From NCBI GenBank assembly GCA_020724465.1, contig DYGX01000005.1, positions 62,001 through 126,000 on the forward strand: a DNA stretch of 64,000 nt, read 5' to 3'. The DNA is from Thermoflexus sp. Its GTDB lineage: Bacteria; Chloroflexota; Anaerolineae; Aggregatilineales; Aggregatilineaceae. Made by a program: the position numbers and the translations under genes. Of the stretch, positions 1-64,000 are shown one piece after another. Numbering within the stretch: the first letter of the stretch is position 1; every line of letters begins with the position of its first letter. A model generated the notes under the pieces. That model had not been told where the DNA came from. It ran no database searches and worked only from the letters and a program-made list of their open reading frames with translations.

Positions 1-113
1 ACGATCGGGCCGCGTGTGGGTAGAGTGCAGGCGGCAGCCGCCAGCGCGCCAAACGCGACAGCCAGGGGGATGAGCATCTGGCGAAGCAGGCGGCGGGCCA
101 TTTGCCATTGCAT
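1..113 (-). CDS. Putative lipoprotein, N-terminal part only
   Basis: This is the 5' end of a minus-strand gene that runs off the left edge; 37 codons are visible. The start codon at 113 is preceded by a GAGG ribosome site 8 bases upstream. The peptide starts MQWQMARRLLRQ, continues with a hydrophobic core (MLIPLAVAFGALAA) and reaches AAAC, which fits a lipoprotein signal peptide although the residue at -3 is Ala instead of Leu. A second ATG at 101 would also keep the signal peptide. Nothing can be said of the mature protein. An export or solute-binding role is possible but unsupported. Confidence 0.55.
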   Translation of the reverse strand, partial: MQWQMARRLLRQMLIPLAVAFGALAAAACTLPTRGPI

Positions 114-294
114 CTGTTTTGCCTCACAATAAAGCACAGTCTTCGGGCTGCTCGCAGCATCCAGGCCGACCGAGCATACCAGATTTCACCGGGTTGGGGG
201 AAGGGCACCAGGCCCGGCGCCTGTTTGGCTGGGGAGCATCGCAACTGTTAAGGCAGCATTGAGGCGGGATGTGATCGATGAAACGGCGGTCATG

Positions 295-323
295 TTGACT
301 ACCATCTTCACGGAGAGTATGAT
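295..323 (+). promoter_or_regulatory. Sigma-70 type promoter for the DUF4388 gene
   Basis: TTGACT (295-300) and TATGAT (318-323) are separated by exactly 17 bases. Transcription would start near 330, giving a leader of about 80 bases before the ATG at 411. The 114-410 stretch separates divergent genes and otherwise shows no gene. Confidence 0.6.
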
Positions 324-410
324 CAGCGCGAATCTCTCCGCTGCTCGGTGGTGGCATGGTTGCAGTCGATCCGCTTCCAATGCGTTAACCCCGGGGTAGG
401 AACGTCGACC

Positions 411-1310
411 ATGGCGCTCAAAGGGAATCTGGCGGATTTCAGCACCACGCAAATCTTGAACCTGATCCATCTGGCACGCAAAACGGGCACGCTGCGCCTG
501 TTCGAGCCGGTGGTGTCCGATGAGATCATCACGGACGGCGCGGGCAACAAACGCCGCCGCATTGTGCCGGGCGAGGAGCGGGCCAGCATCGCCTTTCGCG
601 ACGGCAAGCTGATCCTGGCGGCGATGGGCGACCAGGACGGCCACCTGGCGAACGTGCTGCACAAGGCGGGCAAGCTCAACGCCGAGCAGGCGCGCATCAT
701 CCGCGAGCGGGGGGCCAAATATTCCGACAAGGCGCTGGCGCTGATGCTGATCAACGCCAACTACGTGACCCAGGCCGACGTGGTGCGCAGCATCAAGCAG
801 CACACCATCGACATCGTCTACGACGTGATGACCTGGGAGCGCGAGCCGTTTGTCTTCGAGGAAAACCTCACGCCCCCGCCGGATCGCATCACCGTGCCGA
901 TCGACCTGAAGAATGTGATCATCGAGGGAACGCGCCGCGCGCAGGAGATCAAGCCGCTCGAAGAAGAGCTGCCCAACCTCGATATGGCCCTCAAGTTCCC
1001 CGAATCCCCAGGCGAGAAGTTCCGCGGCATCCATCTGAGCGTGGATGAATGGCGCGTGGTGTCGTACATCAATCCGAAAAACTCGATCCGCCAGATCGCC
1101 AAAGCCTGTAACATGACCGACACGGAAATCCGGCGGATCGTGTATGCGCTGCTGCAGGCGGGGCTGGTCCAGCTCGTCCGGCCGCCGGGGATGCAGGCGC
1201 CCGTCCCCGCGCCTGCCGGCGCGGCCCGGCGCCCGGTCGTTGTCCCGCCATCGCAGGCGATCGAGCGCAGTGTGGTGGAGCGGCTGATCCAGCGCATCAA
1301 GGAAAGCTGA
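411..1310 (+). CDS. DUF4388 domain protein
   Basis: A cytoplasmic protein of 299 residues. The N-terminal part begins MALKGNLADFSTTQILNLI, the typical opening of DUF4388 domains, which are found in signalling proteins of Chloroflexota, Deinococcus, Myxococcus and cyanobacteria (PatA-like). Residues about 205-255 look like a winged helix, followed by a Pro/Ala-rich linker and a short C-terminal helix. The open frame extends upstream to 348, but the ATG at 411 sits exactly where the family begins. The next gene, 66 bases downstream, is a small GTPase; such pairing suggests that this protein regulates or scaffolds the GTPase. No catalytic residues are evident. Confidence 0.8.
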   Translation: MALKGNLADFSTTQILNLIHLARKTGTLRLFEPVVSDEIITDGAGNKRRRIVPGEERASIAFRDGKLILAAMGDQDGHLANVLHKAGKLNAEQARIIRERGAKYSDKALALMLINANYVTQADVVRSIKQHTIDIVYDVMTWEREPFVFEENLTPPPDRITVPIDLKNVIIEGTRRAQEIKPLEEELPNLDMALKFPESPGEKFRGIHLSVDEWRVVSYINPKNSIRQIAKACNMTDTEIRRIVYALLQAGLVQLVRPPGMQAPVPAPAGAARRPVVVPPSQAIERSVVERLIQRIKES

Positions 1311-1376
1311 GCGAGTTTGGCCGAACGGGTGTTTTCTCGAGGTCTGCCGGCCCGGCAGAGCCGTTAGCATGGAAGA

Positions 1377-1937
1377 ATGAGATCGCGCATGCCCATCCAA
1401 ACCGTCAAAATGGTCGTAACCGGCCCCTTCAGTGCAGGCAAAACGGAGTTCATCCGGTCGATCAGCGAGATCGACGTGGTCACCACGGACGAGACGATCT
1501 CGCCGGAAGCCGCCGAGTACGGCGTGAAAGAACAGACGACTGTGGCGATGGACTTCGGCCGGATCACAGTCGATGACGACCTGGTTCTCTATCTGTTCGG
1601 CACGCCCGGCCAGCGCCGCTTTGACTTTATGTGGGAAATCCTGGCCGAGGGGATGCTTGGGTTTGTCGTGATGGTGGACAGCGCCAAGCCGGAGACCTTC
1701 CGCGAGGCGAAGAGCATTCTGGAAACCTTCCGCGCCTACGCGCCAACGCCGTATGTCGTCGCCGCCAACAAGCAGGATCATCCGGAGGCCTGGTCGCCGG
1801 AAGACTTGCGGATCGCCTTGCGGATCGAGGACCACATCAAGCTGCTGCCGTGTGTTGCGACAGAGCGGGAGAGCGTCAAGAACGTGCTCCTTGAGCTGTT
1901 GTATTCCATCCTCGACGAGATGGACGCCGGGCAGTAA
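1377..1937 (+). CDS. MglA/Roc-like small GTPase
   Basis: A 186-residue Ras-like G domain of the bacterial group that includes MglA and the CvnD proteins of Streptomyces conservons. The P-loop is GPFSAGKT (16-23), the switch II motif is GTPGQ (75-79, with Gly in place of the usual Asp of DxxG, a known trait of this group) and the base-recognition motif is NKQD (131-134). It hydrolyses GTP and acts as a molecular switch, often with a roadblock or DUF4388 partner. The gene follows the DUF4388 gene and precedes an alpha/beta hydrolase by 57 bases. An alternative ATG at 1389 (MPIQTV) has better spacing to the GGAAG upstream. Which process it switches is unknown. Confidence 0.88.
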   Translation: MRSRMPIQTVKMVVTGPFSAGKTEFIRSISEIDVVTTDETISPEAAEYGVKEQTTVAMDFGRITVDDDLVLYLFGTPGQRRFDFMWEILAEGMLGFVVMVDSAKPETFREAKSILETFRAYAPTPYVVAANKQDHPEAWSPEDLRIALRIEDHIKLLPCVATERESVKNVLLELLYSILDEMDAGQ

Positions 1938-1994
1938 CGCGGCGCGCGGCGCGCGCACGCGGGCGGCTGGCAGGCGATCTGGGGGGCGCGCGAC

Positions 1995-2831
1995 GTGCCA
2001 TTACTGGTCACCGATCCCGGGATCATCCATTACGAAACCTATGGGCGCGGGCGCCCGGTCCTGCTGCTGCATGGCTGGCTCGGCTCGTGGGCGCTGTGGC
2101 GCGAGACGATCGAGGTCCTCGGTCGCGAGTTCCGCACCTATGCCCTCGACTTCTTCGGCTTTGGCGAGTCTGGCTGGACGCTGGGCCAGGAACCGCAACA
2201 CCGCGCCTACGCGTACACCGTCCCCGTGTATGTGGAGATGGTGTACCAGTTTATGGAGCGGATGGGCATCGTGCGTGCCCCGCTGATCGGCCACTCGATG
2301 GGCGGGACGGTGTCGCTCAGCCTGGCGATCAAATATCCGGAGAAAGTCGTCAAAGTCGGCGTGATCGGCTCGCCGATCAATGGGGCGTCGCTCAATTTGC
2401 TGCTCAAGCTGTCGGGCAACCCGTCGATGGCGCGCTTCTTCTGGCTGTTCGGCGGGCGGGGGCTGCGTCTGTTTCTGCGCGGGTACAGCTACTTCATGGC
2501 GAAAGACGGGCGTGCCATGGGCCGCATGATCACCAAAGATGTGTCGATGATCAGCATGGAGTCGTTCTTTCAGAGCATCGGCACGCTGCGCCAGACCGAC
2601 CTGCGACCGGATCTGCACAGAATCCAGGTGCCCACGCTGGGGATGTACGGCCAGCGCGACATCATCGTGCGCCCCAGCGAGCATCTGGTGCTCAAGGCGG
2701 GCGTGCCTCACGCGCAGATCGAGTGGTTTCCCGATGCCGGCCACTTCATTATGCTCGACGCGCCGGATCGTTTCATCACCACGCTGAGCGACTTCCTGCA
2801 CAATTCGACCGAGCGCGCCGCCGGTGCGTGA
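1995..2831 (+). CDS. Alpha/beta hydrolase, intact catalytic site
   Basis: A 278-residue alpha/beta-fold hydrolase with a GTG start. The oxyanion-hole motif HGWLGSW is near residue 26. The nucleophile elbow is GHSMG with Ser101, and the C-terminal DAGHF motif supplies the catalytic His. It probably cleaves an ester or an epoxide-like substrate, but the sequence does not reveal which. It is clearly paralogous to the hydrolase at 17506-18519 (shared HGWLGSW, RTYALD, GFGESG, FMERMGI), which has lost the serine. The next gene starts 13 bases after its stop, so the two are probably co-transcribed. Confidence 0.85.
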   Translation: MPLLVTDPGIIHYETYGRGRPVLLLHGWLGSWALWRETIEVLGREFRTYALDFFGFGESGWTLGQEPQHRAYAYTVPVYVEMVYQFMERMGIVRAPLIGHSMGGTVSLSLAIKYPEKVVKVGVIGSPINGASLNLLLKLSGNPSMARFFWLFGGRGLRLFLRGYSYFMAKDGRAMGRMITKDVSMISMESFFQSIGTLRQTDLRPDLHRIQVPTLGMYGQRDIIVRPSEHLVLKAGVPHAQIEWFPDAGHFIMLDAPDRFITTLSDFLHNSTERAAGA

Positions 2832-2844
2832 AAGCAGAGCGACC

Positions 2845-4212
2845 ATGCGCAAGTTCATTATCGAAGACAACCGCCTGATCGCGCCCTTCAACGAGCCGGC
2901 GCGCGATCTGAGCATCCTCAACAAGCCGCTGAAGATTCACCACGCCGACATTCTGGACGAGGTGATCGGCCCGACCGAGGTCGAGCTGCCGCTGAGCACG
3001 ATTTATGACCTGCCGCATATCGCGCCGGGCCGCGACGAGTGCCTGGTCTACCGCGACAGCCTGTATTTCGATATCGAGTTTCTCAGCGAGTTTGTCGAGC
3101 AGGCGCGCACCAGCGGGCTGCCCAGCCGCGCCGTGCTGCCGGCCAGCGACGCGGCCTGGATGAAATACGCCGTCCCGCTTTCGCGCCTGGAGCCGGTGCG
3201 CGATATGAGCGGCGCGCCGCTGCACTACCCGCTCGACCTGTGGTATTTCCCGTACGGATATGTCGAGCCGCGCCAGTGGCGCGACGTGCCCATCTTCAGC
3301 GACTACCGCGAAAAAGGGTACTACAACGTCCCGGACTCGATGTCGAACCTCAAGCCGGGCGGCCCGCAGGGAACGGCCCAGCGCGACCTTGACCTGACCC
3401 ACCTGCTCACCGAGCGCTCGGCCCTGTCGATCGACAGTTGGGTGCACCTCTACTTCGCCAACATCATCCTCGGCGTGTTTTCGCGCGGGAGCCGCTTCGA
3501 GGAATACCTTTCGCACCACAACCTCTTCGCGCTCAAGGTGCTGTTCCGCGCCATTCTGGAGCAGAAACAGCTTTTGTCGTGCTCCAAGCTCGTCCAGGTG
3601 GGCGAAGGGACGATCATCGATCCCTCGGCGGTGATTCTGGGGCCGACCACCATCGGGCGCGGTTGCTACATCGGCCCCGGCGTGGTGATCGACAACTGCG
3701 TGATCGGGGATTCGGTCAACATCGCGCAGGGCTGCCAGCTCATGCTGAGCGTGGTGGGCAACAACTGCTTTCTGCCGTTCCGCGCCGCGCTGTTCATGAC
3801 GACCCTGATGGAGTACACCATCGTCGCGCAGAACACCTGTCTGCAGATGTGCGTGGTGGGGCGCAACAGCTTTGTCGGCGCCGGGACGACGTTCACCGAC
3901 TTCAACCTGCTGCCCACACCGCTGCGCGCCATGAGCGCGCGGGGCGGGCTGGAAGACTCGGGCCAGCCGGTGTTGGGCGGGTGCGTGGGCCACAACGCCC
4001 GCGTCGGGTCGGGCATGGTGATCATGCCGGCGCGCATGATCGAATCCGACGCGATCCTGATCGCCTCGCCCGACCGGCGCGTGATCGCCAAGAACATCTC
4101 GTACGAGGAGAGCGATCATCACAAGCTGCGCCCGTCGATCGCCCGGCTGCACAAGCGCCGCTACCCGCGCCACGCGGAGTCTGAGGCGGCCTATCTGGAG
4201 GAGTGGGAATAG
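2845..4212 (+). CDS. Left-handed beta-helix (hexapeptide repeat) protein
   Basis: A 455-residue protein. The ATG at 2845 (MRKFIIED) is preferred to an in-frame GTG at 2824 that overlaps the previous stop. The N-terminal 230 residues match no domain I can name. From about residue 250 there are hexapeptide repeats of the form I-I-D-P-S-A / T-I-G-R-G-C / Y-I-G-P-G-V, the coils of a left-handed beta helix, interrupted by long loops. Families with this fold include acyltransferases and the C-terminal half of sugar-1-phosphate nucleotidyltransferases. The N-terminal part lacks the GxGxRL signature of nucleotidyltransferases. A role in acyl transfer next to the hydrolase and the AAR-like reductase is a guess from context. 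Confidence 0.7.
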   Translation: MRKFIIEDNRLIAPFNEPARDLSILNKPLKIHHADILDEVIGPTEVELPLSTIYDLPHIAPGRDECLVYRDSLYFDIEFLSEFVEQARTSGLPSRAVLPASDAAWMKYAVPLSRLEPVRDMSGAPLHYPLDLWYFPYGYVEPRQWRDVPIFSDYREKGYYNVPDSMSNLKPGGPQGTAQRDLDLTHLLTERSALSIDSWVHLYFANIILGVFSRGSRFEEYLSHHNLFALKVLFRAILEQKQLLSCSKLVQVGEGTIIDPSAVILGPTTIGRGCYIGPGVVIDNCVIGDSVNIAQGCQLMLSVVGNNCFLPFRAALFMTTLMEYTIVAQNTCLQMCVVGRNSFVGAGTTFTDFNLLPTPLRAMSARGGLEDSGQPVLGGCVGHNARVGSGMVIMPARMIESDAILIASPDRRVIAKNISYEESDHHKLRPSIARLHKRRYPRHAESEAAYLEEWE

Positions 4213-4295
4213 CGGCGCGGCGCGGCGCCAGGGTTACCCCAATATCGAACGCTCGACGCGTCTTGCGGTCGAAGTGAGTAGAAGACAGAGCTGAC

Positions 4296-5399
4296 GTGAC
4301 TGCACCCGACACCTTCGCCTTCATCATCCACCCGATTGACCCGAAGAAAGACGTCTCGCGCAAGTGGCCGCTGCTCGGCAAGGTGCTGACGGAAGGGCAG
4401 ATCGATTTCTTTTCGCGTTTCTTCCCGCCGGTCTACATCTCGGAGATCACCGGCGTGCGCTCGGTGGCGACCGGTAAGACGATCACCGGCTGGTTCATCG
4501 CCTGCCCCTTTACGCCGAAGACCATGCTGAGCCTGCCGGTCGAGACGGTGTACCGTAAGATCGTGGCGTGCGGGCACAAGGCCGAGGCGCTCGGCGCGCG
4601 CATTCTGGGGCTGGGGGCGTACACCTCGGTAGTGGGCGACGGCGGCGTGACCATCGCGCAGCGGCTGGCGCTGCCGGTGACCAACGGAGACGCGTACACG
4701 ATCTACATGGCGGTCGAGGCGGTGCGCGAAGCCGCCCGCCAGATGGAGATTCCTCTGCCCGGCGCGTCGGCGGCGGTCGTCGGCGCGACCGGCACGATCG
4801 CGGGAGTGTGCGCGCAGATTCTGGCGCGCGAGGTGGGCGAGCTGGTGCTTGTCGGGCGCCGTCCCGATGCGCTCGACGCCGTCCGCGAGCGGTGCGAAGG
4901 CCAGATGGCCCGCGTGCGCACCAGCACCGACATCGCCAGCATCTACCCCTGCGACGTGATCCTGACCGTCACCAGTTCGGTGTCGAGCGTGATCGAGCCG
5001 GAGCATCTCAAGCCCGGCGCGGTGGTGTGCGACGTGGCTCGCCCGCGCGATGTCTCGGTGCGGGTGGCGCAGATGCGCCCGGATGTGCTGGTGATTGAGG
5101 GCGGGATGGTCGAGGTGCCGGGGCCGGTCGATTTTGGCTTCGATTTCGGCTTCCCGCCGGGCAAGTCCTACGCCTGCATGGCCGAGACGATGGCCCTGGC
5201 GCTCGAAGGGCGCTATGAAGATTACAGCGTCGGCAAGCAGATCACGCTGGAGCAGGTCAGCGAGATCGGCGCGATCGCGGCGCGTCACGGCTTCCGGTTG
5301 AGCGGCTTCCGCAGTTTTGAGCGCGCCGTCCTGCCCGAGCAGATCGCCCAGGTGCGCGAGCACGCGCGGGCGGCGCGCCGCCGCCCATCCCCGATTTGA
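4296..5399 (+). CDS. Acyl-ACP reductase (AAR)-like oxidoreductase
   Basis: A 367-residue protein starting at GTG, with an NAD(P)-binding GATGTIAG loop (163-170). The order of motifs follows cyanobacterial long-chain acyl-ACP reductase: a SVATGKTITGWFI stretch (cyanobacteria: SATGKVIHG), LGAYTSVV, NGDAYTIY, VVGATG, and a C-terminal ACMAETM, then KQITLEQV and RHGF. Cyanobacterial AAR reduces fatty acyl-ACP to aldehyde through a thioester on a cysteine in ACFAEAM. The equivalent cysteine here is Cys294. The Rossmann part also resembles shikimate dehydrogenase, so automatic tools may name it so. No aldehyde-deformylating oxygenase is in the window. The substrate is inferred, not shown. Confidence 0.72.
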   Translation: MTAPDTFAFIIHPIDPKKDVSRKWPLLGKVLTEGQIDFFSRFFPPVYISEITGVRSVATGKTITGWFIACPFTPKTMLSLPVETVYRKIVACGHKAEALGARILGLGAYTSVVGDGGVTIAQRLALPVTNGDAYTIYMAVEAVREAARQMEIPLPGASAAVVGATGTIAGVCAQILAREVGELVLVGRRPDALDAVRERCEGQMARVRTSTDIASIYPCDVILTVTSSVSSVIEPEHLKPGAVVCDVARPRDVSVRVAQMRPDVLVIEGGMVEVPGPVDFGFDFGFPPGKSYACMAETMALALEGRYEDYSVGKQITLEQVSEIGAIAARHGFRLSGFRSFERAVLPEQIAQVREHARAARRRPSPI

Positions 5400-5609
5400 G
5401 GTGTCAGCGCGGTCCGGCATGCGCTGTGAGGCGCCTGGACTCTTCATGGTGCCTCACTGGTATTTCAACAAATTCGCCTGTATAGTTGGGGGCACACTGG
5501 CGGCAGGCCTGCCCTGGCGTTAAGGCTACGCCACGCCGCCGGCTGCGCATGACCGATCAGCGGAGCGCACGGCGCCCCTGTCGACCGACCGGCATGGGAA
5601 GGTGGATGC

Positions 5610-6518
5610 ATGGGTAAAGGCAGAATCCTCGTTGTCGAAGATGATTTCGATATCTCGAATATGCTGCGCATCTACTTTGGCGGGCAGGGCTATGACGTTC
5701 AGGTCGCCCCGCGCGGCGCCGATGCCCTTATGCTGACGCGCAAGCAGCTTCCGCAGTTGATCGTGCTGGACATCATGCTGCCGGACATGAACGGGTATGA
5801 CGTCTGCCGCGAGCTGCGCTCGACCACCCGCACCAGCCACATCCCCATCATCTTCCTGACGCAGAAGGACGAGCGCAGCGACAAGATCGCCGGGCTGGAG
5901 CTGGGGGCGGACGATTACATCACCAAGCCGTTCGACATCGAAGAACTCAAGCTGCGCGTCAAGAACCAGATCGAGCGCGCCGAGCGGGACAACTACACCG
6001 ATCCCAACAGCGGCCTGCCGAGCAGCTCGCTGATCGAGGAAAAGCTGCGCGATCTCATTCGCGAAACCCAGGTGTGGGCATATCTCGATATTCGCGTCAA
6101 CAACTACGACGCGTTCAAGGATGTCTACGGGTTTGTGGCGGCCAACGAGCTGCTGCGCTTTATGGCGCTGCTGTTGGGCGAGGTGGTGGACGAACTGGGC
6201 ACGCCCGACGACTTTCTCGGCCACGCCGGCAGCGACAATTTCGTGGTGATCACCTACTCGGATCGCCCTCAGGCGCTGGCCGAACGCCTGACGCGTCGCT
6301 TCGCCGAGGGCGTCCAGCAGCATTACTCCTTCATCGATCGCGAGCGCGGGTACCTGCTGCGCGATGACGAGCGGGTGCCGCTGATGTCGCTGGCGGTCGG
6401 CATGATTTCGAACGCCAGCCGCCAGTTTGCGGATATTCGCGAGATCACCGAACTGGCGGCGGAGAACCGCCGGCGTGGCAAGGTGGACGACGACGAGCCG
6501 ATCGCGGCCGAGTGGTAG
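5610..6518 (+). CDS. Response regulator with degenerate GGDEF domain
   Basis: Residues 1-120 are a receiver domain with acidic pocket residues Asp11 and Asp12, phosphoacceptor Asp54 (VLDIMLPD) and Lys106 (ITKPF). Residues 130-295 have a GGDEF-like outline, including the DPNSGLP start, but the signature is GSDNF (207-211) in place of GGDEF, so cyclic-di-GMP synthesis is unlikely. It may bind a nucleotide or a partner. The ATG at 5610 has an AAGGTGGA site upstream. A weak -10 (TATAGT, 5481-5486) lies in the 210-base gap before it. It is followed, 77 bases on, by the giant histidine kinase, the obvious candidate for phosphorylating it. Confidence 0.85.
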   Translation: MGKGRILVVEDDFDISNMLRIYFGGQGYDVQVAPRGADALMLTRKQLPQLIVLDIMLPDMNGYDVCRELRSTTRTSHIPIIFLTQKDERSDKIAGLELGADDYITKPFDIEELKLRVKNQIERAERDNYTDPNSGLPSSSLIEEKLRDLIRETQVWAYLDIRVNNYDAFKDVYGFVAANELLRFMALLLGEVVDELGTPDDFLGHAGSDNFVVITYSDRPQALAERLTRRFAEGVQQHYSFIDRERGYLLRDDERVPLMSLAVGMISNASRQFADIREITELAAENRRRGKVDDDEPIAAEW

Positions 6519-6595
6519 ACACGCCGGGGCCAACCACCCCCGCCTCGGTTAGGCTGGCCGGATCGGGATGAGCGCCGGCAAGCGAGCAGAAGGGT

Positions 6596-9500
6596 ATGAT
6601 AGAAGTCTACCTGATCATCACCGGACTGATTTTTGCCGCCTGGATCGCGCTGCTGGTGCGGCAGGCGCGGCGCGGCGCGGACGCTGATTGGGCTGCCAGC
6701 GCGCCGATTGTGCCGGTGAGCCTGGTTGAAGGGGACGAGGCGGTCATCGTCGCCGAAGAGCGCGGGCGCGTGGTTTATGCCAACGATCAGGCCCGCGCCT
6801 GGTTTGGTGCCGACGGCGGTACGCCCAGCCTGGCGTTGATGGCGCAGATGGTCCAGCCCGCCGATGCCTTCCTTGACCTTTTCGCCAACGCCGGGCACAC
6901 GACAATCCGGCTGGGGCCGCGCCGTCTGGAAGCCGTCTCGCACCCGATCCCCGGTCCCGACGGGCCGCGCGTTGTGGTGGTGATGCGCGAGATGACCGGT
7001 GCCGCGCGCCAGGCAGCCACCGATTTCGACCCCCTGCGCGCGTTGATGCTTCAAACCGACATCGCCGTGACGGTCGGCGCCGGGCAGGCGCTGGGGCCGA
7101 CGATTGACGGTCTGCTGCGCATCATCGAGCAGGCCGTGCCTTATGATGCGGCCGAGGTCCTGCTGTGGCACGCAGAATCGCAGACGCTGCGCACGGTGGG
7201 GCGCACGGCCAAACTGTCGGTGACCGGCTCGCTGATCCCGCCGGAAGATCAGGAGCAGGTCGCCTGCGCGGTGGGCGAGGGCTACAGCGGGTGGATCGCG
7301 CTCTATCGCCAACCCCTGCTGATCCACGACGCCACGGCGCGGCCCGACTATGCCCTGCGCCCCGGCCAGCCGCCGTACCAGAGCTTTCTGGGCATTCCGC
7401 TGCTGCTCGATGACCGGCTGGTGGGCACGCTGGAACTGACTCACCGCGCGCCGGATGCCTTCACGCAGCAAGACGTCGCCCTGCTCCAGGCGGTCGCCGG
7501 GCAGATCGTCGCCGCGGTCGAAGGGGCGCGTCTGCGGGCCGAGCAGGCGGCGCGGGTGCACGAGCTGGCCGGTTTGCAACACATCTCCGGCGCGATCAGC
7601 CAGCTTGGGGACCCGCCGCAGTTGTTCGCCCAGCTCACGCAGCGGATCGCGCATCTGGCCGACGCGGAGCTGTGCGGCATCCTGCTCTACGACGCCGACG
7701 AGGAGACCTATCGCAGCCAGGCCCCGTTTTACGGCGTGCCGGAGTCCCTGGTGCGCGGTCACCGCCTGAACATGACACCCGGCAGCGCGTTGTACGAGGC
7801 GCTGATGCACCGGCCCTGGTGGTACACCAACGATCCGGATTCACCCGTGACGGCTGCGCTGGGTTTCGACGACATCCAGGCGACCATCCCGCTGCGGCGC
7901 GTTGCCATCGTCCCGATGGTGATGGGGACGCGCCGGGTCGGGCTGCTGCTGGTCGCCAACAAGCACGGCGGCCAGCGGTTCAACGACGGCGATATGCGCG
8001 CGCTGATCGCCTTTGGCAACCAGGCCGCGATGGTGGTGGAGAACGCGCGCCTGTACGCCGACGCGCAGCGCCGCTCGCGCGAGCTGGGCGGGCTGCAACA
8101 GATCGCCCAGGCGATCGGGGCGCTGCGCAGCCCGGAGCAGCTTTACGGGCAGATCACGCAGCGAGTGGCCGCCCTGATGCAGGTCGAGATGTGCGGCGTG
8201 CTGCTCTACGATCCCCAGGCGCACGTGCTGGTCAGCCAGCGTCCCTTCTTCGGGCTGGAAGACGAGGAAAGCGTCAGCTTCTACCAGCTTCCGTCGCCGC
8301 CGGGCAGCGTGATCTACGAGCTGTGGCAGGACCGCCCGATGTGGTACTGCAACGATCTGCGCCGCGATCCGCTGGTCGGCGATACCGATCTGCTGCGCAT
8401 GGCGAACGCCGTCGGCATCCGCCAGTTAGCACTGGCGCCCCTGATCGTGCGCGGGACGCGGCGCGGCGTGATCCAGGTGGCGAACAAGCGCGGCGGCGAG
8501 GATTTCACCGAAGAAGATGCCCGCATTCTATCGCTGTTTGCGGGGCAGGTGGCGATCTTGATCGACAACGCCCAGCTTTACGGCGAGATGCAGCGCCGCA
8601 CACACCAGGCCGAGGGCCTGCGCGTCATCACCGAGTTCGCTTCTCAGGCGCGGCCCCTGCACGAGACGACCGAGCAGATTCTGATCGCCATCGCCAACCT
8701 GTACGAAGTCGAGCGCGTCAGCCTGGCGCTGGTGGATGACGAGCGCGGGCAGTTGGTCTTCGAGCCGGCCAACACCTGGGGCGCCGAGCTTGACGAACCG
8801 CTGGCGGTCGATCTGGTGGGGCCGGACGCGGCGCACAGCGTGCTGGTGACGCGCCGCCCGGCCATCAGCGTCGCGGGCAACGTGCCCGCGCCCTACCGTG
8901 CCGTGGCGAAGCGGCTGGGCTGGCGCGATGTCGTGCAGGTGCCGCTGGTGATTCGCGACCAGGCCATCGGCGAACTGGCGATTGCCAACCGCACCAGCGG
9001 CGAGCCATACCTGGATTCGGACCTGCAGCTTTTGGGCGCCATCGCCACGCAGATCGCGGCGATGCTGGATCGTCTGCGGCTCTATCAGACAACCGATGAA
9101 ACGCTGCGCGCGCGCGTCGAGACGCTTGAGGCGCTCGGCCAAATCTCGCGCAGCCTGCATCAGACGCAGGAAATCGAGCGCATTCTCGACGAGGTGCGCA
9201 GTGCCGCGCTGCGCTCGACCGGGGCGCGGGGCGTCAGCATTGTCTTGTTGACGCCGCCGGAAGACTGGCCCGCGCCGGATGATCCGCTGGTGGAGCGGCG
9301 CTTCGGCGAGACGCAGACGCTGGGCGAGCTGGCGCCCATCGAGCGGGCGGCCCTGGACGCCGGCGAGCTGGTGGCGGTGGATGATTACGCGGCGAGCGTG
9401 TGGCTGCCTGTACCGGTCCGCGCGCAGTCGGCGGTTTGCGTGCCGCTGGCGGCGGACGATGTGCCGCTTGGCGTGCTGCACCTGTACAGCCTGGAGCCGC

Positions 9501-12500
9501 ACGCATTCGACGCGCGGGCGCTCGGCTTTGTGTCCGCGCTGGCCGCGGAAACCTCTCTGGCGGTCGCCAACGCGCGCCGCTTCCAGGCCCAGCTCGAAGC
9601 CAACCGCCAGCTTCGCATCCGCGCCGACCGTATGGATCGCATTTTCGAGGTGGGCGAGCTGTTCCGCCGGGGCGCCTCGCTGGAAGAACTGCTGGCCGAG
9701 GTGGCCGAGGGCGTGCGCGAGACGGTGGGGTTCAACTCGGTGCTGATCAGCCTCGTCGACGAGGACGAGGGGGTTCTGCGCCGCACGGCGTATGCCGGGC
9801 TGTCGCAGGCCACCTTCGAGCAGATGCGCCGCGTCACGCCGCCGCTGGCCCAGGCCCGCAGCCTGATGCAGCCGGAATATCAGGTCAGCCACAGCTATTT
9901 CCTGCCGGCGGAAGGGGCCGAAGCGCTGATCGAAGGGCTGCCGACGCTGCAGGTGATTGAGGAGCGGATGGGTCCCGGCGCGCGGGCGTGGCACCCGGAC
10001 GACCTGCTGCTGGTGCCGTTCTACGGCGCGGGCGGGCGGCTGCTGGGGCTGATGAGCGTGGATGAGCCGCGCTCGGGCCGCCGTCCCGATCAGGCTACGG
10101 TCGAGGCGCTGGAAGTCTTCGCGGGGCAGGCCGCCTTCAGCATCGAGAACTACCGCCTGATCGCGCGCATCCAGCAGGAAGCCGAAGCCACCCGGCGCGA
10201 GCGCGACCGCCTGGCGCAACTTCACCTGGTTGCCAGCGAGATCCAGCGCGCGGCGGACGTTCCCGCGCGCTTGCAGGTCGTCGCCGATGGGATTCACCAG
10301 GCCGGGTGGGGCAAGGTCTTCATTACGCTGCGCGACGAGCGCCTGGAGCCGACCGCGCTGATCCAGGCCGGTTTCACCCCCGAAGAAGCGAGCCGGCTCG
10401 ACGTCCAGCCTGGCAAGGTCTGGCGGGCGTGGATCAGCGATCTGGCCTTCCACGAGCTGAAGCTCGGCGCGGGCTACTACCTGCGCTACGACCGCCCCTG
10501 GGTGCGCCAGCATGTCTACGAGGGCCGGCCGCCCGTCCCGGCGGAAGTCGGCCCTGGCGAGTGGCACCCGGAAGACACGCTCTATTTGACGCTGGTCGGA
10601 CAGGATCAGAAGCGCATCATCGGCATCATCGGGATGCGCGATCCGGTGGATGGGCGTGTGCCGACCGCGTCATCGCTCCAGCCGTTCGAACTGTTCGCGT
10701 CGCAGGCGGCGGCAGCCATCGAGACGACCCGCCTGTATCTGGAGACGGTCCGCGCCGCCGAGCAGGAAGCCCGCCTGAACGCGCTGATGGAGGCGGTTTC
10801 CAGCTCGCTGCAGCCGGAAGCCATCATCGAGGCGATCGCGGTTGGGCTGCAGCAGATGATCCCGTTCACCCGGCTGCACGTCGCGCTGGGCGATCCGGAC
10901 ACGCCGCTGCTCGACGTGTGGCGGGCGCTCGTCGCGCTGGACGGTGCGATCGCGGTCGAACGGGGCGAGCCGCTGCCCGCCGAAGACACCGCCTTGCGGC
11001 TGGCCTACGACGAGCGCGAGCCGCGCATTTACGCGCTGGAGCGCGACGAAGCGACGCGCGCGCGGCTGGCGGACCTGCGCGCCTGGTACGGCGCCGGCGA
11101 GCGCAGCAGCCTGATTGTGCCGATGATCGCCGGCGGCCAGCCCATCGGCGCGCTGCACCTGGGCAGCGAGCTGGAAGGCGCGCCCGGCTTCCGCGAGAAC
11201 CTGACGCTGATCCAGCGTCTGGCGAACCTGTCGGCGGTGGCGCTCGACAACGCGCGCCTGTTCGCGGCGGCCCAGCAGCGCGCCGCCGAACTGGACGCTC
11301 AGGCGCGGCGGCTGGGCCTGATCAACCGCGTCTCGACGCGCGTCAGCGAATCGCTTGACCCCGAAGAAATCTACCAGACCGCCCTCCACGAGCTACAGGC
11401 TGTGCTCGGCGCGCAGTACGGCGGCGTGGTGATCTACGAGGACGCCACGACAGGCCGCCTGGTGCTCGACACGCATCCCGAGGCCAGCGCTGAGGCCGAC
11501 GTGCGCATCACCCTGGTCGACAACCCCTCGGTCGAGCAGGTGCGCCGCACCCAGCGCCCGCTGGTTTCACGGGATGTGATGGACGACCCGCGCTTCGTGC
11601 CGGATCGTCCTGTTCTGGGCGCGCGCGGCACCCGCGCTCTGATGGTCATTCCGCTGATCGTCGGCGACGAGGTGATCGGCTCGATCGGGCTGGACTTCAC
11701 CGAGCCGCGCACCTTCACCGAGGCCGAGATCGAGCTGGCCGGGACGATCGCCAGCCAGGTTTCGCTGGCGCTGGACAAGGCCCGCCTGCTGCGCGAGGCC
11801 GAGCAGCGCGCCCGCGAGCTGGATCAGCAGGCGCAGCGTCTGGCGTTCCTCAACCGCGTCTCGGCCAAACTGACCGGCACGCTGGACCCGGACGAGCTGT
11901 ACCGCATCGTGCTGACCGAGCTGCAAGAGGCGCTCGGCGTGCAGTACGGCGGCCTGATGCTTATCCAGGAAGACGGCGCGATCTCGCGGCTGGTGCTCAG
12001 CACGCACCCGTTCGACGTGGACGCCCCGGCCGATATCACCGTGCCGGTGCAGGGCAACCCGATCGCGGAGTACATCCTCAGCACGCACCAGCCGTTTGTG
12101 GCTGAAGACCTGCTCAACGACCCGCGCTTCGAGCCGATGTGGGAAATCCAAGAGGCGCGCGGCGTGCGCGCAATGCTGATCGTGCCGGTGATCATGGGGG
12201 GCCGCGTGATCGGCACGATTGGGCTGGACTCGAACGTGCCGCGCCGCTTCACCGAGGCGGAGATCGAGCTGGCGATGACGACCGCCAACCAGGCCGCGAT
12301 CGCCATCGAAAAGGCGCGCCTCTTTACCGAAGCTCAGCAGCGCGCGATCGCGCTCGACGAGCAGGCGCAGCGCCTGGCCCTGGTGAACCGCGTCTCGACC
12401 CGCCTGGCGCAGACCCTCGACCCGCAGGAACTCTACCGCATTGTGCTGGCGGAGCTGGTCGAGGCGCTGGACGTGCAGCTTGGCGGCCTGGTCTTGTTCG

Positions 12501-15500
12501 AGAGCGAAACGATGGGCCGGCTGGTGCTCAGCTACCCGTTCGAAGCCGCCACACCCGATCTCACCTTGCGGCTGGAAGGCAACCTGTCGATCGAGCACGT
12601 CCGCAAGACGCACCGCCCGCTGGTGTCGGTCGATGTGCTCAGCGACCCGCTGTTCGAGGCGGCCTGGGATGTGCTGCGCCAGCGCGGGACGCAGTCGCTG
12701 ATGATCGTCCCGCTGCTGGTCGGCGACACGGTGATCGGCACGATCGGGCTGGACTCGACCGTGCGGCGCGAGTTCACCGACGCGGAAGTCGAGCTGGTGC
12801 AGACGATCGCCAGCCAGGCTTCGCTGGCCGTCGAGAAGGCACGCCTCTACAACGAGACGCTCGGCCTGACGATTTTCAACCAGGCAGTGGTCGAGTCGAT
12901 CCGGCAGGGGATCATCGTGCTGGACCGCGACCTGCACGTCCGCCGTGTCAACCGTTTCATGATCGAGCATTACGGCTGGGGGACGGACGCGGTGGGCCAG
13001 CCGTTGTTCGCCTACCGGCCCGACTACGAGCAGTTTCTGCGCCAGCCGATCGCTGTGGCGCTGGAGCGGGGCGAGCCGCAGGCGCAGTTCGAGGTGGAGC
13101 GCGGCGGCGGCAACGGCCACCGCTCGATCCGTAACTATTACGTCTATCCGATGCAGGAAGGCACGACCGTAACCGGCATCGTGCTGCTGGTCGAAGACGT
13201 GACGGAACGCGCCCTGCTCGAAGCCGACCTCAGCTCGCGCGCGATGCAGATGGCGGCGCTGTCCGAGGTGTCCAGCCAGATCACCTCGACGCTGGAAGCC
13301 GACGAGGTGGTGGAGCTGATCCTCGACGCGCTTGACCGCGTGATCCCCTACGACGGCGTGTCGCTCTGGCTGCGCGAGCCGGAGCGCGAGGAACTGCGGA
13401 TCGTGGCTGCGCGCGGCTACCGCGACCCGGATTCGCCCGATGCCGACGAGCTGGTCGGCCTGAGCGTCGAGATCGCCTATAGCCCGCTGTTCCGCGAAAT
13501 GGCCGAGCGGGCGCAGGTGATCAACGCGGGGGATGTGAGCGCGGGCGACGAGCGTTTCCCCTACGGCTCGGCGGCGATCTATAAGAACTGGCTCGGCGCG
13601 CCGCTGATCAGCAAGGGCCGGGTGGTGGGCGTGCTGACGCTGGAGAAGCGCGAGCCGCACTTCTACACCGCGCTCCACGAGCAGCTTGCGCTGACCTTCG
13701 CCAACCAGGCGGCGGTCGCGCTGGACAACGCGCAGCTTTTCGAGGAGACGCGCGCCCGCGCGATCGCGCTCGACGAGCAGGCGCAGCGCCTCGCGCTGCT
13801 CAACCGCGTGTCGCTGGCGCTGGCCCAATCGCTCGATATGGAGAACATCCTGGAGATCGCCCTGCGCGAAACCGCGATCGCGCTCGATATCTCCGAAGGC
13901 TCGGCCATGCAGATCGAGCATCCCAGCCAGATTGGCCACGCCGTTGTTGATTATCCGCGCGGCGATATGCCGCCGGACAAGGTCATTGACCTGAGCGCAA
14001 GCCCGATCTTCGAGCGCGTGCGCGACAGCCTGATCCCGCTGGTGATCGAGAACGTCTCCGCCGACCCGCACCGCGACGAGCTGCGCGCCATGATGCGCCG
14101 CGACGACGTGTCCAGCACGATGCTCGTGCCCCTGGTCATCGGCGGGATCGTGATCGGCATCCTGCGGCTGGACTCGGTCGAGCCGCGCCAGTTCTCGATG
14201 GCCCAGATCGAGCTGGCGCAAACCATCGCCAGCCAGGCGGCGATCGCGGTCCAGAACGCCTCGCTGTTCGAGCAGTCGTCGGTCCGCACGCGCGAGCTTG
14301 AGACGCTCTTTGAATCGGCCCAGGCCACCGCCATGACGCTCGACCTGGACGAGGTGACCCGGCGCGTGACCGAGCAGGTCTTCAACGCGCTGCGGGCCGA
14401 TACCTGCGCGGTCTATCTGTGGGATGACGTCAACGACTGGCTGGAACTGCGCGGCGCGCTTCGCGCACAGGATGAGCAGGTGCCCGCCCGGTTGGGCGAG
14501 CGCGTCAACCTGGCCGAGTATCCGCTGCGCCAGCGCGCACTCGACGAGCGGCGCCTGATTGTGGCGCGCGCGGGCGACCCCGACCTGCCGCCGGGCGAAG
14601 CGGCACTCTTCACCCGCCACCAGTCGGCCAGCCGCCTGCTTCTGCCGCTGGTCGTCAACGAGGTGTCGATCGGGCTGGTCGAGGTCGAGACGCTCGACCC
14701 CATGCGCTTCTTCAAATCCGAGGAACTGCGTCTGGCGCGGACGATGGCGAGCCAGGCCGCGATCGCGATCGAGAACGCGCGCCTGCAAACCGAGACACGC
14801 CGCACGGTCGAGGAACTGTACATCATCAACGATCTCTCGGCGGCGCTGTCCTCGGCGACGAGCCTCGACGAGCTGCTGGCCGTGCTGGACGCGCAGCTTC
14901 CGCGCCTGACCAAAGCCGAGGCGATCTACGTGGCGCTGTACGACCGCGCGAGCGAGACGGTAACCTTCCCGCTGGCGACCTCGGTGCGCGAGGGGCGCGC
15001 GCTGGATCTGCCGCCGCGCCCGCTCGGCAACGACGAGTTCTCGGTCATCATCCGCCGCCAGGTCCCGCTGCTGCTGGTGGGCGATCGCGTCCGGGCGGTG
15101 CAGAGCAACCTGGGGATCCAGACGATCCTGCCGCCCGAGGCGCGGGCCTTTGTCGGCGTGCCGCTCTTCGCGGGCGAGCAAATCATCGGCGCCCTGGCCG
15201 TGCGCGACGACGACGACCCGCTGGCATTCAGCAGCGACGATCAGCGGCTGCTCACGACGGTCGCGTCGCAGCTTGGCGTGGCGATTCAGAGCGCGCGCTT
15301 GCTCGAACAGCTTCGCGAGCTGGCCGAAGACCTGGAGCGGCGCGTCGAGGAGCGCACTGCCGAGCTGGACCGCGAGCGCCAGCAGCTTTCGACCCTCTAC
15401 CAGATCACGACCGAGCTGGCGACCAGCCTGGACATCCAGCGGCTGCTCAACCGCGCGCTGGAGATGGTGGCCGAGGCGACCGGCGCCACCCAGGGCACGA

Positions 15501-17065
15501 TCTTCGCCCTCGATCCGGTCAGCGGGCGGCTGGAGATGCGCGCGCGCATCGGGTGGCCGCTGGATGAGGCCGCCCTCGAAGACGCGCCGCACTCGCTGGC
15601 TCAAGACGAAGGGCTGGCCGGTTGGGCGGTCCAGCAGCATCAGAATGTGATCGTCGACGACGTGCAGCAGGACCCGCGCTGGCTGCGCCTCTCACCGGCG
15701 GACGATCTGGCGCGCGCGGCGCTGGTCGCGCTGATCGCCGCGGCGGACGAGGTCCTGGGCGTGATGATGCTGACCAGCACACAGCCGGGTGCCTTCACCG
15801 CCGATCATTTGCGGCTGGTCAGCGCCTCGACCAACCAGATCGCCAACGCCATGAACAACGCCGAGCTGTACAGCCTGATCCGCGATCAGGCTGAGCAGTT
15901 GGGCGCCATGCTGCGCCAGGAACAGGTCGAGGCGACCAAGAGCGCCGCCATTCTGGACTCGGTGGCGGATGGGGTGATGGTCGCCGACCAGACGGGCCAG
16001 GTGATCGGCTTTAACTCCACCGCCGAGCGCATTCTGGGGCTTCCGGCCAGCCAGGTGTTGGGGCAGCAGACGTCCGCCGTGGCCGGGCTGTACGGCAGCA
16101 GCGGGCGCTGGCTGGAGCGCGTCAACCACTGGCTGGAGCATCCGCACGAGTACCAGCCGGGCGAGTTTCTCGAAGAGCGCCTGGAGCTTGAGGATGGGCG
16201 CGTGATCAGCGTGCGCCTCTCGCCGGTGTACCTGGGCGACCAGTTCTTGGGGACCGTGTCGGTCTTCCGCGACATCACGCGCGATGTCGAGGTCGATCGC
16301 CTCAAGAGCGAGTTTGTGGCGACCGTCTCGCACGAATTGCGCACGCCGATGACCTCGATCAAGGGCTATGCCGATCTGCTGCTGCTCGGCGCGGCGGGCG
16401 CGATCTCCGAACAGCAGCAATACTTCCTTGAGGTGATCAAACAGAACGCGGATCGCCTGAGCATCCTGGTTAACGATTTGCTCGACATCTCGCGCATCGA
16501 CCAGCAGCGCGTCGAGCTGAAGTTTGACGCGGTCCCGGTGAGCGTGGTGTTGCAGGGGGTGCTGTCTCATCTGCGCGGGCGCAGCGAGGACGAGCGCCGC
16601 GATATGAACCTGGTTCTCGATTTGCCCGATGATGTCGACCTGACGGTGTGGGCTGACGAAGACAAGCTGGCGCAGATCATGACCAACCTGGCGGACAACG
16701 CCTTCAACTACACGCTGCCGGGCGGGACGGTAACGCTGGCGGCGCGCTCCGGCCCGGTCGGTGGTCGCGTGACGCTGACGGTATCCGACACCGGGATCGG
16801 CATTCCCCCCGAGATCGGCGATCGCGTCTTCGAGCGGTTCTTCCGCGGCGACGAGGGGCAGGAGCTGGTCATGGACACGCCTGGCACCGGGTTGGGGCTG
16901 GCGATCGTGCGCGAGTACGTGGTGATGCTTCACGGGCGCATCTGGTTCGAAAGCGAGGTCGGCAAGGGGACGACGTTCTATGTCGAGCTGCCCGCATCTG
17001 CCGCCGAGCCGCCCGCCGGTGAGGTTCAGCCGGACGCCCAGGCCAGCCCGCTCACCAGGGAGTAG
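6596..17065 (+). CDS. Giant hybrid sensor: about 16 GAF domains, PAS, histidine kinase
   Basis: A protein of 3489 residues in one uninterrupted frame. Residues 3-21 form a single membrane segment or signal anchor, followed by a PAS-like region (about 40-140). About sixteen GAF domains come next, each ending in a helix of the form A-x-Q-x-A-x-A-I-E-N-A-R-L. A PAS domain sits between GAF 11 and GAF 12 (about 2090-2210), and a second PAS precedes the kinase (about 3115-3230). The kinase core has His3246 in SHELRTP, an N box near 3362 (NLADNAFNYT), a G1 box DTGIGIPP and a G2 box GTGLGLAI. It should autophosphorylate and pass phosphate to the receiver proteins encoded on both sides. Typical multi-GAF kinases are much shorter. 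The ligands are unknown. Confidence 0.93.
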   Translation: MIEVYLIITGLIFAAWIALLVRQARRGADADWAASAPIVPVSLVEGDEAVIVAEERGRVVYANDQARAWFGADGGTPSLALMAQMVQPADAFLDLFANAGHTTIRLGPRRLEAVSHPIPGPDGPRVVVVMREMTGAARQAATDFDPLRALMLQTDIAVTVGAGQALGPTIDGLLRIIEQAVPYDAAEVLLWHAESQTLRTVGRTAKLSVTGSLIPPEDQEQVACAVGEGYSGWIALYRQPLLIHDATARPDYALRPGQPPYQSFLGIPLLLDDRLVGTLELTHRAPDAFTQQDVALLQAVAGQIVAAVEGARLRAEQAARVHELAGLQHISGAISQLGDPPQLFAQLTQRIAHLADAELCGILLYDADEETYRSQAPFYGVPESLVRGHRLNMTPGSALYEALMHRPWWYTNDPDSPVTAALGFDDIQATIPLRRVAIVPMVMGTRRVGLLLVANKHGGQRFNDGDMRALIAFGNQAAMVVENARLYADAQRRSRELGGLQQIAQAIGALRSPEQLYGQITQRVAALMQVEMCGVLLYDPQAHVLVSQRPFFGLEDEESVSFYQLPSPPGSVIYELWQDRPMWYCNDLRRDPLVGDTDLLRMANAVGIRQLALAPLIVRGTRRGVIQVANKRGGEDFTEEDARILSLFAGQVAILIDNAQLYGEMQRRTHQAEGLRVITEFASQARPLHETTEQILIAIANLYEVERVSLALVDDERGQLVFEPANTWGAELDEPLAVDLVGPDAAHSVLVTRRPAISVAGNVPAPYRAVAKRLGWRDVVQVPLVIRDQAIGELAIANRTSGEPYLDSDLQLLGAIATQIAAMLDRLRLYQTTDETLRARVETLEALGQISRSLHQTQEIERILDEVRSAALRSTGARGVSIVLLTPPEDWPAPDDPLVERRFGETQTLGELAPIERAALDAGELVAVDDYAASVWLPVPVRAQSAVCVPLAADDVPLGVLHLYSLEPHAFDARALGFVSALAAETSLAVANARRFQAQLEANRQLRIRADRMDRIFEVGELFRRGASLEELLAEVAEGVRETVGFNSVLISLVDEDEGVLRRTAYAGLSQATFEQMRRVTPPLAQARSLMQPEYQVSHSYFLPAEGAEALIEGLPTLQVIEERMGPGARAWHPDDLLLVPFYGAGGRLLGLMSVDEPRSGRRPDQATVEALEVFAGQAAFSIENYRLIARIQQEAEATRRERDRLAQLHLVASEIQRAADVPARLQVVADGIHQAGWGKVFITLRDERLEPTALIQAGFTPEEASRLDVQPGKVWRAWISDLAFHELKLGAGYYLRYDRPWVRQHVYEGRPPVPAEVGPGEWHPEDTLYLTLVGQDQKRIIGIIGMRDPVDGRVPTASSLQPFELFASQAAAAIETTRLYLETVRAAEQEARLNALMEAVSSSLQPEAIIEAIAVGLQQMIPFTRLHVALGDPDTPLLDVWRALVALDGAIAVERGEPLPAEDTALRLAYDEREPRIYALERDEATRARLADLRAWYGAGERSSLIVPMIAGGQPIGALHLGSELEGAPGFRENLTLIQRLANLSAVALDNARLFAAAQQRAAELDAQARRLGLINRVSTRVSESLDPEEIYQTALHELQAVLGAQYGGVVIYEDATTGRLVLDTHPEASAEADVRITLVDNPSVEQVRRTQRPLVSRDVMDDPRFVPDRPVLGARGTRALMVIPLIVGDEVIGSIGLDFTEPRTFTEAEIELAGTIASQVSLALDKARLLREAEQRARELDQQAQRLAFLNRVSAKLTGTLDPDELYRIVLTELQEALGVQYGGLMLIQEDGAISRLVLSTHPFDVDAPADITVPVQGNPIAEYILSTHQPFVAEDLLNDPRFEPMWEIQEARGVRAMLIVPVIMGGRVIGTIGLDSNVPRRFTEAEIELAMTTANQAAIAIEKARLFTEAQQRAIALDEQAQRLALVNRVSTRLAQTLDPQELYRIVLAELVEALDVQLGGLVLFESETMGRLVLSYPFEAATPDLTLRLEGNLSIEHVRKTHRPLVSVDVLSDPLFEAAWDVLRQRGTQSLMIVPLLVGDTVIGTIGLDSTVRREFTDAEVELVQTIASQASLAVEKARLYNETLGLTIFNQAVVESIRQGIIVLDRDLHVRRVNRFMIEHYGWGTDAVGQPLFAYRPDYEQFLRQPIAVALERGEPQAQFEVERGGGNGHRSIRNYYVYPMQEGTTVTGIVLLVEDVTERALLEADLSSRAMQMAALSEVSSQITSTLEADEVVELILDALDRVIPYDGVSLWLREPEREELRIVAARGYRDPDSPDADELVGLSVEIAYSPLFREMAERAQVINAGDVSAGDERFPYGSAAIYKNWLGAPLISKGRVVGVLTLEKREPHFYTALHEQLALTFANQAAVALDNAQLFEETRARAIALDEQAQRLALLNRVSLALAQSLDMENILEIALRETAIALDISEGSAMQIEHPSQIGHAVVDYPRGDMPPDKVIDLSASPIFERVRDSLIPLVIENVSADPHRDELRAMMRRDDVSSTMLVPLVIGGIVIGILRLDSVEPRQFSMAQIELAQTIASQAAIAVQNASLFEQSSVRTRELETLFESAQATAMTLDLDEVTRRVTEQVFNALRADTCAVYLWDDVNDWLELRGALRAQDEQVPARLGERVNLAEYPLRQRALDERRLIVARAGDPDLPPGEAALFTRHQSASRLLLPLVVNEVSIGLVEVETLDPMRFFKSEELRLARTMASQAAIAIENARLQTETRRTVEELYIINDLSAALSSATSLDELLAVLDAQLPRLTKAEAIYVALYDRASETVTFPLATSVREGRALDLPPRPLGNDEFSVIIRRQVPLLLVGDRVRAVQSNLGIQTILPPEARAFVGVPLFAGEQIIGALAVRDDDDPLAFSSDDQRLLTTVASQLGVAIQSARLLEQLRELAEDLERRVEERTAELDRERQQLSTLYQITTELATSLDIQRLLNRALEMVAEATGATQGTIFALDPVSGRLEMRARIGWPLDEAALEDAPHSLAQDEGLAGWAVQQHQNVIVDDVQQDPRWLRLSPADDLARAALVALIAAADEVLGVMMLTSTQPGAFTADHLRLVSASTNQIANAMNNAELYSLIRDQAEQLGAMLRQEQVEATKSAAILDSVADGVMVADQTGQVIGFNSTAERILGLPASQVLGQQTSAVAGLYGSSGRWLERVNHWLEHPHEYQPGEFLEERLELEDGRVISVRLSPVYLGDQFLGTVSVFRDITRDVEVDRLKSEFVATVSHELRTPMTSIKGYADLLLLGAAGAISEQQQYFLEVIKQNADRLSILVNDLLDISRIDQQRVELKFDAVPVSVVLQGVLSHLRGRSEDERRDMNLVLDLPDDVDLTVWADEDKLAQIMTNLADNAFNYTLPGGTVTLAARSGPVGGRVTLTVSDTGIGIPPEIGDRVFERFFRGDEGQELVMDTPGTGLGLAIVREYVVMLHGRIWFESEVGKGTTFYVELPASAAEPPAGEVQPDAQASPLTRE
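11313..12860 (+). repeat. Tandem duplicated GAF units 9-11 inside the giant kinase
   Basis: Three consecutive units of about 530-540 bases start near 11313, 11840 and 12375. They share NRVS near the start, L-D-P-x-E-L-Y, RLVL, GxIGLD, and the same connecting helix (A-L-D-x-Q-A-Q-R-L). The linker DNA near 12343 is repeated with a 34-base identity near 13757, before GAF 13. This points to recent internal duplication of GAF-linker units. Confidence 0.8.
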
Positions 17066-17076
17066 CGAAAGCACGT

Positions 17077-17460
17077 ATGGCGAAAATTCTCATCGCAGAA
17101 GACGAACGCGATATTCGCGATCTGATCGAGTTCACGCTGAAATACGCGGGACACGAGGTCATCAAGGTGCGGAATGGCGCCGAGGCGGTCGAGATCGCGC
17201 CGCAGGTCAAGCCGGACCTGATCGTGCTCGACGTGCGCATGCCGCGCATGACCGGCTACGAAGCCTGCCGCCTGTTGAAGGAGCGCGACGAAACGCGGCA
17301 CGTCCCGATCGTGTTCCTTTCGGCCAAGGGGCAGCAGAGCGAAATGGAGTCCGGGATCGACGCCGGAGCCTACGATTACATCCTCAAGCCGTTCGCGCCG
17401 GACACGCTCAACCGGCGCATCGCCGAAATCCTGACCAAGTTCGGCATCGACGGAGCGTGA
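17077..17460 (+). CDS. Receiver-only response regulator (CheY-like)
   Basis: A 127-residue stand-alone receiver domain. The acidic pair is in AEDE (8-10), the phosphoacceptor is Asp52 (VLDVRMP) and the conserved Lys104 is in ILKPF. No output domain is present. The gene begins 11 bases after the giant kinase stop, so it is almost certainly its cognate partner or a phosphate shuttle between it and other regulators. Confidence 0.92.
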   Translation: MAKILIAEDERDIRDLIEFTLKYAGHEVIKVRNGAEAVEIAPQVKPDLIVLDVRMPRMTGYEACRLLKERDETRHVPIVFLSAKGQQSEMESGIDAGAYDYILKPFAPDTLNRRIAEILTKFGIDGA

Positions 17461-17505
17461 CATGAGCCGCTGCCGAACCTGTGTCCCGCGCTCGCAGAGT
17501 TTGCC

Positions 17506-18519
17506 ATGAGCGCCATCACCGTCGATTACGACCTGGTGCACTACGAGGTTCTGGGCCGCGGTCGCCCGGTGATCCTGGTGCACGGCTGGCTCGGATCGTG
17601 GCGCTACTGGATCCCCGCCATGCAGCAGATCAGCGTCAAATACCGCACCTATGCGCTCGATCTGTGGGGCTTTGGCGAGAGCGGCAAGGACCCGCGCCGG
17701 TATGCCTTCGACGCCCAGGTGCGCCTGCTCGATCATTTCATGGAGCGGATGGGGATCGCCAAGGCGGCGCTGGTCGGGCATGGGCTGGGCGCCGCGGTGG
17801 TCACGCGCTTTGCGCTGCAGGCTCCGGACCGTGTGCCGCGCCTGATGGCGGTCAGCCCGCCGCTGTTCTGGATACCGCCCGCGCCGGAGACGGCGCCGAC
17901 GCCGCCTGCCCCTTCAGCCAGCACTCCACGCGCTTCGGGTGATGGCGTGGTGGACAGCGAAGCGGAGACAATCGGCCTGCGCACCGAGGATATGGCGGCG
18001 CGGCTGCGCGCGGCGCTGGAACGCGAAGCCGCGCAGCGGGACGCCGCGAGCCAGGCGCCGCCCGCCGCCGACCCTCAGCCGGCTGCGCCCCGCGCCAATC
18101 CCTTGCGCGCGCGGCTTGATACGCTGGACCCGGTCGCGCTGCTTCACCAGCACGTCGAGGCGGGCGCGGACCTCAACAAGCTGCTGGTCGAGGTGCGCAA
18201 AGCCGATCCGCTCGCCGTGGCGCAGACAATCGAGACGCTGGCCGGGGTGGACACGCTGCGCGAGCTGCAACGGCTGGCGATGCCGGTTCTGGCCGTCTAT
18301 GGGGGCGGAGACACACTGCTCCCCAAGCCGGACGACGCGATGCTGGCCGCGCTGCGTGACGGGAACCGGCCCTTCCACGCGATTGAGTTGCCGGGGCTGC
18401 GTCACTTCCCGATGCTGGATGATATTGCCACCTTCAACCGCCTGCTGATGGACTTCCTCGAAGCGGCTGACCCGACCCGCGTCACGGTCAAGGAGCGCTG
18501 GGAGCGGCGGGTACGCTAG
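17506..18519 (+). CDS. Alpha/beta hydrolase paralog lacking the nucleophile
   Basis: A 337-residue alpha/beta hydrolase fold closely related to the protein at 1995-2831 (HGWLGSW, RTYALDLWGFGESG, FMERMGI). The nucleophile elbow reads GHGLG, so Gly93 replaces the catalytic serine. The C-terminal LRHFPML still carries the His. An insertion rich in Ala and Pro (about residues 125-205) separates the cap from the core. The protein is probably not an esterase; a binding, signalling or scaffold role is an inference. It follows the receiver gene by 45 bases, likely in the same transcript. A sequencing error is unlikely, because all three bases of the codon would not change at once. Confidence 0.82.
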   Translation: MSAITVDYDLVHYEVLGRGRPVILVHGWLGSWRYWIPAMQQISVKYRTYALDLWGFGESGKDPRRYAFDAQVRLLDHFMERMGIAKAALVGHGLGAAVVTRFALQAPDRVPRLMAVSPPLFWIPPAPETAPTPPAPSASTPRASGDGVVDSEAETIGLRTEDMAARLRAALEREAAQRDAASQAPPAADPQPAAPRANPLRARLDTLDPVALLHQHVEAGADLNKLLVEVRKADPLAVAQTIETLAGVDTLRELQRLAMPVLAVYGGGDTLLPKPDDAMLAALRDGNRPFHAIELPGLRHFPMLDDIATFNRLLMDFLEAADPTRVTVKERWERRVR

Positions 18520-18685
18520 CGGGCGCGCCCTGCTTCCGCTTCGCTCAGGATGTGCTCAAGCCATTGCGCCTCAAGTTGATTGAGTTCCAGGCAGTCGGTG
18601 GGCCGGACGCAAAGCTATCCCCCTGCTTGCATGCATGAGAAAGTGCTCAGTCTCAGCTATATCCTCTACCCGCGCCGCTGATCGC
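18520..18685. other. Intergenic stretch without recognised features
   Basis: Between the pseudo-hydrolase stop and the thiamine promoter I see only a GC palindrome (GGGCGCGCCC near 18521-18530) that could help end transcription. No gene, repeat or binding site can be supported. Confidence 0.4.
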
Positions 18686-18714
18686 TTGGCAGAACCCCGC
18701 CGCGTTGCTATAGT
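18686..18714 (+). promoter_or_regulatory. Promoter of the thiamine operon
   Basis: TTGGCA (18686-18691) and TATAGT (18709-18714) are 17 bases apart, and TGC directly precedes the -10 (extended -10). It lies just upstream of the TPP aptamer, so the leader RNA would start near 18721. Confidence 0.72.
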
Positions 18715-18730
18715 AAATGGTAACATCAGT

Positions 18731-18830
18731 TCGCCCGGGGGAGCTTGGGTTAGCCAGGCTGAGAGGTGCATCCGCCAGACGATGCCGACCCCAGGACCTG
18801 ATCCGGGTAATTCCGGCGTAGGGAGGAGCG
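18731..18830 (+). ncRNA. TPP riboswitch (THI element)
   Basis: The conserved aptamer core is present in order: GGGGGAGC, GGCTGAGAG (18758-18766), a variable P3 arm with GTGCATC paired to GATGCC, then ACCTGATCC, GGGTAATTCCGGC and GTAGGGA. These are the pyrimidine- and pyrophosphate-sensing segments known from thiC/thiM-type riboswitches. It controls the downstream thiamine pyrophosphokinase and transporter genes. Binding of thiamine pyrophosphate should favour the terminator that follows. Confidence 0.95.
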
Positions 18831-18847
18831 GCATGGCACATGACGTG

Positions 18848-18881
18848 AAACCACTCGCTGCGCCGCGGGTGGTTTTTGTTT
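18848..18881 (+). terminator. Riboswitch expression-platform terminator
   Basis: AAACCAC (18848-18854) pairs with GTGGTTT (18869-18875) around a GC-rich loop, followed by a T-rich run. It lies between the TPP aptamer and the thiN start, so the riboswitch probably works by premature transcription termination. Confidence 0.75.
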
Positions 18882-18906
18882 AGGACGATCGCGCGCAGGG
18901 AGCAGA

Positions 18907-19557
18907 ATGCGGGCGCTGGTGTTTGCGAACGGGGAACTGAACGATGGCCCGGCGGTGCAGGCCGCGCTGGACGGCGCGCGCGACGCCCTGGTCATCGCAG
19001 CGGATGGCGGGGCGCGTCTGGCGCTGGCCTGTGGCCGGACGCCCGCGCTGGTGATCGGCGATTTCGATTCGCTGTCGGACGCGGAAGTTGAGCACTTGCG
19101 CGAATTGGGCGCGGCCATCGAGCGTGTCGCTGCCGAGAAGAACGAAACCGACCTGGAGCTGGCGTTGCTGGCGGCGGCACAGCGCGACGCGGACCCGATC
19201 GATGTGCTCGGCGCGGCGGGTGGCCGGCTCGACCAGTTGCTCGCCAACCTCTACCTGCTCGCCATGCCCAGCCTGCGCGACCGAGCGGTGCGCATCGTAG
19301 ACGGGCGTCAGACGCTGTGGCTGATCGGCCCCGGACGGCACCGGATCTCCGGCGCGCCCGGCGACACCCTCTCGCTGATCCCGCTCACGCCCGAAGCGGC
19401 GGGGATCACCACCGAGGGGTTGCAGTACCCGCTGCGCGGGGAGTCACTTTACATCGGCGCGGCGCGCGGCGTGAGCAACGTTTTGCTCGGCAGCGAGGCA
19501 CAGGTGACGCTCGGCGCGGGGCAGCTTTTCGTTGTGCATACGGTGGGGCGAGCGTGA
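18907..19557 (+). CDS. thiN: Thiamine pyrophosphokinase
   Basis: A cytoplasmic enzyme of 216 residues that transfers pyrophosphate from ATP to thiamine, giving thiamine pyrophosphate. Family signatures are AADGG (31-35), GDFDS (51-55) and KNETDLELAL (78-87), with the C-terminal all-beta thiamine-binding part ending GQLFVVHT. The ATG at 18907 has a GGGAG site upstream. It is the first gene after the riboswitch, and its stop overlaps the start region of the permease gene. Co-transcription with a precursor transporter suggests that the cell salvages thiamine or its pyrimidine part. Confidence 0.93.
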   Translation: MRALVFANGELNDGPAVQAALDGARDALVIAADGGARLALACGRTPALVIGDFDSLSDAEVEHLRELGAAIERVAAEKNETDLELALLAAAQRDADPIDVLGAAGGRLDQLLANLYLLAMPSLRDRAVRIVDGRQTLWLIGPGRHRISGAPGDTLSLIPLTPEAAGITTEGLQYPLRGESLYIGAARGVSNVLLGSEAQVTLGAGQLFVVHTVGRA

Positions 19558-19559
19558 CG

Positions 19560-20423
19560 ATGTCCACTCTCTTGACCCGTCCGGTGGCGCGTCGCTGGCA
19601 GACGCTCTTTCAGGATGTCACCCGCGCGCTGGTGCTGGTGGTTGTGGGCGGGCTGGCGCTGACCATGTTCGTGACCGGCACGGCCCAACTGGTGCGCGAG
19701 GCCACCGAGACCAAGAACCTGAGTCTGGAAGATATCTTCCCCTCGCCGCGTGCCATCGCCGGCGCCTGGCAGGCGCACCAGGATTTGCTGCTCCAGCAGC
19801 ATATCCCCCAGACGCTGTGGGAAACGCTGGCCGGCCTGTCGATCGCCCTGGTGTTGGGGCTGGTCATCGCCGCGCTGATGGATTTCTCGACCGTGCTGCG
19901 CTGGATCCTCTACCCGATCCTGGTGGTGTCGCAGACCATCCCGATTTTCGCCATCGCGATCCTGCTGATCCTGATCTTCGGCTTCGGGACCGGCCCAAAG
20001 ATCATGGTGGTCGTTCTGTTTTGTTTCTTCCCGATCGCGCTCAACACCTTCGCCGGGCTGCAAGGGGCCGATCCGGAGCTGATCTCGCTGCTGCGCGCGA
20101 TGGGCGCCAGCTCGTTCCAGACGTGGACCAAGGCGCGCCTGCCCGCCGCGATGCCCTCGTTCTTCAGCGGGCTGCGCATCGCGGCCACGTACAGTGTCGT
20201 CGGCGCCATCTTCGGCGAGTACATCACCGCGCAGTACGGGCTGGGGGTCTATCTCAAGCGGTCGTACAGCAGCTTCCGGCTGGATCAGGCGTACCTGGCG
20301 ATCCTGCTCACGGCGCTGTTGAGCATGCTGCTCGTGCTGCTGGTCAATCTGGTCGAGCGGCTGACGCTGCGCTGGTACTACACCGCGCGCCGCGCGTCGT
20401 GGCGCGGGCCGGGCATTTACTGA
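19560..20423 (+). CDS. ABC transporter permease for thiamine precursor (ThiX-like)
   Basis: A 287-residue inner-membrane permease of the SsuC/TauC/ThiX type, with about six membrane segments and the EAA-like loop (LLRAMGASSFQTWTKARLP) that contacts the ATPase. The ATG at 19560 is chosen; a GTG at 19554 overlaps the thiN stop. It stands between thiN and the substrate-binding protein gene in a TPP-regulated operon. This supports uptake of a pyrimidine such as HMP or its formylamino precursor; the exact substrate is inferred from the operon. Confidence 0.88.
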   Translation: MSTLLTRPVARRWQTLFQDVTRALVLVVVGGLALTMFVTGTAQLVREATETKNLSLEDIFPSPRAIAGAWQAHQDLLLQQHIPQTLWETLAGLSIALVLGLVIAALMDFSTVLRWILYPILVVSQTIPIFAIAILLILIFGFGTGPKIMVVVLFCFFPIALNTFAGLQGADPELISLLRAMGASSFQTWTKARLPAAMPSFFSGLRIAATYSVVGAIFGEYITAQYGLGVYLKRSYSSFRLDQAYLAILLTALLSMLLVLLVNLVERLTLRWYYTARRASWRGPGIY

Positions 20424-20468
20424 GCGTCGATCGATGTGATGGAGTGAGGGTTTGGAAAGGAGCGGATC

Positions 20469-21533
20469 ATGTCTCGGAAACTCAATGTGTTGGGCGCGGT
20501 TGTGCTGTGGATCCTGGCGCTGGCTCTGCCCGTCCGCGCGCAAGACGACGAAGAGCTGGCGCAGTACCTCGGCGGGGCGACCGAGTTCGCCCGCGCCGAC
20601 GAGCGGACCGCCGTCACGCTGGTGCTCGACTGGGTGCCCAACACCAATCACCTGGGGTTCTACGTCGCCCAGGCGCTCGGTTACTATGACGAAGCCAACC
20701 TCGATGTGACGGTCCAGGAGCCGACCGATCTCCAGGTGGAGACCGTGGTCGTCAGCGGCGCGGCGGAGTTCGGCGTGAGCTATCAGGAAGTGGCGACCTA
20801 TGCGCTGGCGGACGAGACGCCGATCATCTCGCTGGCCGCGATCATTCAGCACAACACGTCCGGCTTTGTGACGCTGCACGATCAGGATCCCATCGAGCGG
20901 CCCGCCGACATGGCCGGGCTGGTCTACGGCGGCTTCGGCCAGCCGGAGCTGGAACTGGCGGTGCTGGACCGGCTGCTGGAGTGCGACGGCGCGGAGCCGG
21001 GCACGATTGAGTATGTCGACGTGGGCTACGCGGACGCCATCCCGCTGATGGAGCGCGACCGCTTCGACCTGGTGTGGATCTATTACGCCTGGACGGGGAT
21101 CGAAGCCGAGTTGCGCGGCGTGGACCTGGACGCGATCATGCTGATGGACTACCTCGACTGCGTGCCCGACTACTACACGCCGATCCTGATCACCAGCCAT
21201 ACCATGGTCGAGGAGCATCCGGACGTGGTCGCCGCGTTTGTTCAGGCGACGGCGCGCGGTTTCGCCTACGCGATCGCCTATCCGAACGAAGCGGCGGACA
21301 TCCTGCTTGAGGCGGTCCCGGAGCTGGACGCGGATCTGGTGCACGCCAGCGCGGAATGGCTCGCCGCGCAGTTCATGGCCGACGCGCCGCGTTGGGGCCA
21401 GCAGTCGGTCGAGGTCTGGCAGGGGTTCAGCGATTTCCTGGTGGAGCATGGTATTCTGGACGAGGGGATCGACGCGGAAGCCGCCTTCACGAATGAATTC
21501 CTGCCGGGAACGGTTGACGAAGACGCCGGTTAG
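20469..21533 (+). CDS. Thiamine-precursor substrate-binding protein (NMT1/THI5-like, ThiY)
   Basis: A 354-residue periplasmic-type binding protein with an N-terminal signal peptide (hydrophobic core to LPVRAQ). The start of the mature part, LDWVPNTNHLGFYVA, is the hallmark of the NMT1/THI5-like family, whose ThiY members bind the thiamine pyrimidine precursor. An AAGGAG site precedes the ATG. It delivers the ligand to the permease encoded just upstream. Confidence 0.92.
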   Translation: MSRKLNVLGAVVLWILALALPVRAQDDEELAQYLGGATEFARADERTAVTLVLDWVPNTNHLGFYVAQALGYYDEANLDVTVQEPTDLQVETVVVSGAAEFGVSYQEVATYALADETPIISLAAIIQHNTSGFVTLHDQDPIERPADMAGLVYGGFGQPELELAVLDRLLECDGAEPGTIEYVDVGYADAIPLMERDRFDLVWIYYAWTGIEAELRGVDLDAIMLMDYLDCVPDYYTPILITSHTMVEEHPDVVAAFVQATARGFAYAIAYPNEAADILLEAVPELDADLVHASAEWLAAQFMADAPRWGQQSVEVWQGFSDFLVEHGILDEGIDAEAAFTNEFLPGTVDEDAG

Positions 21534-21560
21534 CGGCGCGGGAGACGGTGCGGCCTTTTG

Positions 21561-22362
<802 letters not shown>

Positions 22363-22373
<11 letters not shown>

Positions 22374-22620
22374 CCCCGCCGTCGAAGCGTACTGGCAGGG
22401 CTTTCGGGCGTCGCTGCCGCCGGACACGCCGCGCCCCGCTGGCTACAGCGCTGAAATGGCCGACGTGCCGGGGGCGCTGGTGCGGGATGGCGCCAAGACC
22501 GCGACGTGCAGCCTGTCGTGGGAATACGAGGCCGACGGCGACCCGCTGCCGGCCGTCTGCGAGCGTTTCCGCGTGGTCTACGGGGGGTGGGCATCTGCCT
22601 GGAAACTGATGCACTTCTAA
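22363..22620 (+). pseudogene. Truncated ASCH-domain protein
   Basis: The first 65 or so residues (AYWQGFRASLP, RPAGYSAEM, KTATCSLSWEYEADGDPLP) match the N-terminal half of ASCH-domain proteins, normally about 140-150 residues. The frame then continues with an unrelated tail and stops after 85 residues. In another frame the same DNA reads GICLETD, which resembles the expected PLCVIETT strand, so a frameshift followed by loss of the 3' half is likely. ASCH domains are thought to bind RNA or modified nucleotides. Translation may be coupled to the ABC ATPase gene, but the product probably cannot fold. Confidence 0.72.
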
Positions 22621-22740
22621 CACGGGCGATAACCTGATTCTAACCTTGATCGCGTATCATAGAGGCATCCAGGCGCCGGGCCACACACCGGTATGGGTCG
22701 GCGACGGGATGCCTCTGAAGGAAGCGAGTAGCAAGGAAAG

Positions 22741-23097
22741 ATGAGTATGGCAGCGCCTGTTATCGCTGATACCAATGAGATGTCGCCCGAAGTGCGGGAA
22801 CTGCTTGACCAGCGCATTGCCGAGCTGGTTGACCTGATTCGCAGCCACTACCGCCGGATCGAGGCGCTGAACGCCCGTATCGAGGAAGCCAAGGAAGAAC
22901 TGCGTGTGCTGTTGGAGCAGCGCGGCGAGAACTGGTCGGACGATGAGGGCTACGCGCGGCTGGTCAGCGAGGGTGTGCGCCGCTGGTACGACACCCAGGC
23001 GCTGGATCGCCTGGTGATGAGCGATCCGCTGCGCCACGGATGGCTGGTCGATTACCGGCGCGAGACACCCATTCGCGGCGGTGTGAAAGTTCGCTAA
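22741..23097 (+). CDS. Small coiled-coil protein of unknown function
   Basis: A 118-residue protein rich in charged residues. Residues about 20-65 form a heptad-like helix (LLDQRIAELVDLI, then IEALNARIEEAKEEL), and the C-terminal half is basic. No family is recognised. A second ATG at 22747 has better spacing to the AGGAAAG site. It stands alone between the thiamine operon and a winged-helix gene. Confidence 0.7.
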   Translation: MSMAAPVIADTNEMSPEVRELLDQRIAELVDLIRSHYRRIEALNARIEEAKEELRVLLEQRGENWSDDEGYARLVSEGVRRWYDTQALDRLVMSDPLRHGWLVDYRRETPIRGGVKVR

Positions 23098-23187
23098 GCG
23101 CGCCCGCGCGGCGTGTCAAAAGCCAGCGGGTGAGCCGGGGTGAGGGGATGTGCCCTCTCCGGCTTGCCCGCTGGTACTTTTTCTGCA

Positions 23188-23216
23188 TTGTGCCGGGGCC
23201 GCGTTCCATCTATAGT
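23188..23216 (+). promoter_or_regulatory. Promoter of the winged-helix gene
   Basis: TTGTGC (23188-23193) and TATAGT (23211-23216) are separated by 17 bases, with the gene start at 23251. Confidence 0.5.
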
Positions 23217-23250
23217 AAGAAATGATACGCGCTACCTGGATGAAATCAGT

Positions 23251-23952
23251 ATGACGCTTGATGACCTGCAAAAGCTGCCCCCTCAGGCTCTTGAGGTGTT
23301 CCGGTTCCTGGCCAGGCGCGACTACGCGGCGGCGAACGAGATCGCCGCGGCGACGGGGCTGAGCGATCGCGCCTTCGGCAAGGCGATCCGCGCGCTGGTG
23401 ACGCGCCGCCTGGCGGAGATGCCCGCCCAGGGCGTCTACCGGCTGTCCGAGCGGGGGCGCGAGGCGCTGGCCGGTGTGGGATCCGGGGGTGGCGATGGGC
23501 GCGCCGCAGCCGCCGTGTCGCCCGCTGCACCGCCAGACACGCAGCCCGCGCCAGCGGCCCATCCGGAGCGCCGGTTGTCGGTGCTGGTGGCGCGCGAGTG
23601 GGTGCGGCATCTCCCTGCCAAGCTGATGGTCGGCTTCGACGCAGCGCCCGATGGCTCGTCGAACGCCCCGCAGCGTCTGCGGCTGTGCGTGCGGGCGCCT
23701 GGCTGCCTGGTCGAGCCGGACGAGCACTGGCTGGACGTCCCGCCGAGCCGGCCCGCCGGCCCGGTGCAGTTCCGCCTGACTCCTCACGAAGGGCACCGCA
23801 TTCGCGTGCGGGTCGAGGTCTATGCCGGGCAAGCCGGGGACGGGCTGCTGGGCGGCCTGTATTTTGAAGTGCCGGTCAACGATCTGCCCACGCCGCACAG
23901 CGCCCAGTTTCACGCGCTGGGGGCGGCGGTTCCGCTGCGGTCCGGCGCGTAG
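23251..23952 (+). CDS. Winged-helix protein with unknown C-terminal beta domain
   Basis: A protein of 233 residues. Residues 1-70 look like a winged helix-turn-helix of the MarR/ArsR style (EIAAATGLSDRAFGKAIRALVTRRL, ending YRLSERGREAL). A Gly/Ala/Pro linker follows, and then a domain of about 120 residues with beta-rich alternation and no signature known to me. The in-frame extension upstream to 23140 is unlikely, since a promoter lies within it. It could be a DNA-binding regulator or use the winged helix for protein contact. The next gene is a histidine kinase. Confidence 0.72.
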   Translation: MTLDDLQKLPPQALEVFRFLARRDYAAANEIAAATGLSDRAFGKAIRALVTRRLAEMPAQGVYRLSERGREALAGVGSGGGDGRAAAAVSPAAPPDTQPAPAAHPERRLSVLVAREWVRHLPAKLMVGFDAAPDGSSNAPQRLRLCVRAPGCLVEPDEHWLDVPPSRPAGPVQFRLTPHEGHRIRVRVEVYAGQAGDGLLGGLYFEVPVNDLPTPHSAQFHALGAAVPLRSGA

Positions 23953-24055
23953 CGGGCGTGTGCCTGCCGGCCCTCACATGCAATTCCGCGCGAAGCGACT
24001 ATAATCTCAAGCACGCTATGTCTGCGGTTCATACGACAAGGGCGTGCTCTAAGTC

Positions 24056-26275
24056 ATGGAGATCGGCCTGCCGTCCCGACACCTGTTGGGAGCCGCCGCC
24101 GTCGCTGCGCTTGTGGCGATGGCGGCCTTCCCCGCGTCTGCCGACGGCATGGCGGCGCTGGGAGCTGGCTGGCTGGCGATCTTTACCGCGCTGGGCCGGT
24201 TGTTCCGGCGGCGCGCCCGGGCGGAAAGCGATGTGGAGTCCGAGTTGCGCAAGTTTTCTCGCGCCGTCGAGCAAAGCCCCAGCACGGTGATGATCACCGA
24301 CGTTCACGGGAACATCGAGTACGTTAACCGCAAGTTCACCGAGTTAACCGGCTACACGCTGGATGAAGTGCGGGGGCGCAACCCGCGCTTCCTCAAATCC
24401 GGCCATACACCCCCCGACGAATACGCCCGGCTATGGCGCACCATCAGCAGCGGCGGCGAGTGGCGCGGCGAGCTGCTCAACGTCAAGAAGAACGGCGAGC
24501 TGTACTGGGAGTCTGCCTTGATTGCGCCGATCAAGAACGCGGAAGGCCAGATCACGAACTATATCGCGCTGAAGGAAGACATCACGGCGCGCAAAGAGAT
24601 CGAAGAAGCGCAGCGCGCCGAGCATGCCTTCGGCGCCGCGCTGAGCCGCATCTCCGCCGCGCTGAACAGCACGCTCGACCTTGACTCCGTCCTCGACATG
24701 ATCCTGGCCAGCTTCGACGACCCGGTCGTGCCGCACACCGTCGCGACGCTGGCGCTGATCGAGAACGGCGTTGTTCAGGTGGTGCGCGCCTGCCCGCATC
24801 TCACCGAGGCGCACGGGCCGCTGCTCAAGCCGGCGCTGGTGCATGCCGCGCCGCTGCTGCAGCGGCTGGTGTCTCAACAGCAGCCGGTCGTGGTGGCCGA
24901 CACGCTGGCCGACCCCGACTGGCAGGCCGCGCCCGGCACCGAATGGGTACGCTCGTACCTGAGCGCGCCGATCCGCAGCGAGGGCCGGGTGATCGGGCTG
25001 TTCAGCTTCTACAGCGCCAGGCCGGGGTTTTACGCGCCGCTGCACGCCAGCCGCGCCCAGGCCTTCGCCGACCAGGCCGCGATCGCGCTGCGCAATGCCC
25101 AGCTCTACGACGCGGTGCGCTCTCATGCGGACACGCTGGAGCGGCAGATCGCCGAGCGCACGCTGGCGCTGGAGCGCGAGCGCGCGCTGTTGCAAGCCAT
25201 TCTGGACGCGATGGGCGAGGGCGTGCTCTACGTTGAGGAGAACACGATTGTCTATGGCAACCGCGCGCTGGCCGATCTACTTGGTCTGCCGCTCGACAGC
25301 CTGCTGAACGCCGAAATCGATACGCTCTATTCGCGGGTGGTGCGGGTCGGGCCGGAGTTTGCCGGGCTGCGCGAGGCGGTCAATGCGGCGCTGGAGCATC
25401 GCGGCCTATGGAGCGGCGAGCTGGCCCTCGAGCGCGCCGATGGAAGCGTGGTGGACGTGGCGGTGGTGACGGCGCGCGTCAGCGACGCCAGCGGTGAGCC
25501 GCTCGGACGGGTGAGCGTGCTGCGCGACATCAGTAGTGAGAAATCGCTCAACGAGCAGCGCGAGCGGTTTCTGCGGCACGCCGCCCACGAGTTGCGCACG
25601 CCGATCTCGAACTTTAAAACCCGCTTGTATTTGCTGCGCCGCCAGCCGGAGAAGCTGTTCAGCCACCTCGACGTTATGGAGCGCGTGGCCGACGAGATGA
25701 CCGAGCTGGTCGAAGACCTGCTGGATATCTTCCGGTTGCAGCGCGGCGTCACTTCGGTGCGGCGCGAGCGGGTCGATCTGTGCAGGCTGGTGCGCGCCGC
25801 GCTCGCCGCGTGCCAGCCCACCGCGCAGCACCAGCAGGCCGAGCTGTCCGCCGAGCTGCTTGACGAGCCGGTGTGGATCTGCGCCGACGAGAGCCGCTTG
25901 CAGCAGGCGCTCTCGCGCCTGGTGGCGAACGCGCTCTATTCGGCGGGCGAGGGCGGGGTGGTCGAGGTGGCGCTGTCGGTCGAGCCGGACGGCGGTCCGG
26001 CCGTGATCGCGGTGCGCGATAGCGGCCCCGGCCTGCCCGCCGATGAGCTTCGGCACGTCTTTGACCCCTTCTACCAGATCGGTCAGGGGGCGCAGGGCGA
26101 GGGGGTGAGCCTGGGGCTGACGCTGGCACGCCAGATCATCGAGCTGCACCAGGGGACGATCCAGGCCGAGAGCCTGGTCGGCGGGGGGATGGCTTTTGCC
26201 GTCCGGCTGCCCATCGACACCGAATGCCCGGAGCGCGATCTCGGCGCCTCGCCACACAGTAACAACACCGATTGA
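24056..26275 (+). CDS. Sensor histidine kinase, PAS-GAF-PAS-HisKA-HATPase
   Basis: A 739-residue kinase. An N-terminal hydrophobic segment (about 9-30) and a second one (about 33-48) suggest membrane anchoring. PAS 1 spans about 65-180, GAF about 195-365, a coiled coil about 365-385 and PAS 2 about 385-500. The phosphoacceptor is His511 in AHELRTP, and the ATPase has DSGPGLP and a final glycine box (GVSLGLTLAR). PAS 1 has GRNPRFL where light-sensing LOV domains have GRNCRFL, so it is not a LOV photosensor. A TATAAT (24000-24005) lies about 50 bases upstream. No receiver gene is adjacent, so its partner is elsewhere, possibly the receiver-only protein at 17 kb. Confidence 0.92.
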   Translation: MEIGLPSRHLLGAAAVAALVAMAAFPASADGMAALGAGWLAIFTALGRLFRRRARAESDVESELRKFSRAVEQSPSTVMITDVHGNIEYVNRKFTELTGYTLDEVRGRNPRFLKSGHTPPDEYARLWRTISSGGEWRGELLNVKKNGELYWESALIAPIKNAEGQITNYIALKEDITARKEIEEAQRAEHAFGAALSRISAALNSTLDLDSVLDMILASFDDPVVPHTVATLALIENGVVQVVRACPHLTEAHGPLLKPALVHAAPLLQRLVSQQQPVVVADTLADPDWQAAPGTEWVRSYLSAPIRSEGRVIGLFSFYSARPGFYAPLHASRAQAFADQAAIALRNAQLYDAVRSHADTLERQIAERTLALERERALLQAILDAMGEGVLYVEENTIVYGNRALADLLGLPLDSLLNAEIDTLYSRVVRVGPEFAGLREAVNAALEHRGLWSGELALERADGSVVDVAVVTARVSDASGEPLGRVSVLRDISSEKSLNEQRERFLRHAAHELRTPISNFKTRLYLLRRQPEKLFSHLDVMERVADEMTELVEDLLDIFRLQRGVTSVRRERVDLCRLVRAALAACQPTAQHQQAELSAELLDEPVWICADESRLQQALSRLVANALYSAGEGGVVEVALSVEPDGGPAVIAVRDSGPGLPADELRHVFDPFYQIGQGAQGEGVSLGLTLARQIIELHQGTIQAESLVGGGMAFAVRLPIDTECPERDLGASPHSNNTD

Positions 26276-26281
26276 ACAGCC

Positions 26282-26752
26282 ATGCAGATCACCGTCATCA
26301 AGAATGACCACCGCGGGCGCGAGGTGTGGCGCTATCACGGCACGCTGTTGGAGCGCGGTCCGACGTGGATCAAGCTGGAAGCGTTCTTCAGCCGGCCGGA
26401 TGTGGTCACCGACTATCACATCTTCCGCCAGGGCGACCGCTTCATCGAGTGGTTTTACAGCGATCGCTGGTACAACATCTTCGAGATGTACAGCACGGCT
26501 GACGGTCGGCTGGTGGGCTGGTACTGCAACATCACCCGACCGGCGATCATCGAGCGGGACGTGGTGCGGGCCGATGATCTGGCGCTCGATGTTTTTGTGG
26601 CGCCCGGCGGCGCGCTGACCGTGCTGGACGAAGATGAGTTCGAAGCGCTGCCGCTGGACCCGGCCACCCGCCGGGCGGCGCGTGACGCGCTGGCCGAGCT
26701 GCGCGCGATGATCGCCGCCGGCAGCCCACCGTTTGAGTCGCTCCGGGGCTGA
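26282..26752 (+). CDS. DUF402 domain protein
   Basis: A 156-residue protein with the DUF402 core (FFSRPD, EWFYSDRWYNIFEM, GWYCNI and the YCNI-type strand, then DVFVAPGG and LDEDEFEAL). Characterised DUF402 proteins include nucleoside di/triphosphatases and RNA-binding FAU-1. The gene starts 6 bases after the histidine kinase stop and is probably co-transcribed. Phosphatase activity is an inference from family membership. Confidence 0.85.
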   Translation: MQITVIKNDHRGREVWRYHGTLLERGPTWIKLEAFFSRPDVVTDYHIFRQGDRFIEWFYSDRWYNIFEMYSTADGRLVGWYCNITRPAIIERDVVRADDLALDVFVAPGGALTVLDEDEFEALPLDPATRRAARDALAELRAMIAAGSPPFESLRG

Positions 26753-26773
26753 GGGCTACGCTACACGGCGCGA

Positions 26774-27619
26774 TCAGCCGGGCAGGTTGAAGCCATCCCA
26801 CGTCCCGGTGAGCGCGTAGCGCAGCGCGTCGATGCCGCCGATAAGCGCCAGCGCGAAGCCCAGCCCGGCCACGCCCGGCAGCGCGAGGTCGCGCCAGGTC
26901 TGTGCGGTGCCCTCGCGCCGGGTGACGCTGGTGAACACCACTGCGCCGACGAGCGCGAACATCAGCAGCACACCCGCCGCGCTGACGAACCCGGCGAGCC
27001 ACAACACCGCCGGCAGTTGGGTCAGGACGGCCAGCCCGCCCAATATGGCGGTTCCCCACAGCAGCCCCAGATCGCGCCAGCTTGCGACCGGCGCGTGGCG
27101 CGCGGGCGCTCGCCAGACGGTCGCGCTGAACACCGGCAGCGCCAGCGTGATCATCGCCGTGCCGGCGGCCAGCCCGGTGAACAGGCGGAGCGTGTTGTGC
27201 GGCGGGTAGAGCGGCGTGTAGAACTCGAACAGCGAGAGATAGCTGTTCAGCCCATCGACCGCGATCGTGGCGGCAAGCGCGAGCTGGGCGGCGAGCAGAC
27301 GCAGCGGCGGAAGCTGCGCGGCCCGCGGGCGACCCCGCGCCGCGAACACGCCCAGCCCGATCATCACGCCGAGGTAGATGCCGGTGCAGCGCGCGCAGAG
27401 CGGCAGGGGCTGGTTGTGCAGGTGGAACGACCGCTCGGCGATGCGGTGGCAGACGGCGTAGCCGATGGCGCTCGCCTTGCCCAGCAAGCCCGGGGGTGTG
27501 AGCGCCAGCCATGCCAGCGCGATAGCCGCTGTGCTCAGCACCAGCGTGCCCGACAGCAGGCGCGGGTAGAGCGCGGTCAGGCGACGGTCGGGCGGGCGTG
27601 AGGTGGTTTTGGACGGCAT
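26774..27619 (-). CDS. DUF2085 membrane protein
   Basis: A 281-residue integral membrane protein. The segment CHRIAERSF followed by LPLCARCTGIYLG is the DUF2085 signature, with conserved cysteines that could bind metal or form a disulfide. It has about seven hydrophobic segments. The ATG at 27619 (MPSKTTS) is preferred to an upstream ATG at 27727, which would cover the promoter of the divergent epimerase gene. It converges on the DUF402 gene with a 21-base gap. Function unknown. Confidence 0.8.
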   Translation of the reverse strand: MPSKTTSRPPDRRLTALYPRLLSGTLVLSTAAIALAWLALTPPGLLGKASAIGYAVCHRIAERSFHLHNQPLPLCARCTGIYLGVMIGLGVFAARGRPRAAQLPPLRLLAAQLALAATIAVDGLNSYLSLFEFYTPLYPPHNTLRLFTGLAAGTAMITLALPVFSATVWRAPARHAPVASWRDLGLLWGTAILGGLAVLTQLPAVLWLAGFVSAAGVLLMFALVGAVVFTSVTRREGTAQTWRDLALPGVAGLGFALALIGGIDALRYALTGTWDGFNLPG

Positions 27620-27681
27620 GGCTCTGAGAGTGGCAGCGGTCGGGAGCGGGGCGACCCGCCGCCCGGATCCCGCGCCGCGCG

Positions 27682-27690
27682 TGTTATAAT
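27682..27690 (+). promoter_or_regulatory. Extended -10 promoter of the epimerase gene
   Basis: TGTTATAAT is a perfect extended -10 (TGnTATAAT), about 60 bases before the ATG at 27748. No good -35 box is seen 17 bases upstream, as expected when the extended element compensates. Confidence 0.55.
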
Positions 27691-27747
27691 GCCAGCCAAG
27701 CGTAACGTACATGCCGGGTCTAGGCAAGCTGGAGCGGGAGAGCAGCC

Positions 27748-28692
27748 ATGCAATTCCTGATCACAGGCGGGGCGGGGTTCATCGGGCACGCGCTGGCCCG
27801 GCGCCTGGTCGAGCTGGGGCACAGCGTGCGCGTGGTGGACGACCTCAGCGCGGGCGACCCCGCGCGCCTGCCGGAAGATGTGATCTTCGCGCGCGGGGAT
27901 GTCAACGACGTGCCGCGCCTGTGGACTCTGTTGCAGGGCGTGGACTGCGTTTACCACCTCGCGGCTCGCGTCAGCGTGCCCGAAAGCGTCCGCTATCCGC
28001 GCGAGTATAACACGGTGAACGTCGGCGGGACGGTCAGCGTGATGGAAGCCATGCGCGATGTCGGCGTCACGCGGCTGGTCTTCGCGTCGTCCGGCGCGAT
28101 CTACGGCGAGCAGGCACAGCAGCCGCTACACGAGGCGCTCCCGCCCGACCCGCGCTCGCCATACGCCGTGAGCAAGCTGGCCGCGGAACACTACATTCAC
28201 ACCATTGGTCGGCTGTGGCAGGTCGAGACGGTCAGCCTGCGCATCTTTAACGCGTATGGCCCGCTCCAACAGCTTCCCACCGCGCACCCGCCAGTCATCC
28301 CGCAGTTCATCCGGCAGGCGCTGGGCGGTGGATCGCTCGTGTTGCACAATAACGGCGCGCAGACACGCGATTTTGTCTATCTGGATGATGTGGTCTCGGC
28401 GCTGGTCGCGGCGGCAACCGCGCCCGACGTCGACCGGCGCATCATCAACGTGGGCAGCGGCGTCGAGACCAGCATCCGCGAGCTGGCGCTGGCGGTTGGC
28501 GAGGTCACCGGGCGGGAAGTGCATCTGTTGAACGTGGGCGCCGAGAACGGCGGCGTCAGCCGGATGTGCGCTGATCTCACGCTGGCGCGCGCGCTGCTCG
28601 GTTACGAGCCAAAAGTCTTCCTGCGCGAAGGCTTGCAGCGCATGGTCGAGCAGGACGTGCGTTTTAACCGGCTGGCCTCGCGGGAAGCGTGA
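27748..28692 (+). CDS. NAD-dependent sugar epimerase/dehydratase
   Basis: A 314-residue short-chain dehydrogenase of the extended type, close to UDP-glucose 4-epimerase. The NAD-binding motif is GGAGFIG (8-14), the catalytic Ser is in SSGAIYG and the Tyr/Lys pair is YAVSK. It likely interconverts nucleotide sugars for envelope polysaccharides. The sugar cannot be decided. A secreted M28 peptidase gene follows 4 bases after its stop. Confidence 0.88.
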   Translation: MQFLITGGAGFIGHALARRLVELGHSVRVVDDLSAGDPARLPEDVIFARGDVNDVPRLWTLLQGVDCVYHLAARVSVPESVRYPREYNTVNVGGTVSVMEAMRDVGVTRLVFASSGAIYGEQAQQPLHEALPPDPRSPYAVSKLAAEHYIHTIGRLWQVETVSLRIFNAYGPLQQLPTAHPPVIPQFIRQALGGGSLVLHNNGAQTRDFVYLDDVVSALVAAATAPDVDRRIINVGSGVETSIRELALAVGEVTGREVHLLNVGAENGGVSRMCADLTLARALLGYEPKVFLREGLQRMVEQDVRFNRLASREA

Positions 28693-28696
28693 CACC

Positions 28697-29698
28697 ATGA
28701 GCCGGGTGAATCTTCGCGGCGTGTGCTTTGTGGTGGTCCTGGCGGCAGTGCTGCTCGCGCCCGCGGCGAGGACGCAGGCGCAGGGCGGGCCGGATTTCGC
28801 CGCAGCCATCGACCCGGAAGATGTGATGGTGCATGTGCGCGCGCTGTCGGTGGCGATCGGCGCGCGCCCGCCGGGCAGCGAGGCCGAAGCCCGCGCTGCG
28901 GATTATGTCGCCGTCACCCTGCGCGACTGGGGCTATGCGGTCGAGATTCAAACGTTTGAAACGCGGCCCGCGGGGGGTGGCGAGCGCGTGCTTTCGCGCA
29001 ACGTGATCGCGACCAGGCCAGGCGGCGATCGACTGGTGATTGCCGGGGCGCACCTGGACTCGGTCGAGGCCGGGACCGGCGCGGGAGACAATGCATCCGG
29101 GGTGGCGGCGCTGCTCGCTGCGGCGAAGGCGCTGCGCGATGTGGAGCTGGCTCATACGCTCGTCTTTGTCGCGTTTGGCGCCGAGGAGCGCGGCGATCCC
29201 AGCGGCGCACAGGTCTACGTCGATCACCTGGGCGCGCGGGCGGCGGATGTGATCGCCATGCTGAACATCGACTCGGTGGGGGTCGGCGACGCGCTGTATG
29301 TATACGCCGGGGCGCCGGTGTCGTGGCCCGGCGGGCCGAACGCCGCGCCGGAGATCGGAACTGGGCCGGTCTGGGTGCGCGATCTGGCGCTCGACCTGGC
29401 GGCCGGGCTGGGGCTGACTTTCCAGACCAGCCCGCCGGAGACGTGGGGCGGCTATACCGGGGACTGGAGCGATCACTACGCCTTTGTCGAGGCGGGGATT
29501 CCGGTTGCCTATTTCGAAGCATGGCGGTGGGATGGGGCGCCCAACCCATGGTGGGGCCAGGAAACCGCGGACGGGGACATCATGCACACCGCGGGCGACG
29601 TATATGAGGCGGTCAAGCCGGTTCAGGTCGAGCAGGTGGCGGAACTGGTCGCGGCAACGCTGGCTGCCATCGCCAGCGGCGCAGCCGGCCCGCCCTAG
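28697..29698 (+). CDS. Secreted M28-family metallopeptidase
   Basis: A 333-residue protein with a signal peptide ending near TQAQG. Metal ligands and catalytic residues of M28 peptidases are visible: His119 (GAHLDS), Asp131 (GDNASG), the Glu pair 163-164 (AEERG), Asp192 (NIDS) and His260 (SDHY). It probably binds two zinc ions and removes N-terminal residues from peptides outside the cytoplasm. It follows the epimerase gene by only 4 bases, so they share a transcript, although their functions are not obviously linked. Confidence 0.9.
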   Translation: MSRVNLRGVCFVVVLAAVLLAPAARTQAQGGPDFAAAIDPEDVMVHVRALSVAIGARPPGSEAEARAADYVAVTLRDWGYAVEIQTFETRPAGGGERVLSRNVIATRPGGDRLVIAGAHLDSVEAGTGAGDNASGVAALLAAAKALRDVELAHTLVFVAFGAEERGDPSGAQVYVDHLGARAADVIAMLNIDSVGVGDALYVYAGAPVSWPGGPNAAPEIGTGPVWVRDLALDLAAGLGLTFQTSPPETWGGYTGDWSDHYAFVEAGIPVAYFEAWRWDGAPNPWWGQETADGDIMHTAGDVYEAVKPVQVEQVAELVAATLAAIASGAAGPP

Positions 29699-29848
29699 AG
29701 CGTGTGATGGATTTGAAGGCCAGCGCCGGTGATGCGGGTTTCTCGCAGGAGCGCGGCTGGCTGTCCCCGTCCCAAACGTGTGACGGTCAAAGTTCACAGC
29801 AGCCTCTGGCGCCGCCCGCCTGATACGGGATTTTTTATAAGTCGTTGA

Positions 29849-29877
29849 TTGTAAATAGGTGTCTCCTGAAATATAGT
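29849..29877 (+). promoter_or_regulatory. Promoter of the secreted beta-protein gene
   Basis: TTGTAA (29849-29854) and TATAGT (29872-29877) are spaced by 17 bases, in a locally AT-rich stretch (29830-29890) that stands out from the GC-rich surroundings. The gene begins at 29947 behind an AAGGAG site. Confidence 0.65.
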
Positions 29878-29946
29878 TATTAGAACAACACTTGAGAATC
29901 CGGCTGGTCACGCGGGGCGGTCTGGCGGACATATAAGGAGCATTTC

Positions 29947-30672
29947 ATGAAGCACTGGTTAACGCTCATCACGGCTCTGCTCGTTCTGGCTCTGGCCGGC
30001 CCGGCGCTGGCCCAGGGGAATGCAACCCCGATCGCCTACGGCGAGACGGTTCAGGGGGAGATCACCAACGCCCAGTTCGAGGTGCCCTATGTCTTCACAG
30101 GGGCGGCAAACGAGATTGTAGTTATCTATATGGTTGCCGACGGCAACGATGACTTCTACGAGCCAAGCATCATTTTGCTGGACGCGGACAATACAGTCCT
30201 GGCAAGCGCCGATGGCTGGTACGACGTCACCCTGATGACCACCCTGCCGGCGGCCGGTGAGTATACCGTGCTCGCCAGCCGGAATGGGGGCCGGACCGGG
30301 GACGGAGTTGGTGCCTATTCGCTCTCGCTGGATGTCCTGAACACGATCGCTCTAGGCGAGATGCTCGAAGCGGAAATGACGAACGAAGACGCGGTCCGCT
30401 ATGCCGTCGAGGTGACGGGCAGCTTCACGGTCGAGTTTGAGCGTGTCTCCGGTGATTTCGCGCCGGAGCTGACGATCAACGTCATGGACGAGAGCGGCGA
30501 GTTGAACCCGGTCGGCACGCTGCAGGGCAGCGCGTTGCGCAAGGTAGTCGTCACCATCGAGCCGGATTCGGACGTCGCACCCGGCCTCTACGTGCTCCAG
30601 CTTCAAGAGGGGCCGTGGGACTGGAACTTCGAAACGGTGAGCGTGCAGTACCGGCTGACGGTCACCCAGTAG
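29947..30672 (+). CDS. Secreted beta-rich protein, PPC-like
   Basis: A 241-residue protein with a clear signal peptide (cleavage near ALAQG). The mature part has the alternating pattern of bacterial pre-peptidase C-terminal (PPC) beta sandwiches: a G-x-x-V-Q-G-E-I opening, a central YEPSIILLDADN strand and an AAGEYTVLAS strand, and the pattern recurs from about residue 135 (MLEAEMTNEDAVRYAV, then APGLYVLQL). No protease domain is attached. It probably sits at the cell surface. It has its own promoter and terminator and is therefore monocistronic. Confidence 0.75.
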   Translation: MKHWLTLITALLVLALAGPALAQGNATPIAYGETVQGEITNAQFEVPYVFTGAANEIVVIYMVADGNDDFYEPSIILLDADNTVLASADGWYDVTLMTTLPAAGEYTVLASRNGGRTGDGVGAYSLSLDVLNTIALGEMLEAEMTNEDAVRYAVEVTGSFTVEFERVSGDFAPELTINVMDESGELNPVGTLQGSALRKVVVTIEPDSDVAPGLYVLQLQEGPWDWNFETVSVQYRLTVTQ

Positions 30673-30691
30673 CGCGGCGGGACAGTCCGGC

Positions 30692-30721
30692 GGGCGAGCC
30701 GATGCAGGCTCGCCCTTTTTG
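30692..30721 (+). terminator. Rho-independent terminator
   Basis: GGGCGAGCC (30692-30700), a 6-base loop and GGCTCGCCC (30707-30715) form a perfect 9-bp stem followed directly by TTTTT. Confidence 0.92.
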
Positions 30722-30780
30722 TTTCGGCGGCGCGGGGTTTATACTAGGCGGCTGCGCGGGACAGCGGTGAGGGGATCGTG

Positions 30781-32394
30781 ATGGCCGACGGACAGCCGGC
30801 CGGCGCGCGGGCGCTCAACATGCGGCAGTTGGCGCAGGCCGCCGGCATTGTGATGCTGGCGTTTGTCGCCAGCGGGGTGCTTGGGATCGTGCGCCAGGCC
30901 GCGATCGGCGCGGCGTTTGGCGCGGATGTCGAGCTGGATGCGTTTGTCGCCGCCCAGCGCGTGCCGGAGACGCTCTTCGTGCTGGTGGCGGGGGGCGCGC
31001 TCGGATCGGCGTTCATTCCGGTGCTGGCGAGCTTCCTCGCGCTGGGCGACGCGGCAGGCGCCCGCCGCCTGACCGACGCGGTGATCACGCTGCTGGCGGC
31101 TGTCTCGGCGGTGCTCGCGCTGGGGGCGGGCATCTTCGCCGCGCCGATTGTGCGGCAGATCCTGCTGCGCGGCGCCGATCCCGCCACGCAGACGCTGGCG
31201 ATCGAGCTGATGCGGATCATGCTGCTGACCGTGATCATCTTTGCGATCAGCGGCCTGTTTATGGGGCTGCTCAACGCGCACCAGCACTTTCTCAGTCCCG
31301 CCCTGGCCCCCAGCGCCTACAACCTGGGCTTGATCTTCGGCGCGCTGGTGCTGGCGCGCGGCGGCAGGGTGCACGGGCTGGCATGGGGCGCGGTGATCGG
31401 CGCGGCGCTCCATCTGCTGGTGCAGGTGCCCGCGCTGGTGCGCATCGGCTTTCGCTATCGCCCGCTGCCGAACTGGCGCGTGCCGGGCGTGGGCGAGGTG
31501 CTGCGGCTGATGGGTCCGCGCGTGCTGGGGCTGGGCGTGGTGCAGGTCAGCTTCTGGGTGAACACGGCACTGGCCTCGGGGATGTTGCCGGGCAGCGTTG
31601 CCGCGCTGAACAACGCGTTCATCCTGATGTTCACCGTGATCGGCGTGCTGGGGCAAAGCGTCGGCACGGCGGTTTTCCCCACCCTTTCCACCCTCAGCGC
31701 CCAAAAGGACACCGGCGAGCTGCGCCGCACCCTGGCGCGGGCGCTCGGCAGCGTGCTGTTCCTCTCGATTCCCGCCGGGATCGGCCTGGCTGTGGTCAGC
31801 GAGCCGCTCGTCGCGCTGATCTACCAGCGCGGCGCCTGGACGGCGACCGATACCGCCGGGACGGCGTGGGCGCTGGCCTTCTTCAGCGTCGGGCTGGCGG
31901 GGCACACGGTGCTTGAGATCCTGGTGCGCGCCTTCTACGCCCTGCACGACACCTGGACGCCGGTCAAGGTGGGCACGCTGGCGATGCTGCTGAATATCGC
32001 CCTCGCGCTGGTGCTGATTCGAGTCTTTGGCTATCCCAGCAGCACCGATTTTGCGCGCGGGCCGATCGGCGGGCTGGCGCTGGCGATGTCGATCGCCACC
32101 GCGCTGGAAAGCACCACGCTGTGGATCATCCTGCGGCGGCGCGTCGGCGGGCTGGACGAGCGGCGCGTCTTGAACGGGACCGCGCGCACACTGCTGGCGT
32201 CCGGCGCGATGGCTCTGGTGGCGTGGGCGGTCCTGCAGGCGGGGGCGGGGCTGCACGTGCTGCTGCAAGTGGTGGGCGCGGTCGGGCTGGGGGCGGTGGC
32301 GTTCTGGAGCGCGGCGCTGCTGCTCGGCATCGACGAGGCCGAGGCCGTGCCCCGGCTGGCTCTGGCGCGCTTCCGGCGGCGCGAGAGTCCGTGA
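30781..32394 (+). CDS. murJ: MurJ-like lipid II flippase
   Basis: A 537-residue polytopic membrane protein with about 14 hydrophobic segments. It opens with the MviN/MurJ pattern (GVLGIVRQAAIGAAFGA, DAFVAAQRVPETLF, SAFIPVL). Arg residues in the first helices match the essential charged residues of MurJ. It would move lipid II across the membrane for cell-wall synthesis; some Chloroflexota have unusual envelopes, so other lipid-linked substrates are possible. The ATG at 30781 is preferred to the adjoining GTG. A TATACT (30740-30745) could be the -10. Confidence 0.88.
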   Translation: MADGQPAGARALNMRQLAQAAGIVMLAFVASGVLGIVRQAAIGAAFGADVELDAFVAAQRVPETLFVLVAGGALGSAFIPVLASFLALGDAAGARRLTDAVITLLAAVSAVLALGAGIFAAPIVRQILLRGADPATQTLAIELMRIMLLTVIIFAISGLFMGLLNAHQHFLSPALAPSAYNLGLIFGALVLARGGRVHGLAWGAVIGAALHLLVQVPALVRIGFRYRPLPNWRVPGVGEVLRLMGPRVLGLGVVQVSFWVNTALASGMLPGSVAALNNAFILMFTVIGVLGQSVGTAVFPTLSTLSAQKDTGELRRTLARALGSVLFLSIPAGIGLAVVSEPLVALIYQRGAWTATDTAGTAWALAFFSVGLAGHTVLEILVRAFYALHDTWTPVKVGTLAMLLNIALALVLIRVFGYPSSTDFARGPIGGLALAMSIATALESTTLWIILRRRVGGLDERRVLNGTARTLLASGAMALVAWAVLQAGAGLHVLLQVVGAVGLGAVAFWSAALLLGIDEAEAVPRLALARFRRRESP

Positions 32395-32513
32395 CACATG
32401 CGCGCGGGGCCGGTTCCCCGGCTGGCCCTGCCCGCGCTTCTATGCGAAGATCGGTACCAGTGCCGGCCCTGGCGGCCGCACGCGCGATCCGGATTCGCTG
32501 AGAGGAGCCTGGT

Positions 32514-33416
32514 ATGCAGCCTGAGATTGCGATTATGGTCGAAGGGCAGATGGGCCTCAACTGGCCGCGCTGGCAGCGCATGGTGCGCGCCGTCGAAGAT
32601 CTGGGCTTTATTGGCCTCTATCGCTCCGATCACTTCACCAACGCCGAGCCGCCGGACGAAGACTCTCTCGAAGCATGGACTTCACTCACCTGGCTGGCCG
32701 ATCATACCGAGCGCATCGAGTTCGGGCCGCTGGTGTCGCCCGTCTCGTTCCGGCACCCCGCCATGCTGGTGCGGATGGCGGGGGCCGTGCAGCAGCTTTC
32801 CGGCGGGCGGCTGACGCTCGGCGTCGGCGCGGGGTGGATGGTTCGCGAGCACCGCAACTTCAGCTTCGAACTGCTGGACCTGGCCGGGCGTTTCAACCGC
32901 CTGGAAGAGGCGCTGGCAGTCATGACGCGCCTGCTGGCCGACGAGCGGGTCACCTTCTCCGGGCAGTATTACGACTTCCACGACGCGATTCTGCTGCCGC
33001 TGCCGGAGCCGCGCATCCCGATCCTGATCGGCGGCAACGGGATGAACCGCACGCTGGGGCTGGCCGCCCGCTACGCCGACGAGTGGAACGGCGTGTATCT
33101 GACGCCGGACGCGTTCGAGGCGCGCTCGAAACGGCTGGACGCGCTCTTGCGCGAGCGTGGCCGCGAGCCGGCTTCGGTGCGGCGTTCGGTGATGACCGGG
33201 CTGACGTTCGGTTACGATGAAGCCGATGTCCGCCGCCAGCTTCGGGGCCGCACCCCGGATGAGGCGCGCGCCGCCGGGCGCATCGTCGGCACGGCGGACG
33301 AGGTGCGCGAGCAGTTGGCGCGGCTGGCCAGCGCGGGCGTTCAGCGTGTGATGCTCCAGTACCTCGATTATGACGATTTGAGCCGGCTGGAAGCGTTTGC
33401 AGCGGCGGTTCTGTAG
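32514..33416 (+). CDS. LLM-class (luciferase-like) flavin-dependent oxidoreductase
   Basis: A 300-residue TIM-barrel protein of the bacterial luciferase-like monooxygenase class. Recognisable segments are AVEDLGFIGLYRSDHF, IEFGPLVSPVSFRHP, LGVGAGW and IPILIGGNG. Members use FMN or F420; closely similar proteins are often called F420-dependent, but nothing here decides the cofactor. A GAGAGGAG site precedes the ATG. The stop lies 19 bases before the patatin start. Confidence 0.87.
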   Translation: MQPEIAIMVEGQMGLNWPRWQRMVRAVEDLGFIGLYRSDHFTNAEPPDEDSLEAWTSLTWLADHTERIEFGPLVSPVSFRHPAMLVRMAGAVQQLSGGRLTLGVGAGWMVREHRNFSFELLDLAGRFNRLEEALAVMTRLLADERVTFSGQYYDFHDAILLPLPEPRIPILIGGNGMNRTLGLAARYADEWNGVYLTPDAFEARSKRLDALLRERGREPASVRRSVMTGLTFGYDEADVRRQLRGRTPDEARAAGRIVGTADEVREQLARLASAGVQRVMLQYLDYDDLSRLEAFAAAVL

Positions 33417-33435
33417 AAAGGCGGGCCGGAGCGCG

Positions 33436-34623
33436 ATGTCCGCCTCGGTAGGGAACTACGGCCTTCGCGAGCACATCGGCATCGCGATCGACGGTGGCGG
33501 CGTGCGCGGCGTGATGGTCGCGCACGCGATCATCGAACTGGAAGCGATCCTCGGCACCCGCCCGCTGATCAACGATCCGCGTGTGAAGGTGCTGGCGGGA
33601 ACCAGCACCGGCTCACTGATCGCGGCGGGTCTGGCGCTCGGTTTGACCGGCGAGGAACTTCTGGCGCTGTACACGCAGCTTGGCGAGCACGTCTTCTCTC
33701 AGGCGGGAACGCTGCGCCCCTTCGGCGTGCGCGTCCCGCTGCTCAGCCGGGGGCGGCTGCCGATCGGTCTGGTGCGCGCGCTGCGGCGTCTGCCGCTGTC
33801 GATCGGCGAGGTGCTGCTCTATGTGCTGATGCCGGCGCGCTATTCGCTCGACCCGCTGCGCGCCATCATCCGCGAGACGCTGGGCAGGAATTCGTCCCTG
33901 GGGCCGGATCCGACCCTGGCCGAGGTGGGCGCGTATCTGCGCGCCAGGCCCAACCGCCCCACGCTGATCATCACGGCGGTCGAAGTGGGGGCGCGGCAGA
34001 CGCGCTTCTTGAAGACCACACCCGGCGAAACCTACGGCCACATGAAGCTGGCCGACGCGCTGCTGGCGTCGTCCTCGATCCCCACCTATTTCGACCCCGT
34101 CCCCATCCCACCCCCGCCCGGCGAGCGCCCGACCCGCTGGCTGGTGGATGGCGGTGTGGGCAACTTCGGCAACCCCGCGCTGGTGGTGGCGTGGGAGCTG
34201 TGCGAGCCGCATCCCCCGGCGCGCGGCTACAGCCCGGCTGACGTGACCCTCTACTCGTTCGGGACCGGCTATGTGCCCGCCGAGGTCTACGACAAAACCT
34301 ACGGCGCGGCGCCCAAATGGTGGGCGCTCGATTGGGCGATTCGCGCGACCGATCTGTTCGTGGACGACACGATCCGCGAGCAGACGCGCAACCTTCTCGC
34401 GCAGTACCGGGGGATTGACCTGCGGCGCTTCCAGGTTCAGCTTGACCGCGTGGTGGAGCCGGATCGCTTTGACCTGCTCGACACGTATCTGCGCCAGAAG
34501 GGCGAGCAGCTTCGGCGGCTGGTGCGCCAGAACCGGCACGCGCTGCGACCTTTAGACGAAGTCGACCAGCGCCACGACCCGGAGCGGATTGTCACTGTGC
34601 CGCTGGAAAAGCTGCTCGGCTAA
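33436..34623 (+). CDS. Patatin-like phospholipase
   Basis: A 395-residue patatin fold. The oxyanion-hole motif is DGGGVRG, the nucleophile is Ser57 in GTSTGS and the partner is Asp238 in DGGVGN. This forms the Ser-Asp dyad of patatin lipases, which hydrolyse acyl esters of phospholipids. The ATG at 33436 has GGAG just upstream. No signal peptide is seen, so it acts in the cytoplasm or at the inner membrane face. The gene converges with xseB. Confidence 0.9.
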   Translation: MSASVGNYGLREHIGIAIDGGGVRGVMVAHAIIELEAILGTRPLINDPRVKVLAGTSTGSLIAAGLALGLTGEELLALYTQLGEHVFSQAGTLRPFGVRVPLLSRGRLPIGLVRALRRLPLSIGEVLLYVLMPARYSLDPLRAIIRETLGRNSSLGPDPTLAEVGAYLRARPNRPTLIITAVEVGARQTRFLKTTPGETYGHMKLADALLASSSIPTYFDPVPIPPPPGERPTRWLVDGGVGNFGNPALVVAWELCEPHPPARGYSPADVTLYSFGTGYVPAEVYDKTYGAAPKWWALDWAIRATDLFVDDTIREQTRNLLAQYRGIDLRRFQVQLDRVVEPDRFDLLDTYLRQKGEQLRRLVRQNRHALRPLDEVDQRHDPERIVTVPLEKLLG

Positions 34624-34635
34624 CCGGCGGGTTGC

Positions 34636-34854
34636 CTACTCGTACAGCGGGCTGAGCGAGCCGTCTTCGTTGAGCTGTTGGACGCGCAGCTCGGCAGCAT
34701 CGAGCAGTTGGCTGCAGTGGCGCGCGAGCTGCTGCCCCTGCTCGTACAGCGCGAGCGACTCGTCCAACGACAGATCGCCCGCTTCCAGCCGCGCGACAAT
34801 GTCTTCCAATCGCCTGAAGGCGTCCTCAAAGCTCAGCGTAGTCTCGTCGTTCAC
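34636..34854 (-). CDS. xseB: Exodeoxyribonuclease VII small subunit
   Basis: A 72-residue protein with the XseB pattern (FEDAFRRLEDIVARLEAGDLSLDESLALYEQG). It forms a helical hairpin that assembles with XseA into the nuclease that digests single-stranded DNA. It is separated from xseA by a Ser/Thr kinase gene but lies on the same strand, 19 bases after the kinase stop. Confidence 0.94.
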   Translation of the reverse strand: MNDETTLSFEDAFRRLEDIVARLEAGDLSLDESLALYEQGQQLARHCSQLLDAAELRVQQLNEDGSLSPLYE

Positions 34855-34873
34855 CGTCTAACCTTCTGATCCA

Positions 34874-37612
34874 TCAGCCGCGCGTGATAAGGGCCGGTTC
34901 GTCGGCAGGCGCCTGCCACGTCAACCCTCGCAGCAGCGGATTGGCGTCCGAGAAGAAGTTCTGGCAGCCCACCTCGCGGGCCTGCACCGCCGCGATGAGC
35001 GGCTCCAGATCGTCCGACGGAGCCAGCGTGCGCACGCGCTCCAGGTCTGCTTCGGCGGCGTCGGTTTCGGTGCGCTTCAGGCGCGTCTCGGCGCGCAGCA
35101 GATGCGCGATGACATGATCGGGGGCGCGGGCCAGCGCCTGCGAATAGGCCCGTTCGGCGCTGAGGTTGCTGCCCAGCGCGCACGAAGCCAGGCCCTGCAC
35201 CAGATAGAGATCGGCATTGTTGGCGAAGAAGACCAGGCCGCTCCGCGTGGCTTCGAGCGCGTCTTGATAGCGGCCCAGCACCAGGCTGCTGAAGGCCGCC
35301 ACCGTCACGCCGTAGGCGTTCTGCGTGTTTTCGCCGAAGGTCGCCGTGATCAGCCGGTTCATGAACGTGGCGTCCGGATATTCGCGCAGAATCACGTTGA
35401 CCGACATTGCGGCGTCCGTCACGCGGCCCTGGCGCAGCGCCAACAGCGCGGCATAGACGTAGGGAAAGTTCGCGTCCGGCTTGAGCGCGATCGCCTGGTC
35501 GAAGTCGGCGCGCGCGGCGTCGAATTCGCCCATCTGGTAGGATACGGACCCGCGGAAGAAGAGCGAGAGCCAGTCGTCGGGATGCTGCTCGATGACGCGG
35601 TCGAAGAGGCCGCGAACTTCCCCGGCGTCGTCGCTGATGTTCGCCAGGACCATCAGCGGCATTGTCCAGTTGGCCGGGCCGATGCGCCGCGCCGTCTCGA
35701 TATCGCGGCGCGCTTCATCCGGGTTCTGCAGGCGCTGGTTGAGCGTGGCACGCAGCACATACAGCAGCGCGTTGCCCGGATCAAGCTCCAGAGCATTATC
35801 GATTAGCTCGATGGACTGGCCGGGTGTGTCGAACTGGCCGCGCAGCGCCATGTGGACCAGGGATGCGACCGCTGTGCCGCTTACCTCTGCCGGGCGCACC
35901 TGCAAGAGGTCGGTGATCGCCAGCGTGCGCATGGTTTCGAACGTCGCGCCGTCGGCGTTTTGCAGCAGGCTGAGCGCGTTAAGCACGTAGGGCGCGATCG
36001 ATTCGCGCCGCTCGTCGTTGACGTTCAGCCGCACGTTGGCGGCGCGCTCCAGCGTCTCGCGCGGGAACTCCAGATGCGGGAAGGCATCCAGCACGCCGAT
36101 CTGAACCTCAGCCTGGATCTGGGTCGCGGTGTAATTGCCCCAGACGACGATGGTCGCGTCGTTGGCCTGAGCAGCCGCCAGTGCCGCTTCGCGGGAGCGG
36201 ATTTCGTGAGGATATTCGCGCACGCGGATGTGCGAAAACGGCGCCACGACTTCCAGGTTCTGGCGCAGGTCGTCGGTGATGAAGCGCGTCACTTCGGGGC
36301 GGCGCAGCCCGGCAAGCTGCTCGATGCCGCCGATCTGCTCGAACGGCGCGATCAGGACCATGTACTCGCCGGGGGCAACCGGCTCCACCTCGGTGACCGG
36401 CTCGCTAACCGTTTCGCCGGCGGGGACGTCGACGGCGTCGCTGCCAGCTGGACCGGGCGCGGCAGGCTCGTCGTCGAACAGCGTCAGCAGGCCCACGATG
36501 ACGATCGCGGTGATCGACAGCGCGACGACCACCACCATGACCGTAATCCACTGCCACTTGTTGGCGCGCGGCGCCAGATATTCCGGCGGGGTCATCATGC
36601 CCGGCGTGAGGGGCGTGCCCGAAGGGGTATACGGGCCGGGCGGCGGCCCGCCGCCAGGCGATGGGTAGATCTCCGGCAGGCCGTGCGTCTGCGGCTTGGC
36701 CGCCGCCTGGTGTTCTTCGGACGGCGTGGCGAAGCGGCGCGAGCGGCCCTCTGCGCCGGCGCCCAACAGCCCTTGCAGCGGCGTGTCCAGGCCGCGAATC
36801 AGCGCTTCCAGTTCCGCGCCGACCACGCGCACACTGCTGATGCGGCGGTCGCGGTCTTTTTCGAGCATATGGCCGATCAGCGCCGCCAGCGCGGGCGGAA
36901 TGTCGTCGCGCAGGTGCGTCAGATCGGGCGTCGGCTTGGTCAGGATGGCGGTCAGCACCGCCGGCGTGCTGTTCTCGTGGAACGGGGGACGCCCGGTGAG
37001 CATCTCGAACAGCATCACGCCAAACGACCAGATATCTGCGCGCTCGTCCAGCTCCATGCCGTTGCAGGCTTCGGGGCTGAGGTAGGCGTAGGTTCCGATG
37101 ACCGAGCCGGTCTGGGTCAGCCGGGTACGGTTGCCCATATGCGCCACACCGAAGTCGGTCAGGCAGGGCGTGCCGTCTTCTTTCATCAGCACGTTGTCCG
37201 GCTTCAGATCGCGATGGATGATGTTCAGGCGGTGGGCGCGGGTCAGTGCATCGGCCAGATCGAGCGCGATGTTCAGCACGTGCTTGATCGGCATCTTCTT
37301 CTCGCGATCGATCAGCTCGCGCAGCGACCCGCCGCCGATGTACTCCATCACCAGATAGTGGTACTCGTTCTCCTGGATGGCTGCCAGCATCTTGACGATG
37401 TTGGGGTGATTGAGCTGGCGCAGGGCCTGCCCTTCGCGCTGGAAGCGATCGAGGATGCTGCTGCTGTCCTGGATCACATGCGGATGCAGGCGCTTGATCG
37501 CGACAGCGTCGCCGGTGACGGTGTCGATGCCCCGGAAGACATCGCCCATGCCGCCCCGGCCGATCAACTCGCCTTGCTGGTACCGCCCGCCGATGAGAAC
37601 TGGCTCGCTCAT
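34874..37612 (-). CDS. Membrane Ser/Thr protein kinase with TPR sensor domain
   Basis: A 912-residue kinase of the PknB type. Residues 1-275 are the kinase: GRGGMG loop, Lys40, catalytic HRDLKPDN (Asp135) and DFG (153-155). A Pro-rich linker (about 305-348) leads to a single membrane helix (353-379). The extracytoplasmic part has a mixed alpha/beta domain (about 420-560) and tetratricopeptide repeats (about 610-890; DARRDIETARRI and FDAARADFDQAIALKPD type helices). The gene sits between xseA and xseB with gaps of 20 and 19 bases. Its targets are unknown. Confidence 0.92.
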   Translation of the reverse strand: MSEPVLIGGRYQQGELIGRGGMGDVFRGIDTVTGDAVAIKRLHPHVIQDSSSILDRFQREGQALRQLNHPNIVKMLAAIQENEYHYLVMEYIGGGSLRELIDREKKMPIKHVLNIALDLADALTRAHRLNIIHRDLKPDNVLMKEDGTPCLTDFGVAHMGNRTRLTQTGSVIGTYAYLSPEACNGMELDERADIWSFGVMLFEMLTGRPPFHENSTPAVLTAILTKPTPDLTHLRDDIPPALAALIGHMLEKDRDRRISSVRVVGAELEALIRGLDTPLQGLLGAGAEGRSRRFATPSEEHQAAAKPQTHGLPEIYPSPGGGPPPGPYTPSGTPLTPGMMTPPEYLAPRANKWQWITVMVVVVALSITAIVIVGLLTLFDDEPAAPGPAGSDAVDVPAGETVSEPVTEVEPVAPGEYMVLIAPFEQIGGIEQLAGLRRPEVTRFITDDLRQNLEVVAPFSHIRVREYPHEIRSREAALAAAQANDATIVVWGNYTATQIQAEVQIGVLDAFPHLEFPRETLERAANVRLNVNDERRESIAPYVLNALSLLQNADGATFETMRTLAITDLLQVRPAEVSGTAVASLVHMALRGQFDTPGQSIELIDNALELDPGNALLYVLRATLNQRLQNPDEARRDIETARRIGPANWTMPLMVLANISDDAGEVRGLFDRVIEQHPDDWLSLFFRGSVSYQMGEFDAARADFDQAIALKPDANFPYVYAALLALRQGRVTDAAMSVNVILREYPDATFMNRLITATFGENTQNAYGVTVAAFSSLVLGRYQDALEATRSGLVFFANNADLYLVQGLASCALGSNLSAERAYSQALARAPDHVIAHLLRAETRLKRTETDAAEADLERVRTLAPSDDLEPLIAAVQAREVGCQNFFSDANPLLRGLTWQAPADEPALITRG

Positions 37613-37632
37613 AGTGTGGCTCGCTTGGCTTT

Positions 37633-38841
37633 TTAGTGCCCCGGCTGTCGCTGCCGGACGGTGGCGATTAAGCGACCGTCGCGCAGCGTAATGGTGACGG
37701 ACGTGCCTTCGGCGGCGTCGCGCGTGCGGCTGACGCGTGCGCCGTCGGCGGTTCGCGTGACGATGGCATACCCGCGCTCCAACAGGTTGAGCGGGTTGGC
37801 CGCCTCAAGGGCGCGCGTCAGGGCGGTCAGGCGCTGGCGCTCGCGGCTGACGGCGTGCCGCCAGTGGCCGTCCAGCCGCCCGGCCAGGTAATCGACGCTC
37901 TGCCGCAGATTCTGCACCCGGTGCCGGGGCGAGAGCCGCGCCAGCAGCCGCTGCTGCGTGACGAGGTCCTGCCGCGCCTGGGCGAGCCGGTCGCTCAGCG
38001 CCGCGTGCAGCCGCAGGCGCAGCCCGTGCACCATCTCAGCCAGCTGCGCGCCGTCCGGCGTGATCAGCTCCGCCGCTGCCGAGGGGGTGGGCGCGCGCTG
38101 ATCGGCGGCGAAATCGACCAGCGTGAAGTCGATTTCATGGCCGACGCCCGTGACTACCGGGATGCGCGACGCGGCCACGGCGCGAACCACGGCCTCGTCG
38201 TTGAAGCACCACAGGTCTTCCAGGCTGCCGCCGCCCCGCGCCAGCAAGATCACGTCGATGTCGTCGCGCCGGTTGAGCCGCTCCAGCGCGGCGACGATCT
38301 GCGGCGGGGCCTCTTTGCCCTGCACCAGCGTCGGGCTGAGGACGACGGGCAGCAGCGGGTAGCGCCGCCGGATGACGTTCAGGATGTCCTGAAAGGCGGC
38401 GGTGGTGGGCGACGTGACGACACCCAGCTTGCGCGGGAAGGCCGGGATCGGGCGTTTGCGCGCCAGGTCGAACAGCCCTTCGGCGTTCAGCCTGGCTTTG
38501 AGTTCCTCGAACTGCCGGTTCAACTCGCCCAGCCCGGCGGGCTGCAGCGCATCGCACATGAGCTGGTACTGCCCGCGCTGCTCGTAGACCGTGATCTGCC
38601 CGTGCGCCAGCACCGCGTCGCCGTGCGCCGGCTCGAAGCCGAGCCAGGCGGCCTGCGAGCGCCACATCACGCAGCGCAGCTCGGCGTATTCGTCTTTGAG
38701 CGTAAAATACAGGTGGCCGGACGATGCCCGCGTGAAGTTGCTGATTTCGCCCCGCACCCAAACGTCCCCCAGCCGCGGATCCTGATCGAGCAGATCGCGG
38801 ATATAGAGCGTAACTTCGCGGACGGTAAGCGCGTCGGGCAT
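37633..38841 (-). CDS. xseA: Exodeoxyribonuclease VII large subunit
   Basis: A 402-residue XseA. The N-terminal OB fold carries WVRGEISNF and HLYFTLKD, and the catalytic domain has VTSPTTAAFQD, ARGGGSLEDLW, TGVGHEIDFTL and DQRAPTPSAAAEL. With XseB it degrades single-stranded DNA and helps in repair. It is first of the three-gene minus-strand unit; the shared upstream region (38842-39030) also drives the divergent small gene at 39031. Confidence 0.95.
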   Translation of the reverse strand: MPDALTVREVTLYIRDLLDQDPRLGDVWVRGEISNFTRASSGHLYFTLKDEYAELRCVMWRSQAAWLGFEPAHGDAVLAHGQITVYEQRGQYQLMCDALQPAGLGELNRQFEELKARLNAEGLFDLARKRPIPAFPRKLGVVTSPTTAAFQDILNVIRRRYPLLPVVLSPTLVQGKEAPPQIVAALERLNRRDDIDVILLARGGGSLEDLWCFNDEAVVRAVAASRIPVVTGVGHEIDFTLVDFAADQRAPTPSAAAELITPDGAQLAEMVHGLRLRLHAALSDRLAQARQDLVTQQRLLARLSPRHRVQNLRQSVDYLAGRLDGHWRHAVSRERQRLTALTRALEAANPLNLLERGYAIVTRTADGARVSRTRDAAEGTSVTITLRDGRLIATVRQRQPGH

Positions 38842-38928
38842 GATAGTCTTGAGGCACTCCGACCAGAAATCTTACAATGAATTGTAACCTATGCCTCACG
38901 GTTCGGCTATCGGCAGCGCTGAGTTTTG

Positions 38929-38937
38929 TGCTACAAT
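38929..38937 (+). promoter_or_regulatory. Extended -10 promoter of the small gene at 39031
   Basis: TGCTACAAT matches an extended -10, about 95 bases before the ATG. On the opposite strand, TTACAAT (positions 38887-38881) is a possible -10 for xseA. Confidence 0.45.
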
Positions 38938-39030
38938 CGGCGAAATTCTGCAAACCGCTATCTGGCACGCGAGACACCCTCGCCTGGGTCTGCGCTTTAC
39001 ACAGAATTACGACTACCGGGAGAACAACGG

Positions 39031-39345
39031 ATGACAGATGCTGAACGTCAGCAACTGGCAGAACGGCTGAGCCGTTTGTCGCTCGCCGATGCGCGTAAAG
39101 AAATCCGCAAGCTCGACCGCGACGCCACGCTGAAGTATTTCCGCAACTCCATGTGGGATGAATACCACACGCTCTGGGTGCTCCCCAACCAGGACGTGGC
39201 GATCACGCTGGTCGAGAAGGCCGACGTCGACACGCTGGACCGGCGCGATTTCACCGGCCCCCCCTCGCGCCGGCGGCTGGGCGTCCAGTACCGGTATGTC
39301 GAGGCGCGTGTCGAGCCGCTCCGGCGCCCGGTCGCTAGATTCTAG
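39031..39345 (+). CDS. Conserved-looking small protein, function unknown
   Basis: A 104-residue protein. The N-terminal 45 residues are a charged amphipathic helix (ERQQLAERLSRLSLADARKEI). The middle (LWVLPNQDVAITLVEKADV) is beta-like and the C-terminus is basic. The ATG at 39031 has a GGGAGA site 7 bases upstream. No family is recognised. Confidence 0.72.
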   Translation: MTDAERQQLAERLSRLSLADARKEIRKLDRDATLKYFRNSMWDEYHTLWVLPNQDVAITLVEKADVDTLDRRDFTGPPSRRRLGVQYRYVEARVEPLRRPVARF

Positions 39346-39384
39346 AGGCTGTTCTCAGCTTTGCGGACCAAACCATTGGGGGGA

Positions 39385-39490
39385 AGCCGGCGTCCCGCGC
39401 AGGGGGCCGAGCTTGCTCGGCCCGTGCGAAGCACGAGGGCGAACGCGCGGGGATCTCGCCCGCTGACCCCCGGCGTACGGGCCGCCGGCT
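39385..39490. repeat. Structured intergenic element with nested inverted repeats
   Basis: Between convergent genes lies a set of interlocking inverted repeats: AGCCGGCG (39385-39392) with CGCCGGCT (39483-39490), TCCCGCGC (39393-39400) with GCGCGGGGA (39445-39453), a hairpin GGGCCGAGC/GCTCGGCCC (39404-39423) and a small hairpin GTGC-GAA-GCAC (39424-39434). AGGGGG (39401-39406) can also pair with CCCCC (39467-39471), which would form a pseudoknot. No poly-T tract is present. It may act as a two-way terminator, or be a dispersed repeat or an RNA. Confidence 0.55.
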
Positions 39491-39503
39491 CTGGCAGCCC
39501 GGC

Positions 39504-40298
39504 TCAGTCTTCCAGTTCCTCTTCGGGGATCGTCAGCCCCAGAACATGATAGCCGCCGTCGATGTAGATTGTCTCGCCGGTGATCATCTTGCCGCCGTCG
39601 CTTGCCAGAAACGCCGCCACATTCCCGACGTCTTCCTGCGTGACTCCCTCGCGCAGCGGTGCGATCTTCTCGGCATAGCGCAGCATCAGCCGGAAGCCGG
39701 GCACGCCCGCCGCCGCCAGCGTTTTGATCGGGCCGGGGCTGAGCGCGTTGACGCGGATGCCCTGCGGGCCGAGATCGGCGGCCAGATAGCGTACGATGTT
39801 CTCCAACGCGGATTTGGCGATCGCCATGACGTTGTAGCGCGGCATAACCTTTTCCGCCGCATAATAAGTCAGCGCCATGATGCTGCCCCCGTCAGGCATC
39901 ATGTCGGCGGCCTGGCGCGCCAGCGGGATCAGGCTGTAGGCTGAGATCTCCAGCGCCGTCCGGAACCCCTCGCGGCTGACATCGCGGAAGCGCCCGCCCA
40001 GGTCGTCGCCGGGCGCGTATGCGATGGCATGAACCAGGATATCGAGCGTGCCGAAGCGGTCCTTCGCTTTGGCAAACAGCGCGTCGATCTGCTCGTCAGA
40101 GGTGACGTCGCACTGCTCCACGAAGTCGATCCCGGCCTCTTCGGCGAGCGGGAAGACGCGCTTTTCCAGCACCTCTCCGGCATAGCTCAGCCCGACCGTT
40201 GCCCCCTCGCGCAGAAACGCCTCGGTGATCCCCCACGCGATCGAGCGCTTGTTGGCGACGCCGAAGATCAGCGCGTTTTTCCCCTCAAGCATACCCAT
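39504..40298 (-). CDS. fabI: Enoyl-ACP reductase FabI
   Basis: A 264-residue NADH-dependent enoyl-acyl carrier protein reductase, the last step of fatty acid elongation. The cofactor loop is [12 protein letters not shown], the active site is the FabI type Tyr-x6-Lys (YNVMAIAK), and the ending includes [11 protein letters not shown]. The ATG at 40298 has AGGAGG five bases upstream. A TGCTAGATT extended -10 lies at 40333-40325 on the same strand. It is transcribed apart from the L,D-transpeptidase gene. Confidence 0.94.
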
Positions 40299-40468
40299 AG
40301 GTGCCTCCTTGTGTGTTGGCAAAAAATCTAGCAGTGGTAACACGCCGCGCGGCGATGTGTTGCGGGCGGCGGAATCGGCTGCTCCTGGATCGGCGGTTTG
40401 TGCCGCGTGCTGCCCGACGCCGGACCGCGCGGCGAGTATACCGCGTGGCACGGGATCGCGGCAGCACC

Positions 40469-42445
40469 TCAGGGCCTGACGATGACCGGCGTGCCGATCT
40501 CGGCCCACTCGTACAGCCAGCGTGCGTCGGGGGTGCGCAGGTTGACGCAGCCGTGCGACATGGGCTGGCCGAAGTTGTTGTGCCAGTAGGTGCCGTGCAG
40601 CCCGTAGCCCTGGTAGAAGTACATCACCCAGGGGACGTTGGGCAGATAGTAATCCGGCCCGGCCATCGTCTGCGCGGCGAGCTTGTGATAGATCTTGAAC
40701 TCGCCCTGCACGGTGGGGGTTTGCGGCAGGCCGGTCGAGGCCACCAGCGTGCGCAGCAGGCGCCCGTCTTCAAAGGCGTCGACTTCCTGCGCGCCCAGGC
40801 GGACGACGATCCCCTTGCGGCGCGCGCCGGTCTGCCCCGTCTGATCCGAGTCGGGGAGTTGGTAGCCCCCGGCGCGGTGTCCGGTGCGCGTCACGGGGAT
40901 GGTCAGCCGCTGGCCGATGCTGATCAGGTCGGGGTCGGGCAGCGCGTTGATCTCCGCCAGCGTGCGCAGCGGGATCCCGTAGACGAAGCTGATGCCCAGC
41001 AGGTTCTCACCCGGCTGGACGATATGCGGGCGGCCCTGAGCGGCCAGCAGCGCGGGCGGGATCGCCGCCGCGGGCACGGGCGTTGGCGTGGGCGTCGAGG
41101 TCGGCGGGGGAGCCGGCTCCGGCGGCAGGATCGCGATATCGACCGGGCAGGGACGCGCCCCGCCGTTGAAGCCGCCCCCGGCGGCGAGCGAAGTCAGCGC
41201 GCCGCTGGTGATGTTCAGCGCGGCGATCTGCACCTCGCCCGGCCCGCCCACCGATACCAGCAGCCGGTCGGCATCGAGCCAGCCCCAGGCGATATCCGCC
41301 CCGGCCGCAGTCCGCAAGGCGACCGGCGCAGGCTGCTCGTAATCGAGCAGGTACAGGTCCGCCGTCTGGGGATCGGACAGGTCCGTCCACACGCTGAACG
41401 CGATCCGCTCGCCCGCCGGATCGAAGACCGGCCAGACCTCGTGGCCGAGATTGATCTCCGGGGGCAGGACGGGCACCTCGCCCAGGTCGCCCAGCTCGTC
41501 CTGGGTGATGGTCAGCATCAGGTGCCAGCGGCCGTCCTGCTCGCTGGCGAACGCGACCTGACGGCTGTCCGGCCCCCAGGCGGGCGAGGTCGCGCGCCCG
41601 GCGCCGGTGGTGAGCTGGCGCTGATTGGCGCCGTCCGCATCCATCAGCCAGATTGCCGGGATGCCCCCGCCCCGCGTCGAAACAAAGGCGATCGAGCGGC
41701 CATCGGGGCTGAAGACCGGCGCGAAGTTCATCCCATCCGAGTCCGTGAGCGGGATTGTTTCGCCAGTGTCCAGCCGCTGCAGGACGATCTGAAAGCCGCC
41801 GCTGGCGTCTGAGGCGTAGACCAGCAGCCGTCCGTCCGGCGAGCAGGACGGCTCGCGCTCGTTCGAGGGCGCGCCGGTCAGCGCGCGTACCGTGCCGTCC
41901 GGCGCGATCAGGAAGATATCTTCCTGGCCCCGCCGGTCGCTGTAGAAGACGATCGCGGGCGGGGTCGGTGTCGGGGGCGGCGTGGTGGGCGGGGGTGTCG
42001 CGGTCGGCGCCGGGGTGTCGCTGGGCGCGGCCTGGATGGGCAGGCCGCTGGCGGCGATGGCCGTGCTGGTCAGCGCGATCGGGTCGGGCGGCGGCGTGTC
42101 GGTGGCGGTCGGCGGCGGCGTTAGTGTTGGCTCCGGCGTGACAGTCGGCGGCTCTGGCGTCGGTGTCTCTGTCGGCGTGGGGGACGGCATAGGCGTGTAG
42201 GTCGCCACAACCACCGGTCGTGTCGCCGTGTGTGTTGGCGTTGGGGATAGGGTTGTTGTGCTGGTCGGGGTGGCGGCAGGAGAGGCGGGCGCTCGCGTGG
42301 CCCACAGCACCGGCGTGCCCAGCGTTGGCAGCCGGGCCAGGGTTGGCGGTGCGCTGTCTTCGGCGCTGCCGCCGCAGGCGCTGAGAAGCATCAGACCGGC
42401 CAGGGCCGCGATCGACGAGCGTTTCCACCCCCCTGAAAGCGTCAC
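40469..42445 (-). CDS. Lipoprotein with beta-propeller, LysM and L,D-transpeptidase domains
   Basis: A 658-residue lipoprotein. Translation starts at a GTG (42445) seven bases after AGGAGG. The signal peptide ends in LLSAC, a good lipobox. A Thr/Pro linker (about 45-140) is followed by TolB/PD40-type propeller blades ([44 protein letters not shown]), a LysM domain ([18 protein letters not shown]) and a YkuD L,D-transpeptidase with the SHGCVNL motif (catalytic Cys633). The enzyme would cross-link peptidoglycan or attach proteins to it. A long open frame continues upstream but lacks a credible start. Confidence 0.88.
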
Positions 42446-42543
42446 AGTGGGCCTCCTGGTTCTTGGCGGGATGCGACGGACGCCAGACACGCGCCATTGT
42501 AGACCAGCCCGCCGCGATCGAACAAGCGGCCCCTGAAGACCCT

Positions 42544-43332
42544 CTAAAGCTGGAGCAGGAAGCGCAGGCTGACCAGCAGCAAAAACACGCCGTACAGCCT
42601 GCGGACTGTGCGCGACGGCAGGCTGAGCGCGATCCGCGCCCCGAAAAATGCCCCGCCGACCAGCCCAACCGCGATCACCAGCGAATCGGCCAGCGAAACC
42701 ATCCCGGCGTGGTAATAGGACAGCACCGCGCCGATGCTGACCGGGGGCATCAGCGCCGCCAGCGACGTCCCGACCGCCCGCTTCTGGCTGTAGTGCAGCA
42801 GCTCGACCAGCGCCGGGACGATCACCAGCCCTCCACCGATCCCGAACAGCCCGGCGGCGATGCCCGCCAGCGTGCCGACCGCGACCATGACGTACCATGG
42901 CGAGCGGGTGTTGTCGATCTCTGGGTCGGGCTGGCGCGCGAGCTGACCGCGCCGTTCCGCCATGATTTTGCGCGGCTCCAGGAAGCGCCAGCCGACGTAG
43001 ATCAGAAAGGTGCCGTAGATGCGCTGCATGGTGGCTTCGGGCAGGCTGAGCGCGATCGCCGCGCCGAAATACGATCCCAGGACCAGCCCCAACGCCAGCA
43101 TGATCGCGGCTGCGACGTCGAGCAGACCGGCGCGGTAATAGGCGCCAACCGCGAAAATGCTGAGCGGCCAGATCAGCACGACCAGCGACGTGCCCACCGC
43201 GTTTTGCAGCTCGAAACCGAAGAAGATCGTCAGCGCCGGCACGATCACAATGCCGCCGCCGATCCCAAACATGCCGGACAGAATCCCGGCTGCGACGCCC
43301 AAGATCAACAGCGCCAGCGGATAATCTGGCAT
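42544..43332 (-). CDS. TauE/SafE-family permease
   Basis: A 262-residue membrane protein with two similar halves, each beginning with a GxxSGMFGIGGG / GIAAGLFGIGGG motif and continuing VIVPAL, as in the TauE/SafE (sulfite exporter) family. About eight membrane segments. Substrates of the family include sulfite, sulfoacetate and other organosulfur anions; this one is undetermined. It is transcribed in the same direction as the L,D-transpeptidase gene downstream and the TIR-domain gene upstream. Confidence 0.88.
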   Translation of the reverse strand: MPDYPLALLILGVAAGILSGMFGIGGGIVIVPALTIFFGFELQNAVGTSLVVLIWPLSIFAVGAYYRAGLLDVAAAIMLALGLVLGSYFGAAIALSLPEATMQRIYGTFLIYVGWRFLEPRKIMAERRGQLARQPDPEIDNTRSPWYVMVAVGTLAGIAAGLFGIGGGLVIVPALVELLHYSQKRAVGTSLAALMPPVSIGAVLSYYHAGMVSLADSLVIAVGLVGGAFFGARIALSLPSRTVRRLYGVFLLLVSLRFLLQL

Positions 43333-43445
43333 AGCTTTGCTCCCGGTGGATAGAGAGGACGGCCTGTCGCCCCCTTTGCGCCAGGCCCGCTGCCATTGTA
43401 TCGGCAAGGTCCGGTTCGGGAAAGTGTCGTCTCGGCGTGCGGCGG

Positions 43446-44378
43446 CTAGAATAGCCGGACACCCGCCACTTGCCACAGCACCAGATAGCCCAGCGTGAGC
43501 GCGATCAGCACCACCAGCACCACGGTCAGCCAAGACAGCATCCGCGCGATGCGCGCCTGAACGTCCACCGGCTTGAAGACGTTTTCCAGAGATTCGGTCG
43601 CCAGATAGCGGAACAGCGCAGCGGCTTCGCGGTCCAGCGTGTGGTAATGCGCGGGGAACCAGTAGGCTACTTCCATGCGGGTCATCTGATAGCGGGCGAG
43701 GAGCGCGCCTTCGTGGGGCAGCACGGTCAGCGAGTGCCGGGCGCGGCGCGGGTCGAACCACGGGAAGCGCCCGCCGCGCTGACCGCTCAAGCCGGACGGA
43801 TCGCCCGGCCGGGGCGCGAACCCGGCGGCGGCGAAAAACGGCGGCAGCAGGGTGCGTAGCTCGGTTTCGTCCAGAACCATCGGCAGGACGTAGTGAATCC
43901 GCAGCCGGTCGTCGCGCCAGCACCGCTCGGCCGGCAGCGAGGTCGGCAGCAGGTCCGGCTTGAACATCGGGTGTTCGTACGTCAACGGCCGGGTCGGCGC
44001 CCCCCTGGACTTCAACTGGCGCACCAGCTCCTCGACGGCCAGCAGGAAGGGTTGGCGGAAGTCGACCGGCGGGACGCCTTCGAGCACGGGCGGCAGCTCG
44101 GCGAGCTGGTGTTGTATCGCCAGGATCGTCTTGCCGCTGCGCAGCGCGCGTTCCCACAGCGCCAGCGTGTCGGGTGCGCTGAGCGCAGCAGGCGACGCCA
44201 GCAGCACGACGTGCGATGCGCCATCCAGCAGGGCGCCGTCGGCAAATGGCACGCCGGCCTGCGGGTCCGCCGGATCAAGCGCCGGCTCGACAACCAGGCC
44301 GCGCTGCTGAAGCTGCACAATCAACTGGGTGGCGAAAGGCGCGTCTTGCGGGCAAAACACGACGAAAATATGACTCAT
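43446..44378 (-). CDS. Membrane-anchored TIR-like domain protein
   Basis: A 310-residue protein. Residues 1-120 have the TIR outline: IFVVFCPQDAPFATQLIVQL (first strand and helix), SHVVLLAS (central strand) and LWERALRSGKTILAI. The middle part (about 130-270) is unrecognised. Residues about 283-305 are a C-terminal membrane helix, so the rest probably faces the cytoplasm. Bacterial TIR domains often cleave NAD+. The glutamate near the WERAL motif is two places off the position I recall for SARM1 (WVHKEIVTAL), so activity is uncertain. It could be a signalling scaffold or part of a defence system. Confidence 0.65.
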   Translation of the reverse strand: MSHIFVVFCPQDAPFATQLIVQLQQRGLVVEPALDPADPQAGVPFADGALLDGASHVVLLASPAALSAPDTLALWERALRSGKTILAIQHQLAELPPVLEGVPPVDFRQPFLLAVEELVRQLKSRGAPTRPLTYEHPMFKPDLLPTSLPAERCWRDDRLRIHYVLPMVLDETELRTLLPPFFAAAGFAPRPGDPSGLSGQRGGRFPWFDPRRARHSLTVLPHEGALLARYQMTRMEVAYWFPAHYHTLDREAAALFRYLATESLENVFKPVDVQARIARMLSWLTVVLVVLIALTLGYLVLWQVAGVRLF

Positions 44379-44504
44379 GAGCGCAATCCTTTGATGCGAC
44401 TGGCTGAGTCGAGTCCCCCCGAACGCCTGCTATTATGAATGGCGGGGGGCGATCCGACAAGATGCACGGCGGGCGCGGCGCTTGTGGTGCGGATGCCCGT
44501 CCCC

Positions 44505-44513
44505 TGGTAGACT
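44505..44513 (+). promoter_or_regulatory. Possible extended -10 before the dehydrogenase gene
   Basis: TGGTAGACT (44505-44513) fits TGnTAnnnT. A second candidate, TGCTATTAT, lies at 44428-44436. The 242-base gap between divergent genes holds nothing else I can support. Confidence 0.35.
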
Positions 44514-44620
44514 CTGGCGTTGTCCCGGCGCGATGGGCGGCGGGGAGCCACCCAGGCCGGCCGGAGATCGCTCAGGTTCTATCGCGAATTGAGCCAGCAG
44601 ATCTGGGGAAAGAGGAGCAT

Positions 44621-45646
44621 ATGGCCGATCGAATCCCAGTGCTGATCACCGTCGAATTCAGCGATGCGTTGCTCGATACGTTCCGCGCCGTCTCGGAGCG
44701 CATCGAGCTATATTACTACCCGGCGCGGACGGCAGAGGACGTCCCTGACGACATCTGGGCCAGGGCGGAAGTGCTCTACACCAGCGCGGCCATCCCCGAC
44801 CTGCGAGAGGCCCCGAACCTGCGCTGGATCCACGTCCACTCCGCCGGTGTCGACCATCTGCTCACGCAGCCGATCGCGGAGACCGAGCAGATCGTCATCA
44901 CGAACGCCAGCGGGATTCACGCCACCAACATGGCGGAATACGCGTTTATGATGATGCTGGCGCTGGGGCACCGCCTGCTGGATGCGCTCCGGCTGCAAAG
45001 CGCGGCGGAGTGGGCCAGCGGCGAGAAGTGGCAGGCGCTGATCCCGCTGGAACTGCGCGGCAGCACGCTGGGGATCGTGGGCTATGGCAGCATTGGCCGC
45101 GAGATCGCGCGGCTGGCGAACGCCTTTGGGATGACGGTGCTGGCCGTCAAGCGCGATGTGCTCACCCCATCCGACGATCTGAACTACGCGCTGCCGGGAA
45201 CCGGGGACCCCACCGGCGATCTGTTCAGCCGGCTCTATCCGCCCGAGGCGCTGTGCACGATGGTCCGCGAATGCGACTTTGTGGTGATCACAACACCGCT
45301 CACCGAGGCCACGCGGCAGATGTTCGACGCCGACGCGTTCGCTTCGATGAAGCCGACGGCCTACCTGATCAACGTCGGGCGGGGCGGCGTGGTGGACGAA
45401 GACGCGCTGCTCGCGGCGCTGCGCGCGGGCACGATCGCCGGGGCCGCGATGGATGTCTTTGCCGCCGAGCCACTGCCCGCCGACAGCCCGTTGTGGAAGC
45501 AGCCTAACCTGATCATCACGCCGCACATCTCGGGGATGTCGTCCGCCTATGCGGAGAAGGCGGCGGCCCTTTTCGTGGAGAACCTGACGCGCTATGTGGC
45601 GCGGCGCGACCTGCTCAACGTGGTTGATCGCTCGCAGGGCTATTAG
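44621..45646 (+). CDS. D-2-hydroxyacid dehydrogenase
   Basis: A 341-residue NAD-dependent enzyme of the phosphoglycerate/glycerate dehydrogenase type. The NAD site is GYGSIG, and the catalytic set includes Arg in NVGRGG, Glu in AAEPL and His in TPHISG. It reduces a 2-keto acid to the D-hydroxy acid or does the reverse; the substrate is not clear from sequence. The ATG at 44621 has GAGGAG just upstream. Confidence 0.9.
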   Translation: MADRIPVLITVEFSDALLDTFRAVSERIELYYYPARTAEDVPDDIWARAEVLYTSAAIPDLREAPNLRWIHVHSAGVDHLLTQPIAETEQIVITNASGIHATNMAEYAFMMMLALGHRLLDALRLQSAAEWASGEKWQALIPLELRGSTLGIVGYGSIGREIARLANAFGMTVLAVKRDVLTPSDDLNYALPGTGDPTGDLFSRLYPPEALCTMVRECDFVVITTPLTEATRQMFDADAFASMKPTAYLINVGRGGVVDEDALLAALRAGTIAGAAMDVFAAEPLPADSPLWKQPNLIITPHISGMSSAYAEKAAALFVENLTRYVARRDLLNVVDRSQGY

Positions 45647-45732
45647 CGAGGGGCGCAACCTCGCCGCCCAGGTTCGCGTAGTAGGTAGTAGCGATTGTTT
45701 AGCGGAAGCGAGTTCGTTTGGAGAGGATGACC

Positions 45733-46029
45733 ATGGCAAAAGCAAGAACACGTCCACAGGCCCGGGCGACTGAAGAGAAGCGGTCGCCCTTCAGCGCCTT
45801 CTTGAAGCACCAGCAGAACGCACTTGAAGAGACAGGGAAAGCCTTCGTATCGCTGTTTCCGCCGGAGTTCCGCGAGCACACGAAGCGGGCGATGGAAGAG
45901 AACAAGGCCAGCTTCGAAGTGCTGTGGGACGGTCTGATCGACGGCCTGGAGCGAGGCCTGGAAAAGCTGCGCCCGGCACCCAAGGGCGAGACGCCGCCTC
46001 AGGCGAAGGTCAAGGTCGACGTCGAATAG
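45733..46029 (+). CDS. Small helical protein, unknown function
   Basis: A 98-residue protein. The basic N-terminus (AKARTRPQARATEEKR) is followed by amphipathic helices (FLKHQQNALEETGKAFVSLF, then EVLWDGLIDGLERGLEKL) and an acidic/Lys tail. It resembles phasins or other surface-coating helical proteins in outline only. GGAGAGG precedes the ATG at 45733 by six bases. A strong two-way terminator follows. Confidence 0.7.
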   Translation: MAKARTRPQARATEEKRSPFSAFLKHQQNALEETGKAFVSLFPPEFREHTKRAMEENKASFEVLWDGLIDGLERGLEKLRPAPKGETPPQAKVKVDVE

Positions 46030-46056
46030 CCGGAACGCTAACCGCCCGAAATAAAG

Positions 46057-46082
46057 ACGCCCTGTGCCACGGCACAGGGCGT
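46057..46082. terminator. Bidirectional terminator
   Basis: ACGCCCTGTGC (46057-46067), loop CACG and GCACAGGGCGT (46072-46082) form a perfect 11-bp stem between convergent genes. An A-rich flank (GAAATAAAG) lies on the left, which reads as T-rich on the minus strand and would end cspA transcripts. Confidence 0.85.
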
Positions 46083-46105
46083 TGAGTTGACGAGACAATA
46101 GTCGA

Positions 46106-46321
46106 CTAGCTGCCGAGCCGCACGACGTCCGAAGCCTGCGGCCCCTTCGGACCCTCAGTAATCGAGAACTCGACCCGCTCCCCCTCTTCGAGGTTGCGGT
46201 AGCCTGTACCGGAGATGGCGCTATAGTGGACAAACACGTCGGGGCCGTTTTCGGGCTGGATGAAACCATAACCCTTCTGGGCGTTGAACCACTTGACTAC
46301 GCCGGTAAGACGTTCTGACAT
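46106..46321 (-). CDS. cspA: Cold-shock protein
   Basis: A 71-residue OB-fold protein. RNP1 is KGYGFI and RNP2 is VFVHYS. It binds single-stranded nucleic acid and acts as an RNA chaperone, often after cold shock. The ATG at 46321 follows AAGGAG. The transcript has a leader of about 145 bases. Confidence 0.95.
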
Positions 46322-46472
46322 GTTGGTGGTACTCCTTGTTGTTCTAGAACTGTGAACATGTGGCGCGGGTTCGGCCCCGAGAAACATCTCGCACCCGGGG
46401 ACTGTTGGTACGATCCACCGGGTGCGTTTGATCGATGCCGGTCATGCCAACAACCTGCTTCCACATTCGTTC

Positions 46473-46501
46473 ATTGTAAACTGAGGTGCGGGCGCTGTCA
46501 A
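46473..46501 (-). promoter_or_regulatory. Consensus promoter of cspA
   Basis: On the minus strand, a perfect TTGACA (46501-46496) and TACAAT (46478-46473) are 17 bases apart, the best sigma-70 match in the window. Transcription should start near 46466, giving a long untranslated leader as in cspA of other bacteria. Confidence 0.85.
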
Positions 46502-46537
46502 CCGGTGGATAGAGTACCTTTTGACTATATACTTAGG

Positions 46538-48430
46538 TCAGTGTGCGTTGCCCGATAACAGCAAACGCAAGAAGGCCAGACCGCTCAACCCCAGGCCAAT
46601 GGCGCTGAGGATGTGCTCGCCGCCCACGTACAGGATCGTCGTTGATATCAGCAGCGCCCCGAAGACCACCGCGTGCGTGGTGCGCTGGGGAGCGCGCTCC
46701 AGTGCAGCCAGGCGGCGCTCCAGATCGGGCGCGGGCACGGCGCGCACCACCAGGTCGCCGTGATCGGCCCGCCGCAGCACGTCTTCGGCGACGAGCGGAA
46801 GCTGAACCGTCCGGCGCAGCAGTTCCAGGCCGGACTCGCGCAGCGCCGCTCCCTGCTCGCCCGCCAGCAGCGCCACCAGCGCGCCCGGATGCAGCAGGTC
46901 GCGCAGCGACAGGCCGCCGGGGACCGCGCCTGCGTCCGCCCCGATCAGCACGCGCTTGACGAAGGGCAGGATCTCGTGCCAGGGGTCGTAATCCGGGTCG
47001 AGGCCGGTTGCCATGCCGGTCAGGATGCCAACCGCCCGCGCCAGATAGAGAAAATCCTGCGGGACCTGGAACGGGAGCGAAAAAAGCAGGTCGCTGAACT
47101 CGCGCGCCAGGCCGGCTGCTTCGGAGAGCGGCATCGCGCTGATCTCGGCCATCGTCAGCCCCCAGACGCGGTCGAAAGCGGCGCGGGTGGCCGCTTCGAT
47201 CCGGTCGAGGTCCGCGCCGGGCAGCAGGATGCCCAGCCGCTCGTAGGAACGCACCAGGCGGCGCGCGTCCCGCGTGGTGAGTGCGATCAGCGTCTCGCGC
47301 AGTCCGTCGGCGATCTGCGGCGTCAGGTGGCCGACCATCCCAAAATCGACGAAAACCAGATAGAACGGGCGGCCCAGAAGGGGCTGGCCGTCGCGGTGCT
47401 GGCCGGTGGCGGGCGGCGCGTCCGGCGGCATGGGGTAGACAAACAGATTGCCGGGATGCGGATCCGCGTGGAAGAAACGCTCGACGAACACCATCTCCAG
47501 ATAGGTGTTGACCAGCCGCCGCGCGACATCGCGCCGGTCGATGCCGGCGGCAGTCATGGCCTCGTAATCGGTGATCTTGATCGCGCCGACGTCTTCCAGT
47601 GTCAGCACGCGGCCTGTCGAGTAAGCGGGGTAAATCTGGGGGATGTAGATGCCGCCGTCCGCCGCGAACATGGCGCGGAACCGCTCGGCATTGTGAGCTT
47701 CCTGGTGGTAATCCAGCTCGGCCCACAGTACCACGCTGAACTCGTCCAGCAGGGCCGGGACATTGGCGCGGCGCCGGATGAAGGGGAATTTCATGGCCCA
47801 GCCGGCAACCACCGCCAGCGCCTTCAAGTCGGTCGCCACGACGGAGTGAATCCCCGGCCGCAGGACTTTGACCACCACGCGTTCGCCGCCGGGCAGGCGC
47901 GCGCGGTGCGCCTGGCCCAGCGAGGCCGCTGCCACCGGCTCCGCCTCGAACTCAGCGAAGCGATCCTCTAGCGGACCCAGCTCCTCTTCGACGCGCTGCC
48001 GGATCGTGGCGAAGGGGACGGTGGGGACTTCGTCTTGCAGGGTCGCCAGCTCGTCCAGCACTTCGGGCGGCAGGATATCGACCCGGCTGGAGATGAACTG
48101 CCCCAGCTTGATCATGACGCCGCCCATCGCCACGGCCATCTCGCGGAACTCCCGCGCCCACCGCCGCAGCCGGCGCGAGCGCCCGCGCCGGACAAGCCCC
48201 TCGCCGAGCAGGCGGCGCAGCACCACTTCCCACGCGATGACGCGCGCAAACAACCACCCCGCAAACCAGAGCGTGCGCTGGTAGCGGCGCCAGTGGATCG
48301 GGTAGGTGGCCAGCTCCGCCCACATGTCGGACGGCGGCCGCCCGGTCTGAGGCTCTGCCGTCTCAGTTTCGGCTTGGTGTGTCGCGTCGGGTGAAGTGGA
48401 TGCGGAGCCGGGATTGTTCGAACCGGGCAT
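46538..48430 (-). CDS. UbiB/ABC1-like atypical kinase
   Basis: A 630-residue protein of the ABC1/UbiB family. Family motifs are KLGQFISSR (KxGQ), AAASLGQAHRA (Ala-rich loop), VVKVLRPG, HADPHPGN and DFGMVG. Two hydrophobic segments close the C-terminus. Relatives support ubiquinone or other isoprenoid-lipid metabolism and bind ATP. The start at 48430 overlaps the ArsA-like gene by 68 bases. The ATG at 48325 (MWAELATYP) would avoid this but lacks a ribosome site. Confidence 0.87.
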   Translation of the reverse strand: MPGSNNPGSASTSPDATHQAETETAEPQTGRPPSDMWAELATYPIHWRRYQRTLWFAGWLFARVIAWEVVLRRLLGEGLVRRGRSRRLRRWAREFREMAVAMGGVMIKLGQFISSRVDILPPEVLDELATLQDEVPTVPFATIRQRVEEELGPLEDRFAEFEAEPVAAASLGQAHRARLPGGERVVVKVLRPGIHSVVATDLKALAVVAGWAMKFPFIRRRANVPALLDEFSVVLWAELDYHQEAHNAERFRAMFAADGGIYIPQIYPAYSTGRVLTLEDVGAIKITDYEAMTAAGIDRRDVARRLVNTYLEMVFVERFFHADPHPGNLFVYPMPPDAPPATGQHRDGQPLLGRPFYLVFVDFGMVGHLTPQIADGLRETLIALTTRDARRLVRSYERLGILLPGADLDRIEAATRAAFDRVWGLTMAEISAMPLSEAAGLAREFSDLLFSLPFQVPQDFLYLARAVGILTGMATGLDPDYDPWHEILPFVKRVLIGADAGAVPGGLSLRDLLHPGALVALLAGEQGAALRESGLELLRRTVQLPLVAEDVLRRADHGDLVVRAVPAPDLERRLAALERAPQRTTHAVVFGALLISTTILYVGGEHILSAIGLGLSGLAFLRLLLSGNAH

Positions 48431-49550
48431 TGTCGATATCCAGATTCCACAGCGCGTACGGCAGCACAATGTTGCGCCGGTACGGTCCCACGCGCAAGGT
48501 CAGCTCGTCGGCGGCGCGGTAGAGGTCGAGATCGCCTTTCTCGGCGAACGGCAGCGGAACGATCAGATAGTACCCTTCCTGTCCGTCACTTTCAATGCGG
48601 TGCGACTGCCCGGTGGTCATCATCTCGGCGGGGTTGCGGTCGCCGTAGAGCGCGTCGGCCAGCCGCCGCAAGCTGTCGAACCCGCCCATCTCTTTGTCAA
48701 ACAGCGGCGCCTGCAGCACGGGCAGCGTCCCAAACGCTTCGGTGATGAAATCCAGGTTAGCCGCCTGCTGGGCCTTCCAGGCGTCAAAGAAGGGGTCGGT
48801 GACTTCGGGCGGGATGACGCGGTTGACCAGCACGGCGTCGACCGCATAGCCATACAGGTTGAGATATGTGTAGGTGCGCTGAGTCTCTTTGATCACCATG
48901 CGCTCCGGGTTGACCACCAGACGCAGGCTGCTGTACTGCGGGTCGGAGAGTAGCTGGCGCACCTGGTCGAGCGTGTTGAACAGCCCGTCGATGCTGTCGA
49001 GCGTGGCAGCGTCCGGCAGGTCGGCGCCGATCAGCGGCTTGGAGAGCGGGCGCAGGATGCGGCCTGCGCCGCGCACCAGCGACATCACGCGCTGGAACCA
49101 CCAGCGCGACGTGTCGGGCAGGCTCAGCAGGCGCAGCGTTTCCGCGGTCGGCGCGGCGTCTACAATCAGCACGTCGTGCTCGCCTTCGCTGGCATATTTG
49201 TTGATCCACAACAGGTGCGCGCCTTCTTCCAGGCCGGGCAGAATCGTCACCTCTTCCGCGACGATATCCTGCACGCCGCGCGTGCTGAGCACTTCCAGCA
49301 TGTAGCTCTGGATGCGCCCCCAGTATTTGTCCATCGAATAGCGCGCGTCGACTTCCTGCGCCCACAGATTATCTGCCAGCAGGACCGGCTCCGGCCCGAT
49401 CTTGACATCGAGCGAGTCGGCCAGAGAGTGCGCGGTATCCGTGGAGATGACAATCGTGCGCAGGCCCATTTCGGCGCAGCGCAGCGCGGTCGCGGCGGAG
49501 ATGCTCGTCTTACCTACCCCACCCTTGCCAGTATGTACGATAATTCGCAT
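48363..49550 (-). CDS. ArsA/GET3-like ATPase with HSP20-like tail
   Basis: A 395-residue protein. It begins MRIIVHTGKGGVGKT, the deviant P-loop of ArsA/GET3 ATPases, and has STDTAHSLADS (switch I) and VDAAPTAETLRLL (switch II). The C-terminal 80 residues (YYLIVPLPF, DELTLRVGPYRRNIVLP) look like an HSP20-type beta sandwich known from this family in phototrophs and Chloroflexota. It may act as a chaperone or membrane-targeting ATPase; arsenite export is unlikely without arsB nearby. It overlaps the UbiB-like gene. Confidence 0.88.
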   Translation of the reverse strand: MRIIVHTGKGGVGKTSISAATALRCAEMGLRTIVISTDTAHSLADSLDVKIGPEPVLLADNLWAQEVDARYSMDKYWGRIQSYMLEVLSTRGVQDIVAEEVTILPGLEEGAHLLWINKYASEGEHDVLIVDAAPTAETLRLLSLPDTSRWWFQRVMSLVRGAGRILRPLSKPLIGADLPDAATLDSIDGLFNTLDQVRQLLSDPQYSSLRLVVNPERMVIKETQRTYTYLNLYGYAVDAVLVNRVIPPEVTDPFFDAWKAQQAANLDFITEAFGTLPVLQAPLFDKEMGGFDSLRRLADALYGDRNPAEMMTTGQSHRIESDGQEGYYLIVPLPFAEKGDLDLYRAADELTLRVGPYRRNIVLPYALWNLDIDNARFEQSRLRIHFTRRDTPSRN

Positions 49551-49594
49551 TTGCCTGCGGTCCTTTTCCCACAACACAACCTCAAACCGATCGC

Positions 49595-49655
49595 GCCGCA
49601 TCGTCCGCCGCGCCGTCTACCTACCAGTACGCAAGGCGCGCGCGGGCGATGCGGC
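49595..49655 (-). terminator. Long inverted repeat, likely terminator after the antiporter gene
   Basis: A 20-base arm (49595-49614) and a 21-base arm (49635-49655) pair with two irregularities around a 20-base loop. The core GCCGCATCG/CGATGCGGC is perfect. On the minus strand it follows the antiporter stop and is succeeded by a GT-rich tract. Confidence 0.55.
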
Positions 49656-49717
49656 CTGTCCCTTTTTCCAATACAGATTTTACACACGCGCCGCCGGAGG
49701 TGGCGCCGGGCGGCCGC

Positions 49718-50722
49718 TCAGCCGATCAGGCCGCGATTGTAGAGCAGCAGCATCCCCAGCAGGTACAGAATCATGATCGCCAGCGCGTCCAGTTCCACGA
49801 TCAGGCGGCGCGTGTGGCCCCAGGCCAGGTTGCGCGCCAGCGTCCCCAGCAGCGCCAGCGTGATCATGATCAGCCCCAGCGTGCCGGCGATCGTCATCGT
49901 CGAGCTGACTGCCGCCAGAAACCGCCCGTCCGTGTAGAACAGGTCGGTCAGGGCCAGCGCGAAGATATTAAACACATTGCTGCCGAACAGGTTGCCAACC
50001 GCCAGGTCGTAGGCCCCGATGCGCGCCGCCGAGATGGTCGTGATCACTTCGGGCAGCGAGGTGACGATCGCCACCAGCGCCACGCCGACGAAGCCGGTTC
50101 CCAGGCCGGTGATCTCGGCGATGTCGACCGAGCTGCTGACGAGAACGGGAGTCAGCGCGATGAGCGCCACCGAGGCCAGAGCGAACCCAAGCGATGCATA
50201 GCGCAGCGATGGCAACCCATCCGGGATCGCGTCCGGCTCGGCGGGCTGGCTGTCCGCGCCGCCGTCGCCGCCGAACATGAGCCGCGTGCCAAGCACGTAG
50301 ACCCCCATCAGGACCAGGCTGTCCACGCCGACCCAGCCAACCGCCACGTCGATCTGCGCGACGATGAAAAACACCGCCAGCCCGGTGAGCAGCACAGCGA
50401 CCGTCGCACTGAGGGCGTGGTTGACCGTGATGCGGCGCAGGATGTGCAGCCGGAAGAAGAGCAGGTCGATCAGGCCCAGCAGGAACATGTTGAACATCGT
50501 GCTGCCGAAGATGTTGCCGACGGTCAGGTTGGGCACGCCCTGGTCAATGGCGTTGATGGCGGTCAGCAGTTCGGGCAGCGAGGTTGCGGCGGCCATCAGC
50601 AGCGTGCCCACAAACATCCCGCCCAACCGGGTGCGAACCGCGATTACGTCGCCGTACTGCGCGAGCTTGGTCGCCGTATAGACGATCAGCGCCGCGCTTG
50701 CGAGGAACTCCAGCCAGATCAT
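49718..50722 (-). CDS. Na+/Ca2+ exchanger family (CaCA) antiporter
   Basis: A 334-residue membrane protein with about ten segments and the two alpha-repeats of the family: GTLLMAAATSLPELLTA with GNIFGSTMFN, and VALVAIVTSLPEVITT with GNLFGSNVFN. The acidic residues in the SLPE motifs bind Ca2+. It exchanges Ca2+ (or another cation) for Na+ or H+. Its start overlaps the stop of the PII-like gene (ATGA), which implies translational coupling. Confidence 0.92.
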   Translation of the reverse strand: MIWLEFLASAALIVYTATKLAQYGDVIAVRTRLGGMFVGTLLMAAATSLPELLTAINAIDQGVPNLTVGNIFGSTMFNMFLLGLIDLLFFRLHILRRITVNHALSATVAVLLTGLAVFFIVAQIDVAVGWVGVDSLVLMGVYVLGTRLMFGGDGGADSQPAEPDAIPDGLPSLRYASLGFALASVALIALTPVLVSSSVDIAEITGLGTGFVGVALVAIVTSLPEVITTISAARIGAYDLAVGNLFGSNVFNIFALALTDLFYTDGRFLAAVSSTMTIAGTLGLIMITLALLGTLARNLAWGHTRRLIVELDALAIMILYLLGMLLLYNRGLIG

Positions 50723-51102
50723 GCCTCATCCTCGCTCCGATCCGGCTCTTCGCGCGGGTTCTGCGAAACCCCCTTGACGATATCCAGCCGCCAGGCGGCC
50801 AGCACGCCGGTGTTAGGCTGATCCAGATCGCCCACGATTCGCTCTGCCGCCTGGGTGCAGGCGTGGACCAGGGTTTCGTCCGGCACGATGACGAACAGGG
50901 TGTGATGCCCGACCTCAACGTTGGCGGCGCCCATGCCGCGCCCAAAGGTGTAGCGCGCGCCGAGTACGCGCCGTCTCAACTGCCGCCGGTAGGCGCCGGT
51001 GGTTTCTACAATGGTCACGCCACTGACGCCGATCGCCCGCCAGGCGTCAAGCACTTCGTCCAGACGATCGGAGTCGTCTAACACGAACATCACCATGTAC
51101 AT
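50719..51102 (-). CDS. PII-like regulatory protein
   Basis: A 127-residue protein with a PII/CutA-like beta-alpha-beta outline: MYMVMFVLDDSDRLDEVLDAW, GVSGVTIVETTG, then HHTLFVIVPDETLVHACTQA and TGVLAAWRLDIVKGV. The loop holding GRGMG could be the ligand or T-loop region. PII-like proteins bind nucleotides and control transporters encoded next to them. The 4-base overlap with the antiporter gene suggests that it regulates that transporter; this is an inference. Confidence 0.7.
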   Translation of the reverse strand: MYMVMFVLDDSDRLDEVLDAWRAIGVSGVTIVETTGAYRRQLRRRVLGARYTFGRGMGAANVEVGHHTLFVIVPDETLVHACTQAAERIVGDLDQPNTGVLAAWRLDIVKGVSQNPREEPDRSEDEA

Positions 51103-51227
51103 CTGAGGGCTGTCCTTTCTGAGATGGGGTGCAGCACTGCCCAGTATAGCGCGGCGCGCGCGCGGGACAACGCCGCAGCATGGCCTCACCGGGCTGCGCG
51201 AAGTCGCCTGAGGATAGGACGAGTTCG

Positions 51228-51287
51228 GGGGCGGCCCCGTGGAAAAGACCGCCCCCTAGAACGGAGAAACCGTGCGCTCCGGCGCAC
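51228..51287. terminator. Two small hairpins between minus-strand genes
   Basis: GGGGGCGG...CCGCCCCC (about 51228-51256) and GTGCGC-TCCG-GCGCAC (51272-51287) lie just after the O-methyltransferase stop on the minus strand. They could end that transcript; no long T run is seen. Confidence 0.4.
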
Positions 51288-51291
51288 GCAG

Positions 51292-51990
51292 CTAGGGGCT
51301 GCCGACTCCGCGCTGGATCATGCCCACCGCGAAGCCGTCCCCCACCGGGATGATGGTCGAGAGCAGCCGCTCGTCTTGCGCCATGGATTCGAGCAGCTCG
51401 CGGGTGGCGCGCGCGGCGGCGTCCGGCGTGTTGCTGAGCAGCTTGCCCTCGCGAAAGGCGTTATGACCGACGATCAGCGCGCCGACGGGCAGGTTGTCCA
51501 ATGCCCAGGAAAGATAGGCCGGATAGCCGGTCTTTTCGGCGTCGATGAACATCATGTCGAACGGCTCGCGCCGCGCCAGCATGGGCAGCGTTTCGTGCGC
51601 CGAGCCTTCGACGATCTCGATCCGGTCGTCCAGCCCGGCCAGCACAAAATGCTCGCGCGCGATCTGCGCATGCGTGGGGTCCAGCTCCAGCGTGACGACG
51701 CTCCCGTCTTCGGGCACAGCCCGCGCCAGCCAGATCGTGCTGTAGCCGGCCAGCGTGCCCACTTCCAGGATGTGACGCGCCCCGATCATCCGGGCCAGGA
51801 AGTAGAGGATCTGGCCCTCTTCCGGCCGGATCTGGATCTCGGGCAGGCCCAGCTCGCGCGTGCGGCGGCGTACCTGGACCAGCACCTCGTCTTCGCGGGC
51901 GAACCAGCGCCGCGTGAAGACGACCAGGTCGCGCTGGGTGGCTTCGTCGAAAGTCAGGATGCGGTCGAGCAGATCAGTGTGAGACGACAT
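51292..51990 (-). CDS. SAM-dependent O-methyltransferase
   Basis: A 232-residue class I methyltransferase of the catechol/caffeoyl-CoA O-methyltransferase type (Methyltransf_3). The SAM site is ILEVGTLAGYSTIW, the acidic residue is in VTLELDP, and the metal-binding motif is FIDAEKTGYPAY. The usual metal ligand after LIVGHNAF is less clear. It likely methylates a small phenolic compound. The ATG at 51990 is preferred to an upstream TTG. Confidence 0.87.
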   Translation of the reverse strand: MSSHTDLLDRILTFDEATQRDLVVFTRRWFAREDEVLVQVRRRTRELGLPEIQIRPEEGQILYFLARMIGARHILEVGTLAGYSTIWLARAVPEDGSVVTLELDPTHAQIAREHFVLAGLDDRIEIVEGSAHETLPMLARREPFDMMFIDAEKTGYPAYLSWALDNLPVGALIVGHNAFREGKLLSNTPDAAARATRELLESMAQDERLLSTIIPVGDGFAVGMIQRGVGSP

Positions 51991-52026
51991 GGTCAAGCCC
52001 TTGCTTCCGCTGTGTCGTGCAGAGAT

Positions 52027-52440
52027 TCAGAAATTCGGTTCCCAGCGGTTGATGCCGCCGGGCAGCAACAGCACGCCGACGAAGATGATCACCGTCGTCG
52101 CCAGCACCACCAGCAGATCGTTCCGATAGCGGATCAGGTCCGGCGCAGACCGCCAGCGGGCCGGCAGGTGTGCGACGAACGCCGCCACGATCATGACGAC
52201 CATGTGTTCAAAGCGGTAGCGCGGCCACAGATCGTTTTCGATCCCTTGCCACAGAAAATACACCAGCCCGATCAAGACCTGTATGTCTATGCTGATGCCG
52301 AACAGCATCATGAGGATCCGGCTAGAGCGATCATACGGCTGCCGGCCAAACAGCCCGACCGCCAGCCGCGCCGCCGCGACGATGGCCAGCACTACGATGA
52401 TCCAGCGCCAGTCCGAATGAATACGGTACAGCGTGCTCAT
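52027..52440 (-). CDS. Small four-helix membrane protein
   Basis: A 137-residue protein with four hydrophobic segments. It opens LYRIHSDWRWIIVVL; the HSxWRW motif and histidines in the third helix region (FEHMVVMIVAAFVAHLPA) recall small cytochrome b561-like proteins, but heme binding is not proved. It is transcribed after the zinc-ribbon gene on the same strand. Confidence 0.7.
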   Translation of the reverse strand: MSTLYRIHSDWRWIIVVLAIVAAARLAVGLFGRQPYDRSSRILMMLFGISIDIQVLIGLVYFLWQGIENDLWPRYRFEHMVVMIVAAFVAHLPARWRSAPDLIRYRNDLLVVLATTVIIFVGVLLLPGGINRWEPNF

Positions 52441-52624
52441 CACTGCCCTCCGGGGGATGGAATAAACGCTGCGCCCTGCCGCGCAGGGGTGGCTGCGCGC
52501 CGTGCCGGGCACCTTGTCATAGGGAGATTGTAAACCGGCCAGCAATGCTGCGCCCACTCAGAGCCAGCGGGGTGCGGAGCCAGGAATTCGTCCGGCGGGG
52601 TGTGTGGTAACAGCTCTGGACAGG

Positions 52625-52873
52625 CTAGCTGATCCAGTCGCGGTTGTGCGCATCCCACTCGCGATGGCGATAGGTGTTCTTGCAGTCGCGGCAGACCAGG
52701 GCGCTGTCGACGCGGCCGTTGTCGCGCCAGCGCCAGCGCACCCGGCCCATGTGGAAGCGGCAGGTCGGGCGGTGGCAGACCGGGCAATAATCGCCCTGGC
52801 CGAGCGAAGCATCACCATACTGGCGTTTTTCCGCTTCATTCTGCTCACAGATATGGCAGTATGGAACCGGCAT
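52625..52873 (-). CDS. Small zinc-ribbon protein
   Basis: An 82-residue protein with three Cys pairs: CHIC near the start, CPVC in the middle and CRDC near the end, plus CRFHMG. These can bind one or two zinc ions. The acidic-basic pattern suggests nucleic-acid or protein contact. AAGGA precedes the ATG, and a TATAAT lies at 52930-52925 on the same strand. Function unknown. Confidence 0.75.
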   Translation of the reverse strand: MPVPYCHICEQNEAEKRQYGDASLGQGDYCPVCHRPTCRFHMGRVRWRWRDNGRVDSALVCRDCKNTYRHREWDAHNRDWIS

Positions 52874-53002
52874 ACACTATCCTTACAAGATACCGTTACG
52901 CAGTCGCTAATCAAGCAGGACGTTATTATACCGTCTTCCCTTCAAAGCGGTAGAGTACTTTGGTGGCTCCGCCAAAGGTCTGATCCCGACCCAACGCCGG
53001 GC

Positions 53003-53011
53003 TGCTATAAT
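53003..53011 (+). promoter_or_regulatory. Extended -10 promoter of the DUF3298 gene
   Basis: TGCTATAAT is a perfect extended -10, about 100 bases before the ATG at 53109; no -35 box is obvious. Confidence 0.55.
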
Positions 53012-53108
53012 GAGGCTGCTTGTCCAAACCCATCTCGAACCATCCGCCGGCGTGCTTGTCCGTGCCATCCGCGCGGGACTCGTGCCCCAGCCAGGAGAAA
53101 AACACACC

Positions 53109-53840
53109 ATGAAGATCCGCTTCTACCTCAGCGTTTTAGCCACGGTCGCGTTGCTGGTCGTGGTGTCGCCCGCCGCCGCCCAGGACGATCTCTGCTTCGA
53201 CAAAGGCGGCGTGTGGGACCCGGCTACCCAGCAGTGCACCATCGCGCTGGCCGTTCAGATCGATATCGACTATCCGCTTGAGCTGGCATCCGACCCGGTG
53301 ATTGCCGAGGCGGTGGACCTGTTCCTGGAGAACGAGCGCGCCGCGTTCCTCGCCCCGTTGTTTGACCCGATGGTCAGCGCGTTCGGCGTGGGGCCGCTGA
53401 CGCTGCAGATCGACTATGAGGTCTTCCAGTTCTCCGACACCGTGCTCAGCCTGCAGTTCACGATCTACACCTACTCAGGTGGCGCGCACGGCATGACCTA
53501 CTTCCAGACGTTTACCTTTGAGCGCGAGAAGGGCATCGAGCTGCAGCTCAGTGATCTTTTCGTGCCGGAAGTCGATCCCTACGAGGTGCTGGAGCCGCTG
53601 GCCCAGGACGCGCTGTTCGCGCAGCTTGGCGACATGGCCGACTCGGACTGGATCAAGGGCGGGACCGCCCCCGTGCCGGAGAACTACCAGAACTGGGTGC
53701 TGACTCCGGACGCGCTGGTGCTGACCTTCGAGCCGTATCAGGTCGCGGCCTATGCCGCCGGCCCGCAGACGGTCACGGTTGCGCTGGCCGAGATTCAGAG
53801 CGTGCTGGCGCCGGAGTTCTACCCGGCGCTGGCCCAGTAG
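53109..53840 (+). CDS. Secreted DUF3298 (RsiV-like) protein
   Basis: A 243-residue protein with a signal peptide (cleavage near PAAAQ). The C-terminal part matches DUF3298, as in RsiV: YSGGAHGMTYFQTFTFE, ELQLSDLF, ENYQNWVLTPDALVLTFEPYQVAAYAAG. RsiV of Bacillus binds lysozyme through this domain. Here there is no membrane anchor or sigma-factor domain, so it acts as a free secreted protein. Two cysteines flank the start of the mature chain (LCFDKGG and QQCTI) and could form a disulfide. Confidence 0.85.
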   Translation: MKIRFYLSVLATVALLVVVSPAAAQDDLCFDKGGVWDPATQQCTIALAVQIDIDYPLELASDPVIAEAVDLFLENERAAFLAPLFDPMVSAFGVGPLTLQIDYEVFQFSDTVLSLQFTIYTYSGGAHGMTYFQTFTFEREKGIELQLSDLFVPEVDPYEVLEPLAQDALFAQLGDMADSDWIKGGTAPVPENYQNWVLTPDALVLTFEPYQVAAYAAGPQTVTVALAEIQSVLAPEFYPALAQ

Positions 53841-53898
53841 CCGTCGTTCGACCGTATCGCGTGGGGGCGCGGCGGCCCGTGTGCGGCGGTCCGCCCCC

Positions 53899-53928
53899 TT
53901 GACAGGCCGAATATGCCTGGTGTATGCT
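53899..53928 (+). promoter_or_regulatory. Promoter of the RIO kinase transcript
   Basis: A perfect TTGACA (53899-53904) is followed after 18 bases by TATGCT (53923-53928). Transcription from here would give a leader of about 355 bases before the kinase start. Confidence 0.7.
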
Positions 53929-53969
53929 GTGCGCGTTGTTCGATTCGAGTGGCGAGCAGGAGGTCATAC

Positions 53970-54035
53970 ATGGAAACCCGGTGGAATGTCGCATCCCGTG
54001 CGGGTGATGGCCTGCCTGCCTGCCGCGCCGCGTAA
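53970..54035 (+). CDS. Possible 21-codon leader ORF
   Basis: An ATG six bases after a perfect AGGAGG (53958-53963) opens a reading frame that ends in TAA at 54033-54035. The peptide starts METRWNVASR and ends PACRAA. It is the first ORF after the TTGACA promoter and has one of the best ribosome sites in the window. It is either a regulatory leader peptide or a small protein; the coding evidence is the ribosome site alone. Confidence 0.45.
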   Translation: METRWNVASRAGDGLPACRAA

Positions 54036-54292
54036 CGACGGTTCCCCGCAACCGACCGCCCTTTTCACAGGACGCTGAACCCGATCGCGCTGCCGGACGG
54101 CGGTAGACGGCCCTCACCCGAACCCGGTTGAGGGAGGTGCGCCGCGCCTGTTGGCTGTGCTGTGCCTGCCGGCGGCTCGATCCGAACGCCCCATATATCC
54201 CTCTCTCAACCGCGCCGAGCGGCTCGCGCACAGCCGGGCCGTCCGCCGACCGAGCACCGTAGGAGAACGGACCTGAGACGAGGGAACTCACC
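54036..54292 (+). promoter_or_regulatory. Leader RNA with alternative pairings
   Basis: TGAGGG (54129-54134) can pair with CCCTCA (54111-54116). Alternatively GGTTGAGGGAGG (54126-54137) can pair with the downstream pyrimidine tract (54200-54211) in a 12-bp helix with one G-U. The two are mutually exclusive. No second gene is visible in this stretch. Confidence 0.45.
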
Positions 54293-55327
54293 TTGAATCA
54301 CAACGAGCCGTACGACGACCTGCACGACGCGTACGAAGACGAATACGAGCACTACGAAGCGCAGTTCAACCTGGGGCGTGCCGACCGCCGCGCGCGCCGC
54401 AAACAGAAACAACCCGGCAAGCCCCGCTCCAGGCCGGTCGCCCCGCAGGCGGTGGCGGAGATCGCCGAGGCAGCCGGGCTGGAAGGCGGCTTTGACCCGA
54501 CCTACACCCCCTCGCGCTACGAGCGGGGCTGGCTGCTCGGGTCGCTTGAGCCGCTCTACGACCAGCAGTTGATCACCGATGTGCTGGCGCTGGTTAAGGG
54601 CGGCAAGGAAGCCAGCGTCTACCGCTGTGCGGCTGGGCCGGTGACCGGCGAGACGTGGCTGGCGGCCAAGGTCTACCGCCCGCGCATGTTCCGCCAGCTT
54701 CGCAACGACAAGATGTACCGCGAAGGACGCGCCATCCTGACGGCTGACGGGCGCCCGGTGAAGAAGACCGATCACCGCCTGATGCGTGCCATCGGCAAGA
54801 AGACCGCGTTTGGCGCCGAGGTGACGCACACATCCTGGCTGATGTACGAGGCTACCACGCTGCAGGCGCTCCACGCGGCCGGGGCAGCCGTGCCCCGCCT
54901 GTTCGGCAGCGGCGGCAACACGATCCTGATGAGCTACGTGGGCGACGAGCGCATGGCCGCGCCCGCTCTGGCCGAGATCCGCCTGGAGCGCGACGAGGCG
55001 CGCCGCCTGTTCGACGAGGTGGTGCGCAACATCGAGCTGATGCTCCAAAGGGGCCTGATCCACGGCGATCTGTCGGCCTACAACATCCTCTATTGGGACG
55101 GCGCGATCACGCTGATCGACTTCCCGCAAGTGACCGACGCCCGCACCAACCCGCACGCCCGCGCGATCTTCGAGCGCGACGTGCAGCGAGTCTGCGAGTA
55201 CTTCGCCCGTTGCGGCGTCGAACGCGACGCCGGGGCGCTGGCCGCGTCCCTGTGGGAGCGTTTCTGGCGCGTTAATCTCGACGACTTGCTGGCCGACCTG
55301 TCGCGGCTGGATGAGTCCGAGGACTGA
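54293..55327 (+). CDS. RIO-type protein kinase
   Basis: A 344-residue RIO1-like kinase with a TTG start behind GAGGGAAC. A charged N-terminal tail (Asp/Glu/Tyr-rich, then basic) precedes the kinase. ATP-site residues include GGKEASVYR and AAKVY, the catalytic loop is HGDLSAYNIL and the metal loop is IDFPQ. RIO kinases help to mature ribosomal subunits in archaea and eukaryotes; bacterial roles are poorly known. It has its own promoter and a structured leader. Confidence 0.9.
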   Translation: MNHNEPYDDLHDAYEDEYEHYEAQFNLGRADRRARRKQKQPGKPRSRPVAPQAVAEIAEAAGLEGGFDPTYTPSRYERGWLLGSLEPLYDQQLITDVLALVKGGKEASVYRCAAGPVTGETWLAAKVYRPRMFRQLRNDKMYREGRAILTADGRPVKKTDHRLMRAIGKKTAFGAEVTHTSWLMYEATTLQALHAAGAAVPRLFGSGGNTILMSYVGDERMAAPALAEIRLERDEARRLFDEVVRNIELMLQRGLIHGDLSAYNILYWDGAITLIDFPQVTDARTNPHARAIFERDVQRVCEYFARCGVERDAGALAASLWERFWRVNLDDLLADLSRLDESED

Positions 55328-55339
55328 GGGCGGTGGCGA

Positions 55340-55387
55340 TCCGGCTCGCGGCGTGGCAGGGTGAAGTTCGCCGCGCCGCGAGCCGGA
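55340..55387 (+). terminator. 14-bp inverted repeat after the RIO kinase
   Basis: TCCGGCTCGCGGCG (55340-55353) and its exact complement (55374-55387) flank a 20-base loop, 12 bases after the stop codon. A T run is missing, so it may stabilise the 3' end or end transcription with Rho. Confidence 0.55.
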
Positions 55388-55528
55388 CCCCATCCATCCG
55401 CGCGGGCTTGACAGCCGGGCGCGTTTCCGCTTGGATCAGAATCGGTGCAACCGGCGCGCGCGGGCTGCATCCAAGCCAACAGACTGCGAAGATCATCTGA
55501 CGAACGGCTTACGACAGGACAGATTCCC

Positions 55529-56116
55529 ATGACTTCTGCCACCCAACGCACCCGCCGCGCCCGAACCCGCCCGGCGCGCCGCACGCTCTGGAGCGATCCG
55601 CGTGCCATCCTGGCGCTGGCGGTGATGCTCATCGCCGCGGCGCTGATCGTGATGTACCTGACGCGCGACACACCCGCGCCTTCGACCGGCCACCCTGCCC
55701 GTGAAACAGCCTACGATTTCCGGCTGCCGGGGCTGAACGGCGAGGTGGCGCTGGCGGACTTTCGCGGGCGGTATGTGCTGGTCAACTTCTGGGCGACGTG
55801 GTGCCCGCCCTGCCGCGATGAAATGCCCGATTTGCAGGCGTACTACGACACGTACAGAGATTTCGGTTTCACGCTGCTGGCCGTCAACGCGCAAGAAGAC
55901 GCTGCCGCGGTCCGTCAGTTCGTCGAGGGTTTTGGCTTCACCTTCCCGGTGGCGCTGGACCTGACCGGCGCGGTGATGAAGCAGTACGGCACGCAGAGCC
56001 TGCCGACCTCCTACCTGATCGGGCCGGATGGACGGCTGGTGAAAAGCTGGGTGCCGGGCCGCCTGAGCCGGGCTACGCTGGAACGGGATGTTACACCGCT
56101 GCTGAAAAGCAGTTAA
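55529..56116 (+). CDS. TlpA-like thiol-disulfide oxidoreductase
   Basis: A 195-residue thioredoxin-fold protein. Residues 25-44 form a membrane anchor, so the domain lies outside the cytoplasm. The active site is WCPPC (91-95), with the family cis-Pro in LPTSYLIG. It reduces or exchanges disulfides, for example in cytochrome c maturation. The frame can be extended upstream to 55445, but the ATG at 55529 begins just before the basic N-terminus. Its stop codon lies inside the first decamer of the repeat that follows. Confidence 0.9.
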   Translation: MTSATQRTRRARTRPARRTLWSDPRAILALAVMLIAAALIVMYLTRDTPAPSTGHPARETAYDFRLPGLNGEVALADFRGRYVLVNFWATWCPPCRDEMPDLQAYYDTYRDFGFTLLAVNAQEDAAAVRQFVEGFGFTFPVALDLTGAVMKQYGTQSLPTSYLIGPDGRLVKSWVPGRLSRATLERDVTPLLKSS

Positions 56117-56300
56117 AGGCAGCCAACTACAGCTAAGAGCAGCTAGAGACAGCTAAAGACAGCCAACTACAGCTAAGAGCAGCTAGAGACAGCTAAAGAC
56201 AGCCAACTACAGCTAGAAGCAGCTAAAGACAGTTAATAGCTGTTCTTCGCTGTATTTTGCTGCTCTTTGCTGCTTTTTGCTATTCTTCGCTGCTCTCAGC
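56111..56300. repeat. 10-bp-periodic inverted-repeat element, copy 1
   Basis: Thirteen in-phase decamers of the type AGCTAAAGAC, AGCTAGAGAC, AGCTAAGAGC and AGCCAACTAC (56111-56240) are followed by six decamers of complementary type (TGCTCTTTGC, TGTTCTTCGC) in the same phase (56241-56300). Two 40-base blocks (56121-56160 and 56161-56200) are identical. The stop codons of both convergent genes, tlpA-like and rimO, lie inside it. The RNA would fold into a long imperfect hairpin. Confidence 0.85.
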
Positions 56301-57696
56301 TTATCCGAACCACCTGCTGCGGTACGAGATTGGGGGTGGCGACCAGGTCGTAGACCATCGCGCCGGTGACGCGCACCGGGACGAACTCGCCCACCGGCAG
56401 CTTGCCCTCGATGAGCACATAGCCGTCGATCTCCGGCGCGTCGCGGTACGAGCGCGCCACGGTCAGCACGTCGCCGGTGGGATGCCCGTCCTCGTCGGTG
56501 GCGTCGGCGTAGCCCTCGACCAGCACCGTCAGCGTTCGCCCCACAAAGCACTGGTTGCGCGCCAGCGAGATCGGCTGCTGGGCGTTCATCAGCCGGTCCA
56601 CCCGCGCCTGTTTGACCTCTTCCGGCACCTGATCGCTCAGCTCAGCCGAGGGCGTGCCCGGCTCGAAGCTGTAGGGGAAGCAGCCGACCCGGTCGAACTG
56701 CATGTCCTGTATGAACCGGAGCAGCGTCTCAAACTCCTCGTCCGTCTCCCCCGGATAGCCGACGATGAACGTCGTGCGGATGGCGAGATCGGGCATGGCC
56801 GCGCGCATTTTCTCGATGGTCCGGTACACCCACTCGACGTTGGCCGGGCGGCGCATCCGCAGCAGTGTGCGGCGGTCGGCGTGCTGGAGCGGGATGTCGA
56901 GATAGGGCACGATCTGGTCGTGCGAGGCCATCGTCTCGATCAGCCGGTCGGTGACGTAGCCGGGATAGGCATACATCACGCGGATCCAGGGCAGGTCTGG
57001 CACGGCGTGCACCAGCGCGTCGAGCAGCGTCGCCAGGCCGTCCTTCATCCCCAGGTCGTGCCCGTAGTCGGTCGTGTCCTGCGCGATGAGGATCAGCTCT
57101 CGCACGCCCCGGTCGCGCAGCTCGCGCGCCTCGTCCAGAATGCGCTCCAGCGGGCGGCTGACGGCGGTTCCTTTGATCTTGGGGATGGCGCAGAAAGCGC
57201 ACGGGCGGCGGCAGCCATCCGCGATCTTCAGATAGGCGCTGGCACCCTGAATCGCCACCCGGCTCACGCCCTGTTCATCCGTGCCCACCGTCAGCGCCTC
57301 GTCGGGCAGGTGGTAGAGCGGCTCCGGGTGCTTGCGGGCGCGCAGCCGGCGGACCAGATCGACGATGTCCATCCAGCGCCGCGTGCCGATCACGCCGTCC
57401 AGCTCCGGGACCTGCGCGGGCAGCTCGTGGCCGTAACGCTGCGACAGGCACCCGGCCGCGATCAGGTACTGGCCGGGCGACTTGATCGCCGCCAGTTCGC
57501 GCAGGGCGTTGAGGCTTTCCTCGCGGGCCGGGCCGATGAAGCCGCAGGTGTTGACGATCAGCACCTCAGCGCGGGCGGGATCGTCCGTGCCGCGCAGGCC
57601 GTCGCCTTCGAGCAGGCGCGCCATCGACTCCGAATCGACCGTGTTCTTTGAGCAGCCGAGGCTCAGCAGATAATACGAGTTCGTGCGTTTGCGCAT
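56296..57696 (-). CDS. rimO: Ribosomal protein S12 methylthiotransferase RimO
   Basis: A 466-residue radical SAM enzyme. The N-terminal UPF0004 domain has three cysteines (SLGCSKN, VNTCGF, AAGCLSQ) for one Fe-S cluster. The radical SAM motif is CRRPCAFC, followed by PKIKGTAVSRP typical of RimO rather than MiaB, and a TRAM domain at the end. It adds a methylthio group to Asp of ribosomal protein S12. Its stop codon lies within the flanking repeat. Confidence 0.95.
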   Translation of the reverse strand: MRKRTNSYYLLSLGCSKNTVDSESMARLLEGDGLRGTDDPARAEVLIVNTCGFIGPAREESLNALRELAAIKSPGQYLIAAGCLSQRYGHELPAQVPELDGVIGTRRWMDIVDLVRRLRARKHPEPLYHLPDEALTVGTDEQGVSRVAIQGASAYLKIADGCRRPCAFCAIPKIKGTAVSRPLERILDEARELRDRGVRELILIAQDTTDYGHDLGMKDGLATLLDALVHAVPDLPWIRVMYAYPGYVTDRLIETMASHDQIVPYLDIPLQHADRRTLLRMRRPANVEWVYRTIEKMRAAMPDLAIRTTFIVGYPGETDEEFETLLRFIQDMQFDRVGCFPYSFEPGTPSAELSDQVPEEVKQARVDRLMNAQQPISLARNQCFVGRTLTVLVEGYADATDEDGHPTGDVLTVARSYRDAPEIDGYVLIEGKLPVGEFVPVRVTGAMVYDLVATPNLVPQQVVRIS

Positions 57697-57714
57697 CCGG
57701 CACCGTCTCAGTCA

Positions 57715-57826
57715 GTTAGCAGCAGCTAAAGGCAGCAAAGGGCAGCTAACTACAGCTAGAAGCAGTAAAGACAGAATAATAGCTGCTCTTTGCTGTTCTT
57801 CGCTGTTCTCTGCTGCATTTTGCTAT
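57715..57826. repeat. 10-bp-periodic inverted-repeat element, copy 2
   Basis: The same decamer family as copy 1 (AGCTAAAGGC, AGCAAAGGGC, AGCTAACTAC, AGCTAGAAGC) followed by complementary decamers (TGCTCTTTGC, TGTTCTTCGC, TGTTCTCTGC, TGCATTTTGC). It shares the central AGCTAGAAGCAG and AATAGCTG blocks with copy 1, in the same orientation. It lies just outside the 5' end of rimO. The rest of the 304-base gap (57827-58000) holds only a promoter. Confidence 0.8.
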
Positions 57827-57917
57827 GAATTTGCAAGACAGACGCCGATTTTATCAGACGCGGCGCGCGCGGCACAGGCCGAACCGCGCGGGTGATGACC
57901 CGCTGCCGGGCGCGCGT

Positions 57918-57947
57918 TGTTGAATTCCGCGCGTGTTTGGGCGTAGA
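57918..57947 (+). promoter_or_regulatory. Promoter of the helical-repeat protein gene
   Basis: TTGAAT (57918-57923) and TAGAAT (57942-57947) are separated by 18 bases; the gene starts at 58001. Confidence 0.5.
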
Positions 57948-58000
57948 ATGTGTTTGCGCCTTGCTTCACGAACTCCCCACCCGCGAGGATAAATAAAAAG

Positions 58001-59164
58001 ATGCGTCAGACCCTACGTTTCTTGATGGCGCTTGCCATGTTATTCGGCTTGTGCAAATTGCCTGTCGTGGCGCAAGAGGCGACGCGTGTCGAGCAGGCGG
58101 TCGCTTTCCTGACCGCGAACAACATCCCCTCGGCGGCGTATGCCGAGCTTTCGACCGCGCTGAGCACAAACGACTACCGGAACGTCTCCGCCGTGCTGGT
58201 GAAATACGGCTACACGCCCGACCAGCTTAAGGCATTTCTCTCAGACATGAATCTTCTGCTCCTGCGGGCCGCGATCAGTCCTGGCCTCGACGACGAGATC
58301 TTGATCGAAGCGCTGGCGCTGGCGCAGTCCTATGGGTTGAATGCGCTGGATATGCAATGGCTGATTTCGATGGCGAACGATCCAGCGGGGATGATCGCGT
58401 ACCTGACCGAGCGGGGTCTGACTTCCGAGCAGGCGGCGCAGTTTCTGGCCGAAACAGCTATCGTGCTTGAGGGGGTGAGCCAGCACCGACTGCAATATCA
58501 CGTGATCAACGGGTTGCTGTTCACGTTCATCGACGACGCTGGGCTTCCGGCTGCGATGGTGTATGCCAGCGCCCACCTGCTGGACGATCCGGGCGCAGCA
58601 GCCACCTACCTCGTGAGCATCGGGTACAGCGAGGAGCAGGCGCAGACCTTTGCCGGTCTGATCCCAGGGCTGATCGAACGCGGAGCCACTTCTCAGGCAA
58701 TCGAAGGCTGGACGGTCGGCAGCCTGCTGTACCGGCTGGAAGGGCTTGGGCTGCCGCCCCACTCAATCTACGAGATCGTCGCGTTGGGTAACATCGACGC
58801 GGTGCGCGGCTACCTGACCGCGAAGGGCTTCAGCGGCGATGTCCTTGAGCTGGCGCTGGTCCATATCGGCGGATGCATAGGGTATCACGGCGAAGCGTTG
58901 AACCTGGACCGGCTGCACGCGTTCCAGGCGCACGAGGCTACGAGCCTGCTGCGCAGCGCCGGAATCGCTCCATCCGACCTGCGCGTGATCCTCGCCCTGA
59001 GCGCGCATCCCGCCGCGCTGAGCGACTATCTGACAAGCGTCTATGCGCTGGACGAATCGCAGATCGGTGTGTTTGCGATGAATCTCAGCCAATCCACATT
59101 TGCCCGAACCGTCAATCCAGACGACGCGGAAGACAATATCTTCACGCTGATCGGCGCGCAATAA
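58001..59164 (+). CDS. Secreted helical-repeat protein of unknown family
   Basis: A 387-residue protein with a signal peptide (MRQTLRFLMALAMLF, cleavage near VVAQE). The mature chain has an irregularly repeated two-helix motif, such as AYLTERGLTSEQAAQFLA, TYLVSIGYSEEQAQTFAGL, GYLTAKGF and VKYGYTPDQLKAFL, of general form YL..xG.s.eQa..f. It is likely an alpha-solenoid. No catalytic residues or known family are recognised. The 3' end overlaps the convergent methyltransferase gene by 23 bases. Confidence 0.8.
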   Translation: MRQTLRFLMALAMLFGLCKLPVVAQEATRVEQAVAFLTANNIPSAAYAELSTALSTNDYRNVSAVLVKYGYTPDQLKAFLSDMNLLLLRAAISPGLDDEILIEALALAQSYGLNALDMQWLISMANDPAGMIAYLTERGLTSEQAAQFLAETAIVLEGVSQHRLQYHVINGLLFTFIDDAGLPAAMVYASAHLLDDPGAAATYLVSIGYSEEQAQTFAGLIPGLIERGATSQAIEGWTVGSLLYRLEGLGLPPHSIYEIVALGNIDAVRGYLTAKGFSGDVLELALVHIGGCIGYHGEALNLDRLHAFQAHEATSLLRSAGIAPSDLRVILALSAHPAALSDYLTSVYALDESQIGVFAMNLSQSTFARTVNPDDAEDNIFTLIGAQ

Positions 59165-59765
59165 TCAGGTAGTGGTCAGCGTCATTCGCAACCTGCACGT
59201 CGAACCCGGCAGCGGCGACCTGGGCGGCAGCCTCATTCACCGGTGGCAGCAGGTGGCGGCGGATGCGCGGGTTTTCGGCGCTGCTGTGGATGGCGTTGAC
59301 CTGCTCGCGCGGGATATCGTGCAGGATGAACAGCACGCCGCCCGGCACCAGCACGCGGAGCATCTCGCGCAGGGCCGCGGGACGATCTTCAAGGTGGGCG
59401 AAGCAGTTGTGACAGGTGATGCCGTCGACGGTTTGGGCGGGCAGCGATAGGCGGTGCGCGTCGCCCTGGATCCAGGCGCGCACCCGGTTATCGTTCTGCT
59501 CCGCGCGGGCGAAAGCCAGCATGACGGTCGAGAGATCGAGCGCGATCACCTGCGCTTGCGGCGCGGCGCGGCAGAGATGCGGCAGAAAGGCGCCCGTTCC
59601 GGTGCCGATGTCGAGGATGGTGCGTGCTTCGCGGAACCAGGGGTGGTGCGGCGCCAGCAGGCGATCCAGGCGGGCGCGGCGCTCGTCCGTTTGCATGGCA
59701 TGCCAGCGTGGGGCCAGCGCGTCGAAAAAGGTCGTCAGCTCGCGCAAAGCGTCGAGGTGGAGCAT
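59142..59765 (-). CDS. Class I SAM-dependent methyltransferase
   Basis: A 207-residue methyltransferase. The SAM site is ILDIGTGTGAFLP, with ALDLS as the acidic strand end and GDAHRLSLP before the fourth strand. The family (Methyltransf_11 type) includes small-molecule and quinone methylases; the substrate is unknown. The gene stands alone on the minus strand and overlaps its convergent neighbour. Confidence 0.87.
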   Translation of the reverse strand: MLHLDALRELTTFFDALAPRWHAMQTDERRARLDRLLAPHHPWFREARTILDIGTGTGAFLPHLCRAAPQAQVIALDLSTVMLAFARAEQNDNRVRAWIQGDAHRLSLPAQTVDGITCHNCFAHLEDRPAALREMLRVLVPGGVLFILHDIPREQVNAIHSSAENPRIRRHLLPPVNEAAAQVAAAGFDVQVANDADHYLIIARRSA

Positions 59766-59898
59766 TCTATCTTCCCCTGAGCCGGGTCAGGGGGCAGTTG
59801 CCCGCTGGCCCTCGTATGACAGCCCAGCTAGTGTATCACCCGCCCGCTATTCGATCAACGCTGCCGCGCCAGCGTCAGCGAGACGGTGGCCGGCCGTC

Positions 59899-59927
59899 TT
59901 GCAGCCCGTCTGGCCGCCTGCTACACT
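59899..59927 (+). promoter_or_regulatory. Promoter of the glycosidase gene
   Basis: TTGCAG (59899-59904) and TACACT (59922-59927) are 17 bases apart, with TGC before the -10 as an extended element. Confidence 0.65.
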
Positions 59928-60010
59928 ACGCGTGAACGGCCTGAGAGAGCTTACGGACAGGATCAACGAGTGTCGTTAGCGGCTGAAAAAAGAATGGAGA
60001 CAGTGTTGTG

Positions 60011-61630
60011 ATGGTGTGGTCGAAAACGTCGATGTGGATCATGCGAGTGGTGGTCCTGGCGGCGATTCTGGCTGGCGGGCTGGGCGTGATCCCGGCCCGC
60101 GCGCAGGAGCCGGATGCCGTTGTGATCCCGGACCGGCTGAACCTGCGCGCCGGCCCCGGCACGCAATACGCGGCCATTGCCAGCCTGGCGCGCGAGACCG
60201 CGCTGGCCCTGCTGGCGCGCGAGAACATCCCGGATAACGGCCTGTGGGTGTTCGTCCGCACGCCGGACGGCACCGAAGGCTGGGTGCTGGCCGATTACCT
60301 GAGCGTGCGCGCGGATATCGACCTGGGCCGGCTGCCGGTTCGCCCCGCGCCGGGCGCTGCTCCGGCGGCTGATCCGCCTGTGCGAGAGGCCGAGGCGGCA
60401 CCGCCGGCCTTCCCGGAAGGATCCGGCATTCCTGCGACGACCCGGTCCACTGTGAATTTTCGCGGCGGTCCGGGGACGGGCTATCGCATCCTGACGACGC
60501 TGCCGGGCGGTACGCCGGCCCTGGCGACGGGGCGCAACGCAGCGGCAACATGGGTCTTCGCCCGTGTGGGCGAGCAGGACGGCTGGCTGTTTGGCGAGCT
60601 GGTGCAGCTTTCGTCCGGCACGATCGGCGTGCTGCCGGTGACGAACACCACCATTGATGCCCCGGCAGGCGGTGCACGGATGCCCGCCCCGGTGGCGGGC
60701 GGCGCGGGGCTGCGCAGCTTTGGCTATGGGGCGCACGTGGAGAGCTTCGCTTACCCGCATCTGATGCACCAGGCGGGCATGACCTGGGCCAAGCGCCAGA
60801 TCCGCTTTACGCGTGGCGCGCCCGGCGCGATCGCTGCCGGTGCTATTGATCAGGCGCACGCCAACGGATTCAAGATCGTGCTGAGCCTGGTCGGCGACAA
60901 GAACGACGTGCTCTCGCCCGGCTACTTCGAAGACTACGCGCGGTTCGTGGGCGAGGTCGCCGCGCTGGGGCCGGACGCGATCGAGGTGTGGAACGAGCAA
61001 AACATCGACCGCGAGTGGCCGAACGGGCACATCGATCCGGCACTCTACACGCAGCTTCTGGCGCAGGCGTACAACGCGATCAAGAGCGTCAATCCGAACG
61101 TCGCGGTGATCAGCGGCGCGCCCGCGCCGACCGGCGCCGAGGGCGCCTTCGGCACCGCCGCGGTGTGGAACGACGACCGGTACGTGCGCGGCATGGCGGC
61201 GGCGGGCGCAGCCCGCTATATGGACTGTATCGGCGCGCACTACAACGAGGGCATCATCGCGCCCAGCCGCACCAGCGGCGACCCGCGCGACAACTACTAC
61301 ACGCGCTACTTCTGGGGCATGGTTAATACGTACTATAATGCCTTCGGCGGGGCGCGGCCCGTCTGCTTCACCGAGCTGGGCTACCTTTCTCCGGAAGGTT
61401 ACGGCCCGCTTTCCCCGGCTTTCGCCTGGGCGGCGAATACAACCGTTGCTCAGCAGGCGGCCTGGGTGGCCGAGGCGGTGCGGCTGTCGCGCAACAGCGG
61501 CCGCGTGCGGCTGGTGATCATCTGGAATATGGACTTCACCTACTACGGCGATGACCCGATGGCCGGGTACGCGCTGGTCCGGCCGGGCGGGTCCTGCCCG
61601 GCGTGTGACGCGCTGGCCCGCGTGCGCTGA
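60011..61630 (+). CDS. Secreted SH3b plus clan GH-A glycosidase-like protein
   Basis: A 539-residue protein with a signal peptide (cleavage near ARAQE). Two bacterial SH3 domains follow (LNLRAGPGTQY and VNFRGGPGTGY openings, about 38-100 and 145-205). They bind cell-wall peptides in other proteins. The C-terminal 310 residues form a TIM barrel of the GH39/GH5 kind: Glu329 in VWNEQN is the likely acid/base and Glu455 in FTELGY the nucleophile. It probably cleaves a polysaccharide at the cell surface. The start is ATG 60011 or the adjoining GTG. Confidence 0.82.
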   Translation: MVWSKTSMWIMRVVVLAAILAGGLGVIPARAQEPDAVVIPDRLNLRAGPGTQYAAIASLARETALALLARENIPDNGLWVFVRTPDGTEGWVLADYLSVRADIDLGRLPVRPAPGAAPAADPPVREAEAAPPAFPEGSGIPATTRSTVNFRGGPGTGYRILTTLPGGTPALATGRNAAATWVFARVGEQDGWLFGELVQLSSGTIGVLPVTNTTIDAPAGGARMPAPVAGGAGLRSFGYGAHVESFAYPHLMHQAGMTWAKRQIRFTRGAPGAIAAGAIDQAHANGFKIVLSLVGDKNDVLSPGYFEDYARFVGEVAALGPDAIEVWNEQNIDREWPNGHIDPALYTQLLAQAYNAIKSVNPNVAVISGAPAPTGAEGAFGTAAVWNDDRYVRGMAAAGAARYMDCIGAHYNEGIIAPSRTSGDPRDNYYTRYFWGMVNTYYNAFGGARPVCFTELGYLSPEGYGPLSPAFAWAANTTVAQQAAWVAEAVRLSRNSGRVRLVIIWNMDFTYYGDDPMAGYALVRPGGSCPACDALARVR

Positions 61631-61763
61631 TGCGCTCGCCTGTTCGGGGGCGACGGCGCCCGCCGGATGGTGTACACTCGACCGGGGTTGCTTCGTGCGA
61701 GGCGACCCCGGTTGCGCGCTGAATGGTATTTTTGTTGCACAAGCTGCGTGAAGAACTGGCCGC

Positions 61764-63809
61764 ATGAACACACCCCCTGATCCGATCTTGCCCAGGCACG
61801 ACGCCCGGCTGATCCCCCGCCCGCCCAGGCGCCCGCGCGACTCACAGTCCCCGGCGCCGATCGCGCCGCCGCCCGTCCGCCCGCAGTTTCCGGCGGGTGA
61901 TCCGGACGATCCGCCAGCACCCCCGCCGCGACGGCGCGCACCGCGCTTCGGATGCGGCCTGCCCGCGCTGGCTGTCGGCGCGATCACGCTCTCGCTGGTG
62001 TTGGTGGCTCTGTTTTTGCCGCCGCTGGCGCTCCACGAGGTGATCCGCGAGGCGCTGACCGACGCCGGGCCGTCCCCAACCCGCGATCCCCTCGCGGCGC
62101 GCGGGCTGGTGTTCGAGCCGCTGGCGCCGGACTCGCCGGTTGAGGCGAGCGGGCTGGCGCTCAGCGTGCCGCCCGGCGAGACGGGCCGCGGTTATCGCGT
62201 GCGGGTGGCCGCGCTCGAGCCGGCGGACTATCTGGCGGGGGATGTGCCCGAAACCGGCTGGAACTGCGCGCCCGATCTGCCCGCCGGGCACGCGCTCGCC
62301 AGCCGGGTGTATAGCCTGCTGCAAGAGGGCGCGCCGCCCGCCCGGCTGAGCCTGCGGCTTGTGCCGGTGGAAGGGGCGGCGCTGGAGCGCGGGCTGGAAC
62401 TGCGCGTCTGGAATGCCACGCACGCGGCGTGGGAGTTCGTGCCGGGCCAGGTTCCGGCAGGCGATGGCTCCGGCGCGGTGCTGGTGGAGATGAGCTATCT
62501 GCCGCGCTGCGTGGCGCTGTTCCGCGAGCCGCCGTCGGCGCGGATCGTCGGCGTGACGCTCGCGCCGTCCGAGACGTTCGATCCGGCCCGCCTGCCCGAA
62601 GGCGCGCGCCTCTACCCGGCGACGGCGCGCCCGCTGCCGGACGGCCGTCTGCATGCCGTGCTGCCCGCCGGAGTCGAGCCGGGCGGCGCGTATCGCGTGA
62701 TCCCCGTGGTTCAGAACTTCGAGGATCCGGCGGTGATCGATGTGGCGACGGTGCGCGCGCTGCTGGCGGATCCGGCCTTGCGCCAGCAGCACGTCCGGGC
62801 GGTGGCCGCGCTCGCGCTGCACGAGGAGAACACGTTTTCCGGCGTGGCGCTTGACTATCGCGGCCTGCCGGGCGAACTACGCCCGGCCTTGACCGCTTTC
62901 GTGCGCGATCTGGCGGCGCTGCTGCACGCCGGAGACGCAACCCTGACGGTTATTCTGCCCGCGCCCGTGTACGACGCGCCAGGGCGGCGCTGGCTGACGG
63001 GCGCGTACGATTGGGGCGCGATCGGGCAGGCGGCGGATCAGGTCGCGATCGCGCTTCCGGCCGATCCGGAGGCGTGGGAGCCGGGCGGTGTGGTCGAAGA
63101 CCTGATCGCCTGGGCGACCGGGCAGATCAGCCGCAGCGATCTGTTGCTCGAAGTCAGCGCGCTCAGTATCGAGGATCAGGGCGAAGGGTTGTTTGTCCCG
63201 GTATCGCCAGGCGAGGTGCTGGCCCGCTGGAGCACGGTCCGGCTCGAACCCGCCGGGCAGGCCGGGGCCGGCCAGCCGGTCATCGCGCAGCTTGCCGGGG
63301 CAGGCGGCGTGACGCTGCGCTCCGGCGTGGACGAGGCGATCGTCACAGCCTATCTGGCGCTGGAAGACGCGGGCGGGAACGAGCTGCGCCGCCTGTGGCT
63401 GACCGATGCCGCGGCGCTCCAGGCCAGGCTTGCGCTGGCCGTGCGCGCCAACCTCGGCGGGGTGCTGGTGCGCGATCTGTGGCGGACGGGCACGCTGCCA
63501 GGGCTGGCCGAGGTATTGGCCGCGTACCGCGTCGGAGCCGGGGCCGCTCTGGACGCGTCCGATCTGGTGGTGATGTGGACGGTTCGCGCCGGAGATACCG
63601 TGATCGAGCAGAGCGCCACATCGCCCGGCGCGCTCTTCCGCTTTGAGGCGCCGGGGCACTACCCGGCGGTCAGCGTCGAGGCGCGGCTGGACGGGGCCGT
63701 GCTGGGCCGTGCCGAGCTGACCATCGCGCAGCCGGAACCCACCCCCGCGTCCCCCGATGACGCTGCTGCCACAACGCCCACGCCGGAGCCGGACACGCCG
63801 GATTCGTAA
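61764..63809 (+). CDS. Membrane-anchored GH18-like protein, probably inactive
   Basis: A 681-residue protein. A Pro/Arg-rich cytoplasmic tail (1-60) and one membrane helix (about 65-90) are followed by a large outside part. Residues about 320-500 resemble GH18/YaaH barrels (VRAVAALAL, then FSGVALDYRGL, then LTVILPAP and YDWGAIGQAADQVAIAL). The catalytic DxxDxDxE of GH18 is replaced near 358-368: only one Asp remains and Arg sits in place of Glu. The end has an Ig/PKD-like segment and an acidic Pro/Thr tail. It may bind sugar without cutting it. Confidence 0.65.
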   Translation: MNTPPDPILPRHDARLIPRPPRRPRDSQSPAPIAPPPVRPQFPAGDPDDPPAPPPRRRAPRFGCGLPALAVGAITLSLVLVALFLPPLALHEVIREALTDAGPSPTRDPLAARGLVFEPLAPDSPVEASGLALSVPPGETGRGYRVRVAALEPADYLAGDVPETGWNCAPDLPAGHALASRVYSLLQEGAPPARLSLRLVPVEGAALERGLELRVWNATHAAWEFVPGQVPAGDGSGAVLVEMSYLPRCVALFREPPSARIVGVTLAPSETFDPARLPEGARLYPATARPLPDGRLHAVLPAGVEPGGAYRVIPVVQNFEDPAVIDVATVRALLADPALRQQHVRAVAALALHEENTFSGVALDYRGLPGELRPALTAFVRDLAALLHAGDATLTVILPAPVYDAPGRRWLTGAYDWGAIGQAADQVAIALPADPEAWEPGGVVEDLIAWATGQISRSDLLLEVSALSIEDQGEGLFVPVSPGEVLARWSTVRLEPAGQAGAGQPVIAQLAGAGGVTLRSGVDEAIVTAYLALEDAGGNELRRLWLTDAAALQARLALAVRANLGGVLVRDLWRTGTLPGLAEVLAAYRVGAGAALDASDLVVMWTVRAGDTVIEQSATSPGALFRFEAPGHYPAVSVEARLDGAVLGRAELTIAQPEPTPASPDDAAATTPTPEPDTPDS

Positions 63810-63832
63810 CGCGGGCCGGGGAGATGAGGCCG

Positions 63833-64000
63833 ATGGAGCTTGAGGATATCCTGTATGGCCGCGTGACGGTCGACGAGCCGGTGCTGGTCGCGCTGCTGGG
63901 CAGCCGGGCGGTGCGGCGGCTGCGCGGCGTGCTGCAGCACGGCATCACCGGGCTGCTCGGCATCACGCATCCGGTGACGCGCTATGACCATTCGGTCGGC
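63833..64000 (+). CDS. HD-domain phosphohydrolase, N-terminal part
   Basis: The gene continues past the right edge; 56 codons are seen. The sequence HGITGLLGITHPVTRYDHSVG is the start of an HD-domain hydrolase (RFxHS-type first histidine). An upstream ATG at 63824 is possible. It follows the GH18-like gene after 23 bases. HD proteins dephosphorylate nucleotides or nucleic-acid ends; the visible part cannot tell which. Confidence 0.8.
   Translation, partial: MELEDILYGRVTVDEPVLVALLGSRAVRRLRGVLQHGITGLLGITHPVTRYDHSVG

Follow-up and report, generated by a model that had tools for sequence, protein, structure and literature searches.

Characterised HisKA-type histidine kinases with GAF and PAS input carry one to a few GAF domains. 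The kinase encoded in the window (the whole stretch of 64,000 nucleotides that was analysed) shares with this class a HisKA-HATPase_c core with H, N, G1 and G2 boxes, a cytoplasmic GAF/PAS input and adjacent receiver genes, but it differs from the characterised members in having 16 GAFs and no extracellular sensor and in belonging to a conserved operon of its own. Its size is notable and is shared by its family. More useful than the size is the finding, within a conserved operon, of a natural length series of one orthologous kinase, from 4 to 17 GAFs, which makes it testable why signalling proteins gather many GAFs and whether each one senses.

An operon joining a kinase to a small GTPase is known from the actinobacterial conservons, which encode the CvnA kinase, the CvnB roadblock protein, CvnC, the CvnD GTPase and sometimes the GAF protein CvnF (PMC13343842). 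Conservons have a roadblock gene (CvnB) and no response regulator, whereas the cluster described here has two REC genes and no roadblock gene; moreover, the GAFs, which form a separate protein (CvnF) in conservons, sit here within the kinase. No roadblock gene was found in the cluster or on its contig, and the Robl_LC7 matches lay on contigs C27, C49 and C51. The locus was consequently not assigned to the conservons, given the lack of a roadblock gene on the contig and the presence of two REC genes.

A second known arrangement places an MglA-like GTPase gene beside a PATAN (DUF4388) gene, as reported for some members of MglA groups 1 and 5 (PMC4316618, Wuichet and Sogaard-Andersen 2014). The same two genes adjoin in the window, but as part of a larger conserved set that includes the giant kinase, an acyl-ACP-reductase-like enzyme and hydrolases. 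Many Chloroflexota encode a very large sensor in linkage with a small GTPase and lipid-type enzymes, and we found no description of such a linkage in the literature.

Domain architecture of the kinase

The features of the locus are collected in Table 1. The kinase has the domain order TM, PAS1, GAF1-11, PAS2, GAF12-16, PAS3, HisKA and HATPase_c, with a single predicted N-terminal membrane anchor. Pfam searches matched GAF_2 to 15 stretches (whole-protein E 4.5e-196), GAF to 15 and GAF_3 to 14, and a profile built from the kinase's own GAFs recovered 16, including the diverged GAF7 that Pfam GAF_2 misses. Each repeat is therefore recognised as belonging to the GAF superfamily, 15 of them through GAF_2 and all 16 through the own profile. 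In a genome-wide scan, this one gene accounted for 15 of the 95 GAF_2 matches.

Two PAS domains were matched by Pfam (PAS2 and PAS3). The third, PAS1, is backed by its predicted fold and by matches to phytochrome PAS-GAF structures: an AlphaFold model of the N-terminus, built on an alignment of 19 sequences, comprises a membrane helix (residues 2-33), a PAS-like fold (49-132) and then GAF1, and its best solved matches were phytochrome PAS-GAF modules at 11-14% identity. As in HisKA-type kinases, the HisKA domain contains the phospho-acceptor H box of the DHp (FVATVSHELRTP), and HATPase_c contains an N box (NLADNAFNY), a G1 box (DTGIGI) and a G2 box (GTGLGL). The first-pass annotation, made from the letters alone, had described a single-pass sensor with sixteen GAFs, two or three PAS domains and a full kinase core. 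This description holds, with the number of PAS domains now put at three, and the profiles gave 15-16 GAFs rather than far fewer.

Table 1. Features of the giant kinase locus, with positions in the window; residue numbers refer to the kinase.
Feature	Position	Strand	Remarks
DUF4388 (PATAN) protein	348-1310	+	
MglA/Arf-like small GTPase	1377-1937	+	TPGQ replaces the usual DxxGQ G3 motif
Alpha/beta hydrolase A	1995-2831	+	
Hexapeptide-repeat (left-handed beta-helix) transferase-like protein	2824-4212	+	
Acyl-ACP reductase / PigE thioester reductase relative	4296-5399	+	Pfam Shikimate_DH
Response regulator, REC + degenerate GGDEF (REC/dGGDEF)	5610-6518	+	302 aa; GSDNF
Giant sensor histidine kinase	6596-17065	+	3,489 aa, uninterrupted from ATG start to stop codon
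N-terminal membrane helix	6599-6691	+	residues about 2-32, predicted
PAS1	6740-6991	+	residues about 49-132; diverged, fold only, Pfam silent
GAF1-GAF4	7031-9106	+	residues 146-837
GAF5	9107-9604	+	residues 838-1003; position also found in 4-GAF versions
GAF6	9614-10183	+	residues 1007-1196; long GAF, W..[DE]D.L motif, slow evolving
GAF7	10193-10759	+	residues 1200-1388; missed by Pfam GAF_2
GAF8	10748-11284	+	residues 1385-1563
GAF9-GAF11	11294-12871	+	residues 1567-2092; duplication block
PAS2	12890-13213	+	residues 2099-2206, Pfam
GAF12-GAF16	13232-15892	+	residues 2213-3099
PAS3	15944-16279	+	residues 3117-3228, Pfam
Kinase core	16304-16996	+	HisKA 3237-3303 (FVATVSHELRTP), HATPase_c 3354-3467 (Pfam)
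Single-domain response regulator (REC)	17077-17460	+	127 aa, 11 bp 3' of the kinase
Alpha/beta hydrolase B	17506-18519	+	
Thiamine pyrophosphokinase	18907-19557	+	frequently the following gene, perhaps linked only incidentally

GAF number across Chloroflexota

An ortholog search in related Chloroflexota matched the kinase in 40 of 41 genomes, the window's own genome counted among the 41, and the unbroken frames of this set were mostly about 2,400-3,670 aa long. Two orthologs of the window's family exceed the kinase described here (3,673 and 3,662 aa) and have 17 GAFs each. The neighbouring REC/dGGDEF gene served as a marker for kinase loci and, at the thresholds used, was found in 43 of 120 genomes of the class and 32 of 201 of the phylum. 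Kinases beside it elsewhere in the class had 4, 5, 6, 7, 10, 11, 12 or 13 GAFs. Giant GAF kinases adjacent to it were also observed in three genomes of other classes, which we take to be Chloroflexus aurantiacus, Herpetosiphon aurantiacus and Roseiflexus RS-1, with 13, 17 and 9 GAFs respectively. Altogether, ortholog GAF number ranges from 4 to 17 in the phylum with gene context kept, and five orthologs have 17. The count of 16 had been called extreme in the first-pass annotation. It is indeed high, near the top of the series, but it is not singular, since 17 GAFs are also reached by orthologs within the window's own family and in a different class-level group of the phylum. We found no literature on Herpetosiphon GAF kinases or on giant GAF proteins in Chloroflexota, and no close relative in the plasmid collection.

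Two loci have unusual frames. At L161 (G289, 6792-19501), the REC/dGGDEF gene precedes two consecutive GAF kinases, with frames 1,213 and 2,767 aa long, a possible gene duplication or split. At L074 (G028), the giant kinase region lies in several frames, as either sequencing error or decay would produce.

Evolution of the GAF array

Orthology of the GAF positions was assessed with a tree of 257 GAFs and with position-specific profiles, which gave concordant results. Within the window's family, GAF1-8 and GAF12-16 each have an ortholog at the same position, and for most of these GAFs the correspondence extends across the order. GAF9-11 are close paralogs on the tree, and this block varies in copy number within the family: one copy in G009, two in G004, G005 and G010, three in the window and four in G003 and G011 (one of the four in G011 being only 29% identical). 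The order's other families have 0-1 copies, and one genus lacks the block together with PAS2 and GAF12. Recent variation consists mainly of copies inserted between GAF8 and PAS2 (1-4 in most of the family), and we infer one active duplication site there.

In the 4-GAF versions, the domains correspond mostly to positions 5, 6 and 16 plus one from the middle of the array. Across most of the phylum, GAF5, GAF6 and the final repeat (GAF16 in the window) can be recognised; GAF6 and the final repeat are identifiable also in the C. aurantiacus-like and H. aurantiacus-like genomes, and GAF16 in nearly all orthologs. Identity within the family is 69-79% for GAF7, which is among the most conserved positions, 68-80% for GAF12 and 64-73% for GAF6; the fast positions GAF1 and GAF5 show 44-50% and 42-51%. 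Because its W..[DE]D.L..P motif is conserved across the phylum, GAF6 is the first candidate for a common sensor. On the REC/dGGDEF tree the GAF count crosses 12 at least 8 times, these crossings being approximate and gain not told apart from loss on a quick tree with long branches. The array probably grew from a short ancestor of about 4 GAFs by repeated internal in-frame duplication, separately in several lineages.

These data bear on what the chain is for. It might act mainly as a mechanical rod or spacer, keeping the kinase core at a distance from its membrane anchor, with only a few GAFs sensing. The location of the anchor at one end and of the kinase at the other, the long continuous helices predicted between GAFs (see below) and the variation in GAF number from 4 to 17 are all compatible with this; a spacer, however, is expected to swap or homogenise its units, and instead most positions are one-to-one orthologous over the order and evolve at position-specific rates, as the GAF5 and GAF7 identities illustrate. 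We consider a mainly mechanical role rather unlikely. The first-pass annotation had offered many ligands or a long signal rod as alternatives, which are not exclusive: the predicted helices favour a rod-like chain, and the fixed orthologous positions and unequal rates speak against a pure spacer.

Constructive neutral growth, in which in-frame GAF duplications were tolerated, most added copies are nonspecific and their count is functionally meaningless, seems to us just as improbable as the spacer. The repeated changes in count (at least 8 across the 12-GAF line), the 1-4 copies held at the duplication site within one family and the genus without the GAF9-11 block, PAS2 and GAF12 agree with it, but purifying selection acts over the kinase gene, and GAFs 1-4, 7, 8 and 13-15, which lie outside the 4-GAF core, have been kept as orthologs across the order with no decay. 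Our preferred reading, an integrator kinase with several inputs, is set out below.

Predicted structure and ligand motifs

A fragment comprising GAF5-8 was folded as a monomer with 17 aligned sequences, giving a mean pLDDT of 85.7 and a pTM of 0.44 (modest global confidence). In this model, helices of 52, 53 and 45 residues pass from one GAF into the next, and its best solved matches were the tandem GAFs of PDE5, PDE6 and CyaB2 (3LFV, 8UGS and 1YKD) and full-length phytochromes. The prediction, which concerns the monomer and leaves dimer geometry aside, supports a chain in which the GAFs are strung along continuous helices of about 50 residues. In PDE5/PDE6 and the cyanobacterial adenylyl cyclase CyaB2, adjacent GAFs are likewise joined by a long connecting helix, but these proteins have two GAFs and a PDE or cyclase output, whereas the protein described here has 16 GAFs and a kinase output. 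Of the 14 linkers, only 2 showed clearly significant heptad periodicity, and for this reason a parallel coiled-coil rod is not claimed; prokaryotic tandem GAFs can be antiparallel (PMC1592074).

A phmmer search of the GAFs against solved structures (E 1e-8) returned essentially kinase cores only, with one weak hit to a GAF-PHY chain, and solved structures therefore gave no hint of a ligand. The complete NKFDE motif (N-K-x(n)-F-x3-D-E) was not found in any of the kinase's GAFs: in GAF2 and GAF3 it reads NK..F...D and lacks its last E, and in GAF4 it reads NR..Y...D. Cyclic-nucleotide GAFs were rejected on account of this incomplete motif.

The matches of the N-terminal model to phytochrome PAS-GAF structures could suggest a phytochrome-type photoreceptor in which PAS1-GAF1 binds bilin and the remainder relays. 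These matches are at fold level only (11-14% identity), the kinase has six cysteines in 3,489 residues, C224 of GAF1 is not conserved, and the Cys-His bilin site expected of phytochromes and cyanobacteriochromes is absent from all of its GAFs. With no cysteine site in the kinase, a bilin photoreceptor was rejected, and we regard this role as very improbable.

Selection and assembly

The giant kinase is real, selected and well conserved, neither an artefact nor a one-off. Its dN/dS was 0.010/0.181 (0.055) against the same-genus contig L009 and 0.119/0.670 (0.18) against L010, ratios that indicate purifying selection. The first-pass annotation had read the lack of stops over 10.5 kb as proof of selection. 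That argument fails at 68.5% GC: because of this composition and of a spurious 1,357-aa antisense frame inside the gene, the open frame alone is weak evidence, and selection is instead established by dN/dS and by the conservation of orthologs, which occur throughout the order. Although the domain array is repetitive and the draft genome consists of 56 contigs, a collapse or misassembly of tandem GAFs into one over-long frame, a concern raised at the outset, has a negligible probability and is excluded for practical purposes, as no exact repeat in the gene exceeds 35 bp, the GAF-sized repeats reach a DNA identity of about 74% at most, L009 (from a separate MAG assembly) matches the last 3,128 residues, from residue 362 onwards, with no indel, and single-contig or few-contig genomes carry ortholog arrays of similar size.

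Gene neighbourhood

The conserved operon around the kinase had been missed in the first-pass annotation. The order REC/dGGDEF, kinase, REC, alpha/beta hydrolase is kept through much of the class, and many Anaerolineae clusters add a PATAN protein, an MglA-like GTPase, an acyl-ACP-reductase-like enzyme, a hexapeptide transferase and alpha/beta hydrolases. The REC/dGGDEF protein is roughly 55-85% identical among Anaerolineae orthologs, whose motif is mostly G-x-D-N-F or GGDDF; the GG(D/E)EF signature is absent from the protein of the window, and GGDEF does not occur among the ortholog motifs listed. The GTPase is MglA-like by its Arf/Ras Pfam hits and by the Thr at the position of the G3 Asp, and its solved relatives include the Arf GTPase 8OUL and MglA 3T12. 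The enzyme at 4296-5399 scored below the cut-offs of the TIGR04058 long-chain acyl-ACP reductase model (119.7 vs 449.7 bits) and of the PigE model (218.7 vs 850), and it was matched by PDB 6JZQ (E 1.1e-30); by these scores it appears to be a relative, not a member, of these enzymes.

Long upstream flanks were examined in 12 genomes. The PATAN-GTPase-hydrolase block was present in seven of them; in the other five (G023, G024, G025, G030 and G006) no GTPase/PATAN block was detected close to the kinase. The GTPase is present at 15 further loci of the class. An automatic synteny tally, being biased by the length of the flanks, was left out of these frequencies. Where present, it is 69-92% identical and is the most conserved member of the cluster, above the kinase. 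The orthologs of other classes resemble the window in having a hexapeptide gene upstream, REC/dGGDEF followed by the giant GAF kinase and a hydrolase downstream, but their kinases differ in GAF composition. In Chloroflexia-like genomes only this core was seen, the Herpetosiphon-like genome also retaining the second REC, and no GTPase/PATAN/acyl-reductase block was found in the fetched stretches of the Chloroflexus/Herpetosiphon-like genomes. Because it was not found in these or in the five genomes above, the GTPase/PATAN block is not an obligate neighbour of the kinase.

A second, paralogous REC/dGGDEF gene (41% identical) was detected in the same genome at L170 (G000:C51, 5738-9319). It is flanked on one side by a Roadblock/LC7 (MglB-type) gene and on the other by a frame of 651 aa, which starts with REC and carries a GAF and an apparent kinase region; L170 is another small-GTPase-type signalling locus of this genome.

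Proposed function

We propose, with somewhat more confidence than doubt, that the protein is a membrane-tethered, multi-input cytoplasmic integrator kinase. From its sequence, the chain of 16 GAFs and 3 PAS domains would feed a functional-looking HisKA core. Different GAFs, chiefly GAF6 with GAF5, GAF7 and GAF16, may bind or sense different cytoplasmic cues (putative ligands), the continuous helices of the predicted structure would pass the conformational change towards the kinase, and the inputs would set its kinase/phosphatase balance. Adjacency suggests that phosphate goes to the REC/dGGDEF and REC proteins of the same operon. Because neither regulator has a DNA-binding domain and the GGDEF is degenerate, both would probably act by protein contact, the most likely partners being the MglA-like GTPase and the PATAN protein encoded nearby, together with the cluster's lipid/envelope enzymes. 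The controlled process could then concern polarity, the surface or envelope lipids.

Against this model stand the non-universal GTPase/PATAN block, the pTM of the monomer model and the few linkers with heptads. It draws support from the complete kinase core, the orthologs in 40 of 41 genomes, the neighbours conserved across the class and purifying selection; from GAF positions that are orthologous across the order and the 5-6-x-16 layout of 4-GAF versions; and from the inter-GAF helices, the tandem-GAF fold, the conserved GTPase, the second, Roadblock-adjacent REC/dGGDEF gene and the known PATAN-MglA neighbourhoods. We hold the integrator role at this strength, and regard a GTPase output of the system as doubtful, because the ligands are putative and the GTPase link is not universal. 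Equally tentative is the wider idea that Chloroflexota have an undescribed phosphorelay-to-GTPase system, in which a GAF-chain kinase would signal through a degenerate-GGDEF receiver to an MglA-like GTPase and envelope-lipid enzymes, the number of GAFs being tuned between lineages by in-frame duplication.

Other genes at and near the loci

Downstream of the giant kinase, the window encodes an ordinary PAS-GAF histidine kinase of 739 aa (24056-26275). Thiamine pyrophosphokinase, a THI5/NMT1-like binding protein and an ABC ATPase lie in a row (18907-22373), likely a set for thiamine-precursor uptake and salvage. At L064 (G020, 2401-4551), the REC/dGGDEF match is in two pieces about 1.2 kb apart, resembling a gene interrupted or lengthened by an insertion. 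The cluster of family f34 contains an inserted gene for a V4R-domain (small-molecule binding) protein (L123, 16067-16690). At L115, the cluster is preceded, a few kb upstream, by a gene for a SMODS-associated NUDIX protein (Sa_NUDIX, 17382-17999), whose family has been connected with anti-phage signalling.
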